Shown one piece after another: positions 1-64,000 of a stretch of 64,000 nucleotides of DNA. The stretch is from Paenibacillus aurantius (GTDB lineage Bacteria > Bacillota > Bacilli > Paenibacillales > NBRC-103111): NCBI RefSeq assembly GCF_032268605.1, contig NZ_CP130318.1, positions 687,501 to 751,500 of the forward strand, given 5' to 3'. How positions within the stretch are numbered: the stretch's first letter is position 1; every line of letters starts with the position of its first letter. A model generated the notes under the pieces. The model saw nothing but the letters and a program-made list of their open reading frames with translations, ran no database searches and was not told the origin of the DNA. The translations under genes were made by a program, and so were the position numbers.

Positions 1-2160
<2,160 letters not shown>

Positions 2161-2305
2161 ATGACCCCATTAGGGGAGCAAAAGGATGAACAAACGTAAG
2201 CTTCGATTCCAGTTTTCAGGGTGCAAACCTTGAACTTGCGGGCCTTTTACAAGGTAACGTATTTTGCTGAAGCGAAAGCGGGAAGCAGAATCAACCGCAA
2301 AAACG

Positions 2306-2422
2306 TTTGGTGATGATGGCGGAGGGGAACCACACGTTCCCATCTCGAACACGACCGTTAAGCCCTCCAGCGCCGATGGTACTTAGATCGCAGGATCTTG
2401 GGAGAGTAGGACGTTGCCAAGC
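2306..2422 (+). rRNA. 5S ribosomal RNA
   Basis: About 117 nt beginning TTTGGTGATGATGGCGGAGG and ending GACGTTGCCAAGC, with the conserved CCCATCTCGAACACG and GCGCCGATGGTACTTAG blocks of Bacilli 5S rRNA. The ends TTTGGT / GCCAAGC form the terminal helix. It lies 145 bp after the 23S end, in the same transcript. Confidence 0.96.
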
Positions 2423-2455
2423 GGAAATTTTCTCCTGCGGATGGTACTTAGAACC

Positions 2456-2488
2456 ATGTAAGATGCAGCTGACCAAGCAATCTTACAT
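2456..2488 (+). other. Perfect 9-bp inverted repeat between 5S and the first tRNA
   Basis: ATGTAAGAT (2456-2464) and ATCTTACAT (2480-2488) form a perfect stem with a 15-nt loop in the 5S-tRNA spacer. Upstream, ATGGT/ACCAT (2441-2445, 2453-2457) gives a smaller hairpin. There is no T-run, so this looks like an RNA-processing stem in the rRNA-tRNA transcript rather than a terminator. That role is inferred. Confidence 0.5.
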
Positions 2489-2521
2489 AGGACAAGCGCA
2501 TAACGGAGAAGCATAAAGCAA

Positions 2522-2596
2522 GGCCCGTTGGTCAAGGGGTTAAGACACCTCCCTTTCACGGAGGTAACAGGGGTTCGAATCCCCTACGGGTCACCA
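2522..2596 (+). tRNA. tRNA-Glu (TTC)
   Basis: Cloverleaf with acceptor stem GGCCCGT/ACGGGTC, anticodon TTC in CCTTTCACGG, T-loop GGTTCGAATCC and encoded CCA. First tRNA of the cluster after 5S. Confidence 0.96.
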
Positions 2597-2604
2597 CATC
2601 ATAT

Positions 2605-2680
2605 GGAGGCTTAGCTCAGCTGGGAGAGCATCTGCCTTACAAGCAGAGGGTCGGCGGTTCGATCCCGTCAGCCTCCACCA
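2605..2680 (+). tRNA. tRNA-Val (TAC)
   Basis: Acceptor stem GGAGGCT/AGCCTCC, anticodon TAC within TGCCTTACAAGCA, encoded CCA. Confidence 0.96.
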
Positions 2681-2695
2681 TATGAAACACACTAT

Positions 2696-2772
2696 CGCGG
2701 GGTGGAGCAGCTCGGTAGCTCGTCGGGCTCATAACCCGAAGGCCGCAGGTTCAAATCCTGCCCCCGCAACCA
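2696..2772 (+). tRNA. Initiator tRNA-fMet (CAT)
   Basis: Anticodon CAT in a stem with three consecutive G-C pairs (GGGCTCATAACCC), and an unpaired first base (C1 opposite A72 in CGCGGGG/CCCCGCA). Both are hallmarks of initiator tRNA. CCA is encoded. Confidence 0.96.
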
Positions 2773-2777
2773 AACAT

Positions 2778-2854
2778 GGAGCTGTGGTGTAGAGGCCTAA
2801 CATGCCTGCCTGTCACGCAGGAGACCGCGGGTTCGAATCCCGTCAGCTCCGCCA
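2778..2854 (+). tRNA. tRNA-Asp (GTC)
   Basis: Acceptor stem GGAGCTG/CAGCTCC, discriminator G, anticodon GTC in CCTGTCACGC, encoded CCA. Confidence 0.96.
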
Positions 2855-2934
2855 TTTTTTACCTTTTAATGCCACGTATGATTCGCGACCTGAAGATTTA
2901 ACCTACTTGAAGGAACTTAACGGTTTCTCCTTAT

Positions 2935-3011
2935 GGCGGTCGTGGCGAAGTGGTTAACGCACCGGATTGTGGCTCCGGGATCCGCGGGTTCGATTCCCGT
3001 CGATCGCCCCA
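2935..3011 (+). tRNA. tRNA-His (GTG)
   Basis: Acceptor stem GCGGTCG/CGATCGC with the extra 5' G (G-1, position 2935) opposite C73 that is diagnostic for tRNA-His. Anticodon GTG in GATTGTGGC, encoded CCA. Confidence 0.96.
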
Positions 3012-3020
3012 TTTTAGCAT

Positions 3021-3096
3021 GAGCCATTAGCTCAGTTGGTAGAGCACCTGACTTTTAATCAGGGTGTCGAAGGTTCGAGTCCTTCATGGCTCACCA
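3021..3096 (+). tRNA. tRNA-Lys (TTT)
   Basis: Acceptor stem GAGCCAT/ATGGCTC, anticodon TTT in GACTTTTAATC, encoded CCA. Confidence 0.96.
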
Positions 3097-3128
3097 CTTT
3101 ACCTCTTATGGTAAAGACAACAGAATAT

Positions 3129-3216
<88 letters not shown>

Positions 3217-3223
3217 TCTTTAT

Positions 3224-3298
3224 GCGGAAGTGGCTCAGCGGTAGAGCATCGCCTTGCCAAGGCGAGGGTCGCGGGTTCGATTCCCGTCTTCCGCTCCA
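3224..3298 (+). tRNA. tRNA-Gly (GCC)
   Basis: Acceptor stem GCGGAAG/CTTCCGC, anticodon GCC in GCCTTGCCAAGGC, discriminator T, encoded CCA. Confidence 0.96.
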
Positions 3299-3311
3299 TC
3301 TTCATATGGAT

Positions 3312-3388
3312 GTTCCCTTAGCTCAGCTGGATAGAGCGTTTGACTACGAATCAAAAGGTCGGGAGTTCGAATCTCTCAGGGAACGCCA
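3312..3388 (+). tRNA. tRNA-Arg (ACG)
   Basis: Acceptor stem GTTCCCT/AGGGAAC, anticodon ACG in TGACTACGAATCA (A34 is expected to become inosine), encoded CCA. Confidence 0.96.
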
Positions 3389-3428
3389 TTTTTTTTATTT
3401 TCTGAAGTTAATATACTTATTGCAATTG

Positions 3429-3511
3429 GCCGGTGTGGCGGAATTGGCAGACGCGCGCGACTCAAAATCGTGAGGGAAACCGTGGGGGTTCGAGTCCCTT
3501 CACCGGCACCA
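3429..3511 (+). tRNA. tRNA-Leu (CAA)
   Basis: Class II tRNA. Acceptor stem GCCGGTG/CACCGGC, anticodon loop CTCAAAA giving CAA, encoded CCA. Last tRNA of the cluster, 15 nt before the terminator. Confidence 0.94.
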
Positions 3512-3526
3512 TACTTAGGATCTACA

Positions 3527-3556
3527 AGCTCTCGGGGAAACCCGGGGGCTTTTTTG
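3527..3556 (+). terminator. Intrinsic terminator of the rRNA-tRNA operon
   Basis: Ten-base-pair stem AGCTCTCGGG / CCCGGGGGCT (3527-3536 with 3541-3550) with a GAAA loop, followed directly by TTTTT. It closes the rrn-tRNA transcript. Confidence 0.9.
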
Positions 3557-3724
3557 TTATTGTTGACCGGCGGCTTTGCTGAACAGAGGGACCGGAGCAA
3601 CTTAGCTGAACCGAAGGCTCGGAGCAAGCAAGAAATAAAAAGAGGACAAGCCGGCATAGCGAACGGTTAAGGGGCATAAAGATATGGGTAAGAAGTAGTA
3701 TTCCAGAAAAAGGAGACTTCCTCT

Positions 3725-4150
3725 ATGAAAAAACTAACCCTATCCCTTGTCACTCTGGTAGCTTTGGCCTTCGCTCCCGGATGGGCAAAAGCCGATTCCT
3801 CTATTCCCGTAACTATTAACGGTCAAGCCGTTGAGATGAATATGCCTCCTGCTCTCTATGATGACACCTTGCTGGTTCCGGTCGAGTCGATCGTGGATCG
3901 GCTTGGGGCTCAGATGAGCTGGGACGACCAGCTTCAGTTGCTCACTTTGCAAAAAGGAAGTTCTTCCGTCCAATTGATGATCGGCACCACGAAATGCATG
4001 GTGAATGGGAGGGAGGACCTGGTGGAAGCCGCCCCACGTCTCATCGAGGGGCAGAAAATGGTCCCCCTTCGCCTTATCGGAGAAGCCTTAAATTACCGGG
4101 TCTCCTGGAACAACACCGACAGGTCGGTCAACTTGGAGCCGCTGCAGTAG
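3725..4150 (+). CDS. Exported stalk-domain (copper amine oxidase N-domain) protein
   Basis: A 141-aa protein with an N-terminal signal peptide (MKKLTLSLVTLVALAF, probable cleavage after GWAKA near residue 23). The rest resembles the Cu_amine_oxidN1 'stalk' module: VTINGQAVEMN, then LLVPVESIVDRLGAQMSW, then VNGRED...MVPLRLIGEAL and VSWNN near the end. Such modules are common in secreted Paenibacillaceae proteins and probably bind the cell surface or other proteins; no catalytic site is seen. RBS AAAAAGGAGAC lies about 10 nt upstream of the ATG. It is monocistronic, with a terminator after it. The exact role is unknown. Confidence 0.88.
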   Translation: MKKLTLSLVTLVALAFAPGWAKADSSIPVTINGQAVEMNMPPALYDDTLLVPVESIVDRLGAQMSWDDQLQLLTLQKGSSSVQLMIGTTKCMVNGREDLVEAAPRLIEGQKMVPLRLIGEALNYRVSWNNTDRSVNLEPLQ

Positions 4151-4197
4151 AACGGGCGAAAGGTTATCGGTTGGCATCGGCTGCCATTTAAAAAAGC

Positions 4198-4230
4198 AAA
4201 ACACAGATCGCTCTCCAGGATCTGTGTTTT
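4198..4230. terminator. Bidirectional terminator between convergent genes
   Basis: AAAACACAGATC (4198-4209) pairs with GATCTGTGTTTT (4219-4230), a 12-bp stem with a 9-nt loop. The A-tract and T-tract allow it to end both the plus-strand stalk-domain gene and the minus-strand rocD gene. Confidence 0.9.
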
Positions 4231-4263
4231 TTAGTGTGCATGGGATAGGGCGTGGACCGTAGC

Positions 4264-5454
4264 TTACCCCAGTACGTTTTCCAGTCGCTCGGCGGCCCAT
4301 TGGAGCTCCTTGCGTGTAATGATCAAGGGAGGTGCGAGGCGGATGACGGTCTCATGGGTATCCTTGCAGAGCAGCCCTTCCTGAAGAAGCGCTTCGCAGT
4401 AAGGCCTCGCAGGACGGTCCAGTTCAATGCCGAGGAAGAGGCCCCTTCCCCGGATTTCTTTTATGGCGGGGTTGTTCAGTTGGGACAACCGTTTCAGCAG
4501 GTACTTTCCTTGATTCCGCGATCGTAAGGAGAGGTTTTCGTCTTCGGTCACGTCCAGGGCGGCGGACGCTACGGCACAAGCAAGCGGATTCCCTCCGAAG
4601 GTGGAACCATGGCTGCCAGGTTGAAAAAGGGACAGGATCTCCGGATCCGCGGCGACGGCCGATATGGGGAGCACGCCGCCACCTAAGGCTTTGCCTAAAA
4701 TATAGACATCGGGAATGACATTCTCCCAGTCGCAGGCAAACCGCTGGCCGGTCCGGCCAAAGCCGGTTTGGATTTCATCGGCGAGGAACAGCACCCGATG
4801 ATTGCTGCACAGGTCGCGAACGCCTCTTAAATACCCCTCCGGAGGAATCCGGATGCCGGCCTCTCCCTGAATCGGTTCCAACAGAATAGCCGCGGTATGA
4901 GGCGTTATAGCCTTCTCCAGCGCTTGCAGATCGCCATAAGGAATCATGCGGAAGCCAGGAAGCAAGGGACCAAAGCCTTCCTGGTACTCCGCTACACTCG
5001 AGAAGGAAATGACGCCGAGGGTCCGGCCGTGGAAATTGCCTTCGCAAACGATAATTTCCGCCTTGTTCTCGGGAATCCCTTTGACTCGGTAGCCCCATCG
5101 GCGGGCGGCCTTAAGAGCGGTTTCCACGGCTTCGGCTCCCGTATTCATCGGAAGGACCATGGACTTCCCGGTATAGCGGGATGCTTTTTGCAGGAAGAGG
5201 CTTAAGGCTTCGGAATGGAAGGCGCGGGACGTCAGGGTTACCTTGCCGGATTGCTCCTTGAGGGCCCGAATAATCCGAGGGTGCCGATGGCCTTGGTTAA
5301 GGGCCGAGTACCCGCTCAGCATATCCATATAACGGCGGCCATCCGGGTCCTCCACCCAGACCCCTTTGGCCCGTGAGATGACAATGGGAAGCGGTTGGTA
5401 GGTTGGAGCGGCCAAGGTTTCCGCCAGGTCGATCAGCTCGGATGAAGTATACAT
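4264..5454 (-). CDS. rocD: Ornithine aminotransferase (RocD)
   Basis: A 396-aa class-III PLP aminotransferase, full length for RocD (about 400 aa). It converts L-ornithine plus 2-oxoglutarate to glutamate-5-semialdehyde and glutamate in the cytoplasm. Motifs seen are [12 protein letters not shown] (from residue 104), the PLP-ring aspartate in [15 protein letters not shown] (D226), the Schiff-base lysine in ILGKALGGG (K255) and [11 protein letters not shown]. The ATG is preceded on the minus strand by GGAGAAGGAGGATCGCTT. It lies 127 nt downstream of arginase on the same strand, so the two act in sequence: arginine to ornithine to glutamate semialdehyde. Acetylornithine aminotransferase is the main alternative, but the arginase and proline dehydrogenase neighbours favour a catabolic RocD. 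Confidence 0.92.
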
Positions 5455-5581
5455 AAGCGATCCTCCTTCTCCGGATGGACATATAGGGGGTGGGAGTCAA
5501 CGAGACGTCACCAATGCCTCCTTAACCGGTGGCTTTCTGCCATAGCCTCAATGGAAAGCCGGAAGGCCTATCCCGCCTCCG

Positions 5582-6484
5582 CTATAGGAGACGCTCACCC
5601 AACAGAGCGGCGATCAGATCCACAGCCAGTTCTGCGGTCTGGTTGCGGAGGTCAAGCAGAGGATTGACTTCAACGAAATCCGCCGAGCTCACCAAACCGC
5701 TCTCCTGAAGCATCTCCATGGCCATCCGGGCTTCCCGGACGGTCAACCCGCCAGGAACCACGGTGCCGGTGCCCGGGGCGGCCGAAGGGTCCACACTGTC
5801 CACATCGAAGCTAAGGTGAATCCCATCCGGCCCGCTTCCCGCTGTGGCAATGGCCTCCTCCATCACCGTCCCCATCCCCCAGCGGTCAATGTCCTGCATG
5901 GTGAAGCAGCGGATGCCGGTACGGCGGATAAACTCCCGTTCCCCTGGATCCAGATCCCGGGAGGCCACCAGGACGACCCGGGCAGGATCCAGCTTAGGGG
6001 ACGGAGGGCGAAGTCCGGTCAAATGGGGATGTCCGAAACCAAGGGAAGCAGCCAAGGACATCCCATGAATGTTGCCGGTCGGACTCGTGGCTTCGGTGTT
6101 GAGATCCGCGTGGGCATCGATCCATAGAACCCCCGGCTGGCGTCCGTTGAGAGCCAACCCCGCCAGAGAGCCGATGGCCAGACTGTGGTCTCCGCCTAGC
6201 AACAGAGGGAAATGTCCTTTGGCCACCGCTTTATGAACGGCGGAAGCCAAATACCGGTTAAAGGAAACCGTCTGGGGCAAATTCAGAAGGGGGAGATTGC
6301 TGAACACCACTCCTTTGCGGGGAGAAGGGAGGGAAGGCTCGGAAAGAACGGTATGCCCCAACGCCTCCAGTCGTTCGATTAGACCGGCATGCAGAATCGC
6401 TTCCGGGCCCAGGCAGGAGCCTCTGGTTCCAGCCCCCAAGTCAAAGGGTGCCTTAAGCAGAGAGACCGTTTGTCGGGTTGGCAT
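5582..6484 (-). CDS. rocF: Arginase (RocF)
   Basis: A 300-aa ureohydrolase that splits L-arginine into ornithine and urea using a binuclear Mn centre. Metal-ligand motifs are all present: GGDHS (H100), DAHAD (D123, H125, D127) and SFDVDSVDP (D227, D229). An in-frame ORF runs 45 codons further upstream, but the ATG at 6484 has AAAGGAGGT eight bases before it and starts at MPTRQTVSLLKAPFDLG, the normal arginase N-terminus, so it is chosen. It is followed by rocD and preceded by proline dehydrogenase on the same strand. Confidence 0.94.
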   Translation of the reverse strand: MPTRQTVSLLKAPFDLGAGTRGSCLGPEAILHAGLIERLEALGHTVLSEPSLPSPRKGVVFSNLPLLNLPQTVSFNRYLASAVHKAVAKGHFPLLLGGDHSLAIGSLAGLALNGRQPGVLWIDAHADLNTEATSPTGNIHGMSLAASLGFGHPHLTGLRPPSPKLDPARVVLVASRDLDPGEREFIRRTGIRCFTMQDIDRWGMGTVMEEAIATAGSGPDGIHLSFDVDSVDPSAAPGTGTVVPGGLTVREARMAMEMLQESGLVSSADFVEVNPLLDLRNQTAELAVDLIAALLGERLL

Positions 6485-6647
6485 CAGGCATGACCTCCTT
6501 TTGGCCGGCTTGACGGGAGAATCGGGTAAATTCAGCTTCTTGGACGGAGAAAAGGGGGATATCCAACTTCTTGGATGAAGAAAAGGATATAACCAGTTTG
6601 GAAAACTAGTGGATAACAAAGCGGGAAAGCGGCTTGGAACGGCAGGC

Positions 6648-7577
6648 TTACTTTTTACGCAGCGACTTTAGCAGGAAGGCTACATTCGCCGGTCTCTCGG
6701 CAAGCCGGCGCACAAAATAGGGAAACCAGAGGCGCCCGTAGGGCACGTAGCAGCGGACGGTATAGCCCTCGGCAGCCAGTTCTTCCTGCAGCTTCATTCG
6801 GATGCCGTACAGCATTTGGAATTCAAAGGTGTGCAGAGGCACCTGGTGAACCTCCACGAACCGTTTGGTCCATTCGATGATCGGTTCATCGTGGGTGGCG
6901 ATCCCTGTATAGAGGCCGGACAACAGACGGCGCTTGATCAGCCTCTTGAACTGGATGTCGACCTCGCTCATTTTCGGGTAGGCTTTGTCCTTCGGCTCCT
7001 TGTAAGCTCCCTTGACGAGACGAACATTCCCTTTCTCCGAGGAGAGGCGGCGGATATCATATTCGGACCGGTAGAGATACGCTTGGATCACCACCCCGAC
7101 GTTGCCCATTCCTTCCGCATGAAGCCGGCGGGCCACCTGCAGGGTAGCATCGGTATAGCGGGAATCTTCCATGTCCAGCCGGACAAAATTGCCAAGTGCC
7201 CTGGCCTTGTCGACAATCTCTCGAATGTTGCGGTAACCCGCCTCCGGATCCAGGGCTAAGCCCATCTGGGTAGGCTTAAGGGAGACATTGGCTTTAGCTT
7301 CCTCTTGGCTGATGTCTTCCAGAAGCGCCAGGTACTCGTCCCGGAAGGCTTCTGCCTCGCTAAGGTGACGGATGCCCTCTCCCAGATGATCAATGGTGGC
7401 CAGAAGGCCATTGGCGTTCAGTTGTTTGACGGTCCGCAGCGCCTCTGCCCGCGTTTCGCCGGCTACGAATTTGTCTGCTCCGAGACGAAGGCCATACTTT
7501 AAGGCAAGGGCTTCCGCGGCACGGTTACCGGCAAGGGCAAGCAGAAGAGAGCGAAAAAGCTTGGTGGTCCAATCCAT
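6648..7577 (-). CDS. Proline dehydrogenase
   Basis: A 309-aa monofunctional proline dehydrogenase (FAD-dependent oxidation of L-proline to 1-pyrroline-5-carboxylate), of the normal size for the single-domain Bacillus enzymes PutB and FadM. Recognisable blocks are LLATIDHLGEG, VSLKPTQMGLALD, FVRLDMEDSRYTD, VGVVIQAYLYRSEYDI, VRLVKGAYKEP, IATHDEPIIEW and FEFQMLYGIR. The barrel and C-terminal FAD-site residues (YVPYGRLWFPYFVRRLAERPAN) are intact. A TTG at 7592 is also open, but it sits on the RBS GGAGGG, so the ATG at 7577 (seven bases after it) is preferred. No 1-pyrroline-5-carboxylate dehydrogenase gene is in the window. Confidence 0.93.
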   Translation of the reverse strand: MDWTTKLFRSLLLALAGNRAAEALALKYGLRLGADKFVAGETRAEALRTVKQLNANGLLATIDHLGEGIRHLSEAEAFRDEYLALLEDISQEEAKANVSLKPTQMGLALDPEAGYRNIREIVDKARALGNFVRLDMEDSRYTDATLQVARRLHAEGMGNVGVVIQAYLYRSEYDIRRLSSEKGNVRLVKGAYKEPKDKAYPKMSEVDIQFKRLIKRRLLSGLYTGIATHDEPIIEWTKRFVEVHQVPLHTFEFQMLYGIRMKLQEELAAEGYTVRCYVPYGRLWFPYFVRRLAERPANVAFLLKSLRKK

Positions 7578-7774
7578 GGCCAATCCCTCCAATCGGGTGG
7601 GGCTCTGAAGACTATGTAAGAGGACTAAGGTTAGTGAAGTACTCTATTCTATTCGGGACAGGGGGCGGGGCGTGACAGTGGGAAGAGAGAAGAATGAGAA
7701 AAACATCGGCCGGGAGAGAGGAAGGAGGAGGAGAAGGAAAAGAGGGGAGAGGCCGTGGAGACTAAAGGATAACG

Positions 7775-7810
7775 CAAAAAACTCCTCTGCGGCCGGAGCA
7801 GCAGAGGAGT
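7775..7810 (-). terminator. Intrinsic terminator of gltB
   Basis: ACTCCTCTGC (7781-7790) pairs perfectly with GCAGAGGAGT (7801-7810); on the minus strand the stem is followed by TTTTTTGCG. It lies 48 nt after the gltB stop codon. The remaining 150 bp towards proline dehydrogenase is purine-rich on the plus strand and holds no recognisable gene; it should carry the promoter of the proline dehydrogenase gene. Confidence 0.9.
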
Positions 7811-7857
7811 GAAAAGGGAGCGAAAACCAAGTGTATCTATAAAGAAGAAGGTTCGTA

Positions 7858-10800
7858 TTATTCCGTAGCGACCGACTGGTCCGCCTGAAGGCCAACCGGG
7901 GCGATGCGCACGAAGTGGGTCGGGAGGTCGGCCAAAAGCTTATCGACACTCGCCGCGGCTTCGGATTGACCCGATGCCGCCAATTCGTTGCGGTAAGCAC
8001 CGAGCAGCTCGTTCAGGTCCTTGATGCTCTGCGAACCCACTTGCTCGATCTTGACTTTGGCGCCTTTGGCAATCCGGCGTTCGATAGCCGCAATGTCAAA
8101 GCCCATTTCCGGGTTCAGGCGCTGGTAGATCACGCCTCCGGTCATCCCGGCGCAAATCCATGGACCCGGATCACCGAGCACGACGGCACGGCCGTTGGTC
8201 ATGTATTCAAAGGCGAAGCCTTTCAGGTTGGCCCGGCTTGCGATGGCCCCAAGCTCGTCTTGGATCGGTGTCGTAATCTCACCGCCGAAGACCACGTCCG
8301 CCCCCGAGAACCGGATGCAGGCACGCGTATCGGCACTGCCTTGGATAAGGAACAACCCACGCTGGGCTCCATACCCAAAGGATTTCCCTACCGAGCCGTT
8401 GATGAGCTCCTTGTTCTTGCCAGGCGACTTGAGAATGGCCACTTTACCGCCGTTGGACATTTTGCCGACTCCGTCTTCCGCACCGCCGTCTACGGTAATG
8501 TTGACTCCGTTCGCGTTAAAGGCACCAAGCCCGTTACCCGGTACCGAACCGTCCGTCAGACGGAGGGAAATGGCCGGAAGCTTGTCGTTGTCCTGGCTGC
8601 TGCGCACCCGGTGGCTGGAGTAGCGGCTTCCGATAATCCGGGTTTCGCCCGTTACCTTGGACCAGGTACGCTCCACTGGAGTGGCGAAGGACAGGGACTC
8701 AGGGAAGAAGGCCTGGCCCTCTGCGCCCGCCGCAACTTGGATATCCGAAGAGGCGACGGCGGCTTCATCCAGAGACTCGCCGATGTTGATGAACTGCAGC
8801 GGAGCCGGACGAAGGATTTCGCTCAAGTCGATCTGATCGAGACAGTTCACCTGCTGCAGAAGATCGGAACGGCCGACGAGATCCTGGGCATCTTTAAAGC
8901 CGAGTGCCGCGACAATCTCGCGAACCTCTTCTCCGATGGCACCGAAGAGGCGGACCAGGCTGTTGACCGCGAGGTCGTACTCCCGCGGAACGAAGCGGCG
9001 AAGGCCTTTCTCTTCGGCTTCCTCCATGGAGTCAATCTGCGTGGCAATCCCGACGTGACACGTATCCAGATGACAGCCGCGGCAGGTCGTACAGCCGATG
9101 GCCTGCATCGCGATGGAGCCGAAGCCGCAGCGGTTCGCGCCGAGCATAAGCATCTTGACGACATCGGCCCCGGATTTCAGACCGCCGTCAGACCAGAGCT
9201 CAACGCGGTGGCGCAGACCGGCTTCGATCAGAGCTACGTGAGCCAGCTTCGTCCCGATTTCGGTCGGAAGCCCAACATGCGTGATCGAGTGGATACGGGC
9301 AGCACCCGTTCCGCCGTCGAAGCCGGAGAGGGTGATGACGTCGGCGCCTGCTTTGGCTACCCCGACGGCAATCGTTCCGATTCCCGGTACGACCGGAATC
9401 TTCACAATGACCTTCGCCTTGCGTCCGCTCGCTTCCTTAAGCTCGGAGATGATCTGCGCCAGGTCCTCGATCGAATAGATATCGTGGTTGTTAGAAGGCG
9501 AGATCAGGTCCGATCCGATGGTGGCGTTACGGGCCGCGGCGATTTTGGCCGTAACCTTGGAGCCCGGCAGGTGACCGCCTTCTCCAGGCTTGGCTCCCTG
9601 GCCGATCTTGATCTCCAGGAAGGCAACTGCATTGGCAAGCTCGGCATTAACCCCGAAGCGGCCGGATGCGACCTGGGCCCCGCGCGTTCTGCGATAGCGG
9701 CCGAGCATATCCTTGATCTCGCCGCCTTCTCCGTTCATCGTGACCATGTTCAGCCGTTCGCCGGCTTCGGCGTACGCCCGGAAAGCCGTTTCGTTCTGCG
9801 AGCCGAAGGACATGGAGGAGATCAGCATAGGCAGATCATGCCCGCCGATTCCGATGGATACATCGGACGGGTTAAGAGGCTGACGGCCCTCCAGCGCTTT
9901 CTCGTAGTTAAAGTCGGCTACGTGGCGGATGGAGATCGGGTTGCGCTTCTCTTCCTCACGAAGCTTGTCGCGGTAATCGCTGTACGGCGCCGCTCCCGAG
10001 GCCGCTTCACCCAACGCCTTCCACATGCGCTGGAAGAAGTGGAAGTTGCGGGCGGCCTTGGCCTTCGGATTCGTGAAGTCCTCGTAGCGCTTCTCGGCTT
10101 CGGCTTCCAGCTTGGCGAAGCCCGTTCCGGCCTTGTCGCTTCCCAGGTAGTTCACGATATCGAGCACCTCCGCCACCTCCGGATTCAGACCGATGGAGGA
10201 GAAGAAGCGGGTGTATCCGCGCAGCTCGTGGGTTCCGATGGTGGAGATGACTTTCTCCAGGCCTTTGTTCAAGGCCGTATAGACTTTCTTCGCGGCGGGA
10301 GCCCCGGATTTGGCGGCAGCCGTAGCGAAGAGCAGGTAAGGCGAAATCACGTCAGCCCCTAGACCGCAAGCCACTGCGATGTCATGCAGGTTGCGGACCG
10401 CCGCTGAGCGGAGGACTAGGGAAGTCTGGCGGCGAAGGTTGTCGCCGTGTCCCAGCTTGTGCTCCCGCAGGGCAATGTCGACCTTCGATACCGCAAGATG
10501 CGGGTCGAGCCACAAGCGGTCGTTCCGGTGGGCTTCGGAATCGTCCAGCACCACCAGCATAGCGCCGTTCTTAACGGCTTCCACCGCTTGAGCGGCAAGC
10601 TCGTTCAGGCCGTCCTGGATGGACGTGCCGCGGGCGAACGTGGCGGACAGAACGGCTACAGCGTTCTCTCCTTGGGCACGGAAGGCTGCGAGCAGCTGCT
10701 CATAGGAAAGCTGGTTCAGGTCTTTGTCGCTGTCCACGCCGTTCAGGCTTTCGAGAACGAGCGGGGCCAGCAGCTCGATGCGCAGGCGGTTGTCCGGCTG

Positions 10801-12396
10801 TCCGTAGAGAACCGGACGAGGGCCGACGACAACGCGGGTGGAGAAGTGCTCCATCTCGCGGTCGCGGTCGATGGCCGGGTTGGTGACCACCGCTACGCTT
10901 TCCTTGATGAAATCGGGAATGTTCTGGCGCTCCCAGTTGATGGCCGCATGAGGGCCGTCATGACCGAGGGAGCGGATCGGCTCGGCGCCGGTCTCGGACA
11001 TCGACTCGATCTGCTGGATGCCTTCGCGGTCCCAGCCGTTCGCGCTGTACAGCGCATCATTCACTTGAAGCACTTCGTTCGCAGAGGCAGTGATGCCGGA
11101 TTCGACGGAGCCGAGGTATTTGCGCATGCCGCTGAAATCCACGCGCTTGCTTACGCGCTCATGCACAAGCGACTGAACAGTTGTATACGGAAGCACTTGA
11201 ACGTATTCTCCCGGGGTCAGCACGACGCCGACTTTCTCGCCCGGAGCGATCGGCTTCGGCTCGGCGATCATCTCGCCGACCGTTACGACGCCTTGCTCGG
11301 AGGAGAAGTACAGGGAGTTTTCCGTTTCCACCATCCATACCGGACGAAGGCCCAGTGCGTCCACACTGAAGATGCACTCGTTGCCGTAGCGGGACACGAT
11401 CCCGGCCGGACCTTGGGCATAGTGGCCCCAGATTTGGCGGAAGTACACGTACATATCCTGAAGCTCTCCGCGGAACAGCTTCATTTCGTTGTGAATCGGA
11501 GGGAAGACCACTTCCATCGCTTCAAACAGGCTCATGCCGGAGCGGTGAATGAACGTCTCGATCGTCCGGTTCATGTCCTGCGAGTCACTGCCGCCGTCTA
11601 CGAGCGGAACGCCGACCATGTCGGCCTCGAGGCGGAGCTTCTTGACCGTGTTGATTTCCCCGTTATGGCCGAGAAGCGAGAACGGCTGAACCCGGAAGAA
11701 GCTGGAGAGCGTATTCGTCGAATAGCGGTTATGGCCGATCGTTACCTGGGCGGCGAACAACGGATCCCGCGTGTCGTTGAAGTAGAGCGGCAGAATGCTG
11801 GCGGCTCCCATCACCTTGTAGGCGGCGGTCGTATTGCTGAGCGTTGCGACGTGCACGGTAAACCGGGCTTCGATCGCCACATGAAGCTCAAACAAATGAT
11901 CGGCCGTGTTCACGCCTTCCTTCTCGCAGAGAGCGGCGACCTGCCAGAAAACGGGCTCGTCGTTCAGACCGTTCGGTCCGAGAACGGAGTTGTCGACCTG
12001 GTTCTCCTGCTCCGTCACAATGCGAACGCCGTGCTCCCGGAACATTTCGCGGATGGAGGCCTGCATGTCGGCGGCGGAAATAGCCAGCTTGCGAGGCACG
12101 AAGATGTGGGCGATGGAGAAACGCTTATCGTAAGCCAGCTTCCCGTCCAGACCGGCGTCCTGCAGCTTCTTTTCCCAGAGCGCGCGGGGGATGTCGGTCA
12201 GAATTCCGCAGCCGTCGCCTTCTCCATTGATAAAACCCGAACGATGTTCCAATTTAACAAGGGCATCAATCGTCTTTTGTATGTTATCCCTGGAAGGGTG
12301 GCCGTTTTTCTCGATAATGCATACAATTCCACAGCTGTCATGTTCGGTTTCTAGCAGATTGCGGAAGCGGCCTTCGTTGATCATGGCTTGGTTCAT
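7858..12396 (-). CDS. gltB: Glutamate synthase, large subunit
   Basis: About 1,512 aa from the chosen start. It transfers the glutamine amide to 2-oxoglutarate to give two glutamates. Domains in order: N-terminal Ntn glutaminase (nucleophile cysteine in EHDSCGIVC, C22, exposed after propeptide removal; IGHNRYSTNT and LGHNGEINT), central and FMN-binding barrel domains (PGEGGHLPG, SGFDGGTGAARI), a 3Fe-4S site (GCTTCRGCHLDTCHVG, with C-x5-C-x4-C spacing) and the C-terminal GXGXG beta-helix. The start is uncertain: a GGAGGTGGAGG sequence lies 22 nt before this ATG, and the frame is open upstream to 12492 with a GTG overlapping that purine run. The small subunit gltD is not in the window. The gene is monocistronic. 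Confidence 0.93.
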   Translation of the reverse strand: MNQAMINEGRFRNLLETEHDSCGIVCIIEKNGHPSRDNIQKTIDALVKLEHRSGFINGEGDGCGILTDIPRALWEKKLQDAGLDGKLAYDKRFSIAHIFVPRKLAISAADMQASIREMFREHGVRIVTEQENQVDNSVLGPNGLNDEPVFWQVAALCEKEGVNTADHLFELHVAIEARFTVHVATLSNTTAAYKVMGAASILPLYFNDTRDPLFAAQVTIGHNRYSTNTLSSFFRVQPFSLLGHNGEINTVKKLRLEADMVGVPLVDGGSDSQDMNRTIETFIHRSGMSLFEAMEVVFPPIHNEMKLFRGELQDMYVYFRQIWGHYAQGPAGIVSRYGNECIFSVDALGLRPVWMVETENSLYFSSEQGVVTVGEMIAEPKPIAPGEKVGVVLTPGEYVQVLPYTTVQSLVHERVSKRVDFSGMRKYLGSVESGITASANEVLQVNDALYSANGWDREGIQQIESMSETGAEPIRSLGHDGPHAAINWERQNIPDFIKESVAVVTNPAIDRDREMEHFSTRVVVGPRPVLYGQPDNRLRIELLAPLVLESLNGVDSDKDLNQLSYEQLLAAFRAQGENAVAVLSATFARGTSIQDGLNELAAQAVEAVKNGAMLVVLDDSEAHRNDRLWLDPHLAVSKVDIALREHKLGHGDNLRRQTSLVLRSAAVRNLHDIAVACGLGADVISPYLLFATAAAKSGAPAAKKVYTALNKGLEKVISTIGTHELRGYTRFFSSIGLNPEVAEVLDIVNYLGSDKAGTGFAKLEAEAEKRYEDFTNPKAKAARNFHFFQRMWKALGEAASGAAPYSDYRDKLREEEKRNPISIRHVADFNYEKALEGRQPLNPSDVSIGIGGHDLPMLISSMSFGSQNETAFRAYAEAGERLNMVTMNGEGGEIKDMLGRYRRTRGAQVASGRFGVNAELANAVAFLEIKIGQGAKPGEGGHLPGSKVTAKIAAARNATIGSDLISPSNNHDIYSIEDLAQIISELKEASGRKAKVIVKIPVVPGIGTIAVGVAKAGADVITLSGFDGGTGAARIHSITHVGLPTEIGTKLAHVALIEAGLRHRVELWSDGGLKSGADVVKMLMLGANRCGFGSIAMQAIGCTTCRGCHLDTCHVGIATQIDSMEEAEEKGLRRFVPREYDLAVNSLVRLFGAIGEEVREIVAALGFKDAQDLVGRSDLLQQVNCLDQIDLSEILRPAPLQFINIGESLDEAAVASSDIQVAAGAEGQAFFPESLSFATPVERTWSKVTGETRIIGSRYSSHRVRSSQDNDKLPAISLRLTDGSVPGNGLGAFNANGVNITVDGGAEDGVGKMSNGGKVAILKSPGKNKELINGSVGKSFGYGAQRGLFLIQGSADTRACIRFSGADVVFGGEITTPIQDELGAIASRANLKGFAFEYMTNGRAVVLGDPGPWICAGMTGGVIYQRLNPEMGFDIAAIERRIAKGAKVKIEQVGSQSIKDLNELLGAYRNELAASGQSEAAASVDKLLADLPTHFVRIAPVGLQADQSVATE

Positions 12397-12602
12397 AGTA
12401 GTACAGGTCAGGTTCCTGACCTCCACCTCCCGTTTATAAAATGAATAAAAATTCAAAATAACTGTATAAAACCAGTTGTCACATCTGGGCATAGCCGGGC
12501 TGGTGCGGCATGTCGTCTTAGGGGAGTAAGACTCGAAAAAAGGAAGGTTTACCCGGTGAAGGGATAAAAAAGGGGATTCTCTCTTAATCTATAGGTATAA
12601 AC

Positions 12603-12631
12603 AGAATAACACGAATATTGGCATCTAACAA
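12603..12631 (-). promoter_or_regulatory. Probable sigma-A promoter of gltB
   Basis: On the minus strand TTGTTA (12626-12631), a 17-nt spacer and TATTCT (12603-12608). This gives a leader of about 200 nt before gltB. No LysR-type GltC site could be identified with confidence. Confidence 0.45.
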
Positions 12632-12716
12632 TACTTCCTTGTCGTTTTCAAGAAATGTAAGCGCTGTCTATATTGCATAATGGTGAATAAAGGAAATGGA
12701 CGGGGAGGGGTCTGTG

Positions 12717-12775
12717 CCAAAAGCGAACGAACCCTTTCCGAATGACGGAAAAGGTTCGTCTTTGGCAGCTTTTTA
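12717..12775. terminator. Hairpin between hemL and gltB, probable terminator
   Basis: Long imperfect stem: GCCAAAAGCGAACGAACC with its partner GGTTCGTCTTTGGC around CCG-AATGA-CGG, followed on the plus strand by AGCTTTTTAG and on the minus strand by a T-rich descending arm. Its position just after the minus-strand hemL stop fits termination of hemL, but the best T-run is on the other strand. Confidence 0.55.
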
Positions 12776-12859
12776 GAAGAAAGACCGGTTCCTGCCATAC
12801 CGTTATCCGGCTTGGGAACCATAGCCTCAGAAGGGGCGTACGGAGCCGGAATAAAAGGC

Positions 12860-14191
12860 TCAGCCGCGCTTCGCCATCTCGGCGAAGGCCCGCTCCGCGG
12901 CGGCCAGCGTGGCGGCCGTATCGTCCTCCGTATGAGCCGTGGTCAGGAACCACGCCTCATACTTGGACGGGGCGAGGCAGACGCCCTGCTCGAGCATCAA
13001 CCGGAAGAATTGCGCGAAGCGTTCTCCATCCGTATCCTGCGCCTCGTCATAATTCGTGACGGGGTGATCGCAGAAATGGGTGGAGAACGCGCCGCCGATC
13101 CGGTTGACGGTCAGGGCGATGCCGTGCCGCCGCGCCGCCGCGGAGAGGCCGTCGGCGAGAGCCGCCGCCAGCGATTCGAGCCGGGCGTAGGTCCCCGGCT
13201 CGCGGAGCGCCTGCAGACAGGCGATGCCCGCGGCGATGGAGGCGGGGTTGCCCGCCATCGTCCCGGCCTGGTAGGCCGGACCGAGGGGAGCCACCTGCTC
13301 CATGATCTCGCGGCGCCCGCCGTAGGCGCCGATCGGCAGCCCGCCGCCGATGATCTTGCCGAGCGCCGTCAGGTCGGGCTGGACGGCGTCCCACCCGCCA
13401 GGCGTCTCCAGCGGCAGCCCGGCGTAGGTCTGGGCGGAGCCGTAATGGAACCGGAAGGCCGTGATCACCTCGTCGTAGATGACGAGCGCACCATGGGCCC
13501 GCGCCAGCCGGCACAGCCCTTCGAGGAAGCCGGGCTTCGGCATCACCATGCCGAAGTTGCCGACGATCGGCTCGACCATCACCGCGGCCGTTTCTCCGCC
13601 CCAGACGGCAAGGGCTTCTTCGAGCGCCGCCAGGTCGTTAAACGGCACGGTGATGACCTCGCTCGCCAGGCTGAGCGGGATGCCGGCGCTGTCCGGGATG
13701 CCGAGCGTGGAGGGCCCGGAGCCCGCGGCCACCAGGACGAGATCGGAGTGGCCGTGATAGCAGCCGGCGAACTTGATGATCTTGGCCCGCCCTGTGTAAG
13801 CGCGCGCGACCCGGATCGTGGACATGACGGCTTCTGTTCCCGAGTTGACGAAACGCACCTTATCCAGGGAAGGGATGGCCTCCTTCAGCATTCGGGCGAA
13901 GTCGATCTCGAGCTCGGTCGGCGTGCCGTAGAGGGTGCCGTTGGCCGCCGCCCGCGTGATGGCCTCGGTCACATGAGGATGGGCATGGCCGAGAATGATG
14001 GGCCCGTAAGCGGCCAGGTAATCGATATAGCGGTTTCCGTCGACATCCCAGAAATAGGCCCCGTTGGCCTTTTGCATGAAGACAGGGGCGCCGCCGCCTA
14101 CCGCTTTAAAGGACCGGGAAGGGGAATTGACTCCTCCTACTATATGCTGAAGGGCTTGCTCGTACAGCTCGTTGGATCGGGTTCGGTTCAT
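12860..14191 (-). CDS. gsaB: Glutamate-1-semialdehyde 2,1-aminomutase (GsaB/HemL type)
   Basis: A 443-aa PLP enzyme of the HemL family; it makes 5-aminolevulinate for haem from glutamate-1-semialdehyde. Motifs are [10 protein letters not shown] near the N-terminus, [39 protein letters not shown] and [19 protein letters not shown] with the PLP lysine. Bacilli often carry two paralogues. The stand-alone position, away from other hem genes, and the nearby Bcp peroxiredoxin match the B. subtilis gsaB-ygaF neighbourhood, so the gsaB type is preferred. The minus-strand RBS AGGAGG is visible before the ATG (14195-14200). The coding G+C is very high, which creates a long spurious antisense frame. Confidence 0.92.
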
Positions 14192-14233
14192 TAGGGTTAG
14201 CCTCCTGATAGGGGATTATGGCGCACAGCGCAT

Positions 14234-14263
14234 AAAAGAAGCCCGGCAGCATGGCCGGGCTTC
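14234..14263 (-). terminator. Intrinsic terminator of the LCP gene
   Basis: GAAGCCCGGC (14238-14247) with GCCGGGCTTC (14254-14263), a 10-bp stem; on the minus strand it is followed by TTTTATG. It lies after the stop of the LCP gene at 14308 and before gsaB. Confidence 0.85.
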
Positions 14264-14307
14264 GGGACAAGGCAAGAACCCTGCCTGTATTCTCGTTTCC
14301 GTCTTCC

Positions 14308-15345
14308 TTACCGGCGGGAAGTCAGCTCGGAAGCTTCCTGCTGCTTCCGGTGGCTGGCCGAGGTAGGGGAGGGCGACGGGGAAGCGGAAGGATCAATGCC
14401 CTCCAGCTTGTTCTGGATAAAGGTCTTCAATTTATCCGGCTTCACGGAAATGACGGACGCTCCGCCTACCGTTCTCTCCTCCAGCAGTTCCATGGGCGGA
14501 AGCTGTTGCGAGTCGATGCCTTGGCCTTTGGCTTCCATGCCGAGAGAAGCGAGCTTCATCATATCGCTGACCGGAAGGTTGGTATCGATGTAAGGATCGA
14601 CGGCCTGCAGAACTTTCGGGAATTTCAGGATGTTCGAGGTGGTCTGCATCTTCTCGGCCACGGCGGTCAGGAATTTGCGCTGACGTTCCGTCCTTGTAAA
14701 ATCGGAGGTGGCGTCATGACGGAAGCGGACGTACTGAAGAGCCGTTTTGCCGTCGAGATGCTGGTAGCCCTTCTTCAGGTTAATGTCGAATTCATGACCG
14801 TCCCAGGCATCGCTGTATTTCATATCCTTCTCTACATCGAGGTCGATGCCGCCGATAGCGTCCACGAGAGCCATGAAGCCTTGGAAGTCCGTATAGACAT
14901 AGTATTGAATAGGAAGTCCGGTAAAATCGGAAACGGTCTTCATGGCCAGGCTGGCTCCGCCGTAGGCGAGAGCGGCGTTGATCTTATCACTGCCGTACCC
15001 CGGGATCTTCACGTAGGTATCTCTAAGAATGGAGAAGAGAGTGGCCTTCTTCGTAACGGGATCGATGGATGCGATCATAATGGAATCCGAGCGCGGAGGC
15101 TCGCTGTTCTTCTTGCCGCGGGAGTCTCCTCCGAGCAGCAAAATGTTCACCCGGTTCTTGCCCTCCCACTTGGGCGGCTCTTCCTGGCTTATGGGAGTGG
15201 CGTGATTCGGATTGGTAAAAATCGAATCCTTTCCTTCTTTGCTCAGTCCGTTCAAGGAATTGTATATGGATAGACCGTAATAGCCTCCGTATCCGAGCAC
15301 ACACAGACAAAGGGTCAGCATGACCCATTTAAAGAATCGGCGCAT
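14308..15345 (-). CDS. LytR-CpsA-Psr (LCP) family cell-wall ligase
   Basis: A 345-aa membrane protein with one N-terminal transmembrane anchor (residues 7-26) and an extracellular LCP domain at about 65-230. LCP enzymes transfer teichoic acid or other polyprenyl-phosphate-linked polymers to peptidoglycan. Conserved blocks are ILLLGGDSRG, RSDSIMIASIDP, FSILRDTYVKIPG, KINAALAYGG, DAIGGIDLDV and ALQYVRFRHDATSDFTRTERQRKFL, which carry the arginines and aspartates that bind the pyrophosphate lipid. The tail is Ser/Pro rich. It is divergently arranged from the ABC exporter, with a 186-bp AT-rich intergenic region that should hold both promoters (a TATAAT at 15463 on the plus strand). Confidence 0.92.
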   Translation of the reverse strand: MRRFFKWVMLTLCLCVLGYGGYYGLSIYNSLNGLSKEGKDSIFTNPNHATPISQEEPPKWEGKNRVNILLLGGDSRGKKNSEPPRSDSIMIASIDPVTKKATLFSILRDTYVKIPGYGSDKINAALAYGGASLAMKTVSDFTGLPIQYYVYTDFQGFMALVDAIGGIDLDVEKDMKYSDAWDGHEFDINLKKGYQHLDGKTALQYVRFRHDATSDFTRTERQRKFLTAVAEKMQTTSNILKFPKVLQAVDPYIDTNLPVSDMMKLASLGMEAKGQGIDSQQLPPMELLEERTVGGASVISVKPDKLKTFIQNKLEGIDPSASPSPSPTSASHRKQQEASELTSRR

Positions 15346-15531
15346 ATAAAACTGGCTCCTCTCCTGGATTTGGCGCGTTTTACTCGTCCGTTATTTGATG
15401 TATCATATTGTATAGTATTTTATAACCTTTATTCCCTTCGACAAAACTTGTCATTTAGTCATTATAATGGGTTTCTTGCAGGGTTAGCAAGGAAAACCGA
15501 AGGCCAATTTCTGACACGGGAGGAAAATTGA

Positions 15532-16635
15532 TTGAACGCCATAGAAGTAAGCCGCCTCCGCAAGGAATTCAAAGTCCAGCGCAACCGGGAAGGAGTTAAG
15601 GGAGCGCTGCAGGATTTATTCCGCAGGGAGTATCGTCACGTGACAGCGGTAAACGACATCAGCTTCACCATTCCCCAAGGGGAAATTTGCGGATATATAG
15701 GAGAGAACGGGGCAGGAAAATCGACAACGATCAAAATGCTTACGGGCATTCTCGTTCCGACATCGGGGGATATTCGCGTTAACGGATTCATTCCTTATAA
15801 AGAAAGAGAAAAATTCGTCCGCGGCATAGGCGTCGTGTTCGGCCAGCGGAGCCAGCTATGGTGGGACATTGGGGTCATCGAATCGTTCCAGCTGCTGCGC
15901 AAGGTGTACCGGGTTGGCGCCGAGGATTACCGGCAGCGCTTAAACGAGTTGGTGGAGCGCCTTAACCTGGGGGATTTGCTGAACCGGCCCGTCCGCAAGC
16001 TTAGCCTGGGACAGAGGATGCGCTGCGAGCTGGCCGCTTCCCTCCTCCATAATCCGGCCATCGTCTTCCTGGACGAGCCTACGATCGGACTGGACATTGT
16101 GGTCAAGACGGAAATCCGGGAGTTTCTGAAGGACTTGAACCGGCGGTACGGCACGACCATTCTGCTCACGACGCATGATCTTCAGGATATTGAAGCGCTT
16201 TGTTCGCGCGTAATCATGCTCGACGACGGGAAGATTATCTATGACGGGGGGCTGGAGGAGCTTAAGAACCGCTGGGGACAGGGCAAGGAAGTCGTATTTC
16301 GCTTTCCCGAGGCCGCTGCCCTCGATAACCTTGAACGGCTGACCGAAGGGCTCCGGGTTCAATGGACGATGGAGAACAGTTACACGGCCAAGGTGTGGGT
16401 TCCGGCCGAGCATGCGGGAATATCGGATGTTCTCGCCAGGGTAGTCGGGGTGATGGACATTGCCGACATTCAGATTATTGAGACGAACACCGACGACATT
16501 GTCCGGGAAATTTATAAATCGGGCTCGGCCTCCTATAACCGGTCGTCCCGGGGGCTGGAATTGTCTCCGCGAAGGGATGAAGGGGAGGGCTCGAGAGAGC
16601 TTCAGACGGCCGGGAAGGGCGGGTCCAAGTCATGA
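15532..16635 (+). CDS. ABC-2 type exporter, ATP-binding protein
   Basis: A 367-aa ABC ATPase. Walker A GENGAGKST (K63), Q-loop in VVFGQRSQLWWD, signature LSLGQR (157-162), Walker B IVFLDEPTIGLD (D181/E182) and the switch histidine in LTTHD (H215) are intact, followed by a C-terminal extension of about 130 aa typical of ABC-2 exporters. The LSLGQR form of the signature belongs to the subgroup that pairs with two DUF990-like permeases. The TTG start has GGGAGG eight bases upstream. The last codons overlap the next gene by 4 nt (ATGA). The substrate cannot be told from sequence. Confidence 0.92.
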   Translation: MNAIEVSRLRKEFKVQRNREGVKGALQDLFRREYRHVTAVNDISFTIPQGEICGYIGENGAGKSTTIKMLTGILVPTSGDIRVNGFIPYKEREKFVRGIGVVFGQRSQLWWDIGVIESFQLLRKVYRVGAEDYRQRLNELVERLNLGDLLNRPVRKLSLGQRMRCELAASLLHNPAIVFLDEPTIGLDIVVKTEIREFLKDLNRRYGTTILLTTHDLQDIEALCSRVIMLDDGKIIYDGGLEELKNRWGQGKEVVFRFPEAAALDNLERLTEGLRVQWTMENSYTAKVWVPAEHAGISDVLARVVGVMDIADIQIIETNTDDIVREIYKSGSASYNRSSRGLELSPRRDEGEGSRELQTAGKGGSKS

Positions 16636-17426
16636 CCGGCGCCTATCTCGAGCTGATCCGGATGCGGTTTCTCATGATGCTTGCCTACCGGGTCAATTAT
16701 TACAGCGGCATTCTCATTTATGTGCTCAACATTGGAGCCCAGTATTTTCTATGGAAGGCGATCTATCAGGATAACGGGACGCTCGCCGGACTCGACATGA
16801 CGCAGATGACGACCTACGTGGCGGTTTCGTGGATGGCCCGTGCGTTCTACTTCAACAACCTGGACCGGGAAATCGCGGGCGAGATCAAGGACGGGAGCGT
16901 GGCGATTCAGTTCATCCGGCCTTATCAGTACTTGCTCGTCAAGGTGATGCAGGGAATGGGAGAAGGCATTTTCCGCCTGCTGCTGTTCTCCATTCCGGGG
17001 ATGATCGCCGCTTGTTTGATCTTTCCGGTGAAACTGCCGGCGAATCCGGGAACCTGGCTCATTTTTCTGCTGATGCTTGGTATGGCCTTCCTCATCAACT
17101 CCCAGATCAACATTCTGACCGGGCTCTTTGCCTTCTTCGTGGAGAACAACGAAGGCATGATGCGGATGAAGCGGGTGGCGGTCGACCTGTTCTCGGGGCT
17201 GATCATTCCGGTGACCTTCTTCCCGGGTTGGGCGGAGACGCTGCTTCGGCTGCTTCCCTTCCAGGCGATCACCTATCTGCCGGGTGCGGTGTTTACGGGG
17301 AAAGTGACGGGCGGCTCGGTCGGCGGGGTGCTCGGGGTCCAGCTGTTCTGGTTCCTGGCCCTTCTTATTCCGATCTATGCCATGTGGCGGCGGGCCCGCT
17401 ACCGGCTGTTCGTACAGGGAGGGTAA
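16632..17426 (+). CDS. ABC-2 type exporter, permease subunit 1
   Basis: A 264-aa integral membrane protein with about six hydrophobic segments (from GILIYVLNIGAQYFLW to GGVLGVQLFWFLALLIPIYAMW) and a charged loop DREIAGEIKDGSVAIQFIRP, which is typical of ABC-2 family permeases. Together with the next gene it should form the membrane part of the exporter with the upstream ATPase. The start overlaps the ATPase stop codon; translation is probably coupled. Confidence 0.88.
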   Translation: MTGAYLELIRMRFLMMLAYRVNYYSGILIYVLNIGAQYFLWKAIYQDNGTLAGLDMTQMTTYVAVSWMARAFYFNNLDREIAGEIKDGSVAIQFIRPYQYLLVKVMQGMGEGIFRLLLFSIPGMIAACLIFPVKLPANPGTWLIFLLMLGMAFLINSQINILTGLFAFFVENNEGMMRMKRVAVDLFSGLIIPVTFFPGWAETLLRLLPFQAITYLPGAVFTGKVTGGSVGGVLGVQLFWFLALLIPIYAMWRRARYRLFVQGG

Positions 17427-17430
17427 GGCG

Positions 17431-18216
17431 ATGTTCTATGCGGCTTTGTTTACGGATTATATGAAGAATTACGTCAAAACCAAGCTCACCTACCGGGCTG
17501 ACTTCTGGGTTGAGGTGCTGTCGGATCTGCTGTTTCAAGGGATCAATCTCCTGTTTATTACAGTAGTATTCCTCCATACTCCGGTGCTCGGAGGGTGGAC
17601 ACAGGCTGAGGTGCTCTTCATTTACGGGTATTTTATGGTGCCGTACGGCATCTTCAGCTGCTTCTTCAACCTGTGGGGCTTCTCGGAGCGCTACATCGTC
17701 AAAGGGGAGCTCGATCGGGTACTGACACGCCCGGCGCATAATCTCGCCCAGCTTATTCTTGAGAACATGGATCCTCCGGCGCTTGCGGGCTCCATAGTCG
17801 GTCTTGTCATCATGGGATCGGCTTGGCACTCCGCCGGGATGGAGTTCGTCTGGTACGATCCGTTTGTGTTTGTGCTGCTGACGCTGGGCTCCGTTCTGAT
17901 TTACGGAGGAATCTATTTGATTTTTACCGCCATCTCGTTCTATATCGATGCGCCGACAGGAATCCTTCCGCTGATCTGGAACCTGCAGAACTACGGGCGT
18001 TACCCGGTGACCATCTACAACCGCCTGCTTACGGCCCTGCTCACCTGGGTGCTGCCGTTTGCCTTTGTAGGCTTCTACCCGGCAGCCTACTTCCTCGATA
18101 AGACGAACTGGGGCGCCATGGCGCTGCTGACGCCGGCCGTCGGCGCAGGCTTTGCGGGGGCCGGATTGCTGTTCTGGAATTACGGCATCCGCCGCTACCG
18201 GGGAGCGGGCTCGTAA
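17431..18216 (+). CDS. ABC-2 type exporter, permease subunit 2 (DUF990/ABC2_membrane_6-like)
   Basis: A 261-aa membrane protein with about six hydrophobic segments. The charged motif KGELDRVLTRPAHNLAQLI in the first cytoplasmic loop is characteristic of the ABC2_membrane_6 group. The frame is open upstream to 17377, but the ATG at 17431 follows GGGAGGGTAAGG and begins 4 nt after the stop of permease 1, so it is the start. It completes a three-gene exporter operon; the substrate is unknown. Confidence 0.88.
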   Translation: MFYAALFTDYMKNYVKTKLTYRADFWVEVLSDLLFQGINLLFITVVFLHTPVLGGWTQAEVLFIYGYFMVPYGIFSCFFNLWGFSERYIVKGELDRVLTRPAHNLAQLILENMDPPALAGSIVGLVIMGSAWHSAGMEFVWYDPFVFVLLTLGSVLIYGGIYLIFTAISFYIDAPTGILPLIWNLQNYGRYPVTIYNRLLTALLTWVLPFAFVGFYPAAYFLDKTNWGAMALLTPAVGAGFAGAGLLFWNYGIRRYRGAGS

Positions 18217-18405
18217 AGAAGGAAAAGCCGGACGCCGCTTGCATGATAAGGCTTTCAACCAAGAGTTGACAGGAGTCCACAGAGAGAGCAGAATATAAGG
18301 AAATATGGAAAATCGCGGGAACTGGACAATATAAGGCAGAATTGCAAAACCTTGTTGCTTATCCGGTGGTCATTTCGGAAGAGCCACGACAACAGGAGGA
18401 ACGTC

Positions 18406-18882
18406 ATGACGAACGCCCAGCATCTGCAAGAGGGGCAACCCATTCCGGACTTCAAGCTGCAAGCGTCCAACGGAAAATCGGTCTCCCTTGAAGATTTCAG
18501 GGGAAAGAAGCTCGTGATTTACTTTTATCCGGCGGATATGACGCCGACGTGTACGCAGGAATCGTGTGATTTCCGCGATCTTACCCCGCAAATCCGCAAG
18601 GCAGGCGCCGAAATTATCGGCATCAGCCCCGACGATTTGAAGTCCCATGGAAGATTTATCGAGAAGCATCAGCTGCCTTTTCTTCTGCTATCCGATCCGG
18701 AGCACCGCGTATGCGAGAGCTTTGGGGTCTGGCAGTTGAAGAAGATGTTCGGAAGAGAGTATATGGGGGTGGAGCGCTCCACCTTTCTTGTCGACGGGGA
18801 AGGGAAGCTGATCAAGGCCTGGCGCAAGGTAAAGGTGAAGAACCATGCCCAGGACGTGCTGGATGCCGTGAACGGATCGTAA
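18406..18882 (+). CDS. bcp: Thioredoxin-dependent peroxiredoxin, Bcp/PrxQ family
   Basis: A 158-aa peroxiredoxin that reduces hydrogen peroxide and organic hydroperoxides using thioredoxin. The active site DMTPTCTQESCDF holds the peroxidatic cysteine C49 and the resolving cysteine C54, the C-x4-C spacing of PrxQ/Bcp. The core IYFYPADMTPTCT and FLLLSDPEHRVCESFGV are also conserved. An upstream frame extends 18 codons, but AGGAGG lies 6 nt before the ATG at 18406. A Bcp gene next to gsaB is also seen in B. subtilis (ygaF), though here the LCP gene and exporter lie between them. Confidence 0.94.
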   Translation: MTNAQHLQEGQPIPDFKLQASNGKSVSLEDFRGKKLVIYFYPADMTPTCTQESCDFRDLTPQIRKAGAEIIGISPDDLKSHGRFIEKHQLPFLLLSDPEHRVCESFGVWQLKKMFGREYMGVERSTFLVDGEGKLIKAWRKVKVKNHAQDVLDAVNGS

Positions 18883-18946
18883 GATCCGGACGGGCTGTGG
18901 ACTCGATACAGACGGCATAAGGCAAGGATACGGGGGATGGTCGGGC

Positions 18947-20761
18947 ATGGAAGAGAGAAAATGCCGTGCGGACGTACATAATCAGGGAGAGAGCCTTATT
19001 GAAAAAGCGTTCCGATACGCTTCGTTCGGCATGGCTGTTGCCTCGCTGGAAGGGGATGTGCTGGAGGTAAACCCTTCTTTATGCCGCATGCTCGGCTACT
19101 CGGAACAGGAAATCATTAAGCTGAACTTCACGAGCCTGACCTATCAGGAGGACTTCCCGATTGACGTTTATTACATCCTCCTGATGGGCAAAGGCAAGCA
19201 GGATTTCCACCAAACCGAAAAGCGGTTTCATCATAAGGACGGGACAACCGTTTGGGCGTTGATGACCGTGTCCCTCGTCCGGGATGATAAGGGGACCGGC
19301 ACGGGCTTTCTGGTCCAGCTTCTCGATATCACCCAGCAGAAGCTGGAGGGGAACCGCACCCGCCCCGGCGCACAGCCGGCTCCCGAACGAAAGTGGGGAG
19401 GATGGGAGGTCAACCTGGGAGAATCCCGGGTATATTGGTCCCAGGGCATGTACGACCTGCTGAAGATGCCAATGGACAATGAACCGCCCGCAGGTTACGG
19501 AGAGAAATATGTTCATCCCGAGGACTGGGAATGGGTCCTCCGGAGTTTTAAGGAGGCGGTCGCGGGAGTACCCTGCCGGATTCAGTACCGATTGATCCGG
19601 CCCGACGGGACGGTCCGGACCGTAGTCACGAAGGCGGAGGCTGTCCTTAACGAATCGGGCAAGCCCGTAAAGCTGGTAGGAACCACCGAAGATGTGACGG
19701 ACCATTACCAATACGACGAGGAGCTTCGCCAAAGCGTCGAGCTGTACAACCTGATCTCGGAGCATGCCCAGGAGCTGATTTCCTTTGTCTCGGCGGATGA
19801 CGGGATACTTCGGTACATTTCCCCTTCCGTCCGGACGCTCCTCGGCTATGATGCCGGTGAAGTGGTAGGCACCCGGGCCATCCTGTATGTACATCCGGAC
19901 GATGTCTGGCTGCTTCAGGAATTCCAGAGGCAGGAGGGCAATCCCGCTGCTCCCTTGACCTATCGGGTAAGACACAAGGACGGGCATTACATCTGGTTCG
20001 AAACGAACCTCCGGAAAATCCGGAGCTTCAAGGGCGAGGTCGACAAGATTCTGACGATCGGACGGGATGTGACCGAGTCCAGACAGACGCAGGAGATGCT
20101 GCGCAACTCCGAGAAGCTGTCAATTGCCGGAGAACTCGCCGCAGGAATCGCCCATGAGATCCGCAATCCGCTGACCGCCATCAAAGGCTTCGTCCGGCTT
20201 ATGCAGACGAGCGGGGCCAAGGCGGGTTATCTGGACATCATCACGTCCGAGCTGAACCGGATTGAATCCATTGTGGGAGAGCTGCTGGTGCTTTCGAAGC
20301 CGCGGGAGGCGAAGTTCAGCAGGCAGGACCTGATCCGGCTTCTAGAGCATGTCGTGTCATTTATCGAGACCCAGGCCATCATGAACAACGTCATTCTGAT
20401 CAAGCAGTTTAATTTTCTTTCCCGCGTATACATAAACGGAGACGACAATCAAATCAAACAGGTATTCATCAACCTTCTTAAGAACGGCATAGAAGCGATG
20501 CCTCAGGGCGGAGAGATCCTTATCGACGTAAGATTAGAAGAGGGAATGGTGGCGGTCAGCCTGACGGATCAGGGAGTCGGCATTCCTCCGGACAAGCTCG
20601 CGAAGGTAGGCAGCCTGTTCTATACGACCAAGGAGAACGGAACGGGCCTCGGCATGATGGTGAGCCATAAAATCATCCAGGATCACCGGGGAACCCTGCA
20701 CTTGACGAGTCAGGTGGGACTGGGAACTACGGTTACCGTACGCCTTCCTCTTATGGGATAA
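18947..20761 (+). CDS. Cytoplasmic three-PAS sensor histidine kinase (sporulation-kinase type)
   Basis: A 604-aa protein without transmembrane segments. Three PAS regions lie at about 15-132, 150-255 and 268-378 (each ends with a PAC-like block: FLVQLLDITQQK, KLVGTTEDVTDHY, ILTIGRDVTESRQ). They are followed by HisKA with the phospho-acceptor in GIAHEIRNPLTAIKGFVRLMQ (H403), and an HATPase_c domain (N-box INLLKNGIEAM, G1 DQGVGIPPDKLAKVG, G2 TGLGMMVSHKII). The H-box resembles the B. subtilis phosphorelay kinases KinA and KinE. No response regulator is adjacent, which fits an orphan sporulation kinase feeding a distant Spo0F; that partner is inferred. Confidence 0.88.
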   Translation: MEERKCRADVHNQGESLIEKAFRYASFGMAVASLEGDVLEVNPSLCRMLGYSEQEIIKLNFTSLTYQEDFPIDVYYILLMGKGKQDFHQTEKRFHHKDGTTVWALMTVSLVRDDKGTGTGFLVQLLDITQQKLEGNRTRPGAQPAPERKWGGWEVNLGESRVYWSQGMYDLLKMPMDNEPPAGYGEKYVHPEDWEWVLRSFKEAVAGVPCRIQYRLIRPDGTVRTVVTKAEAVLNESGKPVKLVGTTEDVTDHYQYDEELRQSVELYNLISEHAQELISFVSADDGILRYISPSVRTLLGYDAGEVVGTRAILYVHPDDVWLLQEFQRQEGNPAAPLTYRVRHKDGHYIWFETNLRKIRSFKGEVDKILTIGRDVTESRQTQEMLRNSEKLSIAGELAAGIAHEIRNPLTAIKGFVRLMQTSGAKAGYLDIITSELNRIESIVGELLVLSKPREAKFSRQDLIRLLEHVVSFIETQAIMNNVILIKQFNFLSRVYINGDDNQIKQVFINLLKNGIEAMPQGGEILIDVRLEEGMVAVSLTDQGVGIPPDKLAKVGSLFYTTKENGTGLGMMVSHKIIQDHRGTLHLTSQVGLGTTVTVRLPLMG

Positions 20762-20833
20762 GCGAAATTTGTTCCCCGCCTCCAAGAAAGGTAAGATAGA
20801 AGAAACCCATCATCCCTTAAGGAGTGATTTCGT

Positions 20834-21796
20834 TTGCCGCAGCCTTATGATTTGTCCTTGGATCAGCTCCGCACGTATAAACCGGGATTGACCCGGCAGC
20901 ATGATTTCGATGATTTCTGGGAAGGAACCCTAGATGAGCTTTCCACGGTTCCCATGACCTACGACCTTGTTCCCTACTCTTATCCCGTTAAGGGCGTCAT
21001 GGTTTACCGCATCACCTTCTCCGGGTTCCTGAATGCGCCTATTGACGGGTGGCTGGCGCTTCCCGCGGGTGAGGGACCTCATCCCGGGCTTGTGCTTTAT
21101 CACGGCTACAATTGGGCCTTTGACGGCCGGCTGCACGAAACGGTTAACTGGGCGCTGCGGGGCTATGCTTCGCTTCAAATGCTCGTACGGGGACAGCAGG
21201 GAGACAGCGTGGACAATGTCGTTCCTTCCCACGGAGGGACGGCGGGCTGGATGACGAAGGGAATCATGAGCCCGGAGGAATATTACTACCGCGCCGTTTA
21301 CATGGATGCCGTCCGGGCGATTGATATTCTGGCCTCACTCGACCAGGTCGATGCCAAACGGATCGCCGTAGCGGGAGACAGCCAGGGAGGGGCGCTGACG
21401 CTGGCCGCCGCCGCTTTGTCGGACCTGCCTGCACTTGCTTTGGCGGAGTATCCTTACCTGTCGAACTTCGAGCGGGCGATTGACCTGGCTCCGAAGGGGC
21501 CTTATCTCGAGATTAACGAATATTTCCGCCGCAATTCCAATCCGGCCATCGAAGACATGGCGAAACGGACGCTCTCCTATTTTGACGTCATGAACCTGGC
21601 TTCCCGGATCCAATGCCATACGTGGATGTGCGTCGGTCTCGTGGACGAGATCACCCCGCCTTCCACCGTATTCGCGGCCTATAATCACCTCCAATGCTCC
21701 AAGGAAATGCATGTGTACCGGTACTTCGGCCACGAGCCTATTCCGGCGACAGTCGAACCGAGGCTGCAGCTGCTCAAGGACCGGCTCCAAAGCTGA
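20834..21796 (+). CDS. Acetylesterase / cephalosporin-C deacetylase family (AXE1, Cah-like)
   Basis: A 320-aa alpha/beta hydrolase of carbohydrate esterase family 7, matching the length of B. subtilis Cah (318 aa). These cytoplasmic hexameric enzymes remove acetyl groups from xylo-oligosaccharides and cephalosporin C. The catalytic triad is visible: S183 in GDSQGG, D271 in GLVDEITPP and H300 in YFGHE. The oxyanion residue region HGYNW and the family block VRGQQGDS are present. Start is TTG with AAGGAG nine bases upstream. It is a single gene followed by a terminator. Confidence 0.92.
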   Translation: MPQPYDLSLDQLRTYKPGLTRQHDFDDFWEGTLDELSTVPMTYDLVPYSYPVKGVMVYRITFSGFLNAPIDGWLALPAGEGPHPGLVLYHGYNWAFDGRLHETVNWALRGYASLQMLVRGQQGDSVDNVVPSHGGTAGWMTKGIMSPEEYYYRAVYMDAVRAIDILASLDQVDAKRIAVAGDSQGGALTLAAAALSDLPALALAEYPYLSNFERAIDLAPKGPYLEINEYFRRNSNPAIEDMAKRTLSYFDVMNLASRIQCHTWMCVGLVDEITPPSTVFAAYNHLQCSKEMHVYRYFGHEPIPATVEPRLQLLKDRLQS

Positions 21797-21848
21797 TGGA
21801 GACGGATAGCCGGAAAGCGGCTTCCTCCAAACGATATTGAATAAGACC

Positions 21849-21876
21849 ATCCCTCTTTCTTAGGAAGGAGGGATTT
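21849..21876 (+). terminator. Terminator after the acetylesterase gene
   Basis: ATCCCTCTTTC pairs with GGAAGGAGGGAT with a short TTA loop, followed by TTTTTGC. It lies 50 nt after the stop codon. Confidence 0.85.
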
Positions 21877-21960
21877 TTGCTGCCTTGGGGAGCGGGCACA
21901 GGCTTGCGTAAGGGCATATAGGTTCGGGTGCTTATTGGGAAGGCCCGCCGGCGTGTCGGG

Positions 21961-21990
21961 TTTACGGAGATTTTGGGGAAGTGCTATGAT
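21961..21990 (+). promoter_or_regulatory. Candidate promoter for the GHSGG hydrolase gene
   Basis: TTTACG (21961-21966), an 18-nt spacer and an extended -10 TGCTATGAT (21982-21990). If used, it gives an untranslated leader of about 215 nt. The 330 bp between the preceding terminator and the next gene hold no other recognisable feature. Confidence 0.4.
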
Positions 21991-22214
21991 GGGGCTAGAA
22001 AATAGTACGAATGCTGACGGATAGGATAGCCCGGAGGCGGTTAAAGTCTATTCGTTGTGTTGAAAAATAAGGATACGGCGCAACCTAACCGGAAGACGGT
22101 TTTCGTTATGGCAGGCGGACGGTCAGAGAAGCAAGGGGAGCAAGAGAAGCGGATGCCGCCCGGCTATTCTTAGAGGGGCGGGGGAATCGTCCGAATCCGG
22201 AAGGAGGAAACGGA

Positions 22215-23057
22215 ATGGAAACGGAAGAAACGGCGGCAGAGACGAACACGGGGCGGAAGGCGGGCGAAGCAGGAAAGGCAGGCGGCAGCCTTTGCGATTC
22301 AGGCGCCGTTTCCACCGGCTCCATCCCGTCCGCAGCGAGTGAGGGAAACGTGGGGGCGGAGAAGACGGGCGATGCCGTTCGGACCGCTGAGAAGGCCGTA
22401 TCCGTCTACTTCCTGTCCGGGATTGGAACCTGGGAATCCGGCCGGATGTTCGCCGGGGCCATGCGGGATATTATGGAGCGGTACCGTTCCGAAGGCTATG
22501 CCTTCGTCCATGTCCGGGACCTCTATCCCTACGGCTCCATGGATGGGGTGCATTCCAAGCGGTTCTACCGGCACCTGGCCAAGCAGGCGCTTAAGGTAAG
22601 CCGCGATATGTACGTCCGTTACGAGCGTAACATCGGAGGCCGGCTCGCTTATGAGAAAATCAAGGCCGATTACGATCAATACGGAAGCGGGGACATCATT
22701 CTGATCGGACACAGCGGGGGAGGCATCGCCGCCTATAACACCGCCCAGCTTCTGAGCGACGACGGCTACCGGGTAGCCCGCGTTATTCTGGTGGGGGCTC
22801 CCGAGCAGTGGATTCACAAGGACTGGCACAACCGAGTGCATGCCCTCCGCAAGGCGGGAAGAATCGGGGATTGGGTGACCTGGCTCGGAAAGCCCTGTTT
22901 CGGAGCCCCGAAGGTTAGCGATGAGGTGAACATCGTCGGAGGCCATACCGATTACTTCCGCTGGGACAAAGTAGACGATAACGGCGTGTCCAACCTGCAG
23001 AAGGTGATGGACCGCATTTGGCAGTGGCTCCGTCCGAGGGACTTGTCCTCTTCTTGA
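22215..23057 (+). CDS. Alpha/beta hydrolase with low-complexity N-terminal extension
   Basis: A 280-aa protein. Residues 1-60 are low complexity, rich in Glu, Ala, Gly and Thr, with no signal peptide. The hydrolase part starts at VSVYFLSGIGTW (62) and contains the nucleophile elbow ILIGHSGGG (S167). A likely acidic residue and histidine lie in the C-terminal part (VGGHTDYF). It resembles lipase/serine-esterase-like proteins, but the substrate is not recognisable. RBS GGAGGAAAC lies directly before the ATG. The terminator stem begins inside its last ten codons. Confidence 0.75.
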   Translation: METEETAAETNTGRKAGEAGKAGGSLCDSGAVSTGSIPSAASEGNVGAEKTGDAVRTAEKAVSVYFLSGIGTWESGRMFAGAMRDIMERYRSEGYAFVHVRDLYPYGSMDGVHSKRFYRHLAKQALKVSRDMYVRYERNIGGRLAYEKIKADYDQYGSGDIILIGHSGGGIAAYNTAQLLSDDGYRVARVILVGAPEQWIHKDWHNRVHALRKAGRIGDWVTWLGKPCFGAPKVSDEVNIVGGHTDYFRWDKVDDNGVSNLQKVMDRIWQWLRPRDLSSS

Positions 23058-23070
23058 CGGGGCTTTTTTT
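23027..23070 (+). terminator. Terminator overlapping the end of the hydrolase gene
   Basis: GCTCCGTC (23027-23034) pairs with GACGGGGC (23056-23063), with a nested GAGG...CCTC stem, followed by TTTTTTT. The 5' arm lies in the last ten codons of the hydrolase gene, and the TGA stop is at the edge of the 3' arm. Confidence 0.85.
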
Positions 23071-23163
23071 GTTGGCCGGAGGGGGAGCTGTCATATCCGG
23101 ATTTTGTCTCCCATATACTCTATCAGATTCGAGATGATAGACGAACCGGAGGGAGCCCCCGAG

Positions 23164-24582
23164 ATGACCGAATGTGCCCTTATTAAGAAATGGATCGAGA
23201 AGAAGCGCCTTATCCTGCTGCTGATAGGCGCTGTTTTATTGCCCGCCGCTGGATGGCCGCCGTCCGCAGCCGCAGCCGCATCGGCGGACAAAGGAGGCGA
23301 TAGGGCATCCCTTCAGGAAACGTATGCCCAGCTGAAGGCGGGCAAGCGGGTGGGGGGACCGGGGGAAGCGGCGAAGCCTCCGGAGGAGCGCACCGTCTAC
23401 CTGACCTTCGACGACGGGCCGAGCCGGCTGACCCCTCAGGTGCTCGATATTCTGAAGGAGCAGGGCGTGCAGGCCACTTTCTTTCAGCTGGGACAATCGG
23501 CCCAAGCCTATCCCCAGTATGTCCGCCGGGTGCTGGCGGAAGGACACGCGATCGGCAATCATTCCTACGATCATGTTTACAATAAGCTGTACAGTGACTT
23601 CGCTTCCTTCTGGGGGCAGATCCGCCGGACGGAAGACGCGTTGTACGACATTGCGGGCATTCGCCCCCGTCTTGTCCGGGCTCCGGGAGGAACGGCGACG
23701 AATTTTGACGCTTTCTACTACTATTACTTGGACCAAGCGGGGTACCGGGTGACCGACTGGAATACGGACAGCCAGGATGCCAGCCGGGCCGGGGTGCCCG
23801 CCGATGAGATTATCCGGGCGGTTAAGAACACGCCGCTGAAGCAGGAAATGAATGTCTTGATGCATGACGGGACGGGACACGAACAAACGGTAAAGGCTCT
23901 TCCCGCCATCATCGCCTACTTCAAGGAGCACGGTTACCGCTTTGCCGCGTTAAGCCAGGAGGTCAAGCCGGTTCAATTCGGGATCGCCAAACTCAAATGG
24001 ACCCGTTCCGAATCTTTCGAAGGCTTCCAAGACCATCTGGCCAGCGCCTGGGAGAGAGCCGCAGCCTGGAAGGACGAAGGCAGCGGCGAGGAAGCCGAGG
24101 CTCCGGCCGGCAAACCGGAGAAGCAGGAACCCCCGGAGGTCCGGGCGGAACCGGAACCCCCGTCTCCCCAGGCGGAGCCGTATCCGCTTAAGCTGAAGAT
24201 AGGGGAAGAAGAGATTACGCTAGATGGCACCCGGTACGATCTCCGGGAGGGGCGGCTTGCCGTTCCCTTGCGGCTTCTGGCAGAGAAGCTCGGCGCCCGG
24301 GTCGAGTGGAACGGCACGGAGATGTCGGCGGCCGTTACGCTCGGCGGGCAGCGGCTCGAATACCGTCTGCTGGAGCATACCATCCGGGAGAAGCTGCCGG
24401 ACGGCAGCTGGAAAGGAAGCCCCCTCGCCGACTTTCGCCTGGTGAACGGGGAGATAAGGGTCGGCTTGAGGAAAACGGCGGAGCTTCTGGGCGGCCGGAT
24501 CGGCCGCGTGGTCTTTTCGGCGGAAACCCGCGAAGTGGAGGTAAGGGGGCCGGGCTTTCGTCTTCTTCCTTTGACTGCTTAG
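23164..24582 (+). CDS. Exported polysaccharide deacetylase with C-terminal stalk domain
   Basis: A 472-aa protein. A signal peptide or anchor (hydrophobic 15-40) precedes a NodB deacetylase domain at about 75-285: motif 1 TFDDGPS (81-87; D83 base, D84 metal), motif 2 GNHSYDH (metal ligands H133, H137), motif 3 RAPGGT and motif 5 LMHDGT. A Pro/Glu-rich linker follows, then a copper amine oxidase N-domain-like stalk module at about 345-465 (VPLRLLAEKLGARVEW). It probably N-deacetylates peptidoglycan or another cell-wall polymer. The frame is open to a TTG at 23104, but GGAGGG stands 10 nt before the ATG at 23164, which also gives a proper signal sequence. Confidence 0.9.
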   Translation: MTECALIKKWIEKKRLILLLIGAVLLPAAGWPPSAAAAASADKGGDRASLQETYAQLKAGKRVGGPGEAAKPPEERTVYLTFDDGPSRLTPQVLDILKEQGVQATFFQLGQSAQAYPQYVRRVLAEGHAIGNHSYDHVYNKLYSDFASFWGQIRRTEDALYDIAGIRPRLVRAPGGTATNFDAFYYYYLDQAGYRVTDWNTDSQDASRAGVPADEIIRAVKNTPLKQEMNVLMHDGTGHEQTVKALPAIIAYFKEHGYRFAALSQEVKPVQFGIAKLKWTRSESFEGFQDHLASAWERAAAWKDEGSGEEAEAPAGKPEKQEPPEVRAEPEPPSPQAEPYPLKLKIGEEEITLDGTRYDLREGRLAVPLRLLAEKLGARVEWNGTEMSAAVTLGGQRLEYRLLEHTIREKLPDGSWKGSPLADFRLVNGEIRVGLRKTAELLGGRIGRVVFSAETREVEVRGPGFRLLPLTA

Positions 24583-24685
24583 CCTTCTGCCCGGCTAGCT
24601 TCTAGCATTGTCCGGCCCCATAGGTTTAATTGCTAGACGGATGGGAAAAATGATAGATATCTTATCATTTTGGAGGGCATCCGTT

Positions 24686-25675
24686 ATGCACAGCGATACG
24701 CTTCCTTCTTACCCTTTGTGGGATGAACCGCAATCGATTCTATCCCGCATGATCGATAACATCGAGAGAGTCATCCTTGGCAAAAGAGAAACGATAGAAG
24801 CCGTGCTGGCATCCTTGCTGGCGGGCGGCCACGTTCTTCTGGAGGATGTGCCGGGAGTAGGCAAAACGCAGCTCGTCCGTTCCCTGGCCAAGACGGTCGA
24901 CTGCAGCTACAGCCGCATCCAGTTCACGCCGGATCTGCTGCCTTCGGACGTGACTGGAGTTTCCGTCTATCACCAGCGGACCGGACAGTTCGAATTCCGG
25001 CCGGGTCCGATCTTCGCCCAGCTGGTGCTGGCCGACGAACTCAACCGGACCACGCCCAAAACCCAGGCCGCCCTGCTGGAGGCGATGGAAGAGGGACAGG
25101 TGACGGCCGACGGCGAAACCCGCCGGCTACCCTATCCGTTCATGCTTCTCGCAACCCAAAATCCGGTCGACCAGGAAGGGACCTATGGCCTTCCGGAGGC
25201 CCAGCTCGACCGTTTCCTGATGAGGGTCGGCTTGGGTTACCCCGGCTTGAGGCAGGAAATCGAGATGCTGAACCGGCTCTCCGATCCCTCTCCTCTGGAC
25301 CGCCTGAAGCCGGTCGTTCTGCAGGAGGAGCTGGTGCAGCTGCAGCGTCTCGTCCGCCGCGTGCATGCCGATGAGGCGATTCTCCGCTATGTCGTCGAAA
25401 TCTCCTCCGGGACAAGGGACCACAAGGATCTCCTCCTGGGGGCGAGTCCCCGCGCTTCCGCCGCCCTGCTGACGGCGGCCAAGGCGAGGGCTTTCATGAA
25501 CGGCCGGTCCTACTGCATCCCGGACGATGTCAAAGGCTTTAGCGAGCCTGTCCTCGCCCACCGGCTCGTGCTGTCCCCGGAAGCCCGTCTCTCGGGCATC
25601 CGCTCCGACGAGCTGCTGCAGCATATCGTCTCCAAAATCCCCGTGCCCGGCATGCGCCGGGCAGCCGGCTCTTAG
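24686..25675 (+). CDS. yeaC: MoxR-family AAA+ ATPase (YeaC)
   Basis: A 329-aa AAA+ chaperone-like ATPase. Walker A is DVPGVGKTQ (K60), Walker B LVLADELN (113-120), sensor 1 LLATQNP and an arginine finger region QLDRFLMR; a C-terminal lid domain follows. MoxR proteins act with the DUF58 protein encoded next to them, probably in assembly or activation of membrane or extracytoplasmic proteins. The start is the ATG at 24686, eight bases after GGAGGG; the longer open frame lacks an RBS. Same order as B. subtilis yeaC-yeaD-yebA-guaA. Confidence 0.93.
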   Translation: MHSDTLPSYPLWDEPQSILSRMIDNIERVILGKRETIEAVLASLLAGGHVLLEDVPGVGKTQLVRSLAKTVDCSYSRIQFTPDLLPSDVTGVSVYHQRTGQFEFRPGPIFAQLVLADELNRTTPKTQAALLEAMEEGQVTADGETRRLPYPFMLLATQNPVDQEGTYGLPEAQLDRFLMRVGLGYPGLRQEIEMLNRLSDPSPLDRLKPVVLQEELVQLQRLVRRVHADEAILRYVVEISSGTRDHKDLLLGASPRASAALLTAAKARAFMNGRSYCIPDDVKGFSEPVLAHRLVLSPEARLSGIRSDELLQHIVSKIPVPGMRRAAGS

Positions 25676-25686
25676 GGGGGGAGACG

Positions 25687-26973
25687 ATGAACCGATGGGG
25701 CAACGGTTTGATTCTTGTACTGGGCCTGCTCACCTCGATCTGCTATGCCGGGTTTGTCGGGGGGTATGCCGCTTGGTTCCTGTGCGGAAGCCTGGGCCTG
25801 CTGGTCCTGTATGCAGGCGGTGTCAAAGGAATGGCTTTAAGGGGACTGACGGTAACCTCCCGGGTCACCCCCTCCTGGGGGTTTGCCGGAGAAGAGGTAA
25901 CCGTGGAGCTGAGGCTGACGCGAAGCTTCCCCTTTCCCTTTCCCTTGGCCTGGTTAATGGTTAGGGACCGGTGGGCCGGGGCGGCGGGGGCGGGAAACGG
26001 GGAGGGCAGTATCGTCTTTCCGGGCTTCGCGCGGCAGCTGAACTACCGCTACCGGGTTACCCTTCCCCGGGGAGTGTACCGTTCCCATGAAGTCACGGTC
26101 CTCACCGGGGACTGGTTCGGCTTCGTCACTCACGCCGTCCGGCGGGAAAGCCCGGTCGAAGCGGCGGCCTGTCCCGTTCCGGCGGCGGTTCCTTCTCCCC
26201 CGCAAGCGGCAGGAGAGGGGCGGCCATCCGCCGCCCTGCTCCCTTCGGTGCGGGAAAGCGGCCTGGCGGGGGCACGGGAGTACGCCCCCGGCGATCCGCT
26301 TCGGCGCATCCACTGGAAGGCGACGGCCCGAAGCGGCAGCCTAATGACGCGGGAAGCCGAGCCCGAGAGCGCCGGGGGGACGATGCTCTTCGTCGACGCG
26401 GGAGCCGCCGGCGGGGCCGCCGCGCTTGAGGCGTGCGCCCGCACGGCCGCCGGCCTGCTCGCGCGCACCGCCGCCCGCGGCCCGGCACCCGGGCTCGCCT
26501 GCGGCGGCCTGCGGCCTGCCGTGCGGCTGCCGGGCGGCCCGCGCCTCGGCTTCCGCGCCGCCGCGAGGCCGCTCGCCGAGCTCGCGCCGGGCGGGCCCGC
26601 CGCCTCCGGCCCGGGCGCCTTCGCCCGGCTCGTCTCGCGCGAGGCGCCGGCTCTTGCGCCGGGCACGGCCGTGCTGGCTGTGACGGCCGCGCCCGACGAG
26701 CGGCTGCTAGCGGCGCTCGGCGCGCTGGCCCGCCGCCGGTGCCCCGTCCGGCTGTACCATGTTCAGCCGGGAGACGGGGCCCCAGCGGGCCGCGAGGCCG
26801 CGGACGCCGCTTGGCGGCGGCGCTGCGAGGCGGAGGGCTGCGGCTACACGGCCGTGGCCGTGCCGCCGGAAGCCCCGCGGGCGGCCCTGGCCGAAGCGGC
26901 CGGGCGGCACGGGGCGCACGGGGCGCAGGCTCCGGCGCGGAAGGGGGCGGGCCGAGATGATGCGAGCGCCTAG
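25687..26973 (+). CDS. yeaD: DUF58 domain protein (YeaD)
   Basis: A 428-aa protein with two hydrophobic segments at the N-terminus (about 7-45), a beta-rich region, and the DUF58 signature REYAPGDPLRRIHWKATARSG near residues 198-218. Proteins of this family are partners of MoxR ATPases and often carry a VWA-like fold; the function is not established. RBS GGGGGGAG precedes the ATG by 6 nt. The last 17 nt overlap the next gene. The C-terminal half (26,400-26,970) is extremely G+C rich, mostly Ala, Arg, Gly and Pro codons, and all frames are open there. Confidence 0.88.
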   Translation: MNRWGNGLILVLGLLTSICYAGFVGGYAAWFLCGSLGLLVLYAGGVKGMALRGLTVTSRVTPSWGFAGEEVTVELRLTRSFPFPFPLAWLMVRDRWAGAAGAGNGEGSIVFPGFARQLNYRYRVTLPRGVYRSHEVTVLTGDWFGFVTHAVRRESPVEAAACPVPAAVPSPPQAAGEGRPSAALLPSVRESGLAGAREYAPGDPLRRIHWKATARSGSLMTREAEPESAGGTMLFVDAGAAGGAAALEACARTAAGLLARTAARGPAPGLACGGLRPAVRLPGGPRLGFRAAARPLAELAPGGPAASGPGAFARLVSREAPALAPGTAVLAVTAAPDERLLAALGALARRRCPVRLYHVQPGDGAPAGREAADAAWRRRCEAEGCGYTAVAVPPEAPRAALAEAAGRHGAHGAQAPARKGAGRDDASA

Positions 26974-29440
26974 CCGCCATCGGGGCCTCTCCGCCGAGCC
27001 GTCCGGCCGTCCCGGGCGGGGGCGGGAAGCGGCCGCCGCGCTGCTTCTGTTCCTGCTGCTGCGGGAGTGCCTCCAGCCGGTAGCCGCCTTATCGGAGCTC
27101 ACCTCCGTGGAGGAAACCCTCCCTTTGTATATAGCATTAGGGGGATTTCTTCTCCTGGACTGGATGGAGACCTCCGCCGTTCTCCGCTGGTCCGGCAAGC
27201 TGGCCGTAGCGCTGGCCGCCGTCGGCTGGATGTTCTACGGCGACGGGTTCGCCGGCATGGGGTGGCTGTTCGAGTATGCCGAGGAAGCGGCGCGGGATGC
27301 CGCCCGTGCCCTGAGCGGCCAAGCCGGGGAGATCAGCGCTCCTACCCGCACCCTGGTGTTTCTGGGAGGATGGGCGATGCTAGGGGCGGTACTCTATTCC
27401 ATCGTCCGGCAGAGCCGCCAGTCGATCTGGTTCACCGCGGTGGTGCTTGGGTACCTGGTGCTGCTGCAGTTGGGCCCGGGCCTCGACACGTCACCCGGCA
27501 TCGCCCGGGCTCTCGTGCTTGGCCTTCTGCTCGCCTCGCTTCAGCGCTGGCCGGCCGAGAAAGCCGCTTCCTATCCCCCGGCGGGGAAACGGGGGGCTTC
27601 CGCCGGCTGGGCGGCGGCTGTCCTCCTGCTGGCCGCGGGGGCTTCCGCCGCCGGCTGGCTCGCCGCCCGGAATCAGCCGCGGGAGGCGGTTCCCTTGGCG
27701 TGGGGAGCCGCTCAGGAGGAGTGGCTTACCGGAGGCGGCGCCGGCCGTTATACGGCTGCCATGGCCCCGCTTGCCGGAAACGGGATCTCCCGTACCGGCT
27801 ACGGCTTGGACGATACCCGGCTGGGCGGCCCGCTGCAGCAGGAGAACCGCATCCTCTTCACCGCGTATACGGAGCAGCCGGTTTATTGGCGCGGGGAAAG
27901 CAAGAACACCTATGACGGCAGGGGATGGACCCAGAAGGGGACGGAGCAGGCGGAGTGGGGGGCAGCCGATGCCCCGGCCGCTTTGGCTTCGGAAGTGTCC
28001 GGTCCCGGACGAATCGTTCAGGAGATCTATCCGGCCTCCTCCGGCCTGTTTTCCCGGCTGCTGCTTGCCGGAGGAAAGCTCGTCCGGATCGACGAATTGA
28101 CCGCCGCGGGGGGCATGCCGCTCTCCGCGGGGACGGTGAAAGCGGATGCCGAGGCCGGACGGTATGAACGCCAGGATGGGCCGGAACGGCTGCTCTCGTA
28201 CCGGGTGCTGGCGGAGCTTCCGGAGAGAGACGAAACGGCCCTCCGCCAGGCGGGAACCGATTACGGGGAACGGATCCGCTCGCTGTATCTGGAACTGCCC
28301 GAAACCCTTCCCGCCCGGGTCGGGGAGCTGGCCTCCCGGGTAACGGCCGGGGCTCCGGACCCGTTCCGCCGGGCCCAGGCGTTGGAGACGTTCTTGAAGA
28401 CGTCGTATCCGTACAGCCTGGACCGGCCGAAGCCGCTTCCTCCGGGGGCCGACTTCGTGGACGACTTTCTGTTTACCCAGAAGGTCGGATACTGCGACTA
28501 TTTCTCGACGGCCATGACGGTGATGCTGCGCTCCGTTGGCGTTCCGGCCCGATGGGTTAAAGGCTTCGCTCCCGGCGAGATTTCCCTCTCGTCCGGAGAT
28601 AAGAGCGATCCGGCGGAGCGGCTGAACAGGTTAGCGGGAAGTCCGGTGCAGGAGGAGGCCGGGAGCGTGACGGATGCGGTGATCGGAGCTTCGTCCGGTC
28701 CTGCCTTGTCGAACGTCTATGACACGGACCTGACGGGGGGCGTCTCCGCCTCCGGCCTTTCCGGGGAACCAGGATCGTCGCACCCGGGGTACCGGGTCAC
28801 GGTCCGCAGCCAGGATGCCCATTCCTGGGTGGAAGCCTATTTTCCCGGTTACGGCTGGGTGCCGTTCGATCCTACTCCGGGCTTTGGTGCCTCCGCGCTT
28901 ACCCGAAGTGCGTCCGTTTCGCCGGATTCCCCAAAGAAAGCGGGGCTATCCGCGGAAGGATGGCGCTGGCCCGGCTTGTCCGGACTTGGGGCTTCGGCTT
29001 CCCGCGCAGGAACCTCGTTGGTGACGGCCGCTGCCGGTTGGAGGGCGGCCGACTGGATGGCAACGGGGGGGACAGCCTTGATGTTGGCGGTGGCAGGAGG
29101 CTTATTATGGCGAAGCCGCGGCAGGCTGCAGCTGTGGCGCCTTCTCCGGGAGCGGAGAACCCGTCAGCCGGACGTGCAGCTGCTGGTGCTGGACCGGCTG
29201 TGGGAACAGGTTTTTCGCTTCTATGGCCCGAGGGCTCCGGATATGACGCTGCGGGAGTATGTCGACCGAATCGGAGCGGCCGATCCGGAAGGCCGGCAGA
29301 TGCTCATGGAATGGGTCAAGCTGGATGAAGAAGCCCGGTTCGACATGCTGGGACCCCACTTGTCCAAGCCGCGCTTCCGGGAGACGTGGAAATGGCTCGG
29401 GAACCGGCGTGCCGCCCGAAGCCGTATAACCCGATCTTGA
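26957..29440 (+). CDS. yebA: Membrane transglutaminase-like protein (YebA/TgpA type)
   Basis: An 828-aa protein from the ATG at 26957, which overlaps the end of the DUF58 gene. Several transmembrane segments lie in residues 10-230. An extracytoplasmic transglutaminase-core domain carries the catalytic triad C513 (VGYCDYFSTAM), H622 (DAHSWVEAYFPGYG) and D638 (FDPTPG). One more transmembrane segment lies near 700, followed by a cytoplasmic DUF4129-like tail. It forms the usual MoxR-DUF58-transglutaminase trio; the protein substrate is unknown. The frame is open 66 codons upstream through the G+C-rich overlap, but that stretch is Arg/Ala-rich with no plausible domain. The RBS is weak. Confidence 0.88.
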   Translation: MMRAPSRHRGLSAEPSGRPGRGREAAAALLLFLLLRECLQPVAALSELTSVEETLPLYIALGGFLLLDWMETSAVLRWSGKLAVALAAVGWMFYGDGFAGMGWLFEYAEEAARDAARALSGQAGEISAPTRTLVFLGGWAMLGAVLYSIVRQSRQSIWFTAVVLGYLVLLQLGPGLDTSPGIARALVLGLLLASLQRWPAEKAASYPPAGKRGASAGWAAAVLLLAAGASAAGWLAARNQPREAVPLAWGAAQEEWLTGGGAGRYTAAMAPLAGNGISRTGYGLDDTRLGGPLQQENRILFTAYTEQPVYWRGESKNTYDGRGWTQKGTEQAEWGAADAPAALASEVSGPGRIVQEIYPASSGLFSRLLLAGGKLVRIDELTAAGGMPLSAGTVKADAEAGRYERQDGPERLLSYRVLAELPERDETALRQAGTDYGERIRSLYLELPETLPARVGELASRVTAGAPDPFRRAQALETFLKTSYPYSLDRPKPLPPGADFVDDFLFTQKVGYCDYFSTAMTVMLRSVGVPARWVKGFAPGEISLSSGDKSDPAERLNRLAGSPVQEEAGSVTDAVIGASSGPALSNVYDTDLTGGVSASGLSGEPGSSHPGYRVTVRSQDAHSWVEAYFPGYGWVPFDPTPGFGASALTRSASVSPDSPKKAGLSAEGWRWPGLSGLGASASRAGTSLVTAAAGWRAADWMATGGTALMLAVAGGLLWRSRGRLQLWRLLRERRTRQPDVQLLVLDRLWEQVFRFYGPRAPDMTLREYVDRIGAADPEGRQMLMEWVKLDEEARFDMLGPHLSKPRFRETWKWLGNRRAARSRITRS

Positions 29441-29447
29441 AGCTGAC

Positions 29448-29492
29448 GAAAGCTCCTGAGGCAGCGGCATGCCGATTATCTGGAGCTTTCTT
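29448..29492 (+). terminator. Terminator after yebA
   Basis: GAAAGCTCC (29448-29456) pairs with GGAGCTTTC (29482-29490), with a nested GGCATGCC, followed by a short T-run. It ends the MoxR operon. Confidence 0.65.
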
Positions 29493-29671
29493 AGGTTGGA
29501 GGGGCGCTGGCGTTTTACTTGGAGGGGCGGCCGTTTCCCCGACCGGCGTATGGATGCCGTGGGCTAGGGGAACGAATGCGTATTTTGCAGGAGCAGGGAC
29601 GATTTGTCCAAACGGGTAAGGTTCGATGTTCATAAACTACACTATCTTCCAAACAAAGGTGGTGGATGCGA

Positions 29672-29851
29672 ATGGGCAAGCACAAATCCTGCTCCTGCAA
29701 GCATGGTCACGATCATGGTCACGGACACGGCCATTCCAAAGGCAAAGTCAAAGTGATCAAGCTGAAGCCTGGTCAAAAGGCGATCGTCGTCTGCAAGAAA
29801 CACGGCAAGCATGGCAAGCATGGCATGCACAAGAAATACAGCTGGTATTGA
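29672..29851 (+). CDS. Small histidine- and lysine-rich protein
   Basis: A 59-aa protein with 11 histidines and 3 cysteines. An N-terminal CSC-x-H cluster and alternating His-Gly run (residues 7-21), a central basic beta-like stretch (KVKVIKLKPGQKAIVV), and a second HGKHGKHGMH block near the end. The composition suggests metal binding (Zn, Ni or Cu) and high positive charge; a spore-coat or metal-storage role is possible but unproven. An ATG lies six bases further upstream at 29666, but AGGTGG is eight bases before the ATG at 29672. It has its own terminator. Confidence 0.75.
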   Translation: MGKHKSCSCKHGHDHGHGHGHSKGKVKVIKLKPGQKAIVVCKKHGKHGKHGMHKKYSWY

Positions 29852-29858
29852 TCCCGCC

Positions 29859-29885
29859 GGCCGCTCCATTAGGAGCGGCTTTTTG
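29859..29885 (+). terminator. Terminator of the His-rich gene
   Basis: GCCGCTCC (29860-29867) with GGAGCGGC (29872-29879), four-base loop, followed by TTTTTGC. Confidence 0.9.
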
Positions 29886-29933
29886 CATGGGCGGGTTCCT
29901 TCCGGTCGATTGGTGAGGCTGTTGCCTAAGAAA

Positions 29934-30030
29934 CTAGTGCCTTATCCGCAAATGAAGTTCTGCTTGTCTTATGATTTTCGTGCGCCTACAGAGCCTTTCT
30001 CGCCAACAAAGATACCGGAAAAGGCACTAG
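29934..30030. repeat. Dispersed terminal-inverted-repeat element, copy A
   Basis: A 97-bp intergenic element with ends CTAGTGCCTTATCCG and CGGAAAAGGCACTAG (one mismatch between the 15-bp inverted repeats). Inside it shares AGTTCTGCTT, GTGCGC-TAC-GAG and CCAACAAAG-TACCGG with copy C (56995-57083, opposite orientation), and the right-hand CCAACAAAG--CCGGA with copy B (38066-38160). It encodes no protein. The right end supplies the TAG stop codon of the adjacent minus-strand gene (30027-30029). Confidence 0.85.
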
Positions 30031-30260
30031 CGGGTGAGCAGCTTCGCAGCCAGGATCAGGATGAGGAGGACCACGACGGTAAAGAGGACGGCATACATAC
30101 AATAGCGGATCGGCTTCGGCACGGAGGCCATAGGGACAGGGTCAACGGAAGGGTCCTTCCGTTCATAGGGATGGGTGGAATTGTCGGTGTACTCCTCTTC
30201 CTTCGGATCCGGCTTGACCGGTAGAGGAGCTAGGGGGCGAAGGGGCTTGTCCTTATTCAT
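30027..30260 (-). CDS. Small single-span membrane protein
   Basis: A 77-aa protein with a Pro/Lys/Asp-rich N-terminal half, probably cytoplasmic, and one C-terminal transmembrane helix (YAVLFTVVVLLILILAAKLL), ending LTR. No family recognised. The frame is open 48 codons further upstream, but GGGAGG stands 6 nt before the ATG at 30260. Its TAG stop lies inside the terminal repeat of element copy A, so the C-terminus may have been changed when the element arrived. Confidence 0.65.
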   Translation of the reverse strand: MNKDKPLRPLAPLPVKPDPKEEEYTDNSTHPYERKDPSVDPVPMASVPKPIRYCMYAVLFTVVVLLILILAAKLLTR

Positions 30261-30575
30261 AACAGTCCTCCCTTGGCTAAAGTACTTATGAAGAATAACG
30301 TTTGCCGAGAGGCTTTTCTGACGGTTGAAAAACACGCGGAGTGAGCAATCTACTAGAGAGAAGCAGGGGAGAGGCGATTCCTCCTTTCGATCCATGGTTT
30401 CCATAAAAAGTAATAGGGTATAGGTATTACCATATTCTTCCGGATCCTTTTGATCCTCCGGTTGCTTTTGAACCCGGGCTTCCCGGGTGAGGTGATCGGC
30501 GAAAAGATAAGGCTTCGATGGTCATGACAGGGATGGAGTGCTTTCCTGCCTTCGGATGCCGGATCCTGGGGCTGG

Positions 30576-30605
30576 TTGACGGCATCAATGGGGGTTTAAT
30601 ATAAT
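30576..30605 (+). promoter_or_regulatory. Sigma-A promoter of guaA
   Basis: TTGACG (30576-30581), an 18-nt spacer and a consensus TATAAT (30600-30605), 34 nt before the guaA start. The leader is short, with no room for a riboswitch, unlike pbuG and purE. The 315 bp between the small membrane protein and this promoter hold only GC-rich imperfect repeats (CCGGATCC, CCCGGG) and no recognisable gene. Confidence 0.75.
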
Positions 30606-30638
30606 AATCACTATTAACTTGGGAAAGTAGGTACGGAA

Positions 30639-32177
30639 TTGATTAAACCAAATGAACTCATTGTCGTTCTGGATTTCGGCGGCCAGTACAACCAGCTGAT
30701 CGCGAGAAGAATCCGGGATTTGGGCGTTTACAGCGAGCTTCTGCCGTTCAACACCCCGGCGGAGGAAATTCGGGCCCTGCAGCCGAAAGGAATTGTTTTC
30801 TCCGGCGGGCCCTCCAGCGTTTATGCCGAGAATGCCCCTCACGTCGATCCGGGCGTCTATGAGCTCGGTATCCCGATTCTCGGCATCTGTTACGGCATGC
30901 AGCTGATGGCGCATCAGTTGAAGGGCAAGGTCAGCCGGGCCGAGAAGCGGGAATACGGCAAGGCGCTTGTGGACTTTTCCGAAATCTGCCTGCTCTCGAA
31001 CGGATTGGAGCGCCAGCAGCAGGTCTGGATGAGCCACGGCGACATGGTGTCGGAGCTTCCCGAAGGCTTCGTCGTGACGGCAAGCACCCTGCATGCTCCG
31101 ATTGCCGGGATGAGCCATCCCGACAAAAACTTTTACGCCGTGCAGTTCCACCCGGAGGTTCGTCATTCCGTTTACGGAAACGAGCTGATTCATAATTTCC
31201 TCTACCAGATCTGCAAATGCGAAGGCAACTGGAGCATGGAAACGTTCATCGAGGACCAGATCCGGGAAATCCGCGAGCAGGTCGGGGACAAAAAGGTTCT
31301 CTGCGCTTTGAGCGGCGGGGTCGATTCCTCGGTGGTGGCGATGCTGATCCATAAAGCGATCGGCGACCAGCTCACCTGCATGTTCATCGACCACGGCCTT
31401 CTTCGCAAGGGCGAAGCCGAGAGCGTTATGGAAACCTTCGTCGGCAAGTTCGACATGAAGGTCGTGAAGATCGATGCCCAGAGACGGTTCCTGGACAAGC
31501 TGGCCGGCGTGGACGATCCGGAGAAGAAGCGGAAGATCATCGGCAACGAGTTCATCCGGGTGTTCGAGGAAGAATCGACGCAGTTTGACGATTTTGACTT
31601 CCTGGCACAAGGTACGCTGTACACCGATATCATCGAAAGCGGAACGGCTACGGCCCAGACGATCAAGTCCCACCACAACGTGGGCGGTCTGCCGGAGGAC
31701 ATGAAGTTCAAGCTCGTGGAGCCGCTGAAGGCCTTGTTCAAGGACGAAGTGCGCAAGGTCGGAGAAGAATGCGGCCTGCCGGAAGCGATCGTCTGGAGAC
31801 AGCCGTTCCCGGGACCGGGACTTGCGATCCGCGTACTCGGGGAAGTAACAGAGGACAAGCTGACCATCGTCCGCGATTCCGACTACATCCTCCGCGAGGA
31901 AATTGCCAACGCCGGGCTCGACCGGGAGATTTGGCAGTACTTTACCGCCCTGCCGAACATGAAGAGCGTCGGCGTTATGGGGGATGCCCGCACCTATTCC
32001 TACACGGTCGGCATCCGGGCGGTAACCTCCATTGACGGCATGACCGCCGACTGGGCCCGCATTCCGTGGGACGTACTGGAGAAAATCTCCGTGCGGATCG
32101 TAAACGAAGTGGACAATGTCAACCGCGTGGTGTACGACATTACGTCCAAGCCGCCGGCGACGATTGAGTGGGAGTAA
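30639..32177 (+). CDS. guaA: GMP synthase (glutamine-hydrolysing)
   Basis: A 512-aa enzyme that converts XMP to GMP with ATP and glutamine. The N-terminal class-I amidotransferase has C84 in LGICYGMQ and H171/E173 in VQFHPEV. The ATP pyrophosphatase domain has the P-loop ALSGGVDSS (225-231), and the C-terminal dimerisation domain ends KPPATIEWE, as in all GuaA. The TTG start is preceded by a weak GTAGGTACGGAA. It stands between yebA and pbuG as in B. subtilis, but is transcribed from its own promoter and closed by a terminator. Confidence 0.96.
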
Positions 32178-32228
32178 ACCAGGCTGCGGCGGGAGCCGCA
32201 CCAGCCGTCTTATAAGATATTGAGCAGG

Positions 32229-32282
32229 CCGATGTCGGCCGGTGGCACTCCATGTGCCGCCGGAAAGACATCGGTCTTTTTT
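32229..32282 (+). terminator. Terminator of guaA
   Basis: CCGATGTC (32229-32236) pairs with GACATCGG (32267-32274) around a nested GGCGGCACA-type stem, followed by TCTTTTTT. The next 320 bp contain one candidate -10 (TATAAT at 32404) and nothing else recognisable. Confidence 0.85.
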
Positions 32283-32602
32283 GACGTTGGGGTGGGGAAA
32301 GGGCTTGGAGAGTATCTTTCGGCACGGAGAATTCGTTACTTAAAGAAAGAGGGAAAGATTGGGTATAGCAAAATTCCACCATGCCTTCCTGCGGCGGCCT
32401 GCCTATAATGGGTACAGGCGGCAGTAAGGGACGGCGCAGGAAGGAATAAGGTAAGATTGCGGCTGTAAGCAAGAGGTGCCGTGAGTTGGAAGAGGAGAAG
32501 CGACGGAGCAAGACGGTAACCGTTAAGGAGCAGGAGCCGGACACAACGGAGCAAATGACAAGATAGGATAAACAGGGCGGCGCCCTGCAAGGAGGATTGA
32601 CC

Positions 32603-32845
32603 ATGAACGTATATTTTCTGGAGAAAACGATGTCCCACCATCAAGAGGATGTCAACCGTACCGCCCGGATGACGTGGAACTGGCGGCAGGAGCCGGAAAC
32701 GGAGGCCGGTTCGGAGATGTACCTGCATACGAAGGCCGTGGGCGTGCTGACGGAAATGCTCGAGAACGAGAACGAGGAGCTGCGCCTGCGCGCGGCGGAA
32801 ATCATTCTGAAGTATTCCGCTAACCGCGGCAAGGCTGGAGCGTAA
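32603..32845 (+). CDS. Small helical protein of unknown function
   Basis: An 80-aa soluble protein. The C-terminal half (VLTEMLENENEELRLRAAEIILKYS) looks like one HEAT/ARM-type helical hairpin; the N-terminal half has no recognisable family. RBS AAGGAGG is seven bases before the ATG; a TTG two codons upstream is open but too close. It lies just upstream of the PurR boxes of pbuG. Not recognised beyond this. Confidence 0.65.
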   Translation: MNVYFLEKTMSHHQEDVNRTARMTWNWRQEPETEAGSEMYLHTKAVGVLTEMLENENEELRLRAAEIILKYSANRGKAGA

Positions 32846-32863
32846 GGGCCTAAAAAGACGAAC

Positions 32864-32907
32864 AAATCCGAACGGATAGATAAAAACCAGCTTAAACGTT
32901 CGGTTTT
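32864..32907. promoter_or_regulatory. Pair of inverted PurR boxes upstream of pbuG
   Basis: AAATCCGAACGGA (32864-32876) and, on the other strand, AAAACCGAACGTT (32895-32907). Both match the Bacillus PurBox consensus AWWWCCGAACWWT in their CCGAAC core, in the inverted arrangement and with a gap (18 bp) close to that known from B. subtilis PurR operators. They lie just before the -35 of the pbuG promoter. Confidence 0.78.
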
Positions 32908-32912
32908 AACGG

Positions 32913-32941
32913 TTGACAAGTTTCGACACTCCCTCTAAAAT
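32913..32941 (+). promoter_or_regulatory. Sigma-A promoter of pbuG
   Basis: Consensus TTGACA (32913-32918), a 17-nt spacer and TAAAAT (32936-32941). Transcription should begin near 32948, shortly before the riboswitch. Confidence 0.85.
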
Positions 32942-32965
32942 AAGAAGCAGCTATCACGTTTATTT

Positions 32966-33132
32966 CTTTTCGTATAATTCCGGGAATGGGCCTGGAAGTC
33001 TCTACGAGATCACCGTAAATGATCTGGCTACGAAAAAAGGAAGATGGCGCAAAGCTTATGGTTTGATGGAGGCTTTGTGCATAATCTTCCTTCTTGATTG
33101 GGAGCCTAGGTCATAATGACCTGGGCTTTTTA
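32966..33132 (+). promoter_or_regulatory. Guanine-type purine riboswitch with terminator, upstream of pbuG
   Basis: The aptamer (32966-33040) has P1 CTTTTCG/CGAAAA, the J1/2 core TATAAT, a P2 hairpin closed by CCGG/CCTGG, J2/3 GTCTCTAC, P3 AGATC/GATCT and J3/1 GGCTA. The J3/1 base that reads the ligand is C, which indicates guanine/hypoxanthine rather than adenine. The expression platform ends in a 10-bp terminator stem GCCTAGGTCA / TGACCTGGGC (33104-33113 with 33117-33126) followed by TTTTTAT. Ligand binding should therefore stop transcription before pbuG. Confidence 0.92.
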
Positions 33133-33163
33133 TGCTTTAATCCAATTTTAGGGGGAGTAGCAG

Positions 33164-34558
33164 GTGGATCGGTTTTTCAAATTGAAAGAGCACGGAACGA
33201 CGGTGAGGACGGAGATTATGGCGGGGATCACAACCTTCATGGCCATGGCTTACATTCTGTCCGTCAATCCGAATGTGCTAAGCGGCTTCGGCCAAACAGG
33301 AATGGATTGGTATGCCGTGTTCCTGGCAACGGCGCTGGCGGCAGGGATTTTCACCGCAGCGATGGGGCTGTTCGTTAACTTTCCGGTAGCTCTGGCACCG
33401 GGTATGGGACTTAACGCTTACTTTGCCACCGTTATTTTGGCTTCCGGCGGGTCGATTACGTGGCAGATGGCTTTGACCGCCGTCTTTATCTCGGGGATTA
33501 TCTTTATCATTCTTACGATTACCAATGTCCGGCAGCTGCTGCTGGTGGCCGTGCCGAACAGCTTGAAGCATGCGATTACGGTCGGGATCGGATTGTTTAT
33601 TACGATCGTCGGCCTCAAGAACAGCGGACTGCTGACCGTAGCGGTGGAGAACTCCGTAACGGATATTCCGAAAGGGCAGTTCACGGATGTTCTCGGCTTT
33701 GAGACGGTCTTCCATATGGGCAGCCTGGAGAACAGCACCGTGGTGCTCACGATTGTCGGTCTGGTTCTCATTTCGATCCTTATGGTTATGCGCGTCAAAG
33801 GCGCCATTCTGTACGGAATTCTCGCCACGACCGTGATCGGGATGTTCACCGGTGATGTGGATTTCAGCAGCATCGGCAAGAGTCAGGCGCCTTGGGTTCC
33901 GGATTTCTCGGCGCTTCAGTTCTTCCAGTTCGACTTTGCGGGCATTGTGCATGCCGGCATCATCTCGATTATTGCCACCTTTACCTTCGTCGAGCTGTTC
34001 GATACGTTCGGAACGCTTGTGGGTACCGCGAACCGTGCCGGTCTGATGAAGGATGAGGAAGCCGGACGCAAACGCGTCGGCAAAGCCATGATGGTGGACG
34101 CCATCGCGGTAAGCGGCGGCGCGGCGCTCGGGACAAGCACCACGACGGCCTTTATCGAGAGCGCAGCAGGGGTGGCCGAAGGCGGACGCACCGGGCTTAC
34201 AGCCGTAACTACCGGCGTGTGCTTCCTGCTCTCCCTGTTCCTCGCCCCGGTTGTGGCGTTGATTCCTGCGGCCGCTACATCGGCGGCTCTGATCGTGGTC
34301 GGTGTTCTCATGACCCAGTCGATCAAAGAAATTGACTTTTCCGATTTCGTTGTGGCCATTCCTTCGTTCCTAACGCTGGCCATCATGCCGTTTACGTACA
34401 ACATCGCCAACGGAATTTCGTTCGGAATCGTTACGTATGTTATTCTTGCCTCGGTAGCGAACGCAACCGGCAACGGCAAGTACAAGGTTCACTGGCTGAT
34501 GTGGGTGCTCGCCATCCTGATTATCCTGCGCTATGCGCTGGTGGGAAGCCAAGGCTAA
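33164..34558 (+). CDS. pbuG: Hypoxanthine/guanine permease (PbuG, NCS2/AzgA family)
   Basis: A 464-aa membrane transporter with about 12-14 hydrophobic segments, similar in length and motifs to B. subtilis PbuG. Family blocks are EIMAGITTFMAMAYI near the N-terminus, ALAPGMGLNAYF, SLKHAITVGIGLFITIVGLKNSGL, FVELFDTFGTLVGTANRAGL and GTSTTTAFIESAAGVAEGGRTGLTAVTTG, the substrate-binding TM regions. It imports hypoxanthine and guanine with protons. The GTG start follows GGGGGAG by eight bases. It is controlled by PurR boxes and a guanine riboswitch, which fits its role in salvage. Confidence 0.94.
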   Translation: MDRFFKLKEHGTTVRTEIMAGITTFMAMAYILSVNPNVLSGFGQTGMDWYAVFLATALAAGIFTAAMGLFVNFPVALAPGMGLNAYFATVILASGGSITWQMALTAVFISGIIFIILTITNVRQLLLVAVPNSLKHAITVGIGLFITIVGLKNSGLLTVAVENSVTDIPKGQFTDVLGFETVFHMGSLENSTVVLTIVGLVLISILMVMRVKGAILYGILATTVIGMFTGDVDFSSIGKSQAPWVPDFSALQFFQFDFAGIVHAGIISIIATFTFVELFDTFGTLVGTANRAGLMKDEEAGRKRVGKAMMVDAIAVSGGAALGTSTTTAFIESAAGVAEGGRTGLTAVTTGVCFLLSLFLAPVVALIPAAATSAALIVVGVLMTQSIKEIDFSDFVVAIPSFLTLAIMPFTYNIANGISFGIVTYVILASVANATGNGKYKVHWLMWVLAILIILRYALVGSQG

Positions 34559-34589
34559 GCATACGATCATTACCTTATAGAGAGAATGA

Positions 34590-34636
34590 AAAAGCTGTCC
34601 CCGAAGTAGAGCCATCTACTGGGGGGACAGCTTTTG
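34590..34636. terminator. Bidirectional terminator between pbuG and the dehydrogenase gene
   Basis: AAAAGCTGTCCCC pairs with GGGGACAGCTTTT around a loop containing AGTAGA/TCTACT. The T-tract on each strand serves the convergent genes. Confidence 0.9.
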
Positions 34637-34650
34637 TTTTGGTCAACCGG

Positions 34651-35610
34651 TTACCCGTTAACGACGTGAACCGGTTGACCGTTCTGAAAATTCCGAACAT
34701 TGTCCACCGCGATGTCCATCAGCCTTCGGCGCGCTTCTACACTTGCCCAGGCGATGTGCGGGGTGACGACGCAGTTAGGCGCGGAGAGCAGCGGGTTATC
34801 GGCCGCAGGCGGTTCCGTGGACAGCACATCGACCCCCGCGCCGGCCATCTTGCCGTCCCGGAGTGCCTGGGCGAGATCCTCCTCGACGACTAACCCTCCG
34901 CGGGACGTGTTGATCAGCACCGCTCCCGGCTTCATGCGGGCAATGGACTCCTCGTTGATCAGTCCCTTGGTCTCGGGGGTGAGCGGGCAGTGCAGCGACA
35001 CGATGTCGGACTCCGCCAGCAGGTCGTGGAGGCTCGCGAAGGTGACCTCCAACTCGTCCGGGTAAGCCCGGCGCCCGCTTGTAGAGGCTAGAACCCGCAT
35101 GCCGAACGCCCGGGCGATGCGCGCCGTCCGCTTGCCGATGTCTCCGTAGCCGACGAGGCCGATCGTTTTGCCGGCGAGCTCAGTAAGGGGGGCGAGCGCG
35201 AAGCTGAAGTCTTGGCTCTGCGCCCATTGGCCGCTGCGGGCGGCCTCGCTGTGCCGGGCCACCTGCTGCACCAGCTCCAGCAGGAGCGAGAAGGTCAGCT
35301 GGGCGACGGAATCCGTGCTGTAAGCCGGCACATTCGTGACGATAAGGTTCCGTGCTTTTGCGGCCTCCAGATCGATGATGTTGTACCCCGTCGCGAGAAC
35401 CCCTATGTACTTCAGGCCAGGCAGCCGGCTGATCGTTTCGGCGTTCAAGGGCGTTTTGTTGGTGAGCACGATTTCCGCTCCCTGGGCCCGTTCGGTGATG
35501 AGGTCCTCCGGGGTCCGGTCATAAACCGTTAGGTCTCCAAGCTGCTCAAGCTTCGTCCAGCTCAAATCCCCGGGATTGAGCGTGTAGCCGTCCAATATGA
35601 CGATTTTCAC
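34651..35610 (-). CDS. D-2-hydroxyacid dehydrogenase (glycerate dehydrogenase-like)
   Basis: A 319-aa NAD(P)-dependent D-isomer-specific 2-hydroxyacid dehydrogenase. The Rossmann nucleotide site is GLVGYGDIGKR (151-161). Catalytic residues R237 (NTSRGG), E266 (STEPP) and H285 (VTPHIAW) are all present. The length and sequence suit a glycerate/hydroxypyruvate reductase of the YoaD/HprA type, but the exact substrate cannot be read from sequence. It interrupts the B. subtilis-like pbuG-purE order and is transcribed against it. Minus-strand RBS AGGAGGGACC precedes the ATG. Confidence 0.88.
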   Translation of the reverse strand: MKIVILDGYTLNPGDLSWTKLEQLGDLTVYDRTPEDLITERAQGAEIVLTNKTPLNAETISRLPGLKYIGVLATGYNIIDLEAAKARNLIVTNVPAYSTDSVAQLTFSLLLELVQQVARHSEAARSGQWAQSQDFSFALAPLTELAGKTIGLVGYGDIGKRTARIARAFGMRVLASTSGRRAYPDELEVTFASLHDLLAESDIVSLHCPLTPETKGLINEESIARMKPGAVLINTSRGGLVVEEDLAQALRDGKMAGAGVDVLSTEPPAADNPLLSAPNCVVTPHIAWASVEARRRLMDIAVDNVRNFQNGQPVHVVNG

Positions 35611-35752
35611 AAAAGGTCCCTCCTGACGTGTACGGTTTCTTCTATAGAATAAATCCGAATCCTATTAAAATCATATCACATTCGGGGACGTCCGGGGGAA
35701 CGCACGAGCCCTTCCCCGTCAGGTGGCCGAAGCGGATGGGGAATTGTATCAT

Positions 35753-35797
35753 AAAAGCGAACTTTACAAGAAGGATAGGATAAAAACGTTCGCCTTT
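35753..35797. promoter_or_regulatory. Pair of inverted PurR boxes upstream of the pur operon
   Basis: AAAAGCGAACTTT (35753-35765) and, on the minus strand, AAAGGCGAACGTT (35785-35797). Both carry the CGAAC core of the PurBox with a G at the fifth position. They are inverted, 19 bp apart, and end directly before the -35 element, as at pbuG. Confidence 0.72.
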
Positions 35798-35799
35798 GG

Positions 35800-35829
35800 T
35801 TGACACGGCCTTCGCCAGGCTGGTAAACT
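35800..35829 (+). promoter_or_regulatory. Sigma-A promoter of the pur operon
   Basis: TTGACA (35800-35805), an 18-nt spacer and TAAACT (35824-35829). The predicted transcript starts about 340 nt before purE. Confidence 0.8.
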
Positions 35830-35875
35830 GAAGGCAGGAAAAAAGCCATTTTACCCAATTCATAAAGCAATCCAA

Positions 35876-36057
35876 AGCTCTCGTATAAAGTCGGGGATAC
35901 GGCCCGAAAGTTTCTACCCGAAAACCATAAATTTTTGGACTACGAGGATGGAGGAACGCCGCTTGGTTATGCCCGTGCTGTACGGGGAGAGCAGGCGCCT
36001 TTCTTTGTCGTCCGTCGGATGAAGCCCTTTAGCGGGCTTTGCCGGGGCGTTTTTTTG
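35876..36057 (+). promoter_or_regulatory. Guanine-type purine riboswitch with terminator, leader of the pur operon
   Basis: The aptamer (35876-35950) has P1 CTCG/CGAG, J1/2 TATAA, P2 TCGGG/CCCGA around GATACGG, J2/3 GTTTCTACC, P3 and J3/1 GGACTA. The specificity base is C, so guanine is the expected ligand. A bulged terminator stem, CGTCCGTCGGATGAAGCCC (36009-36027) folding on GGGCTTTGCCGGGGCG (36034-36049), is followed by seven T (36050-36056). Guanine should cause early termination. The 120 nt from the terminator to purE hold no further signal apart from the RBS. Confidence 0.92.
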
Positions 36058-36175
36058 TTTATGTGGGGTCTGCTCCTGCTGCTAGATGGCTTCATGGAAG
36101 GATAGAAGGATGAGCATAATGAAGAGAGAATCGCTGCAGCTCATCTTAGACTAATCATGGGGAAGAGGGATACGA

Positions 36176-36661
36176 ATGACCGCGCGAGTCGGTGTGATTA
36201 TGGGAAGCCAGTCGGACTGGGAAACGATGAAGCATGCGTGCGACGTGTTGGATGAACTGGAGATACCTTACGAGAAAAAGGTCGTGTCGGCTCACCGCAC
36301 GCCCGATCTGATGTTCGAGTACGCCGAAGGGGCGGCCGGACGCGGGCTTCAAGTCATTATAGCCGGAGCGGGCGGAGCCGCTCACCTGCCTGGGATGGTG
36401 GCTTCGAAGACGGAGCTCCCCGTGATCGGGGTGCCGGTCAAGTCGGCAAGCCTGAACGGACTGGACTCGCTTCTCTCGATCGTTCAGATGCCAGGCGGGA
36501 TTCCCGTGGCCACGGTGGCCATCGGCAAAGCCGGAGCGACGAACGCGGGCCTTCTGGCCGCCCAGATTCTCGGGGCGTTCGAGCCGGAGATCCGCGAGCG
36601 GGTGCGCAGCCGCCGCGAGAAGATCAAGCAGGCGGTCCTCGAAAGCAGTGAGCAGCTATGA
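36176..36661 (+). CDS. purE: N5-carboxyaminoimidazole ribonucleotide mutase
   Basis: A 161-aa class-I PurE that converts N5-CAIR, the PurK product, to CAIR. Conserved blocks are [43 protein letters not shown] and the 40s-loop region [19 protein letters not shown]. It is the first gene of the operon after the riboswitch. Stop and purK start overlap (ATGA). Confidence 0.96.
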
Positions 36662-37917
36662 GCGGACGGAAAGAGGAGCATCAGCCGGTGACGGCGCCGG
36701 AGGGTAACCAGGGAAGTGGCAGGGTGGCCGCTCACGCAGGAGGGACCCGCGAGGGCGAGAGTGCGAAGGCTCCCGTTCTTCTGCCCGGCAGCACGATCGG
36801 CGTGCTGGGCGGCGGGCAGCTCGGCCGCATGCTGGCGCTCGCCGGCAGCGCCATGGGCTACCGCTTCGTCGCCCTGGACCCGACGGAAGATTCGCCGATG
36901 GGCCAGGTGGCCGGCCGGCAAATCACCGCCGCGTACGACGACGCGGATGCCGCCCGCGAGCTGGCTAAGCTCGCGGACGTGATTACGTACGAATTCGAGA
37001 ATGTGGATGCCGGCGTGGCCGGCATGCTCCAGGCCGAATCGTACGTGCCGCAGGGCAGCCGGCTGCTGCATATGACGCAGCACCGGCTGCGCGAGAAGCG
37101 TGCGATCGAGGCGGCGGGCGTGCGCGTCGCGCCCTACGCCGAGATCGCAAGCGCGCACGAGCTGCGCGAGCAGGTGGCGGTCTTCGGGACGCCGTGCGTC
37201 CTGAAGACCTGCACCGGCGGCTACGACGGCAAAGGGCAGTGGGTCATCCGCTCGGCGGACGAAGTCGACGAGGCGTATAACACGCTGGCCCGGGCCGGCA
37301 CGGAGCTCGTGCTCGAGCAGTTCGTGCCCTTCGAGCGCGAGATCAGCGTGATCGCGGCTCGAAGCCCCCGCGGGGAAGTGAAGGCATTCCCCGCAGCGGA
37401 GAACATCCACGTGGACAACATCCTGCATTTGTCCATCGTGCCCGCCCGGACGACCGAAGCCGTGCTCCGCGAGGCGGAGGCGATGGCGGTCCGGCTGGCG
37501 GAATCGCTCGGCGTCGTCGGCCTCCTGGCGGTGGAGATGTTCCTCACACGGGACGGCGAGCTGTACGTGAATGAGCTCGCGCCGCGGCCGCACAATTCCG
37601 GCCATTACACGATGGAGGCTTGCCGCACCTCGCAGTTCGAGCAGCATGTCCGCGCCGTGTGCAACCTGCCGCTCGGCTCGACCGAGCTCATGACCCCGGT
37701 GGTCATGGCGAACCTGCTCGGCGAACATATGGAGCCGGCGCTGCAGTGGCTCGCGGAGCAGACGGCCGAAGAGGAAGGGCTCGCGGTGAAGCTTCACCTG
37801 TACGGCAAGCACGAAGCGAAGGCCAAGCGGAAGATGGGCCATATCAACGTGCTCGCAGCCGATACCGGGAAGGCGCTCGCCTGGGTGGAACGTTCAGGGA
37901 TTTGGAAAGACCGCTGA
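36658..37917 (+). CDS. purK: N5-carboxyaminoimidazole ribonucleotide synthase
   Basis: A 419-aa ATP-grasp enzyme that carboxylates AIR with bicarbonate and ATP. The glycine-rich [13 protein letters not shown] begins only at residue 48. Residues 1-44 are a low-complexity, Gly/Glu/Ala-rich extension not found in typical PurK (about 380 aa). Core motifs are [30 protein letters not shown] and [13 protein letters not shown]. The ATG overlapping the purE stop is used, although its RBS is weak; a GTG at 36724 is an alternative. It is the last gene before the repeat that interrupts the operon. Confidence 0.94.
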
Positions 37918-38065
37918 GGTCCAGACGAGGCCCCCGCGGCTGAGCGAAACGCTTATTTTATACAACGCCAACTTCAACGCCGGCATCCAGGCGTGGGTAA
38001 ACGAAAAGAACAGAAGGGCAGTCCCGAAGAACCGGACATCCGGACAGCGGGCTTACGCCTTTTTC

Positions 38066-38160
38066 CTAATGCCTTATCCGTTAGTCTTTGTACTGTTTTC
38101 TGTAGATTCGAGAGCATCCAGAGGTTTTCCCACCAACAAAGCTGCCGGATAAGGCACTAG
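38066..38160. repeat. Dispersed terminal-inverted-repeat element, copy B, inside the pur operon
   Basis: A 95-bp element with ends CTAATGCCTTATCCG and CGGATAAGGCACTAG. The right half (CCAACAAAG--GCCGGATAAGG) matches copies A and C; the left interior is diverged. It occupies a large part of the 295-bp purK-purB gap, an otherwise tightly packed operon. The rest of the gap (37918-38065) has no gene. Confidence 0.83.
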
Positions 38161-38212
38161 CATGCAGCCGGACTTACCGGCCTGACAATTTCCCGACGGA
38201 GGTACTTACGAC

Positions 38213-39511
38213 ATGATCGATCGTTACACAAGACCCGAAATGGCCGCCATCTGGACGGAGCAGAACAAATTCCAGGCATGGCTCGAAGTAGAGATTCTTT
38301 CCTGCGAGGCCTGGTCCGAGCTAGGCGTTATTCCGAAGGAAGATGTGGCCGAGCTGAGAGCGAAGGCCTCCTTCGACATCGACCGCATTTACGAAATCGA
38401 GCAGGAAACGCGCCACGACGTGATCGCCTTCACGCGCGCTGTCTCCGAGACGCTCGGGCCCGAGCGCAAATGGGTGCACTACGGCCTCACTTCTACGGAT
38501 GTCGTGGACACCGCCCTCGGCTACCTGCTCCGCCAGGCCAACGAGATCATCGAGAAGGACCTGCTCGCGTTCATCGATATCCTGCGCGACAAGGCGATCG
38601 CCTACAAGGACACCCCGATGATGGGACGGACGCACGGCGTGCATGCCGAGCCGACGACCTTCGGCCTCAAGATGGCGCTCTGGTATGAAGAGATGAAGCG
38701 CAACCTGGAGCGGTTCCGCTTCGCGGCGGACGGCGTCCAGTACGGCAAAATCTCCGGAGCCGTCGGCACCTACGCGAACATCGACCCGTTCATCGAGCAG
38801 TACGTGTGCGAGAAGCTCGGCACGAAGCCGGCTCCGATCTCCACCCAGACGCTGCAGCGCGACCGGCACGCCGAATACATGGCCACCCTGGCTCTGATCG
38901 CCACGTCCATGGACAAATTCGCCACCGAAATCCGCGCCCTGCAGAAGAGCGAGTTCCGCGAAGTCGAGGAGCCGTTCGCCAAGGGGCAAAAGGGCTCGTC
39001 CGCGATGCCGCACAAGCGCAACCCGATCGGCTGCGAAAGCATCTCCGGCCTGTCCCGCGTCGTCCGCGGCCACATGATCTCGGCCTACGAGAACGTCACC
39101 CTGTGGCATGAGCGCGACATCTCGCACTCCTCCGTCGAGCGGATCATCCTGCCGGACGCGACGCAGCTCGTCAACTACATGCTGAACCGTCTCGGCCGGA
39201 TCATCCAGAACCTGACGGTGTTCCCGGAGAACATGAAGCGCAACATGCAGAGCACGTACGGTGTTCCTTTCTCCGGCCGCGTCCTGACGAAGCTGATCGA
39301 CAAGGGCTTCTCCCGCGAGCAGGCGTACGATACGGTTCAGCCGAAGGCCATGCAGGCCTGGGAAACGCAGCGCTCGTTCCGCGACATCGTAGAGGCCGAT
39401 CCAGTCATCAGCGAGACGCTGACGAAGGAAGAAATCGCCGACTGCTTCGATCCAAGCTGGCATCTGAAGCATGTGGATACCATTTTCCGCCGATTGGGGT
39501 TGTCCGAATGA
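38213..39511 (+). CDS. purB: Adenylosuccinate lyase
   Basis: A 432-aa member of the fumarase/aspartase superfamily. It acts twice in purine synthesis: SAICAR to AICAR and adenylosuccinate to AMP. The signature [15 protein letters not shown] contains the flexible catalytic loop. [13 protein letters not shown] and [13 protein letters not shown] carry the catalytic histidines. RBS GGAGGTAC stands seven bases before the ATG. Its last codons overlap purC (ATGA). Confidence 0.96.
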
Positions 39512-40398
39512 GTGAGACCACCGCGCTGTATACCGCCGTCGACTATGTCCAAGCACCGCTCTTGTATAAAGGAAAGGTCCGGGAGCTGTATGACCTGGGC
39601 GAGCATTACCTGATCGTGGTAACGGACCGGATCTCGGCGTTCGATTACGTCCTGAAGCCGGCCGTGCCGGACAAAGGGAACGTCCTTAACCTGCTGAGCC
39701 GGTTCTGGTTCGACAAGACGGCTGACCTTCAGCCGAATCACGTCGTCCACTGCGATGTGGAGAAGCTCGGCGATCTCGTAACCGAGCCGGCTCTCCTGAA
39801 GGACCGCATCATGGTCACCCGCAAGGCCGAGCGCATCGACATCGAGTGCGTCGTGCGCGGCTACATCACGGGGGGCGGCTGGCGCCAGTATCAGGCGAAT
39901 GGCGAGATTAACGGGCACAAGCTGCCCGAAGGGCTCCGCAAGAACGCGAAGCTCGAGGAACCGATCTTCACCCCCGCCGCGAAGAACGATGTCGGCCATG
40001 ACGAGGACATCTCCATCGAACGGATGGAGGAGCTGGTCGGCAAGGAGCTGACCGCCGAGCTGCAGGAGAAGAGCCTGCGCCTCTACGAGTTCGCCCGGGA
40101 TTACTGCGAGAAACACGGCATCATCCTCGCCGACACGAAGTTCGAGTTCGGGCTGATCGACGGTCAGGTCATTCTGATCGACGAGATTTTCACCCCGGAT
40201 TCGTCCCGTTACTGGGCGGCGGAGAAGTACGCGCTCGATATCGAGATCGACGGCATGGACAAGGAGCCGGTCCGCACGTACCTGAGCCAATCGGGATGGG
40301 ACAAAAACAGCGAGCCGGATCCGCTGCCGGCGGACGTGGTGGAAGCGACGTCGAACCGGTACCGGGACATCCTGAACCGGATTGTAAGCACGGCGTAA
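39508..40398 (+). CDS. purC: SAICAR synthetase
   Basis: A 296-aa phosphoribosylaminoimidazole-succinocarboxamide synthase, which joins CAIR and aspartate using ATP. Motifs include [44 protein letters not shown] and [14 protein letters not shown]. The length is nearer the 290-300-aa form than the 240-aa B. subtilis form. The start overlaps the purB stop. Confidence 0.94.
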
Positions 40399-40525
40399 CA
40401 TAATCTGCTCTTTTATCCGGCCCATATCATCTGCTAGAGTCATAAGCCCAAAAGGGCCGGCATTTTTCCTACCCATGACCATGCATCGTTCCCGCGAGGG
40501 ACTCATTAAAGGAGGACAACTGTTC

Positions 40526-40768
40526 ATGTTAAAAGCTACCGTCTACGTAACCATTAAAGAAAGCGTATTGGACCCGCAGGGGAATGCGGTTCAGGGAGCC
40601 CTTCACTCCATGGGCTTCCAAGAGGTCGGGAAGGTGCGCATCGGCAAGTACCTGGAGGTCAACCTCGACACCGACGACCGCGCGGAGGCGGAAGAGCGCC
40701 TGAAAGCGATGTGCGAGAAGCTTCTCGCTAATACCGTCGTGGAAGATTACCGCTTCGAGATCGCTTAA
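40526..40768 (+). CDS. purS: FGAM synthase subunit PurS
   Basis: An 80-aa subunit that holds PurQ and PurL together for ammonia transfer. It has VYVTIKESVLDPQGNAVQGALHSMG and the VRIGKYLEV core of PurS. The frame is open for 17 codons upstream, but AAAGGAGG lies nine bases before the ATG at 40526. Confidence 0.95.
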   Translation: MLKATVYVTIKESVLDPQGNAVQGALHSMGFQEVGKVRIGKYLEVNLDTDDRAEAEERLKAMCEKLLANTVVEDYRFEIA

Positions 40769-40800
40769 CTTAATCGAATCACTTTCAGGGAGGGTGCAGC

Positions 40801-41493
40801 ATGAACTTTGGAGTTCTCGTTTTTCCGGGATCGAACTGTGACATAGATTGCTATAAAGCCGTGGAAGAAACGGTCGGCCAGAAGGTCGAATACGTTTGGC
40901 ACACGGAGACGGACCTTTCGCGTTTTGACTGCATTTTGGTGCCGGGAGGCTTCTCGTACGGGGATTACCTGCGCTGCGGCGCAATCGCCCGTTTTGCCCC
41001 GGTCATGGGTGCGCTCGTAAAATTCGCGGAGCAAGGCAAGTTTGTGCTCGGCATCTGCAACGGCTTCCAGATTCTGACCGAATCGGGCCTGCTGCCGGGA
41101 GCCCTGCTCCGCAACCGCACGCTGAAGTTCCGCTGCCATTCGGCGATGCTTCGCGTGGAGAATGCGGGCACTCCTTTTACGAACCAGTACCGCGAAGGGG
41201 AAGAGATCGACATCCCGATCGCGCACGGAGAAGGCAACTACTATTGCGACGCCGAGACGCTCGAGAAGCTGAAGGCGAACAACCAGATCGTTTTCCGTTA
41301 TGCAGGCAGTAACCCGAACGGTTCGGTGGACGATATCGCCGGTATCTGCAACGAACGGGGCAACGTGCTCGGCATGATGCCGCACCCGGAACGCGCCGTG
41401 AACCAGCTGCTCGGCTCCGAGGACGGCAAGCGCATGTTTACATCGATTCTGAACAAATGGAGGGAACAGCATGGCGCAGCAGCTATCCGCTAA
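40801..41493 (+). CDS. purQ: FGAM synthase glutaminase subunit PurQ
   Basis: A 230-aa class-I amidotransferase that supplies ammonia to PurL. The nucleophile is C86 in VLGICNGFQ, and the H/E pair lies in [20 protein letters not shown] at the N-terminus is typical of the small PurQ. It overlaps purL by 23 nt, which suggests translational coupling of the complex. GGGAGG precedes the ATG. Confidence 0.96.
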
Positions 41494-43717
41494 AGAACCG
41501 ACGGCCGAACAAATCGCCGATCAGCAAATCTACAAGCAAATGGGCGTCACCGACGACGAATATGCCAAAATCTGCGGGTTTCTCGGCCGCCAGCCGAACT
41601 ACGTGGAGATCGGCGTGTTCAGCGTCATGTGGTCGGAGCACTGCTCCTACAAGAACTCCAAGCCTGTCCTGAGAAAATTCCCGGTGACCGGACCACGCGT
41701 CCTTATGGGACCGGGCGAAGGCGCCGGCATCGTCGATATCGGCGACAACCAGGCGGTCGTGTTCAAAATCGAGTCCCACAACCATCCGTCCGCCGTCGAG
41801 CCTTATCAAGGCGCGGCTACGGGAGTGGGCGGGATTATCCGCGACATTTTCTCCATGGGTGCCCGTCCGGTGGCTCTTCTTAACTCCCTGCGGTTCGGCA
41901 AGCTTCAGAACGACCGCGTCAAATATTTGTTCGAGCATGTGGTCGGCGGGATCGCCGGCTACGGCAACTGCATCGGAATCCCGACCGTCGGCGGCGAAGT
42001 GATGTTCGACGAGAGCTACGAGGGCAACCCGCTCGTGAACGCCATGTGCGTCGGCTTGATCGATCATGACAAAATCCAGAAGGGCGTCGCCGAAGGGATC
42101 GGCAACCCGGTGTTCTACGTCGGTCCGGCTACGGGACGCGACGGCATTCACGGAGCCACGTTCGCTTCCGAGGAAATAACGGAAGAGACCGAAGCGAAGC
42201 GCTCGGCCGTTCAGGTCGGCGACCCGTTCATGGAGAAGCTCGTCCTCGAGGCGTGCCTGGACTTGATCAATTCCGGCATTGTCGTCGGAATCCAGGATAT
42301 GGGCGCCGCGGGGCTGACGTGCTCCAGTGCGGAGATGGCGTCGAAGGCCGGCAACGGTATGGAACTGAACCTCGACATGGTGCCTCAGCGCGAGGACGGC
42401 ATGACGGCTTACGAGATGATGCTCTCCGAATCACAGGAGCGCATGCTGTTTGTTGTAAAGCCGGAGCATGAAGAGCAGGCGAAGGGCATTTTTGCCCGCT
42501 GGGGACTGGACTGCCACAAGGTCGGCAAGGTGACCAACGACGGCCGCCTCCGCCTCATCCACAACGGCGAGGAAGTCGGCAACATGCCGGTTACGGCGCT
42601 CGTCGACGAGTGCCCGGTGTACAGCAAGCCGTCGCAGCTGCCGGCTTACTACGAGAAAAATGCGTCCGTCGATACGACCCGTTATGAGGAAGTGACGGAC
42701 CTGAACGGCGCCCTGGAGAAGGTTCTGGCTTCGCCGACGGTGGCGAGCAAGGAATGGGTCTACAGCCAGTACGACTACATGGTCCGCACGAGCACCGCGG
42801 TGCGTCCGGGCTCGGATGCAGCGGTCGTGACCATTCCAGGCACCCGCAAGGCGCTTGCCATGACAACCGACTGCAACGGCCGCTACGTCTACCTCGATCC
42901 CGAGGTAGGCGGGAAAATCGCCGTCAGCGAAGCGGCGCGCAACGTGGTCTGCTCGGGCGCCGAGCCGCTGGCCATCACGGACAACCTGAACTTCGGAAGC
43001 CCGGAGAAGCCGGAGATCTTCTGGCAGCTCGAGAAGGCCGTCGACGGCATGGCGGAAGCCTGCCGCGCGCTGAACTCGCCGGTTATCGGCGGGAACGTGA
43101 GCTTGTACAACGAGAATGCCAAAGGCGCCATCTACCCGACGCCGGTCGTTGGCATGGTCGGCTTGGTGCATGACGTGGACCACATCACGACCCAGAGCTT
43201 CAAGCGCGAAGGGGACGTGATCCTGCTCGCCGGCGAGACGAAGGCCGAGCTTGGCGGGAGCGAGTTCCAGTACGTGATTCACGGCGTGACGGAAGGCCGT
43301 CCTCCGCAGATCGACCTGAACGTGGAAAAAAACCTTCAGGAAGCGCTGCTTGGCGCTATCCAGCAGGGCCTGGTGGCTTCCGCGCATGACCTGTCCGAAG
43401 GCGGACTGGCCGCAGCACTTGCGGAGAGCTGCATCAGCGGCCGCATCGGGGCGGAGGTCGATTTTGCTTCGGACCTGCGTCCGGACATCGCGCTGTTCAG
43501 CGAGAGCCAGTCCCGCGTGCTGCTGAGCGCCACGCCCGATAAGGCGGAGGCTTTGCAGAAGCATTTGGCTGACCGTGGGGTTCCGGTCGTGAAGTTGGGT
43601 ACGGTAGGAGGGAAAGACCTGTCGGCTTCGGTCAACCGCAAGCCGGCTATCCGTTCATCCGTCGATCAGCTAGAAAAAGCCTGGAAGGATGCGATCCCAT
43701 GTCTGATGAACTCATAA
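41471..43717 (+). CDS. purL: FGAM synthase large subunit PurL (small form)
   Basis: A 748-aa ATP-dependent synthase of the PurSQL type (about 740 aa), not the 1,300-aa fused form. It converts FGAR to FGAM. Blocks seen are [57 protein letters not shown]-type glycine repeats, and [27 protein letters not shown] precedes the ATG by 7 nt inside purQ. The last 19 nt overlap purF. Confidence 0.96.
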
Positions 43718-45171
43718 ACCCCCAGCCGTTATGGACCGGGCGTTATTATAATGAGGGAGTCGATTCGGACGTTTTTGATAAATTGAAAGAGGAATGCGGG
43801 GTCTTCGGGGTGTTCGGTCACCCGGAGGCTTCGGCCCTTTCGTTCTTCGGGCTTCATGCCCTGCAGCACCGCGGGGAAGAGAGCGCGGGCGTCTGCACCA
43901 CCGTGGACGGAAGCGAGTTCTTTGTTCACAAAGGCATGGGCCTGGTGAAGGAAGTCTTCACGAACGAGCGCATTGAGTACTTGAAGGGAACGACGGCCAT
44001 CGGGCACGTCCGGTATTCGACGTCGGGAGCAAGCAAGCTGGAGAATGCGCAGCCGCTTGTGTTCAAGTACCGCGGCGGAAACATCGCCATCTGCACGAAC
44101 GGTAACATCACCAACGCGGATGAGATCCGCGCCGAGCTCGAGGAGGAAGGCTCGATCTTCCAGACGACAAGCGATACCGAGGTGGTCATTCACCTCATCT
44201 CGCGGTCCAAGGCGAACGGGCTTGTCATGGCGGTCAAGGAAGCGCTGCGCCGCGTTGTCGGCGGGTTTGCCTTCCTGATCATGGTCAACGACCGCCTGTT
44301 TGTGGCCCGCGATCCCCACGGCCTGAGGCCGCTGGCTATGGCGAAGCTCGGAGACGCGTACCTGTTCGCCTCGGAAACGTGCGCTTTCGAAACAGTCGGC
44401 GCCGAATTCATCCGCGACATCGAGCCGGGCGAGCTCCTCATCTTCGATAGCGATGGGCTGAAGGAGGACCGGTTTGCCGAGATGGAGCGGCGGGCGCTCT
44501 GTGCCATGGAGTATATCTACTTCTCGCGGCCCGACAGCGACCTGGACAACATCAACCTCCATTCCTCCCGCAAAAGAATGGGGCAGCAGCTCGCGATGGA
44601 AGCGTTCGTGGACGCCGACGTCGTGACCGGCGTGCCGGATTCGAGCATCTCGGCGGCGATCGGCTTCGCCGAGCAGACGGGCATCCCTTACGAGCTCGGG
44701 ATGATCAAGAACCGGTACACCGGCCGGACCTTCATCCAGCCGAGCCAGGAACTTCGGGAGCGTGGCGTGAAGATGAAGCTGAGCGCCGTGCGCAAGGTGG
44801 TCGAGGGCAAGCGCGTCGTCATGATCGACGACTCGATCGTCCGCGGGACCACTTCTCTGCGCATCGTGAATATGCTTCGCGAGGCCGGCGCGGCCGAGGT
44901 TCATGTGCGGATCAGTTCACCGCCGTACATGAACCCGTGCTTCTACGGCATCGACACGCCGAGCCGCAAGGAGCTCATCGCGTCGACGAAATCGGTCGAG
45001 GAAATTCGCCGCTCGATCAACGCGGACTCGCTGCATTTCCTCTCGAAGGACGGCCTGCTCGAAGCGATCGGCCGCCCCGTCGGCGAGTACAACCGGGGCA
45101 TGTGCACCGGCTGCTTCGACAACGACTACCCGACGCCGGTGAACGACGAGGACCCCAGCTGCGGGTGTTAG
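43699..45171 (+). CDS. purF: Amidophosphoribosyltransferase
   Basis: A 490-aa enzyme for the first committed step: PRPP plus glutamine to phosphoribosylamine. A 32-residue propeptide ends before the N-terminal nucleophile C33 ([10 protein letters not shown]). The PRPP loop is [14 protein letters not shown]. The C-terminus contains [11 protein letters not shown] and CGC, consistent with the cysteine ligands of the 4Fe-4S cluster of the Bacillus-type enzyme. It overlaps purL. Unusually, 675 bp without a gene follow before purM. Confidence 0.96.
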
Positions 45172-45518
45172 TGGGGCGGGAGCCGAGTGAGGTGGAAACG
45201 CTAGCGAGGCAGAGGTTGGAAAGACGTTTAGCGAACGCTGGGCAGGCAAGAGACAGTTCAGAGACTGGTGAAAGGCTGGGCGGTCCCTTCCCCAGGCAGC
45301 CGGATCGGGTCCAGGTGCTTGGCAGGAAGCTAGGTGCGGGTCTGGATGGACCCTTAGCTGGTCTCGGGTATCGAACCACGCCAGTTCGGGAGCCGCATGC
45401 TAATTAGGAACACCCGAGGGAGGCCGCTGGGACAGCTCAAGTGAGGAAGTCGAGATTCATCCGAGGCTGCCGGGGTCCCTTGACGGAATAAAGGAACTCG
45501 GTTCCTTTATTCGCCGTT

Positions 45519-45571
45519 CTGGAGGGGATGGTGAAAGGATAGAGGAAAAATCCCCTCCAGCGGCTATTTTT
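45519..45571 (+). terminator. Terminator-like hairpin between purF and purM
   Basis: CTGGAGGGGA (45519-45528) and TCCCCTCCAG (45551-45560) form a perfect 10-bp stem with a 22-nt loop. A run of five T follows after six bases (CGGCTATTTTT). It could reduce transcription of purM and later genes, but the distance to the T-run makes this uncertain. Confidence 0.45.
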
Positions 45572-45589
45572 GACCGGATTCGCCGGATA

Positions 45590-45661
45590 TAGCGAACCAT
45601 AGTTCCTCTAAATTTTGAATAAGTAGGCAAAATGGGTGATTAGCGCACCGTAGTTCCTCTA
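45590..45661 (+). repeat. Two 21-bp direct repeats
   Basis: Positions 45590-45610 and 45641-45661 agree at 19 of 21 bases. They are 51 bp apart and flanked by AT-rich sequence. They may be part of a REP-like repeat family of this genome. Confidence 0.75.
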
Positions 45662-45846
45662 TTTTCGAGCGGATGCTCGTGGCAGGACGAATAGAGGGCT
45701 TCGGCTAACTTCGAACCACTGCGCCGCAGGGCGAGCGGAAGAGGCCGGTACCTTCAAGAGCCTGCTTTCGGTGGCCGGACTGGATCCGCTATCCTCGGAG
45801 GAAGCATGCGCGATCACCCAAGCCGCCAACCAAAGGAGAGATCACA

Positions 45847-46887
45847 GTGTCAGAAGCCTACAAAAAAGCCGGAGTCGACATCGCGGCGGGCAACGAAGCC
45901 GTAGAACGCATGAAAAAGCACGTGAAACGTACGATGCGTCCCGGGGTGATGACCGACCTGGGCGGCTTCGGCGGCCTGTTCGGGCTGAACAAGGACCAAT
46001 ACGAGGAGCCTGTGCTCGTGTCCGGAACCGACGGCGTCGGCACGAAGCTCAAGGTGGCTTTTGCCATGGATAAGCATGATACGATCGGAATCGACGCCGT
46101 GGCGATGTGCGTGAACGACATCATCGTACAGGGCGCGGAGCCTCTGTTCTTCCTCGATTACCTGGCCACGAGCAAGGTTGTGCCGGAGAAGATCGAGGCG
46201 ATCGTAGCGGGCATCTCCGAAGGCTGCGTGCAGGCGGGCTGTGCCTTGATCGGCGGCGAAACGGCTGAAATGCCGGGGATGTACACCGACGGCGAATACG
46301 ACATTGCCGGGTTCACGGTCGGCATCGTGGACAAGAAGAAGATCATCGACGGCTCGACGATCCGTCCGGGAGATATCGTGCTTGGCCTAGCCTCGAGCGG
46401 CATCCACAGCAACGGCTACTCGCTCGTTCGCCGTCTTCTTCTTGAGGAGAAGGGCTACGGGCTGGACCAGCACATCGATGAGCTCGGCGCCAAGCTGGGC
46501 GACGTGATTCTGGAGCCGACGCGCATCTACGTCAAATCCGTTCTCGGCATGCTGGAGAAGGCGGAGATCAAAGGCATGGCGCACATCACCGGCGGGGGCT
46601 TCCTGGAGAACATCCCGCGCTGTCTGCCGGATGGTGTCAACGTGGAGATTGATTACGGTTCCTGGCCGATCCTGCCGATCTTCGAGCTTCTGCAAAAAGC
46701 CGGCAGCATCACGAACAACGACATGTTCCGCACGTTCAACATGGGCATCGGCATGGTCGTGATCGTGTCGGAGGAACAGGCGGCGGCAGCGGAGCAGGCC
46801 GCCAAGGAGCTGGGCGAGAGCGTGTACCGCCTCGGCCGCGTCACCGAAGGCGACAAGCAGGTGACGTTCACCGGAGCGGACGTCTAA
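45847..46887 (+). CDS. purM: Phosphoribosylformylglycinamidine cyclo-ligase (AIR synthetase)
   Basis: A 346-aa ATP-dependent enzyme that closes the imidazole ring (FGAM to AIR). Motifs are [55 protein letters not shown] and [13 protein letters not shown]. The GTG start follows AAAGGAGAG by eight bases. Its stop codon overlaps purN by one base. Confidence 0.96.
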
Positions 46888-47501
46888 TGAAGCCTTATCG
46901 GATCGCCGTTCTCGCTTCGGGGAGCGGCAGCAATTTTCAGGCCATCGTCGATGCGGTGGCCGCGGGGAAGCTCGATGTCCGCGTCGAGCTTCTGGTTTGT
47001 GACCGGCCGCAGGCGCCGGTCGTGGAAAGGGCACGGCGTGCCGGCGTGCCGGTCTTCGCCTTCCGCCCGAAGGAGTATCCTTCGCGGGAAGTGTATGAGA
47101 CCGAGATCGTCCGGCAGCTGCAGGAGCGCGGGGTTGATCTCGTCGTGATGGCCGGTTACATGCGGCTCATCACCGATACGCTTCTCGCGCCATACGTGGG
47201 CCGGATCGTGAACGTGCATCCGTCGCTCCTGCCGGCTTTTCCGGGTATGGACGCGGTCGGACAAGCTCTGGCTTACGGAGCGAAAGTGGCCGGCATCACG
47301 GTTCATTTTGTGGATGGCGGCATGGACACCGGGCCGATCATCGCCCAGCGGGCTGTAGAGATTCAAGAGGACGACACCGCGGAGACGCTCGCTCTTCGCC
47401 TTCATAGAATCGAGCATGAGCTGTACCCGGAGGTTATTGGCTGGCTGCGCGCAGGGCGTGCGGTGCTGGAGGAGAACGGCCGCCGGGTACGGATTCACTA
47501 A
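46887..47501 (+). CDS. purN: Phosphoribosylglycinamide formyltransferase
   Basis: A 204-aa folate-dependent GART that transfers a formyl group from 10-formyl-THF to GAR. It has IAVLASGSGSNFQAIVDA, MAGYMRLI, the catalytic region NVHPSLLPAFPG (N and H) and HFVDGGMDTGPII (D). The ATG overlaps the purM stop. Confidence 0.95.
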   Translation: MKPYRIAVLASGSGSNFQAIVDAVAAGKLDVRVELLVCDRPQAPVVERARRAGVPVFAFRPKEYPSREVYETEIVRQLQERGVDLVVMAGYMRLITDTLLAPYVGRIVNVHPSLLPAFPGMDAVGQALAYGAKVAGITVHFVDGGMDTGPIIAQRAVEIQEDDTAETLALRLHRIEHELYPEVIGWLRAGRAVLEENGRRVRIH

Positions 47502-47529
47502 AACGAGGATAAGGAAGGGATAAACGATT

Positions 47530-48708
47530 ATGACGAATGGCAACGAGCTGTCCCTGCGCTACGGGATGAACCCCCATCAGAAAGAAGCGAAGCTGACGAA
47601 CGGCGGCAAGCCGCTGCCGATTCGCGTGTTGAATGGAGATCCGGGCTTTATCAACCTGCTGGATGCGTTGAATGCGTTCCAGCTGGTGCGCGAGCTGCGC
47701 CATGCGACAGGCGAGCCGGCAGCGGCCTCGTTCAAGCATGTCTCCCCGGCCGGAGCCGCGGTTAACAGCCCGCTGACGCCGGAGCTCGCCCAGGCTTACG
47801 GCGTGTCCGGACTGGAGCTGTCTCCGCTGGCTACGGCTTATGCGCGTGCGCGCGGAGCGGACCGGATGTCGTCCTTCGGCGACGCGGCGGCGCTGAGCGA
47901 CGTGGTCGACGAGTCGACGGCTAAGCTTTTGAAACGCGAAGTATCCGATCTGGTGGTCGCTCCCGGTTACACGCCGGAAGCCCTTGACCTTCTGAAACAG
48001 AAAAAGGGCGGCAAATACCTCATCCTGGAGATCGACCCGAATTACGTGCCGGAGCCGATCGAGCAGCGCAACCTGTTTGGCTTGACACTGCAGCAGGAGC
48101 GCAACAATGCCGTGCTGACCGAAGCGTCCTTCGAGCGTATCGTGACGGAGAACCAGGAGCTGCCGGACAGCGCCAAGCGCGATCTGCTCGTCGCCCTGAT
48201 TACGCTGAAATATACGCAGTCGAACTCCATCTGCTATGCCCTTGACGGCCAGACGATCGGTATCGGCGCCGGCCAGCAGTCCCGCATACACTGTACCCGC
48301 CTGGCGGGGGACAAGGCCGACCGGTGGTTTTTGCGGCAGCACCCGATTGCGCTTGGCATGAAGTTCCGTGAAGGACTCGCGCGTGCCGAGCAGAACAATG
48401 CCATCGACCTGTGGCTCGAGGAAGAGCTTACTCCGATCGAGCAGGCAAGCTGGGAGCAGGCGTTCGAGGAAGTGCCGCCCCGTTTAACCCGCGAGGAGAA
48501 GCGCGAATGGCTGAATGGCTTGAAGAACGTTGCTTACGGCTCGGATGCGTTCCTGCCGTTCCGCGACAACATCGACCGGGCTTCCCGCAGCGGAGTGAAA
48601 TACGTCGTACAGGCCGGCAGCTCGATGCGCGATCAGGAAGTCGTGCAGGCGGCGAACGATTACGGCATGGTCATGGTGTATTCCGGCGTGCGTTTGTTCC
48701 ACCATTAA
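47530..48708 (+). CDS. purH: AICAR formyltransferase, stand-alone (PurH C-terminal domain only)
   Basis: A 392-aa protein that aligns with the second domain of bifunctional PurH only. It begins LSLRYGMNPHQKEA, a sequence found about 200 residues into ordinary PurH. The catalytic Lys-His pair is in ASFKHVSPAGAAV (K69, H70); SNSICYALDGQTIGIGAGQQSR and the C-terminal SGVKYVVQAGSSMRDQEV block are conserved. It should formylate AICAR to FAICAR with 10-formyl-THF. The N-terminal MGS-like IMP cyclohydrolase domain is missing and not encoded upstream; the next gene appears to replace it. RBS AAGGAAGGGAT is near the ATG. PurH-like paralogues without the cyclohydrolase domain are known in some bacteria. 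Confidence 0.9.
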   Translation: MTNGNELSLRYGMNPHQKEAKLTNGGKPLPIRVLNGDPGFINLLDALNAFQLVRELRHATGEPAAASFKHVSPAGAAVNSPLTPELAQAYGVSGLELSPLATAYARARGADRMSSFGDAAALSDVVDESTAKLLKREVSDLVVAPGYTPEALDLLKQKKGGKYLILEIDPNYVPEPIEQRNLFGLTLQQERNNAVLTEASFERIVTENQELPDSAKRDLLVALITLKYTQSNSICYALDGQTIGIGAGQQSRIHCTRLAGDKADRWFLRQHPIALGMKFREGLARAEQNNAIDLWLEEELTPIEQASWEQAFEEVPPRLTREEKREWLNGLKNVAYGSDAFLPFRDNIDRASRSGVKYVVQAGSSMRDQEVVQAANDYGMVMVYSGVRLFHH

Positions 48709-48750
48709 GAGAAGAGGGCGGCAAGCCTGAGAAGGGGGCAGGATCGGAAA

Positions 48751-49479
48751 ATGGCAGGAAATTGGCAGGCGCTCGCGGATGCGACCATCCGTGAGCTGAA
48801 GGAGAATGTCTATCCGGGACGTGGCATCATCATCGGCTTAACGCCGGACGGATCGCGGTTTATGCAGGTGTATTGGATCATGGGGCGGAGCGAGAACAGC
48901 CGCAACCGGATTTTTGTGGAGGAAGAGAACGGATACCTGCGGACGGAAGCCGCCGACCCGGCGAAGCTGTCCGACCCGTCGCTTATCATTTATTATCCGG
49001 TCCGCCATACCGGCGGGGCGCATATCGTGACGAACGGGGACCAGACGGATACCATTTACGAAGCGCTGCAGCAGGGCGGCACGTTCGAAGGGGCTCTGGC
49101 TACACGTACGTATGAGCCGGACGGCCCGAATTTTACGCCTCGGATTTCCGGCGTTGTAGACCTTGGGGACAAGCAGAATGCGTACAAGCTGTCGATCCTG
49201 AAGTCGAACGACAACGACGAGTCGCAGACGAAGCGGCAGTATTTTCATTATGAGCAGGCCCTTGCCGGGTACGGGCATTTTATCTCGACGTACCAGGGAG
49301 ACGGCAACCCGCTGCCTTCGTTCGATGGGGAACCGAAGCTTGCTCCGCTGTTTGACAGCGCCGAGGAGACGACCCGCTTCTACTGGAACCTGCTGAATGC
49401 GGACAACCGCATCTCGCTTTTGGTGAAGACCATTTCGCGCGAGAGCGGCGAAGCTCAGCTGACCGTGTTGAATAAATAG
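48751..49479 (+). CDS. purO: IMP cyclohydrolase, archaeal PurO-type
   Basis: A 242-aa protein resembling the PurO family (PF07826-like Ntn-fold IMP cyclohydrolase), which closes FAICAR to IMP. Seen: PGRGIIIGLTPDGSRFMQVYW and GRSENSRNRIF near the N-terminus, which correspond to the archaeal SRSFPNR-type segment, and AHIVTNGDQTDTI, like the archaeal NG-x-HTD-x-I block. Its place directly after the formyltransferase and before purD, in the gap normally filled by the PurH cyclohydrolase function, supports the call. The family assignment is by pattern recognition only. The start ATG is preceded by AAGGGGGCAGGATCGGAA. Confidence 0.82.
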   Translation: MAGNWQALADATIRELKENVYPGRGIIIGLTPDGSRFMQVYWIMGRSENSRNRIFVEEENGYLRTEAADPAKLSDPSLIIYYPVRHTGGAHIVTNGDQTDTIYEALQQGGTFEGALATRTYEPDGPNFTPRISGVVDLGDKQNAYKLSILKSNDNDESQTKRQYFHYEQALAGYGHFISTYQGDGNPLPSFDGEPKLAPLFDSAEETTRFYWNLLNADNRISLLVKTISRESGEAQLTVLNK

Positions 49480-49496
49480 GCGGGAGGAGGGATCCG

Positions 49497-50756
49497 ATGA
49501 AAGTCATGGTCATTGGCCGGGGAGGCCGGGAACATGCGATTATATGGGCGTTGAGCCAAAGCCCGAAGATTACGAAGCTTCTCTGCGCCCCCGGCAACGG
49601 AGGGATTGCGGAGCTCGCGGAATGCGTTCCGATCGGAGAGCTCGAATTCGATAAAATCAGCGACTACGCGCTGGAAAACAAAGTCGACCTGGTCTTCGTG
49701 GCGCCGGACGACCCGCTCGCAGCGGGACTGGTCGACCATCTGGAGTCCCACGGGATCCGTGCTTACGGCCCGAACAAGGATGCGGCGATCATCGAAGGCA
49801 GCAAGGCATTTATGAAAAACCTGCTCAAAACGTACCGCATTCCGACCGCGGCTTATGAATCGTTCGACAACTATGAGGAAGCGCTCGGATACCTGCGCAA
49901 ACAGGGAGCGCCGATCGTCATCAAAGCGGACGGACTGGCAGCAGGAAAAGGCGTCATCGTGGCCCAGACGATGGAGGAAGCGGAAGAGGCGTTGAAGTCG
50001 ATCATGGTCGACCAAGCTTTCGGCGCATCCGGCAATCGAGTCGTCATCGAGGAATTCCTGACGGGGCAGGAGATGTCGCTGCTCGCGTTCGTAGACGGAA
50101 CGGTCGTCCGGCCGATGGTCCCTTCGCAGGACCACAAGCCGGTGTTCGACAACGACCAAGGGCCGAACACGGGCGGCATGGGCACGTATTCGCCCGTTCC
50201 GCACATTGATCCGGCTATCGTGCAGGAAGCCCTGGAGACCATCGTTATCCCGACAGCAGAGGCGATGGTGAAGGAAGGGCGCCCGTTCCGCGGCGTGCTC
50301 TATGCCGGCTTGATGCTGACGCCCGACGGGCCGAAAACGATCGAGTTCAACGCCCGCTTCGGCGATCCGGAGACGCAGGTGCTGCTGCCCCGGCTGAAGA
50401 CGGACCTGTTCGAGATCGTACTGGCGACGCTCGAAGGACGTCTCGGCGAGCTGGAGATCGAGTGGAGCGAGGAAGCGGCCGTATGCGTCATCCTGGCGTC
50501 GCCCGGCTACCCGGGCTTGTACCCGAAAGGGCTCGTGATCGACGGGCTTGCCGACGTGAAGGATGCGCTCGTGTTCCATGCGGGAACGGCTGTCGAGAAC
50601 GGACGGACGGTCACCGCGGGCGGCCGCGTGCTGGGCGTAGTGGGCAAAGGCCGCGATATCGCGGAAGCCCGCGAGCGAGCCTATGCTGAAGCGGATAAGA
50701 TCCGCTTCGAGGGCAAGCACTACCGCACGGATATCGCCAAGAAGGCGCTGGTATAA
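49497..50756 (+). CDS. purD: Phosphoribosylamine-glycine ligase (GAR synthetase)
   Basis: A 419-aa ATP-grasp ligase joining phosphoribosylamine and glycine. Motifs are VIGRGGREHAI, VFVAPDDPLAAGLVD, PIVIKADGLAAGKGVIVA, SLLAFVDG and IEFNARFGDPETQVLLPRL. GGAGGAGGG precedes the ATG. It is the last gene of the operon, 17 nt after purO and followed at once by a terminator. Confidence 0.96.
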   Translation: MKVMVIGRGGREHAIIWALSQSPKITKLLCAPGNGGIAELAECVPIGELEFDKISDYALENKVDLVFVAPDDPLAAGLVDHLESHGIRAYGPNKDAAIIEGSKAFMKNLLKTYRIPTAAYESFDNYEEALGYLRKQGAPIVIKADGLAAGKGVIVAQTMEEAEEALKSIMVDQAFGASGNRVVIEEFLTGQEMSLLAFVDGTVVRPMVPSQDHKPVFDNDQGPNTGGMGTYSPVPHIDPAIVQEALETIVIPTAEAMVKEGRPFRGVLYAGLMLTPDGPKTIEFNARFGDPETQVLLPRLKTDLFEIVLATLEGRLGELEIEWSEEAAVCVILASPGYPGLYPKGLVIDGLADVKDALVFHAGTAVENGRTVTAGGRVLGVVGKGRDIAEARERAYAEADKIRFEGKHYRTDIAKKALV

Positions 50757-50758
50757 TG

Positions 50759-50825
50759 CAAAAAGCACCTCCGGGTTTGGCGGGGAGAGGAATCTCCCTG
50801 CTGGATCATGGGGGTGCTTTTTTTG
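50759..50825 (+). terminator. Terminator of the pur operon
   Basis: AAAAGCACC(T)CC pairs with GGGGGTGCTTTTTT across 30 nt that themselves fold (GGGGAGA...TCTCCCT). It is a strong intrinsic terminator beginning within a few bases of the purD stop. Confidence 0.9.
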
Positions 50826-50871
50826 GTGTGATGGTTGAGGAGCGGAGTTTAACAAAAGTGGGAGGCTTATT

Positions 50872-51147
50872 ATGGCGCAGCCTGGTTATCTCGTTAAGCA
50901 CAGATGTCTTTACTACCTGTTTAGCGGGAAAGAAGGGAAGTCGGTTCTGGTATTCCCTTTGGATGAGAAGGCAACATCTCTACAAGATTGGTTCATGGCC
51001 TGTATGGTGTATCCTTTGGATCGGGAAGAAGATTTCGCAGCATTCGACCATAGGTTCCATCAGGGAAAGGAATATGGACAGCTGGGTTGGTTTATTAAAC
51101 AAAGGACAGTGGATGAAATCATGGGGCTGCTGTCTTTGCTTAGGTAA
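50872..51147 (+). CDS. Hypothetical 91-aa protein
   Basis: A small soluble protein rich in aromatic residues (YLVKHRCLYYLFSG..., DWFMACMVYPLDREEDF, YGQLGWFIKQRTVDEIMGLL). No family recognised. The ATG follows GGGAGG by seven bases, so it is probably real. It stands alone after the pur operon terminator; the 97 bp after it show no terminator and no further gene. Confidence 0.6.
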   Translation: MAQPGYLVKHRCLYYLFSGKEGKSVLVFPLDEKATSLQDWFMACMVYPLDREEDFAAFDHRFHQGKEYGQLGWFIKQRTVDEIMGLLSLLR

Positions 51148-51244
51148 AAGGATCCTTCTTAACTAATGTGAAAGTGAAACTACTTCAAAAGCGTGGCTTG
51201 GGGCAGGCCAGTACCCGTTAACTCATCTGATAACAGAATCCGTC

Positions 51245-52072
51245 TCAACCAGCCACATCCCGATGCGACGGTGTCCCTCTAACCACGGTAGCATCCCAGT
51301 CGTCGCAGCGGACGACCTGCGGCGCGAACCCGTTCTGGGCGAAAAGCGCCGCCGTCTCGGGCGCCTGCTCCTCGCTCGCCTCCACGAGCAGGTGCCCGCC
51401 CGGCGCGAGCCACAGCGCCGCCTCGGCCGCTACCCGCCGCTGCACGTCGAGCCCGTCCGCGCCGCCGTCCAGCGCCACCCGCGCCTCATGCAGGCGGGCT
51501 TCGGCGGGCATCCGCTCGATCGCCGCCGTCGGCACGTAGGGCGTGTTGGCGAGCAGGACGTCGACGCGGCCCCGCAGGCTTTCCGGCAGTGGGCGGAAGA
51601 GGTCGCCCTCGTAGACGAGGCCGCCGAAGGCCGCCACGTTGCGGCGGGCGCACTTTACGGCCGCGGGGTCGAGGTCGGCCGCGTGCAGCTCGATGCCCGC
51701 ATGCGCCGCCGCGACGGCGGCGCCAAGGGCGCCCGTGCCGCAGCAGAGGTCGAGCACGACGGCCCCCGGCCGGGCGAGGGAGACCGCCTGGCGGACGAGG
51801 AACTCCGTGCGGAGCCGGGGGACGAACACCCCCGGCTCCACGGCGATCCGCAGGCCGGCAAACTCGGCCCAGCCGATGACGTGCTCCAGCGGGGAGCCGG
51901 CGGCCCTCCGCTCGACCATGCCGGCGAGCTCGTCGGGCGTGCTTGCCGCGGCCAGGAGCAGCCGGGCCTCCTCTTCGGCATAGACGCAGCCGGCGGCCCG
52001 CAGGCGGGCGATTATATTTTCATCCGGGACCCCGGCGGAGGCGGCAGCGGGGGGATTTTTCTCTGGAATCAT
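51245..52072 (-). CDS. PrmC-related protein N5-glutamine methyltransferase
   Basis: A 275-aa class-I SAM methyltransferase of the PrmC/HemK-like type, with an N-terminal helical domain (residues 15-75) and a Rossmann domain carrying VLDLCCGTGALGAAVA. The usual NPPY tetrad is NTPY here (LLANTPYVPT). That variant belongs to a PrmC-related group of unknown substrate rather than the true release-factor enzyme, which is normally encoded beside prfA. It overlaps the upstream gene by 4 nt on the minus strand, so both are co-transcribed. The G+C content is very high (51,300-52,000). Confidence 0.8.
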   Translation of the reverse strand: MIPEKNPPAAASAGVPDENIIARLRAAGCVYAEEEARLLLAAASTPDELAGMVERRAAGSPLEHVIGWAEFAGLRIAVEPGVFVPRLRTEFLVRQAVSLARPGAVVLDLCCGTGALGAAVAAAHAGIELHAADLDPAAVKCARRNVAAFGGLVYEGDLFRPLPESLRGRVDVLLANTPYVPTAAIERMPAEARLHEARVALDGGADGLDVQRRVAAEAALWLAPGGHLLVEASEEQAPETAALFAQNGFAPQVVRCDDWDATVVRGTPSHRDVAG

Positions 52073-52593
52073 CTCTTGTCTCCTCTCACGTGCCGGATTA
52101 CCCGGTCGAGCTCCGTATTGTCGGCAAGAATAACCAGCTTGTCCCCGTACGGCTTAAGCTGCTCCATAAGCTTGGGCTTGTCCGTCCGCGCATGATTGTA
52201 GCTCCAGCGGTACATTTTGGCGAGCATGTCGAAGCTCTGCTTGTAGTTGCCCTTTTCAAATCCCAGCTTCTGGACGAGGAATCGTTTTAGAATACGGTAA
52301 TTCCGTTTGCGGATGGGGGTGTCCAGGTAAACGATTAGGTCGGCGCGCTCCCAGCTCGGCTGCACCCAATTCCTATGGGCCCCCTCGACGATCCAGCCGT
52401 CGGTGGCCAGGATCCCGTGAAACAGACGGTCGCGCTCTTCATCGGGATTCCGGATATCCGGGCCTTCGGGCACCCGCCGCCAGACGATATTGTCCAGCTC
52501 ATAGTAAGGAAGGTCCAGCGTGGCGGAAAGCTTCCGGGCAAGGGTGGATTTTCCGCTGCCGACCGAGCCGATAATATGGATTTTGGGCTGCAT
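52069..52593 (-). CDS. P-loop nucleotide kinase-like protein (adenylate kinase/topology-modulation family)
   Basis: A 174-aa protein starting MQPKIHIIGSVGSGKST. Walker A is GSVGSGKS (9-16), followed by LDLPYYELDNIVWRR and a lid-like region with many Arg and Lys residues (DTPIRKRNYRILKRF). It matches small FlaR/adenylate-kinase-related proteins often annotated as DNA topology modulation protein; the true substrate is unknown. A GTG three codons upstream is open but overlaps the RBS AAAGGAG, so the ATG at 52593 is used. Confidence 0.82.
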   Translation of the reverse strand: MQPKIHIIGSVGSGKSTLARKLSATLDLPYYELDNIVWRRVPEGPDIRNPDEERDRLFHGILATDGWIVEGAHRNWVQPSWERADLIVYLDTPIRKRNYRILKRFLVQKLGFEKGNYKQSFDMLAKMYRWSYNHARTDKPKLMEQLKPYGDKLVILADNTELDRVIRHVRGDKR

Positions 52594-52613
52594 GGTTCTC
52601 ACTCCTTTGCTGC

Positions 52614-53270
52614 TTACGATAAAGGGGGGAGCTTAAATTTTTGGATAACAAGCGGTTTCGAAAGATAAAGTCGGCTAATGCCCCGATGGTGAAACTCCTC
52701 CAGCAGCCTGCCGAAAATCTCCGCGATCAGAAGGCTGTCCCCCAGCGCGTCATGCCGTTTATAGGCGGAATCGTCGATCCCGTAATAGCGGATAAGGGCA
52801 TCGGTGGAGATTCATTCCTCAACCTCGTGGAGGTACGCAAACAGCACCTTCGTGTCCAGAATCGGGTTGGTCATTGCCGGCAGGCTGTTTCGTTCGCATT
52901 CCTTGTGCAGCAAAGGCCAGTCGTATTCATACCCCGCCTGGGTTACGAGAACCGCATCGCCGGCATAGGTTCGGAAGGCGTCCAGGGCTTCGCGAAAAGA
53001 GGGGGCCTCCGTCAGATCGGCATTCCGGATCCCGGTCAGCTTCTCGATAAGAGGCGGGATGGGTTTGGGGGACTTAACGAGGGTCTGAAAGCTTTGCCTT
53101 GCGAGCCCATCTCCGTCTAAGCAAACCGCCCCTATCTGAGTAATGAAGTCTTCATCCGGATCGGGACCGGTCGCTTCCAAATCAAACACACAAAACCGCC
53201 GGCTTCCCAGCTCATCGAGGATTAGGCCCTCTATCGAATAGTCCGAATCGGACAGATGGGTGATTTTCAT
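52614..53270 (-). pseudogene. DEDDh 3'-5' exonuclease, interrupted by an in-frame TGA
   Basis: The open part (53270 to 52812, 152 aa) holds exonuclease motif I FCVFDLEATG (D30, E32) and motif II YEYDWPLL (D117). A TGA at 52814-52812 then ends the frame. The same frame continues without shift for 65 more codons to a TAA at 52614, and these contain motif III KRHDALGDSLLIAEIF (H173, D178), the essential last catalytic block. So the gene would be 218 codons with one nonsense codon at 153. Without readthrough the product lacks two catalytic residues. RBS AGGAGGAG precedes the ATG. The codon could be a true mutation, a sequencing error or a readthrough site. Confidence 0.85.
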
Positions 53271-53437
53271 GGACTCGGGCTCCTCCTCTTGGGGGGGGTG
53301 GAAATGAAGTTTACCGGAATGCCTGAGATTCTTTTTCTACCGTTCATCCGCAAACCGTGGTACCTTTTATGAAGGGATTTTACCTTATGAGGGAACCATG
53401 AGGGAAGAATTATTTTCCAAGAAAGGGGAGCTCCGCT

Positions 53438-54181
53438 GTGCAGCCGCTGCACCAGGAAGTCCACCATACTTCCCAAATTTCGGTTTACGATACGGACGAG
53501 CTGTACGGGGAAAAAGGCCGCTTCCGCGTTCTCCAATTCTCCGAAGACGCCATCCAGGGGGCGCTGGACTTGGATCATCCGGAGCGCATCGTGTTTGAAT
53601 ACCCGCGGGCGATGATTCACCTGATCGAGGCCAACCATCCTTCGCTAGAGCGGCTGTTTGTGATCGGGCATGGGATCGGGACGATCTCCGGCTATTTCGA
53701 GAGAGGGCAGGTGACCACCGCGGAGCTAGAGCCCGGGGTGGTGGAGCTCAGCCGGAGGTTTTTTGGCTATGCGGGCGGTCCGCTGATGGTAGGGGACGGC
53801 CGGGAGATTCTGGAGCGGGAAGCCCCCGGCTCGTACGATGCCATCGTCCTGGATGCCTTCCAGGCGGAGGGAACGCCGCTGCACCTGCTGTCCCGGGAAT
53901 TCATCCGAATGGCGAGGGGAAAGCTCGAGCCGACGGGCTCCCTCCTGATGAACCTGACGGGAAAACGGAACGATAAGCTCGTTAGCGCCGTGCACACGAC
54001 GCTTCAGGGAGAGTTTCCGTATACGCAGACGTTCTCGCTGCCTGCGGCCGGATCGGCAGAGGTCCGGAATTTTGTGATCATGGGAAGCGGGAAGCCGATC
54101 ACGTACCAGACCCGGCAGATGGCCGGGTTCACGGAGACGGAGCTCGGGCAAGGGTATGTCATAAAAGATGGAACGCCTTAA
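53438..54181 (+). CDS. Spermidine synthase-like methyltransferase-fold protein
   Basis: A 247-aa protein with a Rossmann fold like polyamine aminopropyltransferases: IGHGIGTISGYFERG replaces the glycine-rich GGGDG motif, TTAELEPGVVELSRRFF is the motif after strand 2, and YDAIVLDAF corresponds to the catalytic Asp region. The N-terminal beta domain is short, and the GGGDGG aspartate is missing, so true spermidine synthase activity is doubtful. The GTG start has AAGGGGAG nine bases upstream. Monocistronic or with the AlkD gene 31 nt downstream. Confidence 0.78.
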   Translation: MQPLHQEVHHTSQISVYDTDELYGEKGRFRVLQFSEDAIQGALDLDHPERIVFEYPRAMIHLIEANHPSLERLFVIGHGIGTISGYFERGQVTTAELEPGVVELSRRFFGYAGGPLMVGDGREILEREAPGSYDAIVLDAFQAEGTPLHLLSREFIRMARGKLEPTGSLLMNLTGKRNDKLVSAVHTTLQGEFPYTQTFSLPAAGSAEVRNFVIMGSGKPITYQTRQMAGFTETELGQGYVIKDGTP

Positions 54182-54212
54182 TCATTTGCGTCCTTAATTA
54201 AGGAGGTTTTTC

Positions 54213-54878
54213 ATGAACGGTTATCTCCAGCCATTGATGGATTTGTACGAGGCGCATGCGGACGGGACCATAGCCGCCGGGAGCCGAAAATACATGCGGG
54301 ACCAGTTTGATTTTCTCGGCATCCGTTCGGCCGAACGGCAGGCGCTGACCAAAGGGTTCTGGAAAGAGCAGGGGCTTCCGGGGCGGGACCTTCAAGCTGT
54401 TGTGGAAGACCTGTGGAGCCGGCCGGAGAGGGATTACCAGTATGCGGCTCTGGAGTTTCTCGGCAAGATGAAGAAAACGCTGGGGCCGGGCGATATGCCG
54501 TGGTTAACGGAGTTAATCGTCACCAAATCATGGTGGGATACGGTGGACTTCTTGTCCCCGCACATCATGGGGTATCTGTTCCGTACGTATCCGGAGCTGA
54601 TCCCGCTTCACGCCGACCGGTGGATCGAAGACGAGAACTTCTGGCTGCAGCGGGCGGCCATTCTGTATCAGCTGAAATACAAAGAGACGACGGACGAGGA
54701 AAGGCTCTACCGTTACGTCATCCGCCGCTCGGACAGCCGGGAGTTCTTCGTGCAAAAGGCGATCGGCTGGGTGCTTCGGGAATACGCGAAGGTCCGCCCG
54801 GACAGCGTCCAGGCCTTTGTGGCGGGGAATGAGCTGAAGCCGCTCAGCCGGCGCGAGGCCTTGAAGCACTTCAAATAA
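54213..54878 (+). CDS. alkD: DNA alkylation repair protein, AlkD family
   Basis: A 221-aa HEAT-like repeat DNA glycosylase that removes cationic alkylated bases such as 3-methyladenine and 7-methylguanine. The key block TKSWWDTVDFLSP (W108, D112) and the later FWLQRAAIL (143-151) correspond to the Trp/Asp residues that contact DNA in Bacillus cereus AlkD. Length matches the family (about 230 aa). AAGGAGG precedes the ATG by eight bases. Confidence 0.92.
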   Translation: MNGYLQPLMDLYEAHADGTIAAGSRKYMRDQFDFLGIRSAERQALTKGFWKEQGLPGRDLQAVVEDLWSRPERDYQYAALEFLGKMKKTLGPGDMPWLTELIVTKSWWDTVDFLSPHIMGYLFRTYPELIPLHADRWIEDENFWLQRAAILYQLKYKETTDEERLYRYVIRRSDSREFFVQKAIGWVLREYAKVRPDSVQAFVAGNELKPLSRREALKHFK

Positions 54879-54905
54879 GTCGGGGGACGGCCCGTCTGAG
54901 CCCAT

Positions 54906-54946
54906 CCCTCCTCCGGCAAGCAGGTCTTGCCCGGAGGGCTTTTTCT
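54906..54946. terminator. Terminator between alkD and the lipoprotein gene
   Basis: CCCTCCTCCGGCAAG pairs with CTTGCCCGGAGGGC, followed by TTTTTCTTT on the plus strand. The genes converge here. Confidence 0.85.
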
Positions 54947-55294
54947 TTAGGGGAGGGGACCCATTTTTCTAGCATGGTAGTAACGTCCTTCTTTTTCGAC
55001 CGCCACGGCCTCGCCAGGGTCCGTGCCCTTAATCTCGAAGAACAGGGTTCCGGTCTCCATGGAGTTGGCCTCCCCGTTATGCCGGGGCATAGGGGTCACC
55101 TGCTTCTGCACGGACCCAAGCTCGCGGCCTATGTTTTCCGCTGGGACCTCCGTAACGGACAAGCCGTACAGGCTGCCGTTCCAAGCTACAGCGCCGGGAT
55201 AGCTGCCGGAGGAACCCTTGCCCGACGTGCGTGCGTCGAGGGAGCAGCCGGCAAGCAGGGAAAGCAGCAGGGCCAAAGGGAGTAAACGTTTCAT
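54947..55294 (-). CDS. Small lipoprotein of unknown function
   Basis: A 115-aa protein with a lipoprotein signal: MKRLLPLALLLSLLAGCS, lipobox LLAGC with the lipidated cysteine at 17. The mature part is short, with a Gly/Ser-rich linker and an NGSLYGLSVTEV start; no family recognised. It is probably anchored on the outer face of the membrane. RBS AAAGGGTGG precedes the ATG. Monocistronic on the minus strand. Confidence 0.75.
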   Translation of the reverse strand: MKRLLPLALLLSLLAGCSLDARTSGKGSSGSYPGAVAWNGSLYGLSVTEVPAENIGRELGSVQKQVTPMPRHNGEANSMETGTLFFEIKGTDPGEAVAVEKEGRYYHARKMGPLP

Positions 55295-55495
55295 ACGACA
55301 CCACCCTTTCCGATGGAAATCCTATTCGTTCGCTTGTGCCCTTCTTGACGTCGAGCAGAGAAGAAAGGTTGCACGAACGAGCGCACGCCCTTGCATTTCC
55401 CTCTCTGTCCCTTTCCCTGCTGTGATAAAATGGAAACTAACCAACAAGGACTTCCCGGCGACCCTATCCTGCGAACGGCACAAGGAGATGGCGGC

Positions 55496-56299
55496 ATGAA
55501 ACCCCTGCATTTCGATTTTCCCATGAGGGAACAGGTTTACAAAGAGGCAGGACGGGAGCTGAAGCTGTATCTGTTCGAGCCGGACGAACCATCGTCCGCC
55601 CCCCGTCCCGTTCTCCTCTTTTTTAACGGAGGAAGCTTCCAGAAGGACCCTAAGCTTAGTCCCGTTCAATTCCAGCACCAGGCCCGTTATTTTGCCGAGC
55701 GGGGAGTGATCGGGATCTGTGTGGATTACCGCAACGGAAGCGACGAAGGGTTCACTCCCCTGCAGGCCATCGCGGATGTGAAGTCCGCCGTACGCTGGGT
55801 GAGAACCCATTCCGCGGAGCTTCAGGCCGATCCGTCCCGGATCACCGTTTGCGGAGCTTCCGCCGGCGGCTACATTGCGGTGTCCTCGATTCTCTTCCCG
55901 GCTGTCGACGACGCAAGCCCAGAGGAAAGGGAGGTGGATGCCGTCCCTAACAATCTGGTTATCTTTGCCGCCGGGATGGACGCGGTGGATATTATGGGCC
56001 GGCGGTACCCGGAAATTCTGGATCAGGCCCGGGAGATTTCCCCGCTGCACCACATCCGCAAGGCCCTGCCCCGGACCTTGTGGCTTCTGGGCACCTCCGA
56101 CGACCTGTACGAGCAGAACATGGAGTTCGTGAGGGGGATGAGAGAGGCCGGCAACGACATTACCCTGGAAACGTACGAAGGCATGGAGCACGGGTTCTTC
56201 AACTACGGGCGGTACGACAACAAGCCGTGGCGGGAGACGACGAAGCGCATCGAAAGCTTCCTTTACCCGGACCTGCCCCTAAGGAGAGATGAGGCTTGA
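55496..56299 (+). CDS. Alpha/beta hydrolase, carboxylesterase/HSL-like
   Basis: A 267-aa hydrolase. The oxyanion motif is FFNGGSF (in place of HGGG), the nucleophile elbow GASAGG, the acid D in GTSDDLY and the base H in MEHGFFNY. It resembles small acetylhydrolase-type esterases. The frame is open to 55391, but AAGGAGATGG stands just before the ATG at 55496, where similarity to the family also begins. It overlaps the next gene by 4 nt, so the pair is co-translated. Confidence 0.85.
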   Translation: MKPLHFDFPMREQVYKEAGRELKLYLFEPDEPSSAPRPVLLFFNGGSFQKDPKLSPVQFQHQARYFAERGVIGICVDYRNGSDEGFTPLQAIADVKSAVRWVRTHSAELQADPSRITVCGASAGGYIAVSSILFPAVDDASPEEREVDAVPNNLVIFAAGMDAVDIMGRRYPEILDQAREISPLHHIRKALPRTLWLLGTSDDLYEQNMEFVRGMREAGNDITLETYEGMEHGFFNYGRYDNKPWRETTKRIESFLYPDLPLRRDEA

Positions 56300-56916
56300 G
56301 CCATAAGGTCGATTATAAAAAAGACTATAAGCATCTATACCTGCCAAAAACGGTTCCGGAAATCGTGGACGTCCCGGGCATGCCCTTTTTTATGGTCAAT
56401 GGCAGCGGGGACCCCAACGGCGAGGAATTTGCCAAGGTGACGGAAGCTCTATACAGCTTAAGCTATGCGGTGAGAATGTCTTACAAAAGTTCGGATGTGC
56501 CGGCCGGCTACTATGAGTACACGGTTTTTCCGCTGGAGGGCATTTGGGATCTGGTCGACCGGACCAAGCCTCCCACGGATAAAAGCAATCTCAAGTACAC
56601 GATGATGATCCGGCAGCCCGATTTTGTGACGGAGGAGCTATTCGGGCGGTTTCTGGAGCAGGCGATGAGGAAGAAATCCAATCCGTTCCTGAAGAAGGTT
56701 CGGTTTGAGCAGGCCGAGGACGGGTTGAGCTGTCAAATGATGCATAAGGGAAGCTTTGACGAGGAGCCGGAAAGCTTTGTCCGCATGGAGGCGTTCTGTA
56801 CGGAGCAGGGCTTTATTCGCTCGAGCAAAATTCACCGGGAGATTTATTTGTCAGACCCCCGCAAGACAGAAGCGGCCAAGCTGAAAACCGTGTTACGCTT
56901 CCCTGTACACAAATGA
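56296..56916 (+). CDS. GyrI-like small-molecule-binding domain protein
   Basis: A 206-aa protein of the GyrI/SOUL-like fold group: VPGMPFFMVNGSGDPNGEEF, YSLSYAVRMSYK, YYEYTVFPLEGIWD, then a C-terminal repeat ending RFPVHK. Homologues bind cationic amphipathic small molecules, and some are hydrolases (for instance of cyclopropanoid toxins); no specific ligand is evident. The TTG start overlaps the stop of the upstream hydrolase (TTGA), nine bases after AAGGAG, so the two probably work together. Confidence 0.83.
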   Translation: MSHKVDYKKDYKHLYLPKTVPEIVDVPGMPFFMVNGSGDPNGEEFAKVTEALYSLSYAVRMSYKSSDVPAGYYEYTVFPLEGIWDLVDRTKPPTDKSNLKYTMMIRQPDFVTEELFGRFLEQAMRKKSNPFLKKVRFEQAEDGLSCQMMHKGSFDEEPESFVRMEAFCTEQGFIRSSKIHREIYLSDPRKTEAAKLKTVLRFPVHK

Positions 56917-56950
56917 ATACGAGAATCGACTCCTTAACTGAAGTTTCCTA

Positions 56951-56977
56951 AGCCGCCTTCTCAGCAGGGCGGTTCTT
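56951..56977 (+). terminator. Weak terminator after the GyrI-like gene
   Basis: AGCCGCC (56951-56957) pairs with GGCGGTT (56968-56974), followed by CTTTC. It stands directly before the repeat element. Confidence 0.5.
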
Positions 56978-56981
56978 TCAT

Positions 56982-57083
56982 GGATAAGGCACGGGTGCCT
57001 TATCCGGTACCTTTGTTGGGAGCAAAAACTCCGTATGCGCACGGTAATCCATAAGGAAGCAGAACTCTTGACGGATAAGGCAC
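56982..57083. repeat. Dispersed terminal-inverted-repeat element, copy C with an extra end
   Basis: The element proper is 56995-57083 (89 bp), GTGCCTTATCCG ... CGGATAAGGCAC, a perfect 12-bp inverted repeat; it is inverted relative to copies A and B. Its reverse complement closely follows copy A through AGTTCTGCTT, GTGCGC-TAC-GAG and CCAACAAAG-TACCGG. Directly before it, GGATAAGGCAC (56982-56992) is another terminal end facing away, making the perfect palindrome GGATAAGGCAC-GG-GTGCCTTATCC. This looks like a remnant of a second, tandem copy. Confidence 0.85.
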
Positions 57084-57102
57084 AAAGGGAATTTTCACCC
57101 TA

Positions 57103-57115
57103 CCATTGATAATGG
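57103..57115. promoter_or_regulatory. Candidate upstream operator half-site
   Basis: CCATTGATAATGG is a palindrome sharing ATTGATAATG with the main operator 60 bp downstream. It may be a second site for the same regulator. Confidence 0.4.
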
Positions 57116-57137
57116 GGACCGCATGGCAAAAAAGCCC

Positions 57138-57187
57138 TTGCTTCAGCGTCCTTTCTGTATTATATTATCATTATTGATAATGATAAT
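57138..57187 (+). promoter_or_regulatory. Promoter and dyad operator of the HTH-hydrolase-YhfC cassette
   Basis: A perfect 10-bp inverted repeat ATTATCATTA-TTGA-TAATGATAAT occupies 57164-57187, 26 nt before the regulator's ATG. It overlaps a candidate -10 (TATATT, 57161-57166), 17 nt after TTGCTT (57138-57143). This is the classical position for autorepression by the regulator encoded next. The site has some likeness to a Fur box but lacks its 7-1-7 structure. Confidence 0.65.
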
Positions 57188-57213
57188 AATCAAAGATCAG
57201 GAGGCGGCAATCG

Positions 57214-57792
57214 ATGAACAAGACCAAAGCTGAGCTGCTGCTGCACCCGGTCCGGTTAAAAATCATCCAATCCATGATAGGCGGGCGCAGGCTGACGGTT
57301 CAAGGCATGGCGGAGCATCTGCCGGAAGTTCCTCAAGCCACTCTGTACCGGCATCTGAACCTCCTCACCAAGGGAGGACTCCTCAGGGTGGTGGAGCAGA
57401 ATCAAGTAAGGGGAACCGTAGAGAAGGTCTATGCGCTGGGCACGGATGCCCATACCCTGACGAAAGAGGACCTGGAAAAGGCGACGCCTGACGAGCATCT
57501 GCAGCTTTTTCTGTCCTTTCTGGCGGGGGTGATCTCGGATTTCGAAAAGTACGTGAGCCAGGAGTCGTTCGACATGATGAAGGATATGGTCACGTACCGG
57601 CAGGCGCGCCTTCACTTAAGCGATGAGGAGCTGAGGGAAATGGTGATGAGCATCGGAGCGGCCATTACGAAGGCATCCTCCTATGGCCCTGGCCCCGGCC
57701 GGCGGGCACGCACGCTGACGACGATTCTCCTTCCGGAGAAGAGTGTTCCTTCAGAGGGGGACGAGAAGCCGAAGGCAGACGGAGCGGAATGA
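57214..57792 (+). CDS. Helix-turn-helix (ArsR-like winged helix) transcriptional regulator
   Basis: A 192-aa protein. The N-terminal winged-helix domain (residues 1-80) has ELLLHPVRLKIIQSM, then LTVQGMAEHLPEVPQATLYRHLNLLTKGGLL, the recognition helix of ArsR-like regulators, and a wing VRGTVEKVYALG. The C-terminal half is helical (FLSFLAGVISDFEKYV), likely for ligand binding or dimerisation, and the tail is charged. It starts 26 nt after the dyad operator and is followed in the same direction by a hydrolase and a YhfC-type protease, which it probably controls. RBS CAGGAGGCGG precedes the ATG. Confidence 0.85.
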   Translation: MNKTKAELLLHPVRLKIIQSMIGGRRLTVQGMAEHLPEVPQATLYRHLNLLTKGGLLRVVEQNQVRGTVEKVYALGTDAHTLTKEDLEKATPDEHLQLFLSFLAGVISDFEKYVSQESFDMMKDMVTYRQARLHLSDEELREMVMSIGAAITKASSYGPGPGRRARTLTTILLPEKSVPSEGDEKPKADGAE

Positions 57793-57834
57793 GCCCCACA
57801 TAATAAAAGAGAGAAAAAGAGAGGGACGGTCACA

Positions 57835-58884
57835 ATGAAACACCCGATTACCGAGCAGGAAGTTACCATTCACGCGGCCTATGAATTGGCGGGAGCTATG
57901 ACGCTTCCGGGGGCGATTGATAAGAAAGCGGGCGAAAGAAATGGGGAAGCGGCTGGGCAAGAGACCGAGGCTGTACCGGGTGAGGGAGGCAGGCCGGACA
58001 GAGGCGTTTCGGTTCGTTATCCCGCCATCCTGATCATCCCCGGGACTGGAGGGAACGACCGGGATGGCAACAGCCGAATGCTTCGCATGAACCTGTACAA
58101 GGATTTGGCGCATGTTCTGACGGGGCTCGGCTGGGCAACCCTCCGCTACGACAAGCGGGGAATCGGCCGCAGCAAGGGAAGCTTCCTTGAATCCGGCATG
58201 TGGGATCAGGTGGACGACGCCGAGGCCTGCCTCCGGTATCTCGAGGCCCATCCGCAGGTCGACCCGAACCGAATCCTCATTCTCGGCCACAGCGAGGGCT
58301 GCATCCTCGGCCCGGCTCTGAACGCCCGGCATCCGGTGAGCGGGCTGATACTGCTCGCGGGAGTGGCCGGCTCCCTGAAGGATGCCCTGCCGATGCAGAA
58401 CGAGAGGGCGATCGGGGAGCTGGAAGCGTTGACCGGCTTCAAGGGCTTCCTCGTCCGTCTCCTGAAGGTCGGGAATAAGGCGCGCAAGCAGCAGGGGAAG
58501 CTCTTTCGCAGGCTGGAGCAGTCGACCGTTCCGGTCATTCGAGTTCAGGGCAAGAAGCTCAACGCCAAGTGGTTCCGGGAGCATCTCGCCTACAACGTCA
58601 TGGACGATTTGGCGAAGGCCGCTTGTCCTACGCTGGCCGTCACGGGAGACAAGGACCTCCAAGTCGATCCCGCGGACGCCGAGAGGATGGCGGCAGCCGT
58701 GAAGGGCGAAGGGGAATGGAGGATCATCCCGAACATGACCCACATTCTCAAGATTACGGAGGAGACGCCCGCCATGCTGACGCTGATCAAGCAGTATAAA
58801 CGAATGGCCGGGGAGCCGATCGCTCCGGAGCTTGCCGAGGTTCTGCAGCAATGGCTGCAGGCCCATTATGAAAGGAGTGCTTAG
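57835..58884 (+). CDS. Alpha/beta hydrolase of the regulator-hydrolase-YhfC cassette
   Basis: A 349-aa protein with an alpha/beta hydrolase fold: IIPGTGGNDRDGNSR (oxyanion region), TLRYDKRGIGRSKG, the nucleophile elbow ILGHSEGC (S153), and late residues AVTGDKDLQV (D) and PNMTHILK (H). A charged segment at about 28-56 is an insert rich in Gly and Glu. It resembles BAAT/dienelactone-type peptidase-like hydrolases; the substrate is unknown. It is 42 nt after the regulator and one base before the ATG of the YhfC gene. Confidence 0.83.
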   Translation: MKHPITEQEVTIHAAYELAGAMTLPGAIDKKAGERNGEAAGQETEAVPGEGGRPDRGVSVRYPAILIIPGTGGNDRDGNSRMLRMNLYKDLAHVLTGLGWATLRYDKRGIGRSKGSFLESGMWDQVDDAEACLRYLEAHPQVDPNRILILGHSEGCILGPALNARHPVSGLILLAGVAGSLKDALPMQNERAIGELEALTGFKGFLVRLLKVGNKARKQQGKLFRRLEQSTVPVIRVQGKKLNAKWFREHLAYNVMDDLAKAACPTLAVTGDKDLQVDPADAERMAAAVKGEGEWRIIPNMTHILKITEETPAMLTLIKQYKRMAGEPIAPELAEVLQQWLQAHYERSA

Positions 58885-58885
58885 C

Positions 58886-59704
58886 ATGGTGCCAACGTCT
58901 GCTTTTGCCGGAATGATTGTCCAGGGAGTTCTGGCCGTCCTTATTCCTTTGATCGCCATTCTCTACTACTACCGCAAAGAAAAATTCTCCTTCGTCCCCT
59001 TCGCGGTAGGGGCCGCCGTCTTCCTCGTCTTCTCCCAAGTGCTGGAGAAGCTGCTTCATTTGTATGTCATGACCGGCAACCCCGTGACGATGGAATGGTT
59101 GAAAGCCCCGCTCGTGCTCGCCGTGTACGGCGCTTTGGCCGCCGCTCTCTTCGAGGAGGGCGGGCGGTGGATCGGCATGAAGCTTCTCATGCCCCGGAGA
59201 AGAGAGTGGAAAGACGGCCTGTCGTTCGGCCTCGGCCACGGTGGGATCGAGGCGCTGCTCATCAGCGGGCTGGCGAGCGTCCAGTACCTGCTGTATGCCA
59301 CGCTGCTCAACAACGGAACGTTTGATGAGGTGCTCGGGAGCAAGCTCCCGGCCGAAGCGGCCACCCAGCTGAAAACGGCACTCACGGACAGCGGCTTTGG
59401 CCTGTACCTCGTCGGCGGACTGGAACGGATTCCCGCTCTCTTCCTCCAGATCGCCATGTCGCTCATGGTGCTGTATGCCGTCCGTTCGGGCCGCCTAGCC
59501 ATGCTGCTGTGGGCCATTGTCCTTCATGCCGGCGTGGATTTCTTCCCGGGCTTGTACCAGGCGAAGGTTCTCCCGCTGTGGCTGGTCGAGATTCTGGTCT
59601 GGCTCACCCTGCCGCTCTCGCTGTATCTGATCCGGAGATCCCGTGTCTGGTTCGGGGAAGCGGAGCGCCGCCCGGACGCTTCTTTTACCGGAGTCGGCCG
59701 GTAG
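58886..59704 (+). CDS. YhfC-family intramembrane metalloprotease
   Basis: A 272-aa polytopic membrane protein with seven or eight hydrophobic segments. Putative metal-site motifs are EEGGRW (E90, E91, R94), GHGGIEA (H118, E122) and LHAGVDF (H214, D218), as in the YhfC/PrsW/CPBP superfamily of intramembrane proteases. B. subtilis YhfC is the closest named relative. The frame is open 18 codons upstream, but AAAGGAGTG stands 9 nt before the ATG at 58886. Last gene of the cassette, followed by a terminator. The target protein is unknown. Confidence 0.87.
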   Translation: MVPTSAFAGMIVQGVLAVLIPLIAILYYYRKEKFSFVPFAVGAAVFLVFSQVLEKLLHLYVMTGNPVTMEWLKAPLVLAVYGALAAALFEEGGRWIGMKLLMPRRREWKDGLSFGLGHGGIEALLISGLASVQYLLYATLLNNGTFDEVLGSKLPAEAATQLKTALTDSGFGLYLVGGLERIPALFLQIAMSLMVLYAVRSGRLAMLLWAIVLHAGVDFFPGLYQAKVLPLWLVEILVWLTLPLSLYLIRRSRVWFGEAERRPDASFTGVGR

Positions 59705-59732
59705 GCAGAAGAATCTAGCGTGCCTATAAGAA

Positions 59733-59776
59733 CAGCGGCAGCCTGGACCGGTTAAGTCCTGGGCTGCCGCTTTTAT
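59733..59776. terminator. Terminator between the cassette and a convergent gene
   Basis: AGCGGCAGCC pairs with GGGCTGCCGCT around a 17-nt loop, followed by TTTATTG on the plus strand. Confidence 0.85.
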
Positions 59777-60255
59777 TGTTTAGGGATTATTAGGTTCTGA
59801 CTCGCCCGCCGGCCGGAAAAGAAATAGAACAGGCCGCCCGCCATCCAGAACGGCTCCCAGAAGAAGATCCGCCACCACGCCGAGTAACGGTCGACGGGCA
59901 AGTCCAGCACGCCGGCCAGGGCGAGCAGCACGGCCGCGAAGTTGAGCAGCCCGTAAAGAAACAGGAAAATTCCCCCGATCATGGCGGCGAAGCGGAGCGC
60001 TGTGGGAAGGAACCGGATGGTCCAACGGATCTCCAGAGCGATTAAGACAAGCGCTCCGGCCACCTTAGCCGCTCCCGTCAACCATACGACAAGGATAAAG
60101 CTGTCGTCCCTCAAGACGGCTTGCCTCGAGATTTCCGGTCCGAGCGTCTCGACACCAAGCGAGCCGCCACCCGCCCAATAAAAGCTCATACAGGCGAACA
60201 GCAAGGACCAAACGACCCCGCAAACAACCGGCCATCGTTTTCGCCGAACGGACAT
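59773..60255 (-). CDS. DUF3995-like membrane protein
   Basis: A 160-aa protein with four predicted transmembrane segments (residues 8-28, 57-75, 85-110, 125-145) and the extracellular GGGSLGVETLGPEI loop plus a WWRIFFWEPFWMAGG segment, as in DUF3995 proteins. Function unknown. The frame extends 12 codons upstream to an ATG at 60291, but that start lacks an RBS; the ATG at 60255 has AAAGGTTGGG nearby. It is convergent with the YhfC cassette and ends at the same terminator. Confidence 0.75.
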   Translation of the reverse strand: MSVRRKRWPVVCGVVWSLLFACMSFYWAGGGSLGVETLGPEISRQAVLRDDSFILVVWLTGAAKVAGALVLIALEIRWTIRFLPTALRFAAMIGGIFLFLYGLLNFAAVLLALAGVLDLPVDRYSAWWRIFFWEPFWMAGGLFYFFSGRRASQNLIIPKQ

Positions 60256-60489
60256 GTCAACCCAACCTTTCCCTCTAGAGACCTCATCCATAGATTACCA
60301 CATCCCCCAAAGGCCGGGAACGGATAAAAGAAGGAAGCGCAGGCCGTCATGATCGTTCTGTTAGCACTCTGCACAAGGCTGCCGGCACCCAGTGCCGTTG
60401 GAGCTGGTCTGTAGCGTACGTTCTCGCAGCTCGCAATTGGTGTTTTAGCACAACTTTATGAATGATAATTACCGATTCACAAGGTGTGC

Positions 60490-60520
60490 AAAAATAAAAA
60501 ATCCCACTTGATAGTGGGAG
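60490..60520 (-). terminator. Terminator of the YtkA-like gene
   Basis: On the minus strand TCCCACT-ATCA-AGTGGGA followed by TTTTTTATTT. The 235 bp between this and the DUF3995 gene hold no recognisable gene. Confidence 0.9.
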
Positions 60521-60540
60521 AAAGCGGCATAAGATAAAGC

Positions 60541-61047
60541 TCATAAAGTCTTTCCATGATCATGGGTGGCACTCAACTCATGTTGACTGCCAGCAATCGT
60601 TTCAACTGGCGAATCTTGTGTCGTTGCGGAAGCGGATGGTTCCTTCGTAGCAGTAACCGTGAAAGGGATCTTTTCCATGGTGTGGAGATTACGTGCCGAC
60701 ACATGGTAATAGACGAAGTACGATCCCGGTTCAGTGATGGCCTGCGTAGCGATGTAGAGTCCATCCTTTTGGAAAGTGGCAGGTAGCATCATATGAGGCT
60801 CCTGCCCCTCTTTCCACCATTCAAATATGACTTCGCTTGCGTCATCCACTGGTTTACCATCCTGGGTAACGGTTACCGCAAAAGTAACGTTGTCTCTGGC
60901 AGCAGGTTGACTCGGTTCGAGCGTGAATGTGGCTTCGACTGGTGTAGAAGATGGATGAGCTGTTTGTTGAAGATTTTGACTATATGCGGTCATGGCAAGG
61001 AGAAATAGTAGGCACGGCAGCATGTACATCAAGCGTTTCAATTCCAT
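60541..61047 (-). CDS. Exported YtkA/FixH-like domain protein
   Basis: A 168-aa protein with an N-terminal hydrophobic signal (MYMLPCLLFLLAMTAYS) and a YtkA-like immunoglobulin-type domain: VTFAVTVTQDGKPVDDASEVIFEWW, then GLYIATQAITEPGSYFVYYHVSARNLHTM. Such domains occur with copper or cytochrome-related membrane proteins, but nothing nearby confirms this. The C-terminus ends in a His-rich ATHDHGKTL. It may be in one transcript with the membrane gene upstream at 61154-61603 (106 nt apart). Confidence 0.8.
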   Translation of the reverse strand: MELKRLMYMLPCLLFLLAMTAYSQNLQQTAHPSSTPVEATFTLEPSQPAARDNVTFAVTVTQDGKPVDDASEVIFEWWKEGQEPHMMLPATFQKDGLYIATQAITEPGSYFVYYHVSARNLHTMEKIPFTVTATKEPSASATTQDSPVETIAGSQHELSATHDHGKTL

Positions 61048-61153
61048 CTAGAATCATTCCCTTTCTGTTTCCTGCGGTCAATGGTAATGGTCAAAAATTC
61101 AATGCCGCTTCCCATCAGATTCTATGCAATGGCAAAGGCATCCTCTCCACTTG

Positions 61154-61603
61154 TTACATGAATATCGGTGCGAGCAGAAAGGCTGCAATAAAAAAATCCA
61201 AAATAGTGCACCATTCCGCATACCACCGCCAGACCATCTTGTTGCTCAGAAAATGAGCAAAGTCCCAGACCGCATGGCCGATATAACCTGCCGCAAGCAG
61301 GATCAGTCCCGTTTCTCTGTCGACATACAGAGACACTAACGCGATAATGCTGAAAAACAGTAATGCGGCCGCCTGTATCAAGATGGTACGAACCCCGCGG
61401 AGATGACCGCGAATTGCGCCTGCAATCGGGTAGACAAGCGCGATGAGAATCAGGATAAATGACATGGGATCCGTCGAAGCAGGGAGCCCTGTTGCGGCCA
61501 TAGCTAACGCCAATAACGAGGGCCATCGTTTCAGCAATTGTATGCCTGTAAACTTCAATCTTCCTCTTTCTTTGACATCTTCGTCTTTTCTGGTCAATTC
61601 CAT
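61154..61603 (-). CDS. Four-helix membrane protein of unknown function
   Basis: A 149-aa membrane protein with four hydrophobic segments (about 30-50, 52-75, 80-100, 125-147) and a conserved-looking GHAVWDFAHFLSNKMVWRWYAEW stretch with several Trp and His residues between helices 3 and 4. No family recognised with confidence. The longer frame begins 14 codons upstream, but GAGGAG stands nine bases before the ATG at 61603. Confidence 0.7.
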   Translation of the reverse strand: MELTRKDEDVKERGRLKFTGIQLLKRWPSLLALAMAATGLPASTDPMSFILILIALVYPIAGAIRGHLRGVRTILIQAAALLFFSIIALVSLYVDRETGLILLAAGYIGHAVWDFAHFLSNKMVWRWYAEWCTILDFFIAAFLLAPIFM

Positions 61604-61882
61604 GGCAATCACTCCTCGTTTTCTTTTGCACACCAAAAATAACACAATGCAATTCCTTTTTACGTCTATCTGCGGTTGATTTTTTATTTAGCGTCTATAT
61701 CGATCGATTGATGAGCAAGACGGATTCATCTGTTATGATGAAGTAAACCACCCGAAAGAAAGATTGAAAAATGAATAAAAACATATTTCGATGTGGCTTT
61801 GCGCTTTCTACGCCCCCGGGATTTTCTTCATCTTGATAACCATTCCAGCCAGTCATGGCTATTGTATTCTCGGAAAAGCCGC

Positions 61883-61910
61883 ATTCGTGAGAAAGAATTC
61901 GTGAGAAAGA
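61883..61910 (+). repeat. Perfect 14-bp tandem duplication
   Basis: ATTCGTGAGAAAGA occurs twice head-to-tail (61883-61896, 61897-61910). It lies in the 456-bp AT-rich, gene-free gap between the divergent membrane and MarR genes. That gap also holds GTGATAATCAC (61954-61964), a perfect dyad with one central base. Confidence 0.75.
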
Positions 61911-62017
61911 GCGAGTATTCCGGAGAAAAACCTTTTCTCATAGAGGAAGGTTAGTGATAATCACGATTTTCCAAATTCAAGCTAGAAGCACTATGCGTAA
62001 TGGGCATAATTAGTGTA

Positions 62018-62040
62018 TGATACATATGTTGTATAGATCA
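62018..62040 (+). promoter_or_regulatory. Candidate MarR operator and -10 region
   Basis: ATACA-TATGT-TGTAT (62020-62034), framed by TGAT (62018-62021) and ATCA (62037-62040), forms a dyad 20 nt before the MarR start. It overlaps a candidate -10 TATGAT (62016-62021). MarR regulators often repress their own promoters from such a position; direct evidence is lacking. Confidence 0.45.
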
Positions 62041-62059
62041 CGTTTAAGGGGTGGTTGTT

Positions 62060-62512
62060 ATGAAAGATGAATATTACTTTGAGCTTAGATCAAGCGTACA
62101 AAACTTTGTAAAGTTATTTGGACTACTCGAAACCAACGCTACCCCCTGTGGCTACCCTCTTTCTGTATCCCAGGTTTACGCATTACAAGAATTAGAATCT
62201 AACCAACTGTCCATTACAGAACTGGCCTCAAAACTAGAGCTGGAAAGAAGTTCGGTAAGCAGGCTCGTTGATGATCTAGTTAAGGGGGGATTTGTAAATC
62301 GTGACATAAATGCAGCTAATCGTAGAGAAGTAATTTTGTATTTATCTGAAAAAGGAAATAAGTCCATTCAACAAGTCAGGCAGCGGTCGGTAGATTTTTT
62401 TCGTAGCCTAGTGGAGGAATTTTCGGATGAAGATAAGGAACTTATTCTCGGAGGATTTAATAAGCTTACACTCGCCTTATCTCGTTATAGGAGGAATCAA
62501 AATGATAAGTAA
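62060..62512 (+). CDS. MarR-family transcriptional regulator
   Basis: A 150-aa winged-helix regulator: LSVSQVYALQELESNQLSI, then TELASKLELERSSVSRLVDDLVKGGFVNR, the MarR recognition helix and wing region with the typical D-x-N-R-R (INAANRREVILYLSEKG). Flanking helices form the dimer. The ATG at 62060 follows AAGGGGTGG; a GTG three codons upstream overlaps that RBS. Its stop overlaps the next gene by 11 nt. Codon use is clearly AT-richer than most of the window. Confidence 0.9.
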   Translation: MKDEYYFELRSSVQNFVKLFGLLETNATPCGYPLSVSQVYALQELESNQLSITELASKLELERSSVSRLVDDLVKGGFVNRDINAANRREVILYLSEKGNKSIQQVRQRSVDFFRSLVEEFSDEDKELILGGFNKLTLALSRYRRNQNDK

Positions 62513-62816
62513 AAGGGGACAAACGCTAACCAATCTATCGTCTTTCGTTCTTGCATTTTTAGCATCTTCTCATCATTGGTTACACATGGGCATACTGGCT
62601 CTATTAGGTGGATCAACTAATATGATGGCTACAATGTCAACTGTCTTTTGGATAAGAAGAACTATGATCATTTTGACCTTAATAATGGTTGTTATTTCGA
62701 TTTACCGTTTGTTCAAACACAAGTGCAAGGAGCCTTGGACAATAGCATTTTCAATTATTTCAACAGTTGTATCATTGGGGTTTATCTTTTACACATTAAA
62801 CCAATTCGGTTGGTAA
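62502..62816 (+). CDS. Small three-helix membrane protein
   Basis: A 104-aa protein with three hydrophobic segments (about 10-38, 52-70, 80-100) and a His pair in SSHHWLHMG. No family recognised. AGGAGG lies seven bases before the ATG at 62502, inside the end of the MarR gene, so translation is coupled. AT-rich. Confidence 0.75.
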   Translation: MISKRGQTLTNLSSFVLAFLASSHHWLHMGILALLGGSTNMMATMSTVFWIRRTMIILTLIMVVISIYRLFKHKCKEPWTIAFSIISTVVSLGFIFYTLNQFGW

Positions 62817-62830
62817 AAAGGTGGGTTATT

Positions 62831-63418
62831 ATGGAATTTCAAAAAGATCTGTCTCATCTAGGATGGGAAGAGGTGAGAAATCGCCAGCTACAACGAATGT
62901 CGTTAGTCTCCGAATGGGCTTCAATTGCCGGTATCAAAGAAGGCAGTACCTTACTTGATATCGGACCTGGCCCCGGAGCCTTTTTGAATGAATACGCCAG
63001 TTTGGTCGGAACAAACGGTAAAGTCATAGCTCTTGAAAAATCAAAAGAAGCTATTGATTATTTTTTAAAGACCTCAAACCAGCCTAATGTTATAACTGTA
63101 TGCTGGAATGCAGAGCAACCCTACAATACTGAAATTCATGATATTGATGTGATTACACTTACCGATGTGCTTCACCATGCAGAGTCAATTCTTGACATCC
63201 TCAAGAATGTACGCACTCTTTCCAATGTAAAAACGCGCATATTAATTTCTAAATTTGACCCTGAAACTCAAGGCGCGTTCGGCCCTCCATTAACTAGCAG
63301 AATCCCAATAAGTCAACTCAAATCTGCTATCCTAAGTATCGGATTTGAAGTATGTAGGGAAGGGAAACAAGATTTTGAGCATTATTACTTGCTTTTAAAA
63401 ACAGAGCCATCAACCTAA
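62831..63418 (+). CDS. Class I SAM-dependent methyltransferase
   Basis: A 195-aa methyltransferase with the SAM-binding motif LLDIGPGPGAFLNEYA (motif I), VIALEKSKEAIDYF (acidic end of strand 2) and DVITLTDVLHHAESI (motif after strand 4). The substrate is unknown. The frame is open far upstream (62648) but AAAGGTGGG precedes the ATG at 62831. It belongs to the AT-rich MarR group, 14 nt after the membrane protein gene. Confidence 0.87.
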   Translation: MEFQKDLSHLGWEEVRNRQLQRMSLVSEWASIAGIKEGSTLLDIGPGPGAFLNEYASLVGTNGKVIALEKSKEAIDYFLKTSNQPNVITVCWNAEQPYNTEIHDIDVITLTDVLHHAESILDILKNVRTLSNVKTRILISKFDPETQGAFGPPLTSRIPISQLKSAILSIGFEVCREGKQDFEHYYLLLKTEPST

Positions 63419-63528
63419 TAGCTCTGCCCCTGCTAAAATGTCCATGAAAATCAAGGGCTTTTTCATTTTTTGTAAGTTTGCTAAAATTGGATGGAAAATT
63501 TATGGGTTACGTGACAGGGGGGATGAAA

Positions 63529-63993
63529 ATGAGAGCAGGTCAGAGGACGGCGCCCGTTTCTAGATCTTTAGGCTATTTGCTTATTATGCTGGGCATAGCC
63601 GTCTTTTTAATGAAGGTTTTCTCAAGTGATAGTAACGAGCCTGCCTTGTTTTACATCGGGGGTTCTGATGAATCGGTCCGTAAGGAGCCATCCGAGAAAA
63701 GCGTGCTGGGCTTTTCCGTTTCGTTTGACAACCCGACGAACCATTCTTTTACGATTGACCAAGTGGTGCCCCTGCTGAATGAGAGAGGGAAGCGGATCGT
63801 CTTGGGCGAGGTGGAGAGTATTCAGCAAGAGAAAAGATTACAAGCAGGCAAGAAAGTGGAATACAGCGGGGAAATCGATATCCGGACCAGTGACCTGACG
63901 GAAGAAGAGATTCATGATATGCTCCCCCTCCTAGAGGGCTACCGAATCATTCTGAACCAGGGAGAGGAAATCATTCTGCGGACCAAGCATTGA
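63529..63993 (+). CDS. Membrane-anchored extracytoplasmic protein of unknown function
   Basis: A 154-aa protein with an N-terminal signal-anchor (LGYLLIMLGIAVFLMKVF, residues 14-31). The outside domain is beta-rich (VLGFSVSFDNPTNHSFTIDQV; KRIVLGEVESIQQEKRLQAGKKVEYSGEIDI), like a small Ig-type or DUF4352-like domain. Of three possible starts (63478, 63523, 63529) the ATG at 63529 lies six bases after GGGGGG and is chosen. Base composition returns to the window's norm here. Confidence 0.7.
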   Translation: MRAGQRTAPVSRSLGYLLIMLGIAVFLMKVFSSDSNEPALFYIGGSDESVRKEPSEKSVLGFSVSFDNPTNHSFTIDQVVPLLNERGKRIVLGEVESIQQEKRLQAGKKVEYSGEIDIRTSDLTEEEIHDMLPLLEGYRIILNQGEEIILRTKH

Positions 63994-64000
63994 AGAACTC

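Follow-up and report, generated by a model that had tools for sequence, protein, structure and literature searches.

A predicted stand-alone AICAR formyltransferase and a predicted bacterial PurO-like cyclohydrolase in the probably exchangeable purH slot of a Paenibacillus pur operon

A 64,000-nucleotide stretch of the Paenibacillus aurantius genome (the window) contains a purine biosynthesis operon with the order purE-K-B-C-S-Q-L-F-M-N-[FT-PurO]-D, in which a stand-alone formyltransferase (FT) gene and a PurO-like IMP cyclohydrolase gene lie between purN and purD (Table 1). The gene order, apart from the contents of this slot, is that of the B. subtilis pur operon. Three of the upstream genes, purK, purQ and purL, were named by their position and length. 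The riboswitch aptamer ends 213 bp 5' of purE, and the gaps from purN to FT, from FT to PurO and from PurO to purD measure 28, 42 and 17 bp, respectively. FT and PurO would be co-transcribed within a single operon under the purine riboswitch. Both reading frames described in the earlier note, one of 392 residues with a Lys-His pair (K69/H70) and one of 242 residues with the motif VTNGDQTD, were recovered with the coordinates, lengths and residues given there. A compositional sign of recent import was rejected, the GC content being 61.7% for FT and 57.9% for PurO, as compared to 54.8–67.9% for the operon genes and 58.0% for the window. A search for repeats at the cassette ends found only short, poor matches.

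Table 1. Features of the pur operon in the window
Feature	Coordinates	Strand	Basis
Purine riboswitch aptamer ahead of purE	35861..35962	+	RF00167, 73.6 bits (gathering score 37)
Upstream operon genes purE, K, B, C, S, Q, L, F, M	36176..46887	+	Pfam for purE, B, C, S, F, M; tblastn order in relatives
purN, before the exchangeable slot	46887..47501	+	PF00551; TIGR00639 over cut-off
FT, predicted stand-alone, ATIC-type AICAR formyltransferase, 392 aa, K69/H70	47530..48708	+	NF005492; ATIC similarity
Predicted IMP cyclohydrolase (PF07826), bacterial PurO branch, 242 aa	48751..49479	+	PF07826; 2ntk and 1kuu matches
purD, after the exchangeable slot	49497..50756	+	TIGR00877, 544.4 bits

The 392-residue protein had been described as containing only the formyltransferase domain, and this description holds. 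Its match to PF01808 in a Pfam profile search (204.1 bits, cut-off 25) covers profile positions 76–311 only, and no MGS match was found in the protein. FT passes the model for stand-alone AICAR formyltransferases, NF005492, with 638.7 bits against a cut-off of 415 and with profile positions 2–390 of 390 aligned, while it remains below the cut-off of the bifunctional PurH model TIGR00355 (304.8 versus 528 bits). In a control at E 1e-100, NF005492 scored in none of 14 named genomes. Window FT is thereby a member of the stand-alone AICAR formyltransferases collected under NF005492/PRK07106, and we found no difference from them.

Among PDB sequences, FT scored 467.7–489.4 bits with five ATIC-type entries, which we take to be the eukaryotic enzymes of chicken (1g8m and 1m9n), human (1p4r) and two fungi, and 85.8–103.3 bits with four other PurH chains, presumably all bacterial. 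One of the four low scorers, 4A1O, is described as Mycobacterium tuberculosis PurH in a passage of PMC10912719. Aligned over 391 residues with the chicken ATIC domain, FT shows 58.6% identity, and the motifs RYGMNPHQ, SFKHVSPAGAAV, RGADRMSSFGD and RLFHH are identical in the ATIC sequences aligned. Identity to 16 canonical PurH proteins (12 family loci, L015–L026, and four phylum loci, L227–L230) is 28–35% in the best tblastn segment; the same 16 proteins are 26–33% identical to the chicken ATIC domain (tblastn). In a tree of 36 hand-chosen rows, one branch, 4.18 changes per column in length (support 100/100), has six canonical PurH domains on one side and, on the other, chicken ATIC with 29 stand-alone FTs from bacteria; with this one eukaryote included, the tree was read for ATIC's side of the branch, not for its place among the bacterial FTs. 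The path from window FT to chicken ATIC measures 1.33 and that to the PurH of L015 6.46.

These comparisons bear on the idea that the arrangement arose by decay, FT being the C-terminal half of a former PurH and PurO substituting for the lost N-terminal half. While the missing MGS domain of FT would fit such a history, and domain loss has been suggested for an archaeon in part of PMC3261824, the much higher identity of FT to chicken ATIC than to any of the 16 canonical PurH proteins and the long branch between the two kinds argue strongly against it. PurH decay was rejected on account of this branch, and we give it almost no credence; judged by its sequence, FT did not arise from a PurH by trimming. 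It resembles the C-terminal domain of eukaryotic ATIC, both in its identity to the chicken domain and in falling on the same side of the branch, and differs from eukaryotic ATIC by the lack of a fused MGS-type cyclohydrolase.

The second protein of the slot had been proposed to be an archaeal-type cyclohydrolase. Indeed, a profile check on its gene yielded a match to PF07826 with 194.6 bits (cut-off 28.1, E 1.6e-57), in line with membership in the PurO family, but the protein misses the cut-offs of the archaeal PurO equivalogs (TIGR01922, 38.1 versus 158.35 bits; NF003167, 48.6 versus 150 bits), and the near kin that we found are bacterial. The PurO proteins of loci L003, L032 and L153 likewise fail these cut-offs and those of L041 and L042 pass; two phylum genomes, G143 and G185, encode a PurO above the archaeal cut-offs, showing that archaeal-type and bacterial-type PurO are both present in the phylum. 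In a single-sequence search, the window protein matched the PDB entries 2NTK (E 0.00025) and 1KUU (E 0.00063); a profile built from 17 bacterial PurO sequences (the window protein, three of 12 family loci and 13 of 23 phylum loci, with the archaeal-like L041 and L042 excluded) matched the same entries with E 1.9e-8 and E 3.3e-8, respectively. R51, Y81 and E122 of the window protein align with R30, Y59 and E104 of 2NTK, which we take to be the catalytic positions of PurO, and are invariant in all 17 aligned bacterial sequences. PMC6797443 gives the proposed catalytic residues of PurO by type, as arginine, glutamate and tyrosine.

At substrate-contact position 54, the window protein carries an aspartate (Asp75) instead of asparagine; according to a section of PMC3261824, archaeal PurO has asparagine here in 23 of 25 cases and serine in the other two. 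In addition, VTNGDQTD stands in place of VSNGSHTD. Compared to archaeal PurO (MTH1020, with structures 2NTK, 2NTL and 2NTM; MJ0626; TK0430), a protein of NTN-hydrolase fold, the window protein is thus alike in its PF07826 membership, its aligned Arg, Tyr and Glu and its similar length, and differs in falling far under the equivalog cut-offs, in the contact residue, in an N-terminal extension of about 20 residues and in its partner, a folate-dependent type of FT. We assign the putative window cyclohydrolase to a bacterial branch of PF07826. In G023, a genome of the same species, the PurO match is divided between two frames, probably as the result of an assembly error.

The window genome is represented by a single contig of 6.3 Mb (99.93% complete). 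A genome-wide profile search for a second complete PurH returned one PF01808 match only, FT itself, and PF07826 also matched once. Of two MGS-domain matches, one in a 1140-residue frame is read as a probable CarB and the other, located beside dapB-like and bshB-like reading frames, as a probable MgsA; neither is accompanied by the N-terminal PF01808 segment (positions 1–60 to 1–83 in 20 examples) that is the sign of separate PurH2-type proteins. As controls, PF01808 matched in 12 of 14 named genomes and PF07826 in two of these (M. jannaschii and H. volcanii), with no match in B. subtilis and E. coli. The earlier note had named a complete PurH elsewhere in the genome, together with a missing PF07826 match, as the observation that would contradict it; with FT as the sole PF01808 match and with PF07826 matched, the genome thus presents the reverse.

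We surveyed 104 genomes of the Paenibacillus group (the family) and 398 genomes of the Bacillota (the phylum), both samples being assigned as read from named loci. Proteins were sorted as PurH when PF01808 was covered from position 1 and as long-type FT when complete matches began at profile positions 48–77 in a frame of about 390–440 residues. The pair survey across the family that had been proposed with the first description of the locus revealed FT without canonical PurH in 51 of the 104 genomes, among them the window's (FT being partial in G005 and G078), and PurO in every one of the 51. Overall, PurO was found in 56 family genomes. A canonical PurH match was present in 50, the one in G087 with internal stops, and three genomes lacked a PF01808 match (G007 and G026, without either gene, and G075, with a PurO near a contig end). 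PurO and canonical PurH occur together in four of the 50 PurH genomes (G013, G017, G018 and G060), with PurO outside the operon, so that the PurO protein may also serve another role. Long-type FT and canonical PurH coincide in six of the 50 (G014, G035, G048, G051, G056 and, as a broken piece, G017).

Across the phylum sample, PurO occurs in 24 of 398 genomes, each with exactly one PF01808 protein, a long-type FT, and no PurH; PurO was never seen without FT in this sample. A PF01808 match was present in 381 of the 398 genomes, of which the 60 with a long-type FT were classified singly and the other 321 were counted as matches. The FT of these 60 genomes is accompanied by PurO in 24 cases, by a separate PurH2-type protein in 20 (open frames of 193–264 residues, classed by an N-terminal PF01808 match) and by canonical PurH in 16. 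Every FT of the phylum sample thus has a recognisable cyclohydrolase candidate. FT adjoins PurO at 15 of the 24 phylum PurO loci and was not found within about 1.5 kb on either side of PurO at the other nine, showing that adjacency of the two genes is not universal. The earlier note was right to mention comparable splits elsewhere among bacteria but understated their extent, given PurO in 56/104 family and 24/398 phylum genomes.

Among the best 80 of at least 593 named PurO loci, we find Paenibacillus tyrfis, Thermobacillus and, chiefly, Lachnospiraceae and other Clostridia, as well as metagenome-assembled genomes labelled Brocadiaceae and Gemmatimonadota. FT is present at 74 of these 80 loci, at most 500 bp from PurO at 71, and was not found in the flanking DNA of the remaining six. 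The gene order in the same set is PurO-FT at 72 loci and FT-PurO at two, from Paenibacillus and Thermobacillus; the FT-PurO order also occurs at L040, in a phylum genome outside the family. In a separate phage collection, PurO matches appeared in 10 records, all of them unannotated 'Bacteriophage sp.' entries from faecal samples, and at least eight of the 10 also contained a long-type FT match. We read these records as putative bacterial contigs.

We compared 61 operons, drawn from 58 of the 104 family genomes (29 with FT-PurO and 29 with PurH) and from three other genomes within the order. In each of the 61 operons, purN precedes and purD follows a slot filled by either FT-PurO or PurH, and none holds both. 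On a tree of purB, C, Q, L and F (59 of the 61 rows), slot content changes seven times, with at least five changes forced by well-supported branches. The purM and purD trees give seven and eight changes, purN gives three under one model and five under another, and the corresponding numbers for rpoB (60 of the 61 rows) are seven (at least two) for the protein and four (at least four) for the DNA. A single FT-PurO clade is rejected by purB, C, Q, L and F (p-AU 2.7e-43) and by rpoB DNA (p-AU 8.8e-4). Within one genus, G072, which carries FT-PurO, forms a clade with G079 and G086, which carry PurH, with an SH-aLRT of 99 in both the rpoB protein and the operon trees.

The phylogeny of the cassette conflicts with that of rpoB. 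In the cassette tree, G024 groups with 14 rows from g18 and g21 (100/100), and a clade of G002 and G024, which the rpoB protein tree joins at 96, is rejected (p-AU 5e-4); conversely, the 15-row cassette clade is rejected by rpoB DNA (p-AU 7e-4), both of these groups having been chosen after the trees were seen. The cassette itself therefore seems, as far as such trees can be trusted, to have moved between lineages; rpoB is one gene, and the operon genes may have recombined themselves. Co-transfer of purN with the cassette is not claimed: the purN tree joins G072 with 14 other FT-PurO rows at 99, but the clade of G072, G079 and G086 is not rejected on this gene (p-AU 0.106).

A different history would arise if the family ancestor had possessed both purH and FT-PurO and its lineages had lost one or the other, which would leave the function as proposed and dispute only the exchange. 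Parts of both systems do persist in a few genomes, the change counts are blind to gain versus loss, and rpoB DNA is compatible with a clade of the window genome (G000) and its nearest cassette kin, G002 (p-AU 0.635). The tree constrained to this clade was better by 12.9 log units, which means that the quick rpoB search had stopped below the optimum, and the window's cassette may have been inherited together with that of G002. Against loss speak the 61 operons, none with both systems, and the conflict between cassette and rpoB in the two groups chosen after the trees. We consider differential loss unlikely and prefer exchange of the cassette with purH, for which homologous recombination would be the route.

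That either FT-PurO or PurH occupies the same slot in relatives suggests that the two are interchangeable. As the rest of the operon is constant while this step changes hands, the slot contents are the strongest argument for function that can be had without an assay, and the differing contents in close relatives would amount to a natural complementation. Together with the protein families, the lack of another PurH in the genome search and the co-occurrence of FT and PurO, they support the initial proposal that PurH has been replaced at this locus. We conclude that FT and PurO very probably perform the work of PurH jointly, and that the cassette and purH have probably replaced one another at this position on several occasions during the history of the family.

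With the catalytic activities inferred for the two proteins, FT would formylate AICAR to FAICAR with 10-formyl-tetrahydrofolate as the donor, and PurO would close the ring of FAICAR to yield IMP and water, thereby drawing the formylation forward. An E. coli strain deleted for purH grows again when given an archaeal PurO and a PurH1 domain, and work cited in the same source found no channelling between the domains of human PurH (PMC6797443); two separate proteins should thus suffice. One could instead suppose that FT is active, that the PF07826 protein serves a different purpose and that an unrecognised enzyme cyclises FAICAR, as has been supposed for crenarchaea. Passages of PMC3261824 and PMC6797443 propose unidentified cyclohydrolases, and the divergence of the bacterial PurO branch and the lone PurO genes alongside canonical PurH are in keeping with another role, but each of the 60 phylum genomes with FT has a recognisable cyclohydrolase candidate and R51, Y81 and E122 are kept throughout the 17 bacterial sequences. 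We regard this explanation as highly improbable.

Joint action of FT and PurO would have parallels in known systems. Canonical bacterial PurH sits in the same slot and is expected to carry out the same two reactions, but in one chain rather than two proteins and with a formyltransferase domain only 28–35% identical to FT; according to PMC6797443, PurO resembles its cyclohydrolase neither in sequence nor in structure. The halobacterial PurN-PurH1 plus PurO and the Methanosaeta thermophila PurH1 plus PurO systems share with the window a folate-dependent FT, a PurO and the lack of PurH2, but both belong to archaea, PurH1 being fused to PurN in Halobacteria and having 130 extra N-terminal residues in M. 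thermophila (PMC3261824).

PurO-like genes in bacteria are already known, both in print and from automatic annotation. By a count cited in PMC6797443, 22 of 1266 bacteria have PurO-like genes; the Butyrivibrio proteome in PMC5217386 lists a PurO, and two neighbouring genes on a Lachnospira eligens megaplasmid already bear the annotations IMP cyclohydrolase and formyltransferase. PurO does not occur in the passages of PMC10912719 available to us. The statement in a passage of PMC4177761 that PurO is exclusive to Archaea does not fit the present survey. Similarly, non-archaea are said to use bifunctional PurH almost uniformly (PMC6797443), with which the 51 of 104 family genomes that have FT without canonical PurH conflict, and so do the best 80 of at least 593 named loci with their Lachnospiraceae and other Clostridia. 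The parts of interest are the exchangeable slot and the kinship of FT with ATIC, of which we recognised no treatment in the open-licence literature. The PurO assays that we found in that literature concern archaeal PurO only, and bacterial PurO proteins are now on offer for assay.

More tentatively, and with somewhat less than even confidence, we propose that the formyltransferase domain of eukaryotic ATIC belongs to the lineage of bacterial stand-alone FTs and that FT-PurO stands in for purH as a mobile and reversible counterpart, swapped via recombination in the flanking pur genes. If this is true, ATIC would have arisen by fusion of a PurH2-like domain to a stand-alone FT, not by descent from bacterial PurH, and the carriers of stand-alone FT would be the bacterial group in which the source of the ATIC transformylase domain might be sought. 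Within the family, the slot provides a natural test of whether the PurH fusion matters, with a two-domain enzyme in some operons and two non-homologous or very distantly related proteins in others.

Two purine riboswitch aptamers lie approximately 2.9 kb apart in the window, the second of them preceding purE, and the longest gap in the pur operon separates purF from purM (see table). In G023, which belongs to the same species as the window, the match to the IMP cyclohydrolase PurO is divided between two frames, reflecting either an assembly error or a mutation. The likely mgsA gene of the window's genome (L295) also seems to be split over two frames, its match to the MGS domain spanning profile positions 40–94 only.

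Lone PurO genes outside a pur operon were found in three genomes (G013, G017 and G018), each of which also encodes a canonical, bifunctional PurH. The G013 match starts at residue 31, and the earliest in-frame ATG, GTG or TTG codon is at residue 44; the alignment of the G018 protein is limited to residues 6–195; and in G017, the stand-alone AICAR formyltransferase (FT) is down to two pieces, located away from PurO.

Features and their coordinates; cells are empty where no position is given
Feature	Locus (genome)	Coordinates	Description
Purine riboswitch aptamer, first	window	32950-33050	
Purine riboswitch aptamer, second	window	35861-35962	
purF-purM gap	window	45172-45846	675 bp
Two-frame PurO match	G023	C1:2626293-2626918	
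Likely mgsA	L295 (window's genome)	1421-1838	
Lone PurO	L217 (G013)		outside pur operon
Lone PurO	L219 (G017)		outside pur operon
Lone PurO	L221 (G018)		outside pur operon
Lone PurO	L222 (G060)	5875-12204	open frame, 262 aa; coordinates span the neighborhood
Long-type FT	L226 (G035)	1384-12686	intact, 390 aa, 57% identical, flanked by polyketide synthase genes; coordinates span the neighborhood
PurO-like protein	L153 (Nocardia terpenica plasmid)	7950-8693	29.5% identical, annotated as IMP cyclohydrolase
Long-type FT	L154, L155, L291-L293		plasmids of Priestia, Lactiplantibacillus, Bacteroides, Streptomyces, Mycobacterium

G035 encodes canonical PurH besides the FT at L226, which is perhaps a recruit of a natural-product cluster, and G060 encodes canonical PurH besides its lone PurO at L222. 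Upstream of the L226 FT, the polyketide synthase genes encode KS, DH, carrier and thioesterase domains; AMP-binding and KS-carrier proteins are encoded downstream. The L222 PurO gene lies approximately 600 bp upstream of that for a ketosynthase-like protein; next come genes for an AMP-binding ligase and for a protein resembling phosphoribosyltransferases.

Both proteins are also plasmid-borne. PurO does not adjoin any of the FTs at L154, L155 and L291-L293, and no further purine genes are annotated in the plasmid stretches viewed around them. No FT is annotated in the stretch viewed of the Nocardia terpenica plasmid that carries a PurO-like protein.

Within the same phylum as the window, the PurO proteins of L041 (G185) and L042 (G143) score above the archaeal equivalog cut-offs, and both genomes also contain a long-type FT. 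A long-type FT accompanied by a separate PurH2-type protein (about 200 aa, encoded elsewhere in the genome) is present in 20 of the 398 phylum genomes, for example G132, G247 and G375. This combination is a predicted third arrangement for the last two steps of purine synthesis.
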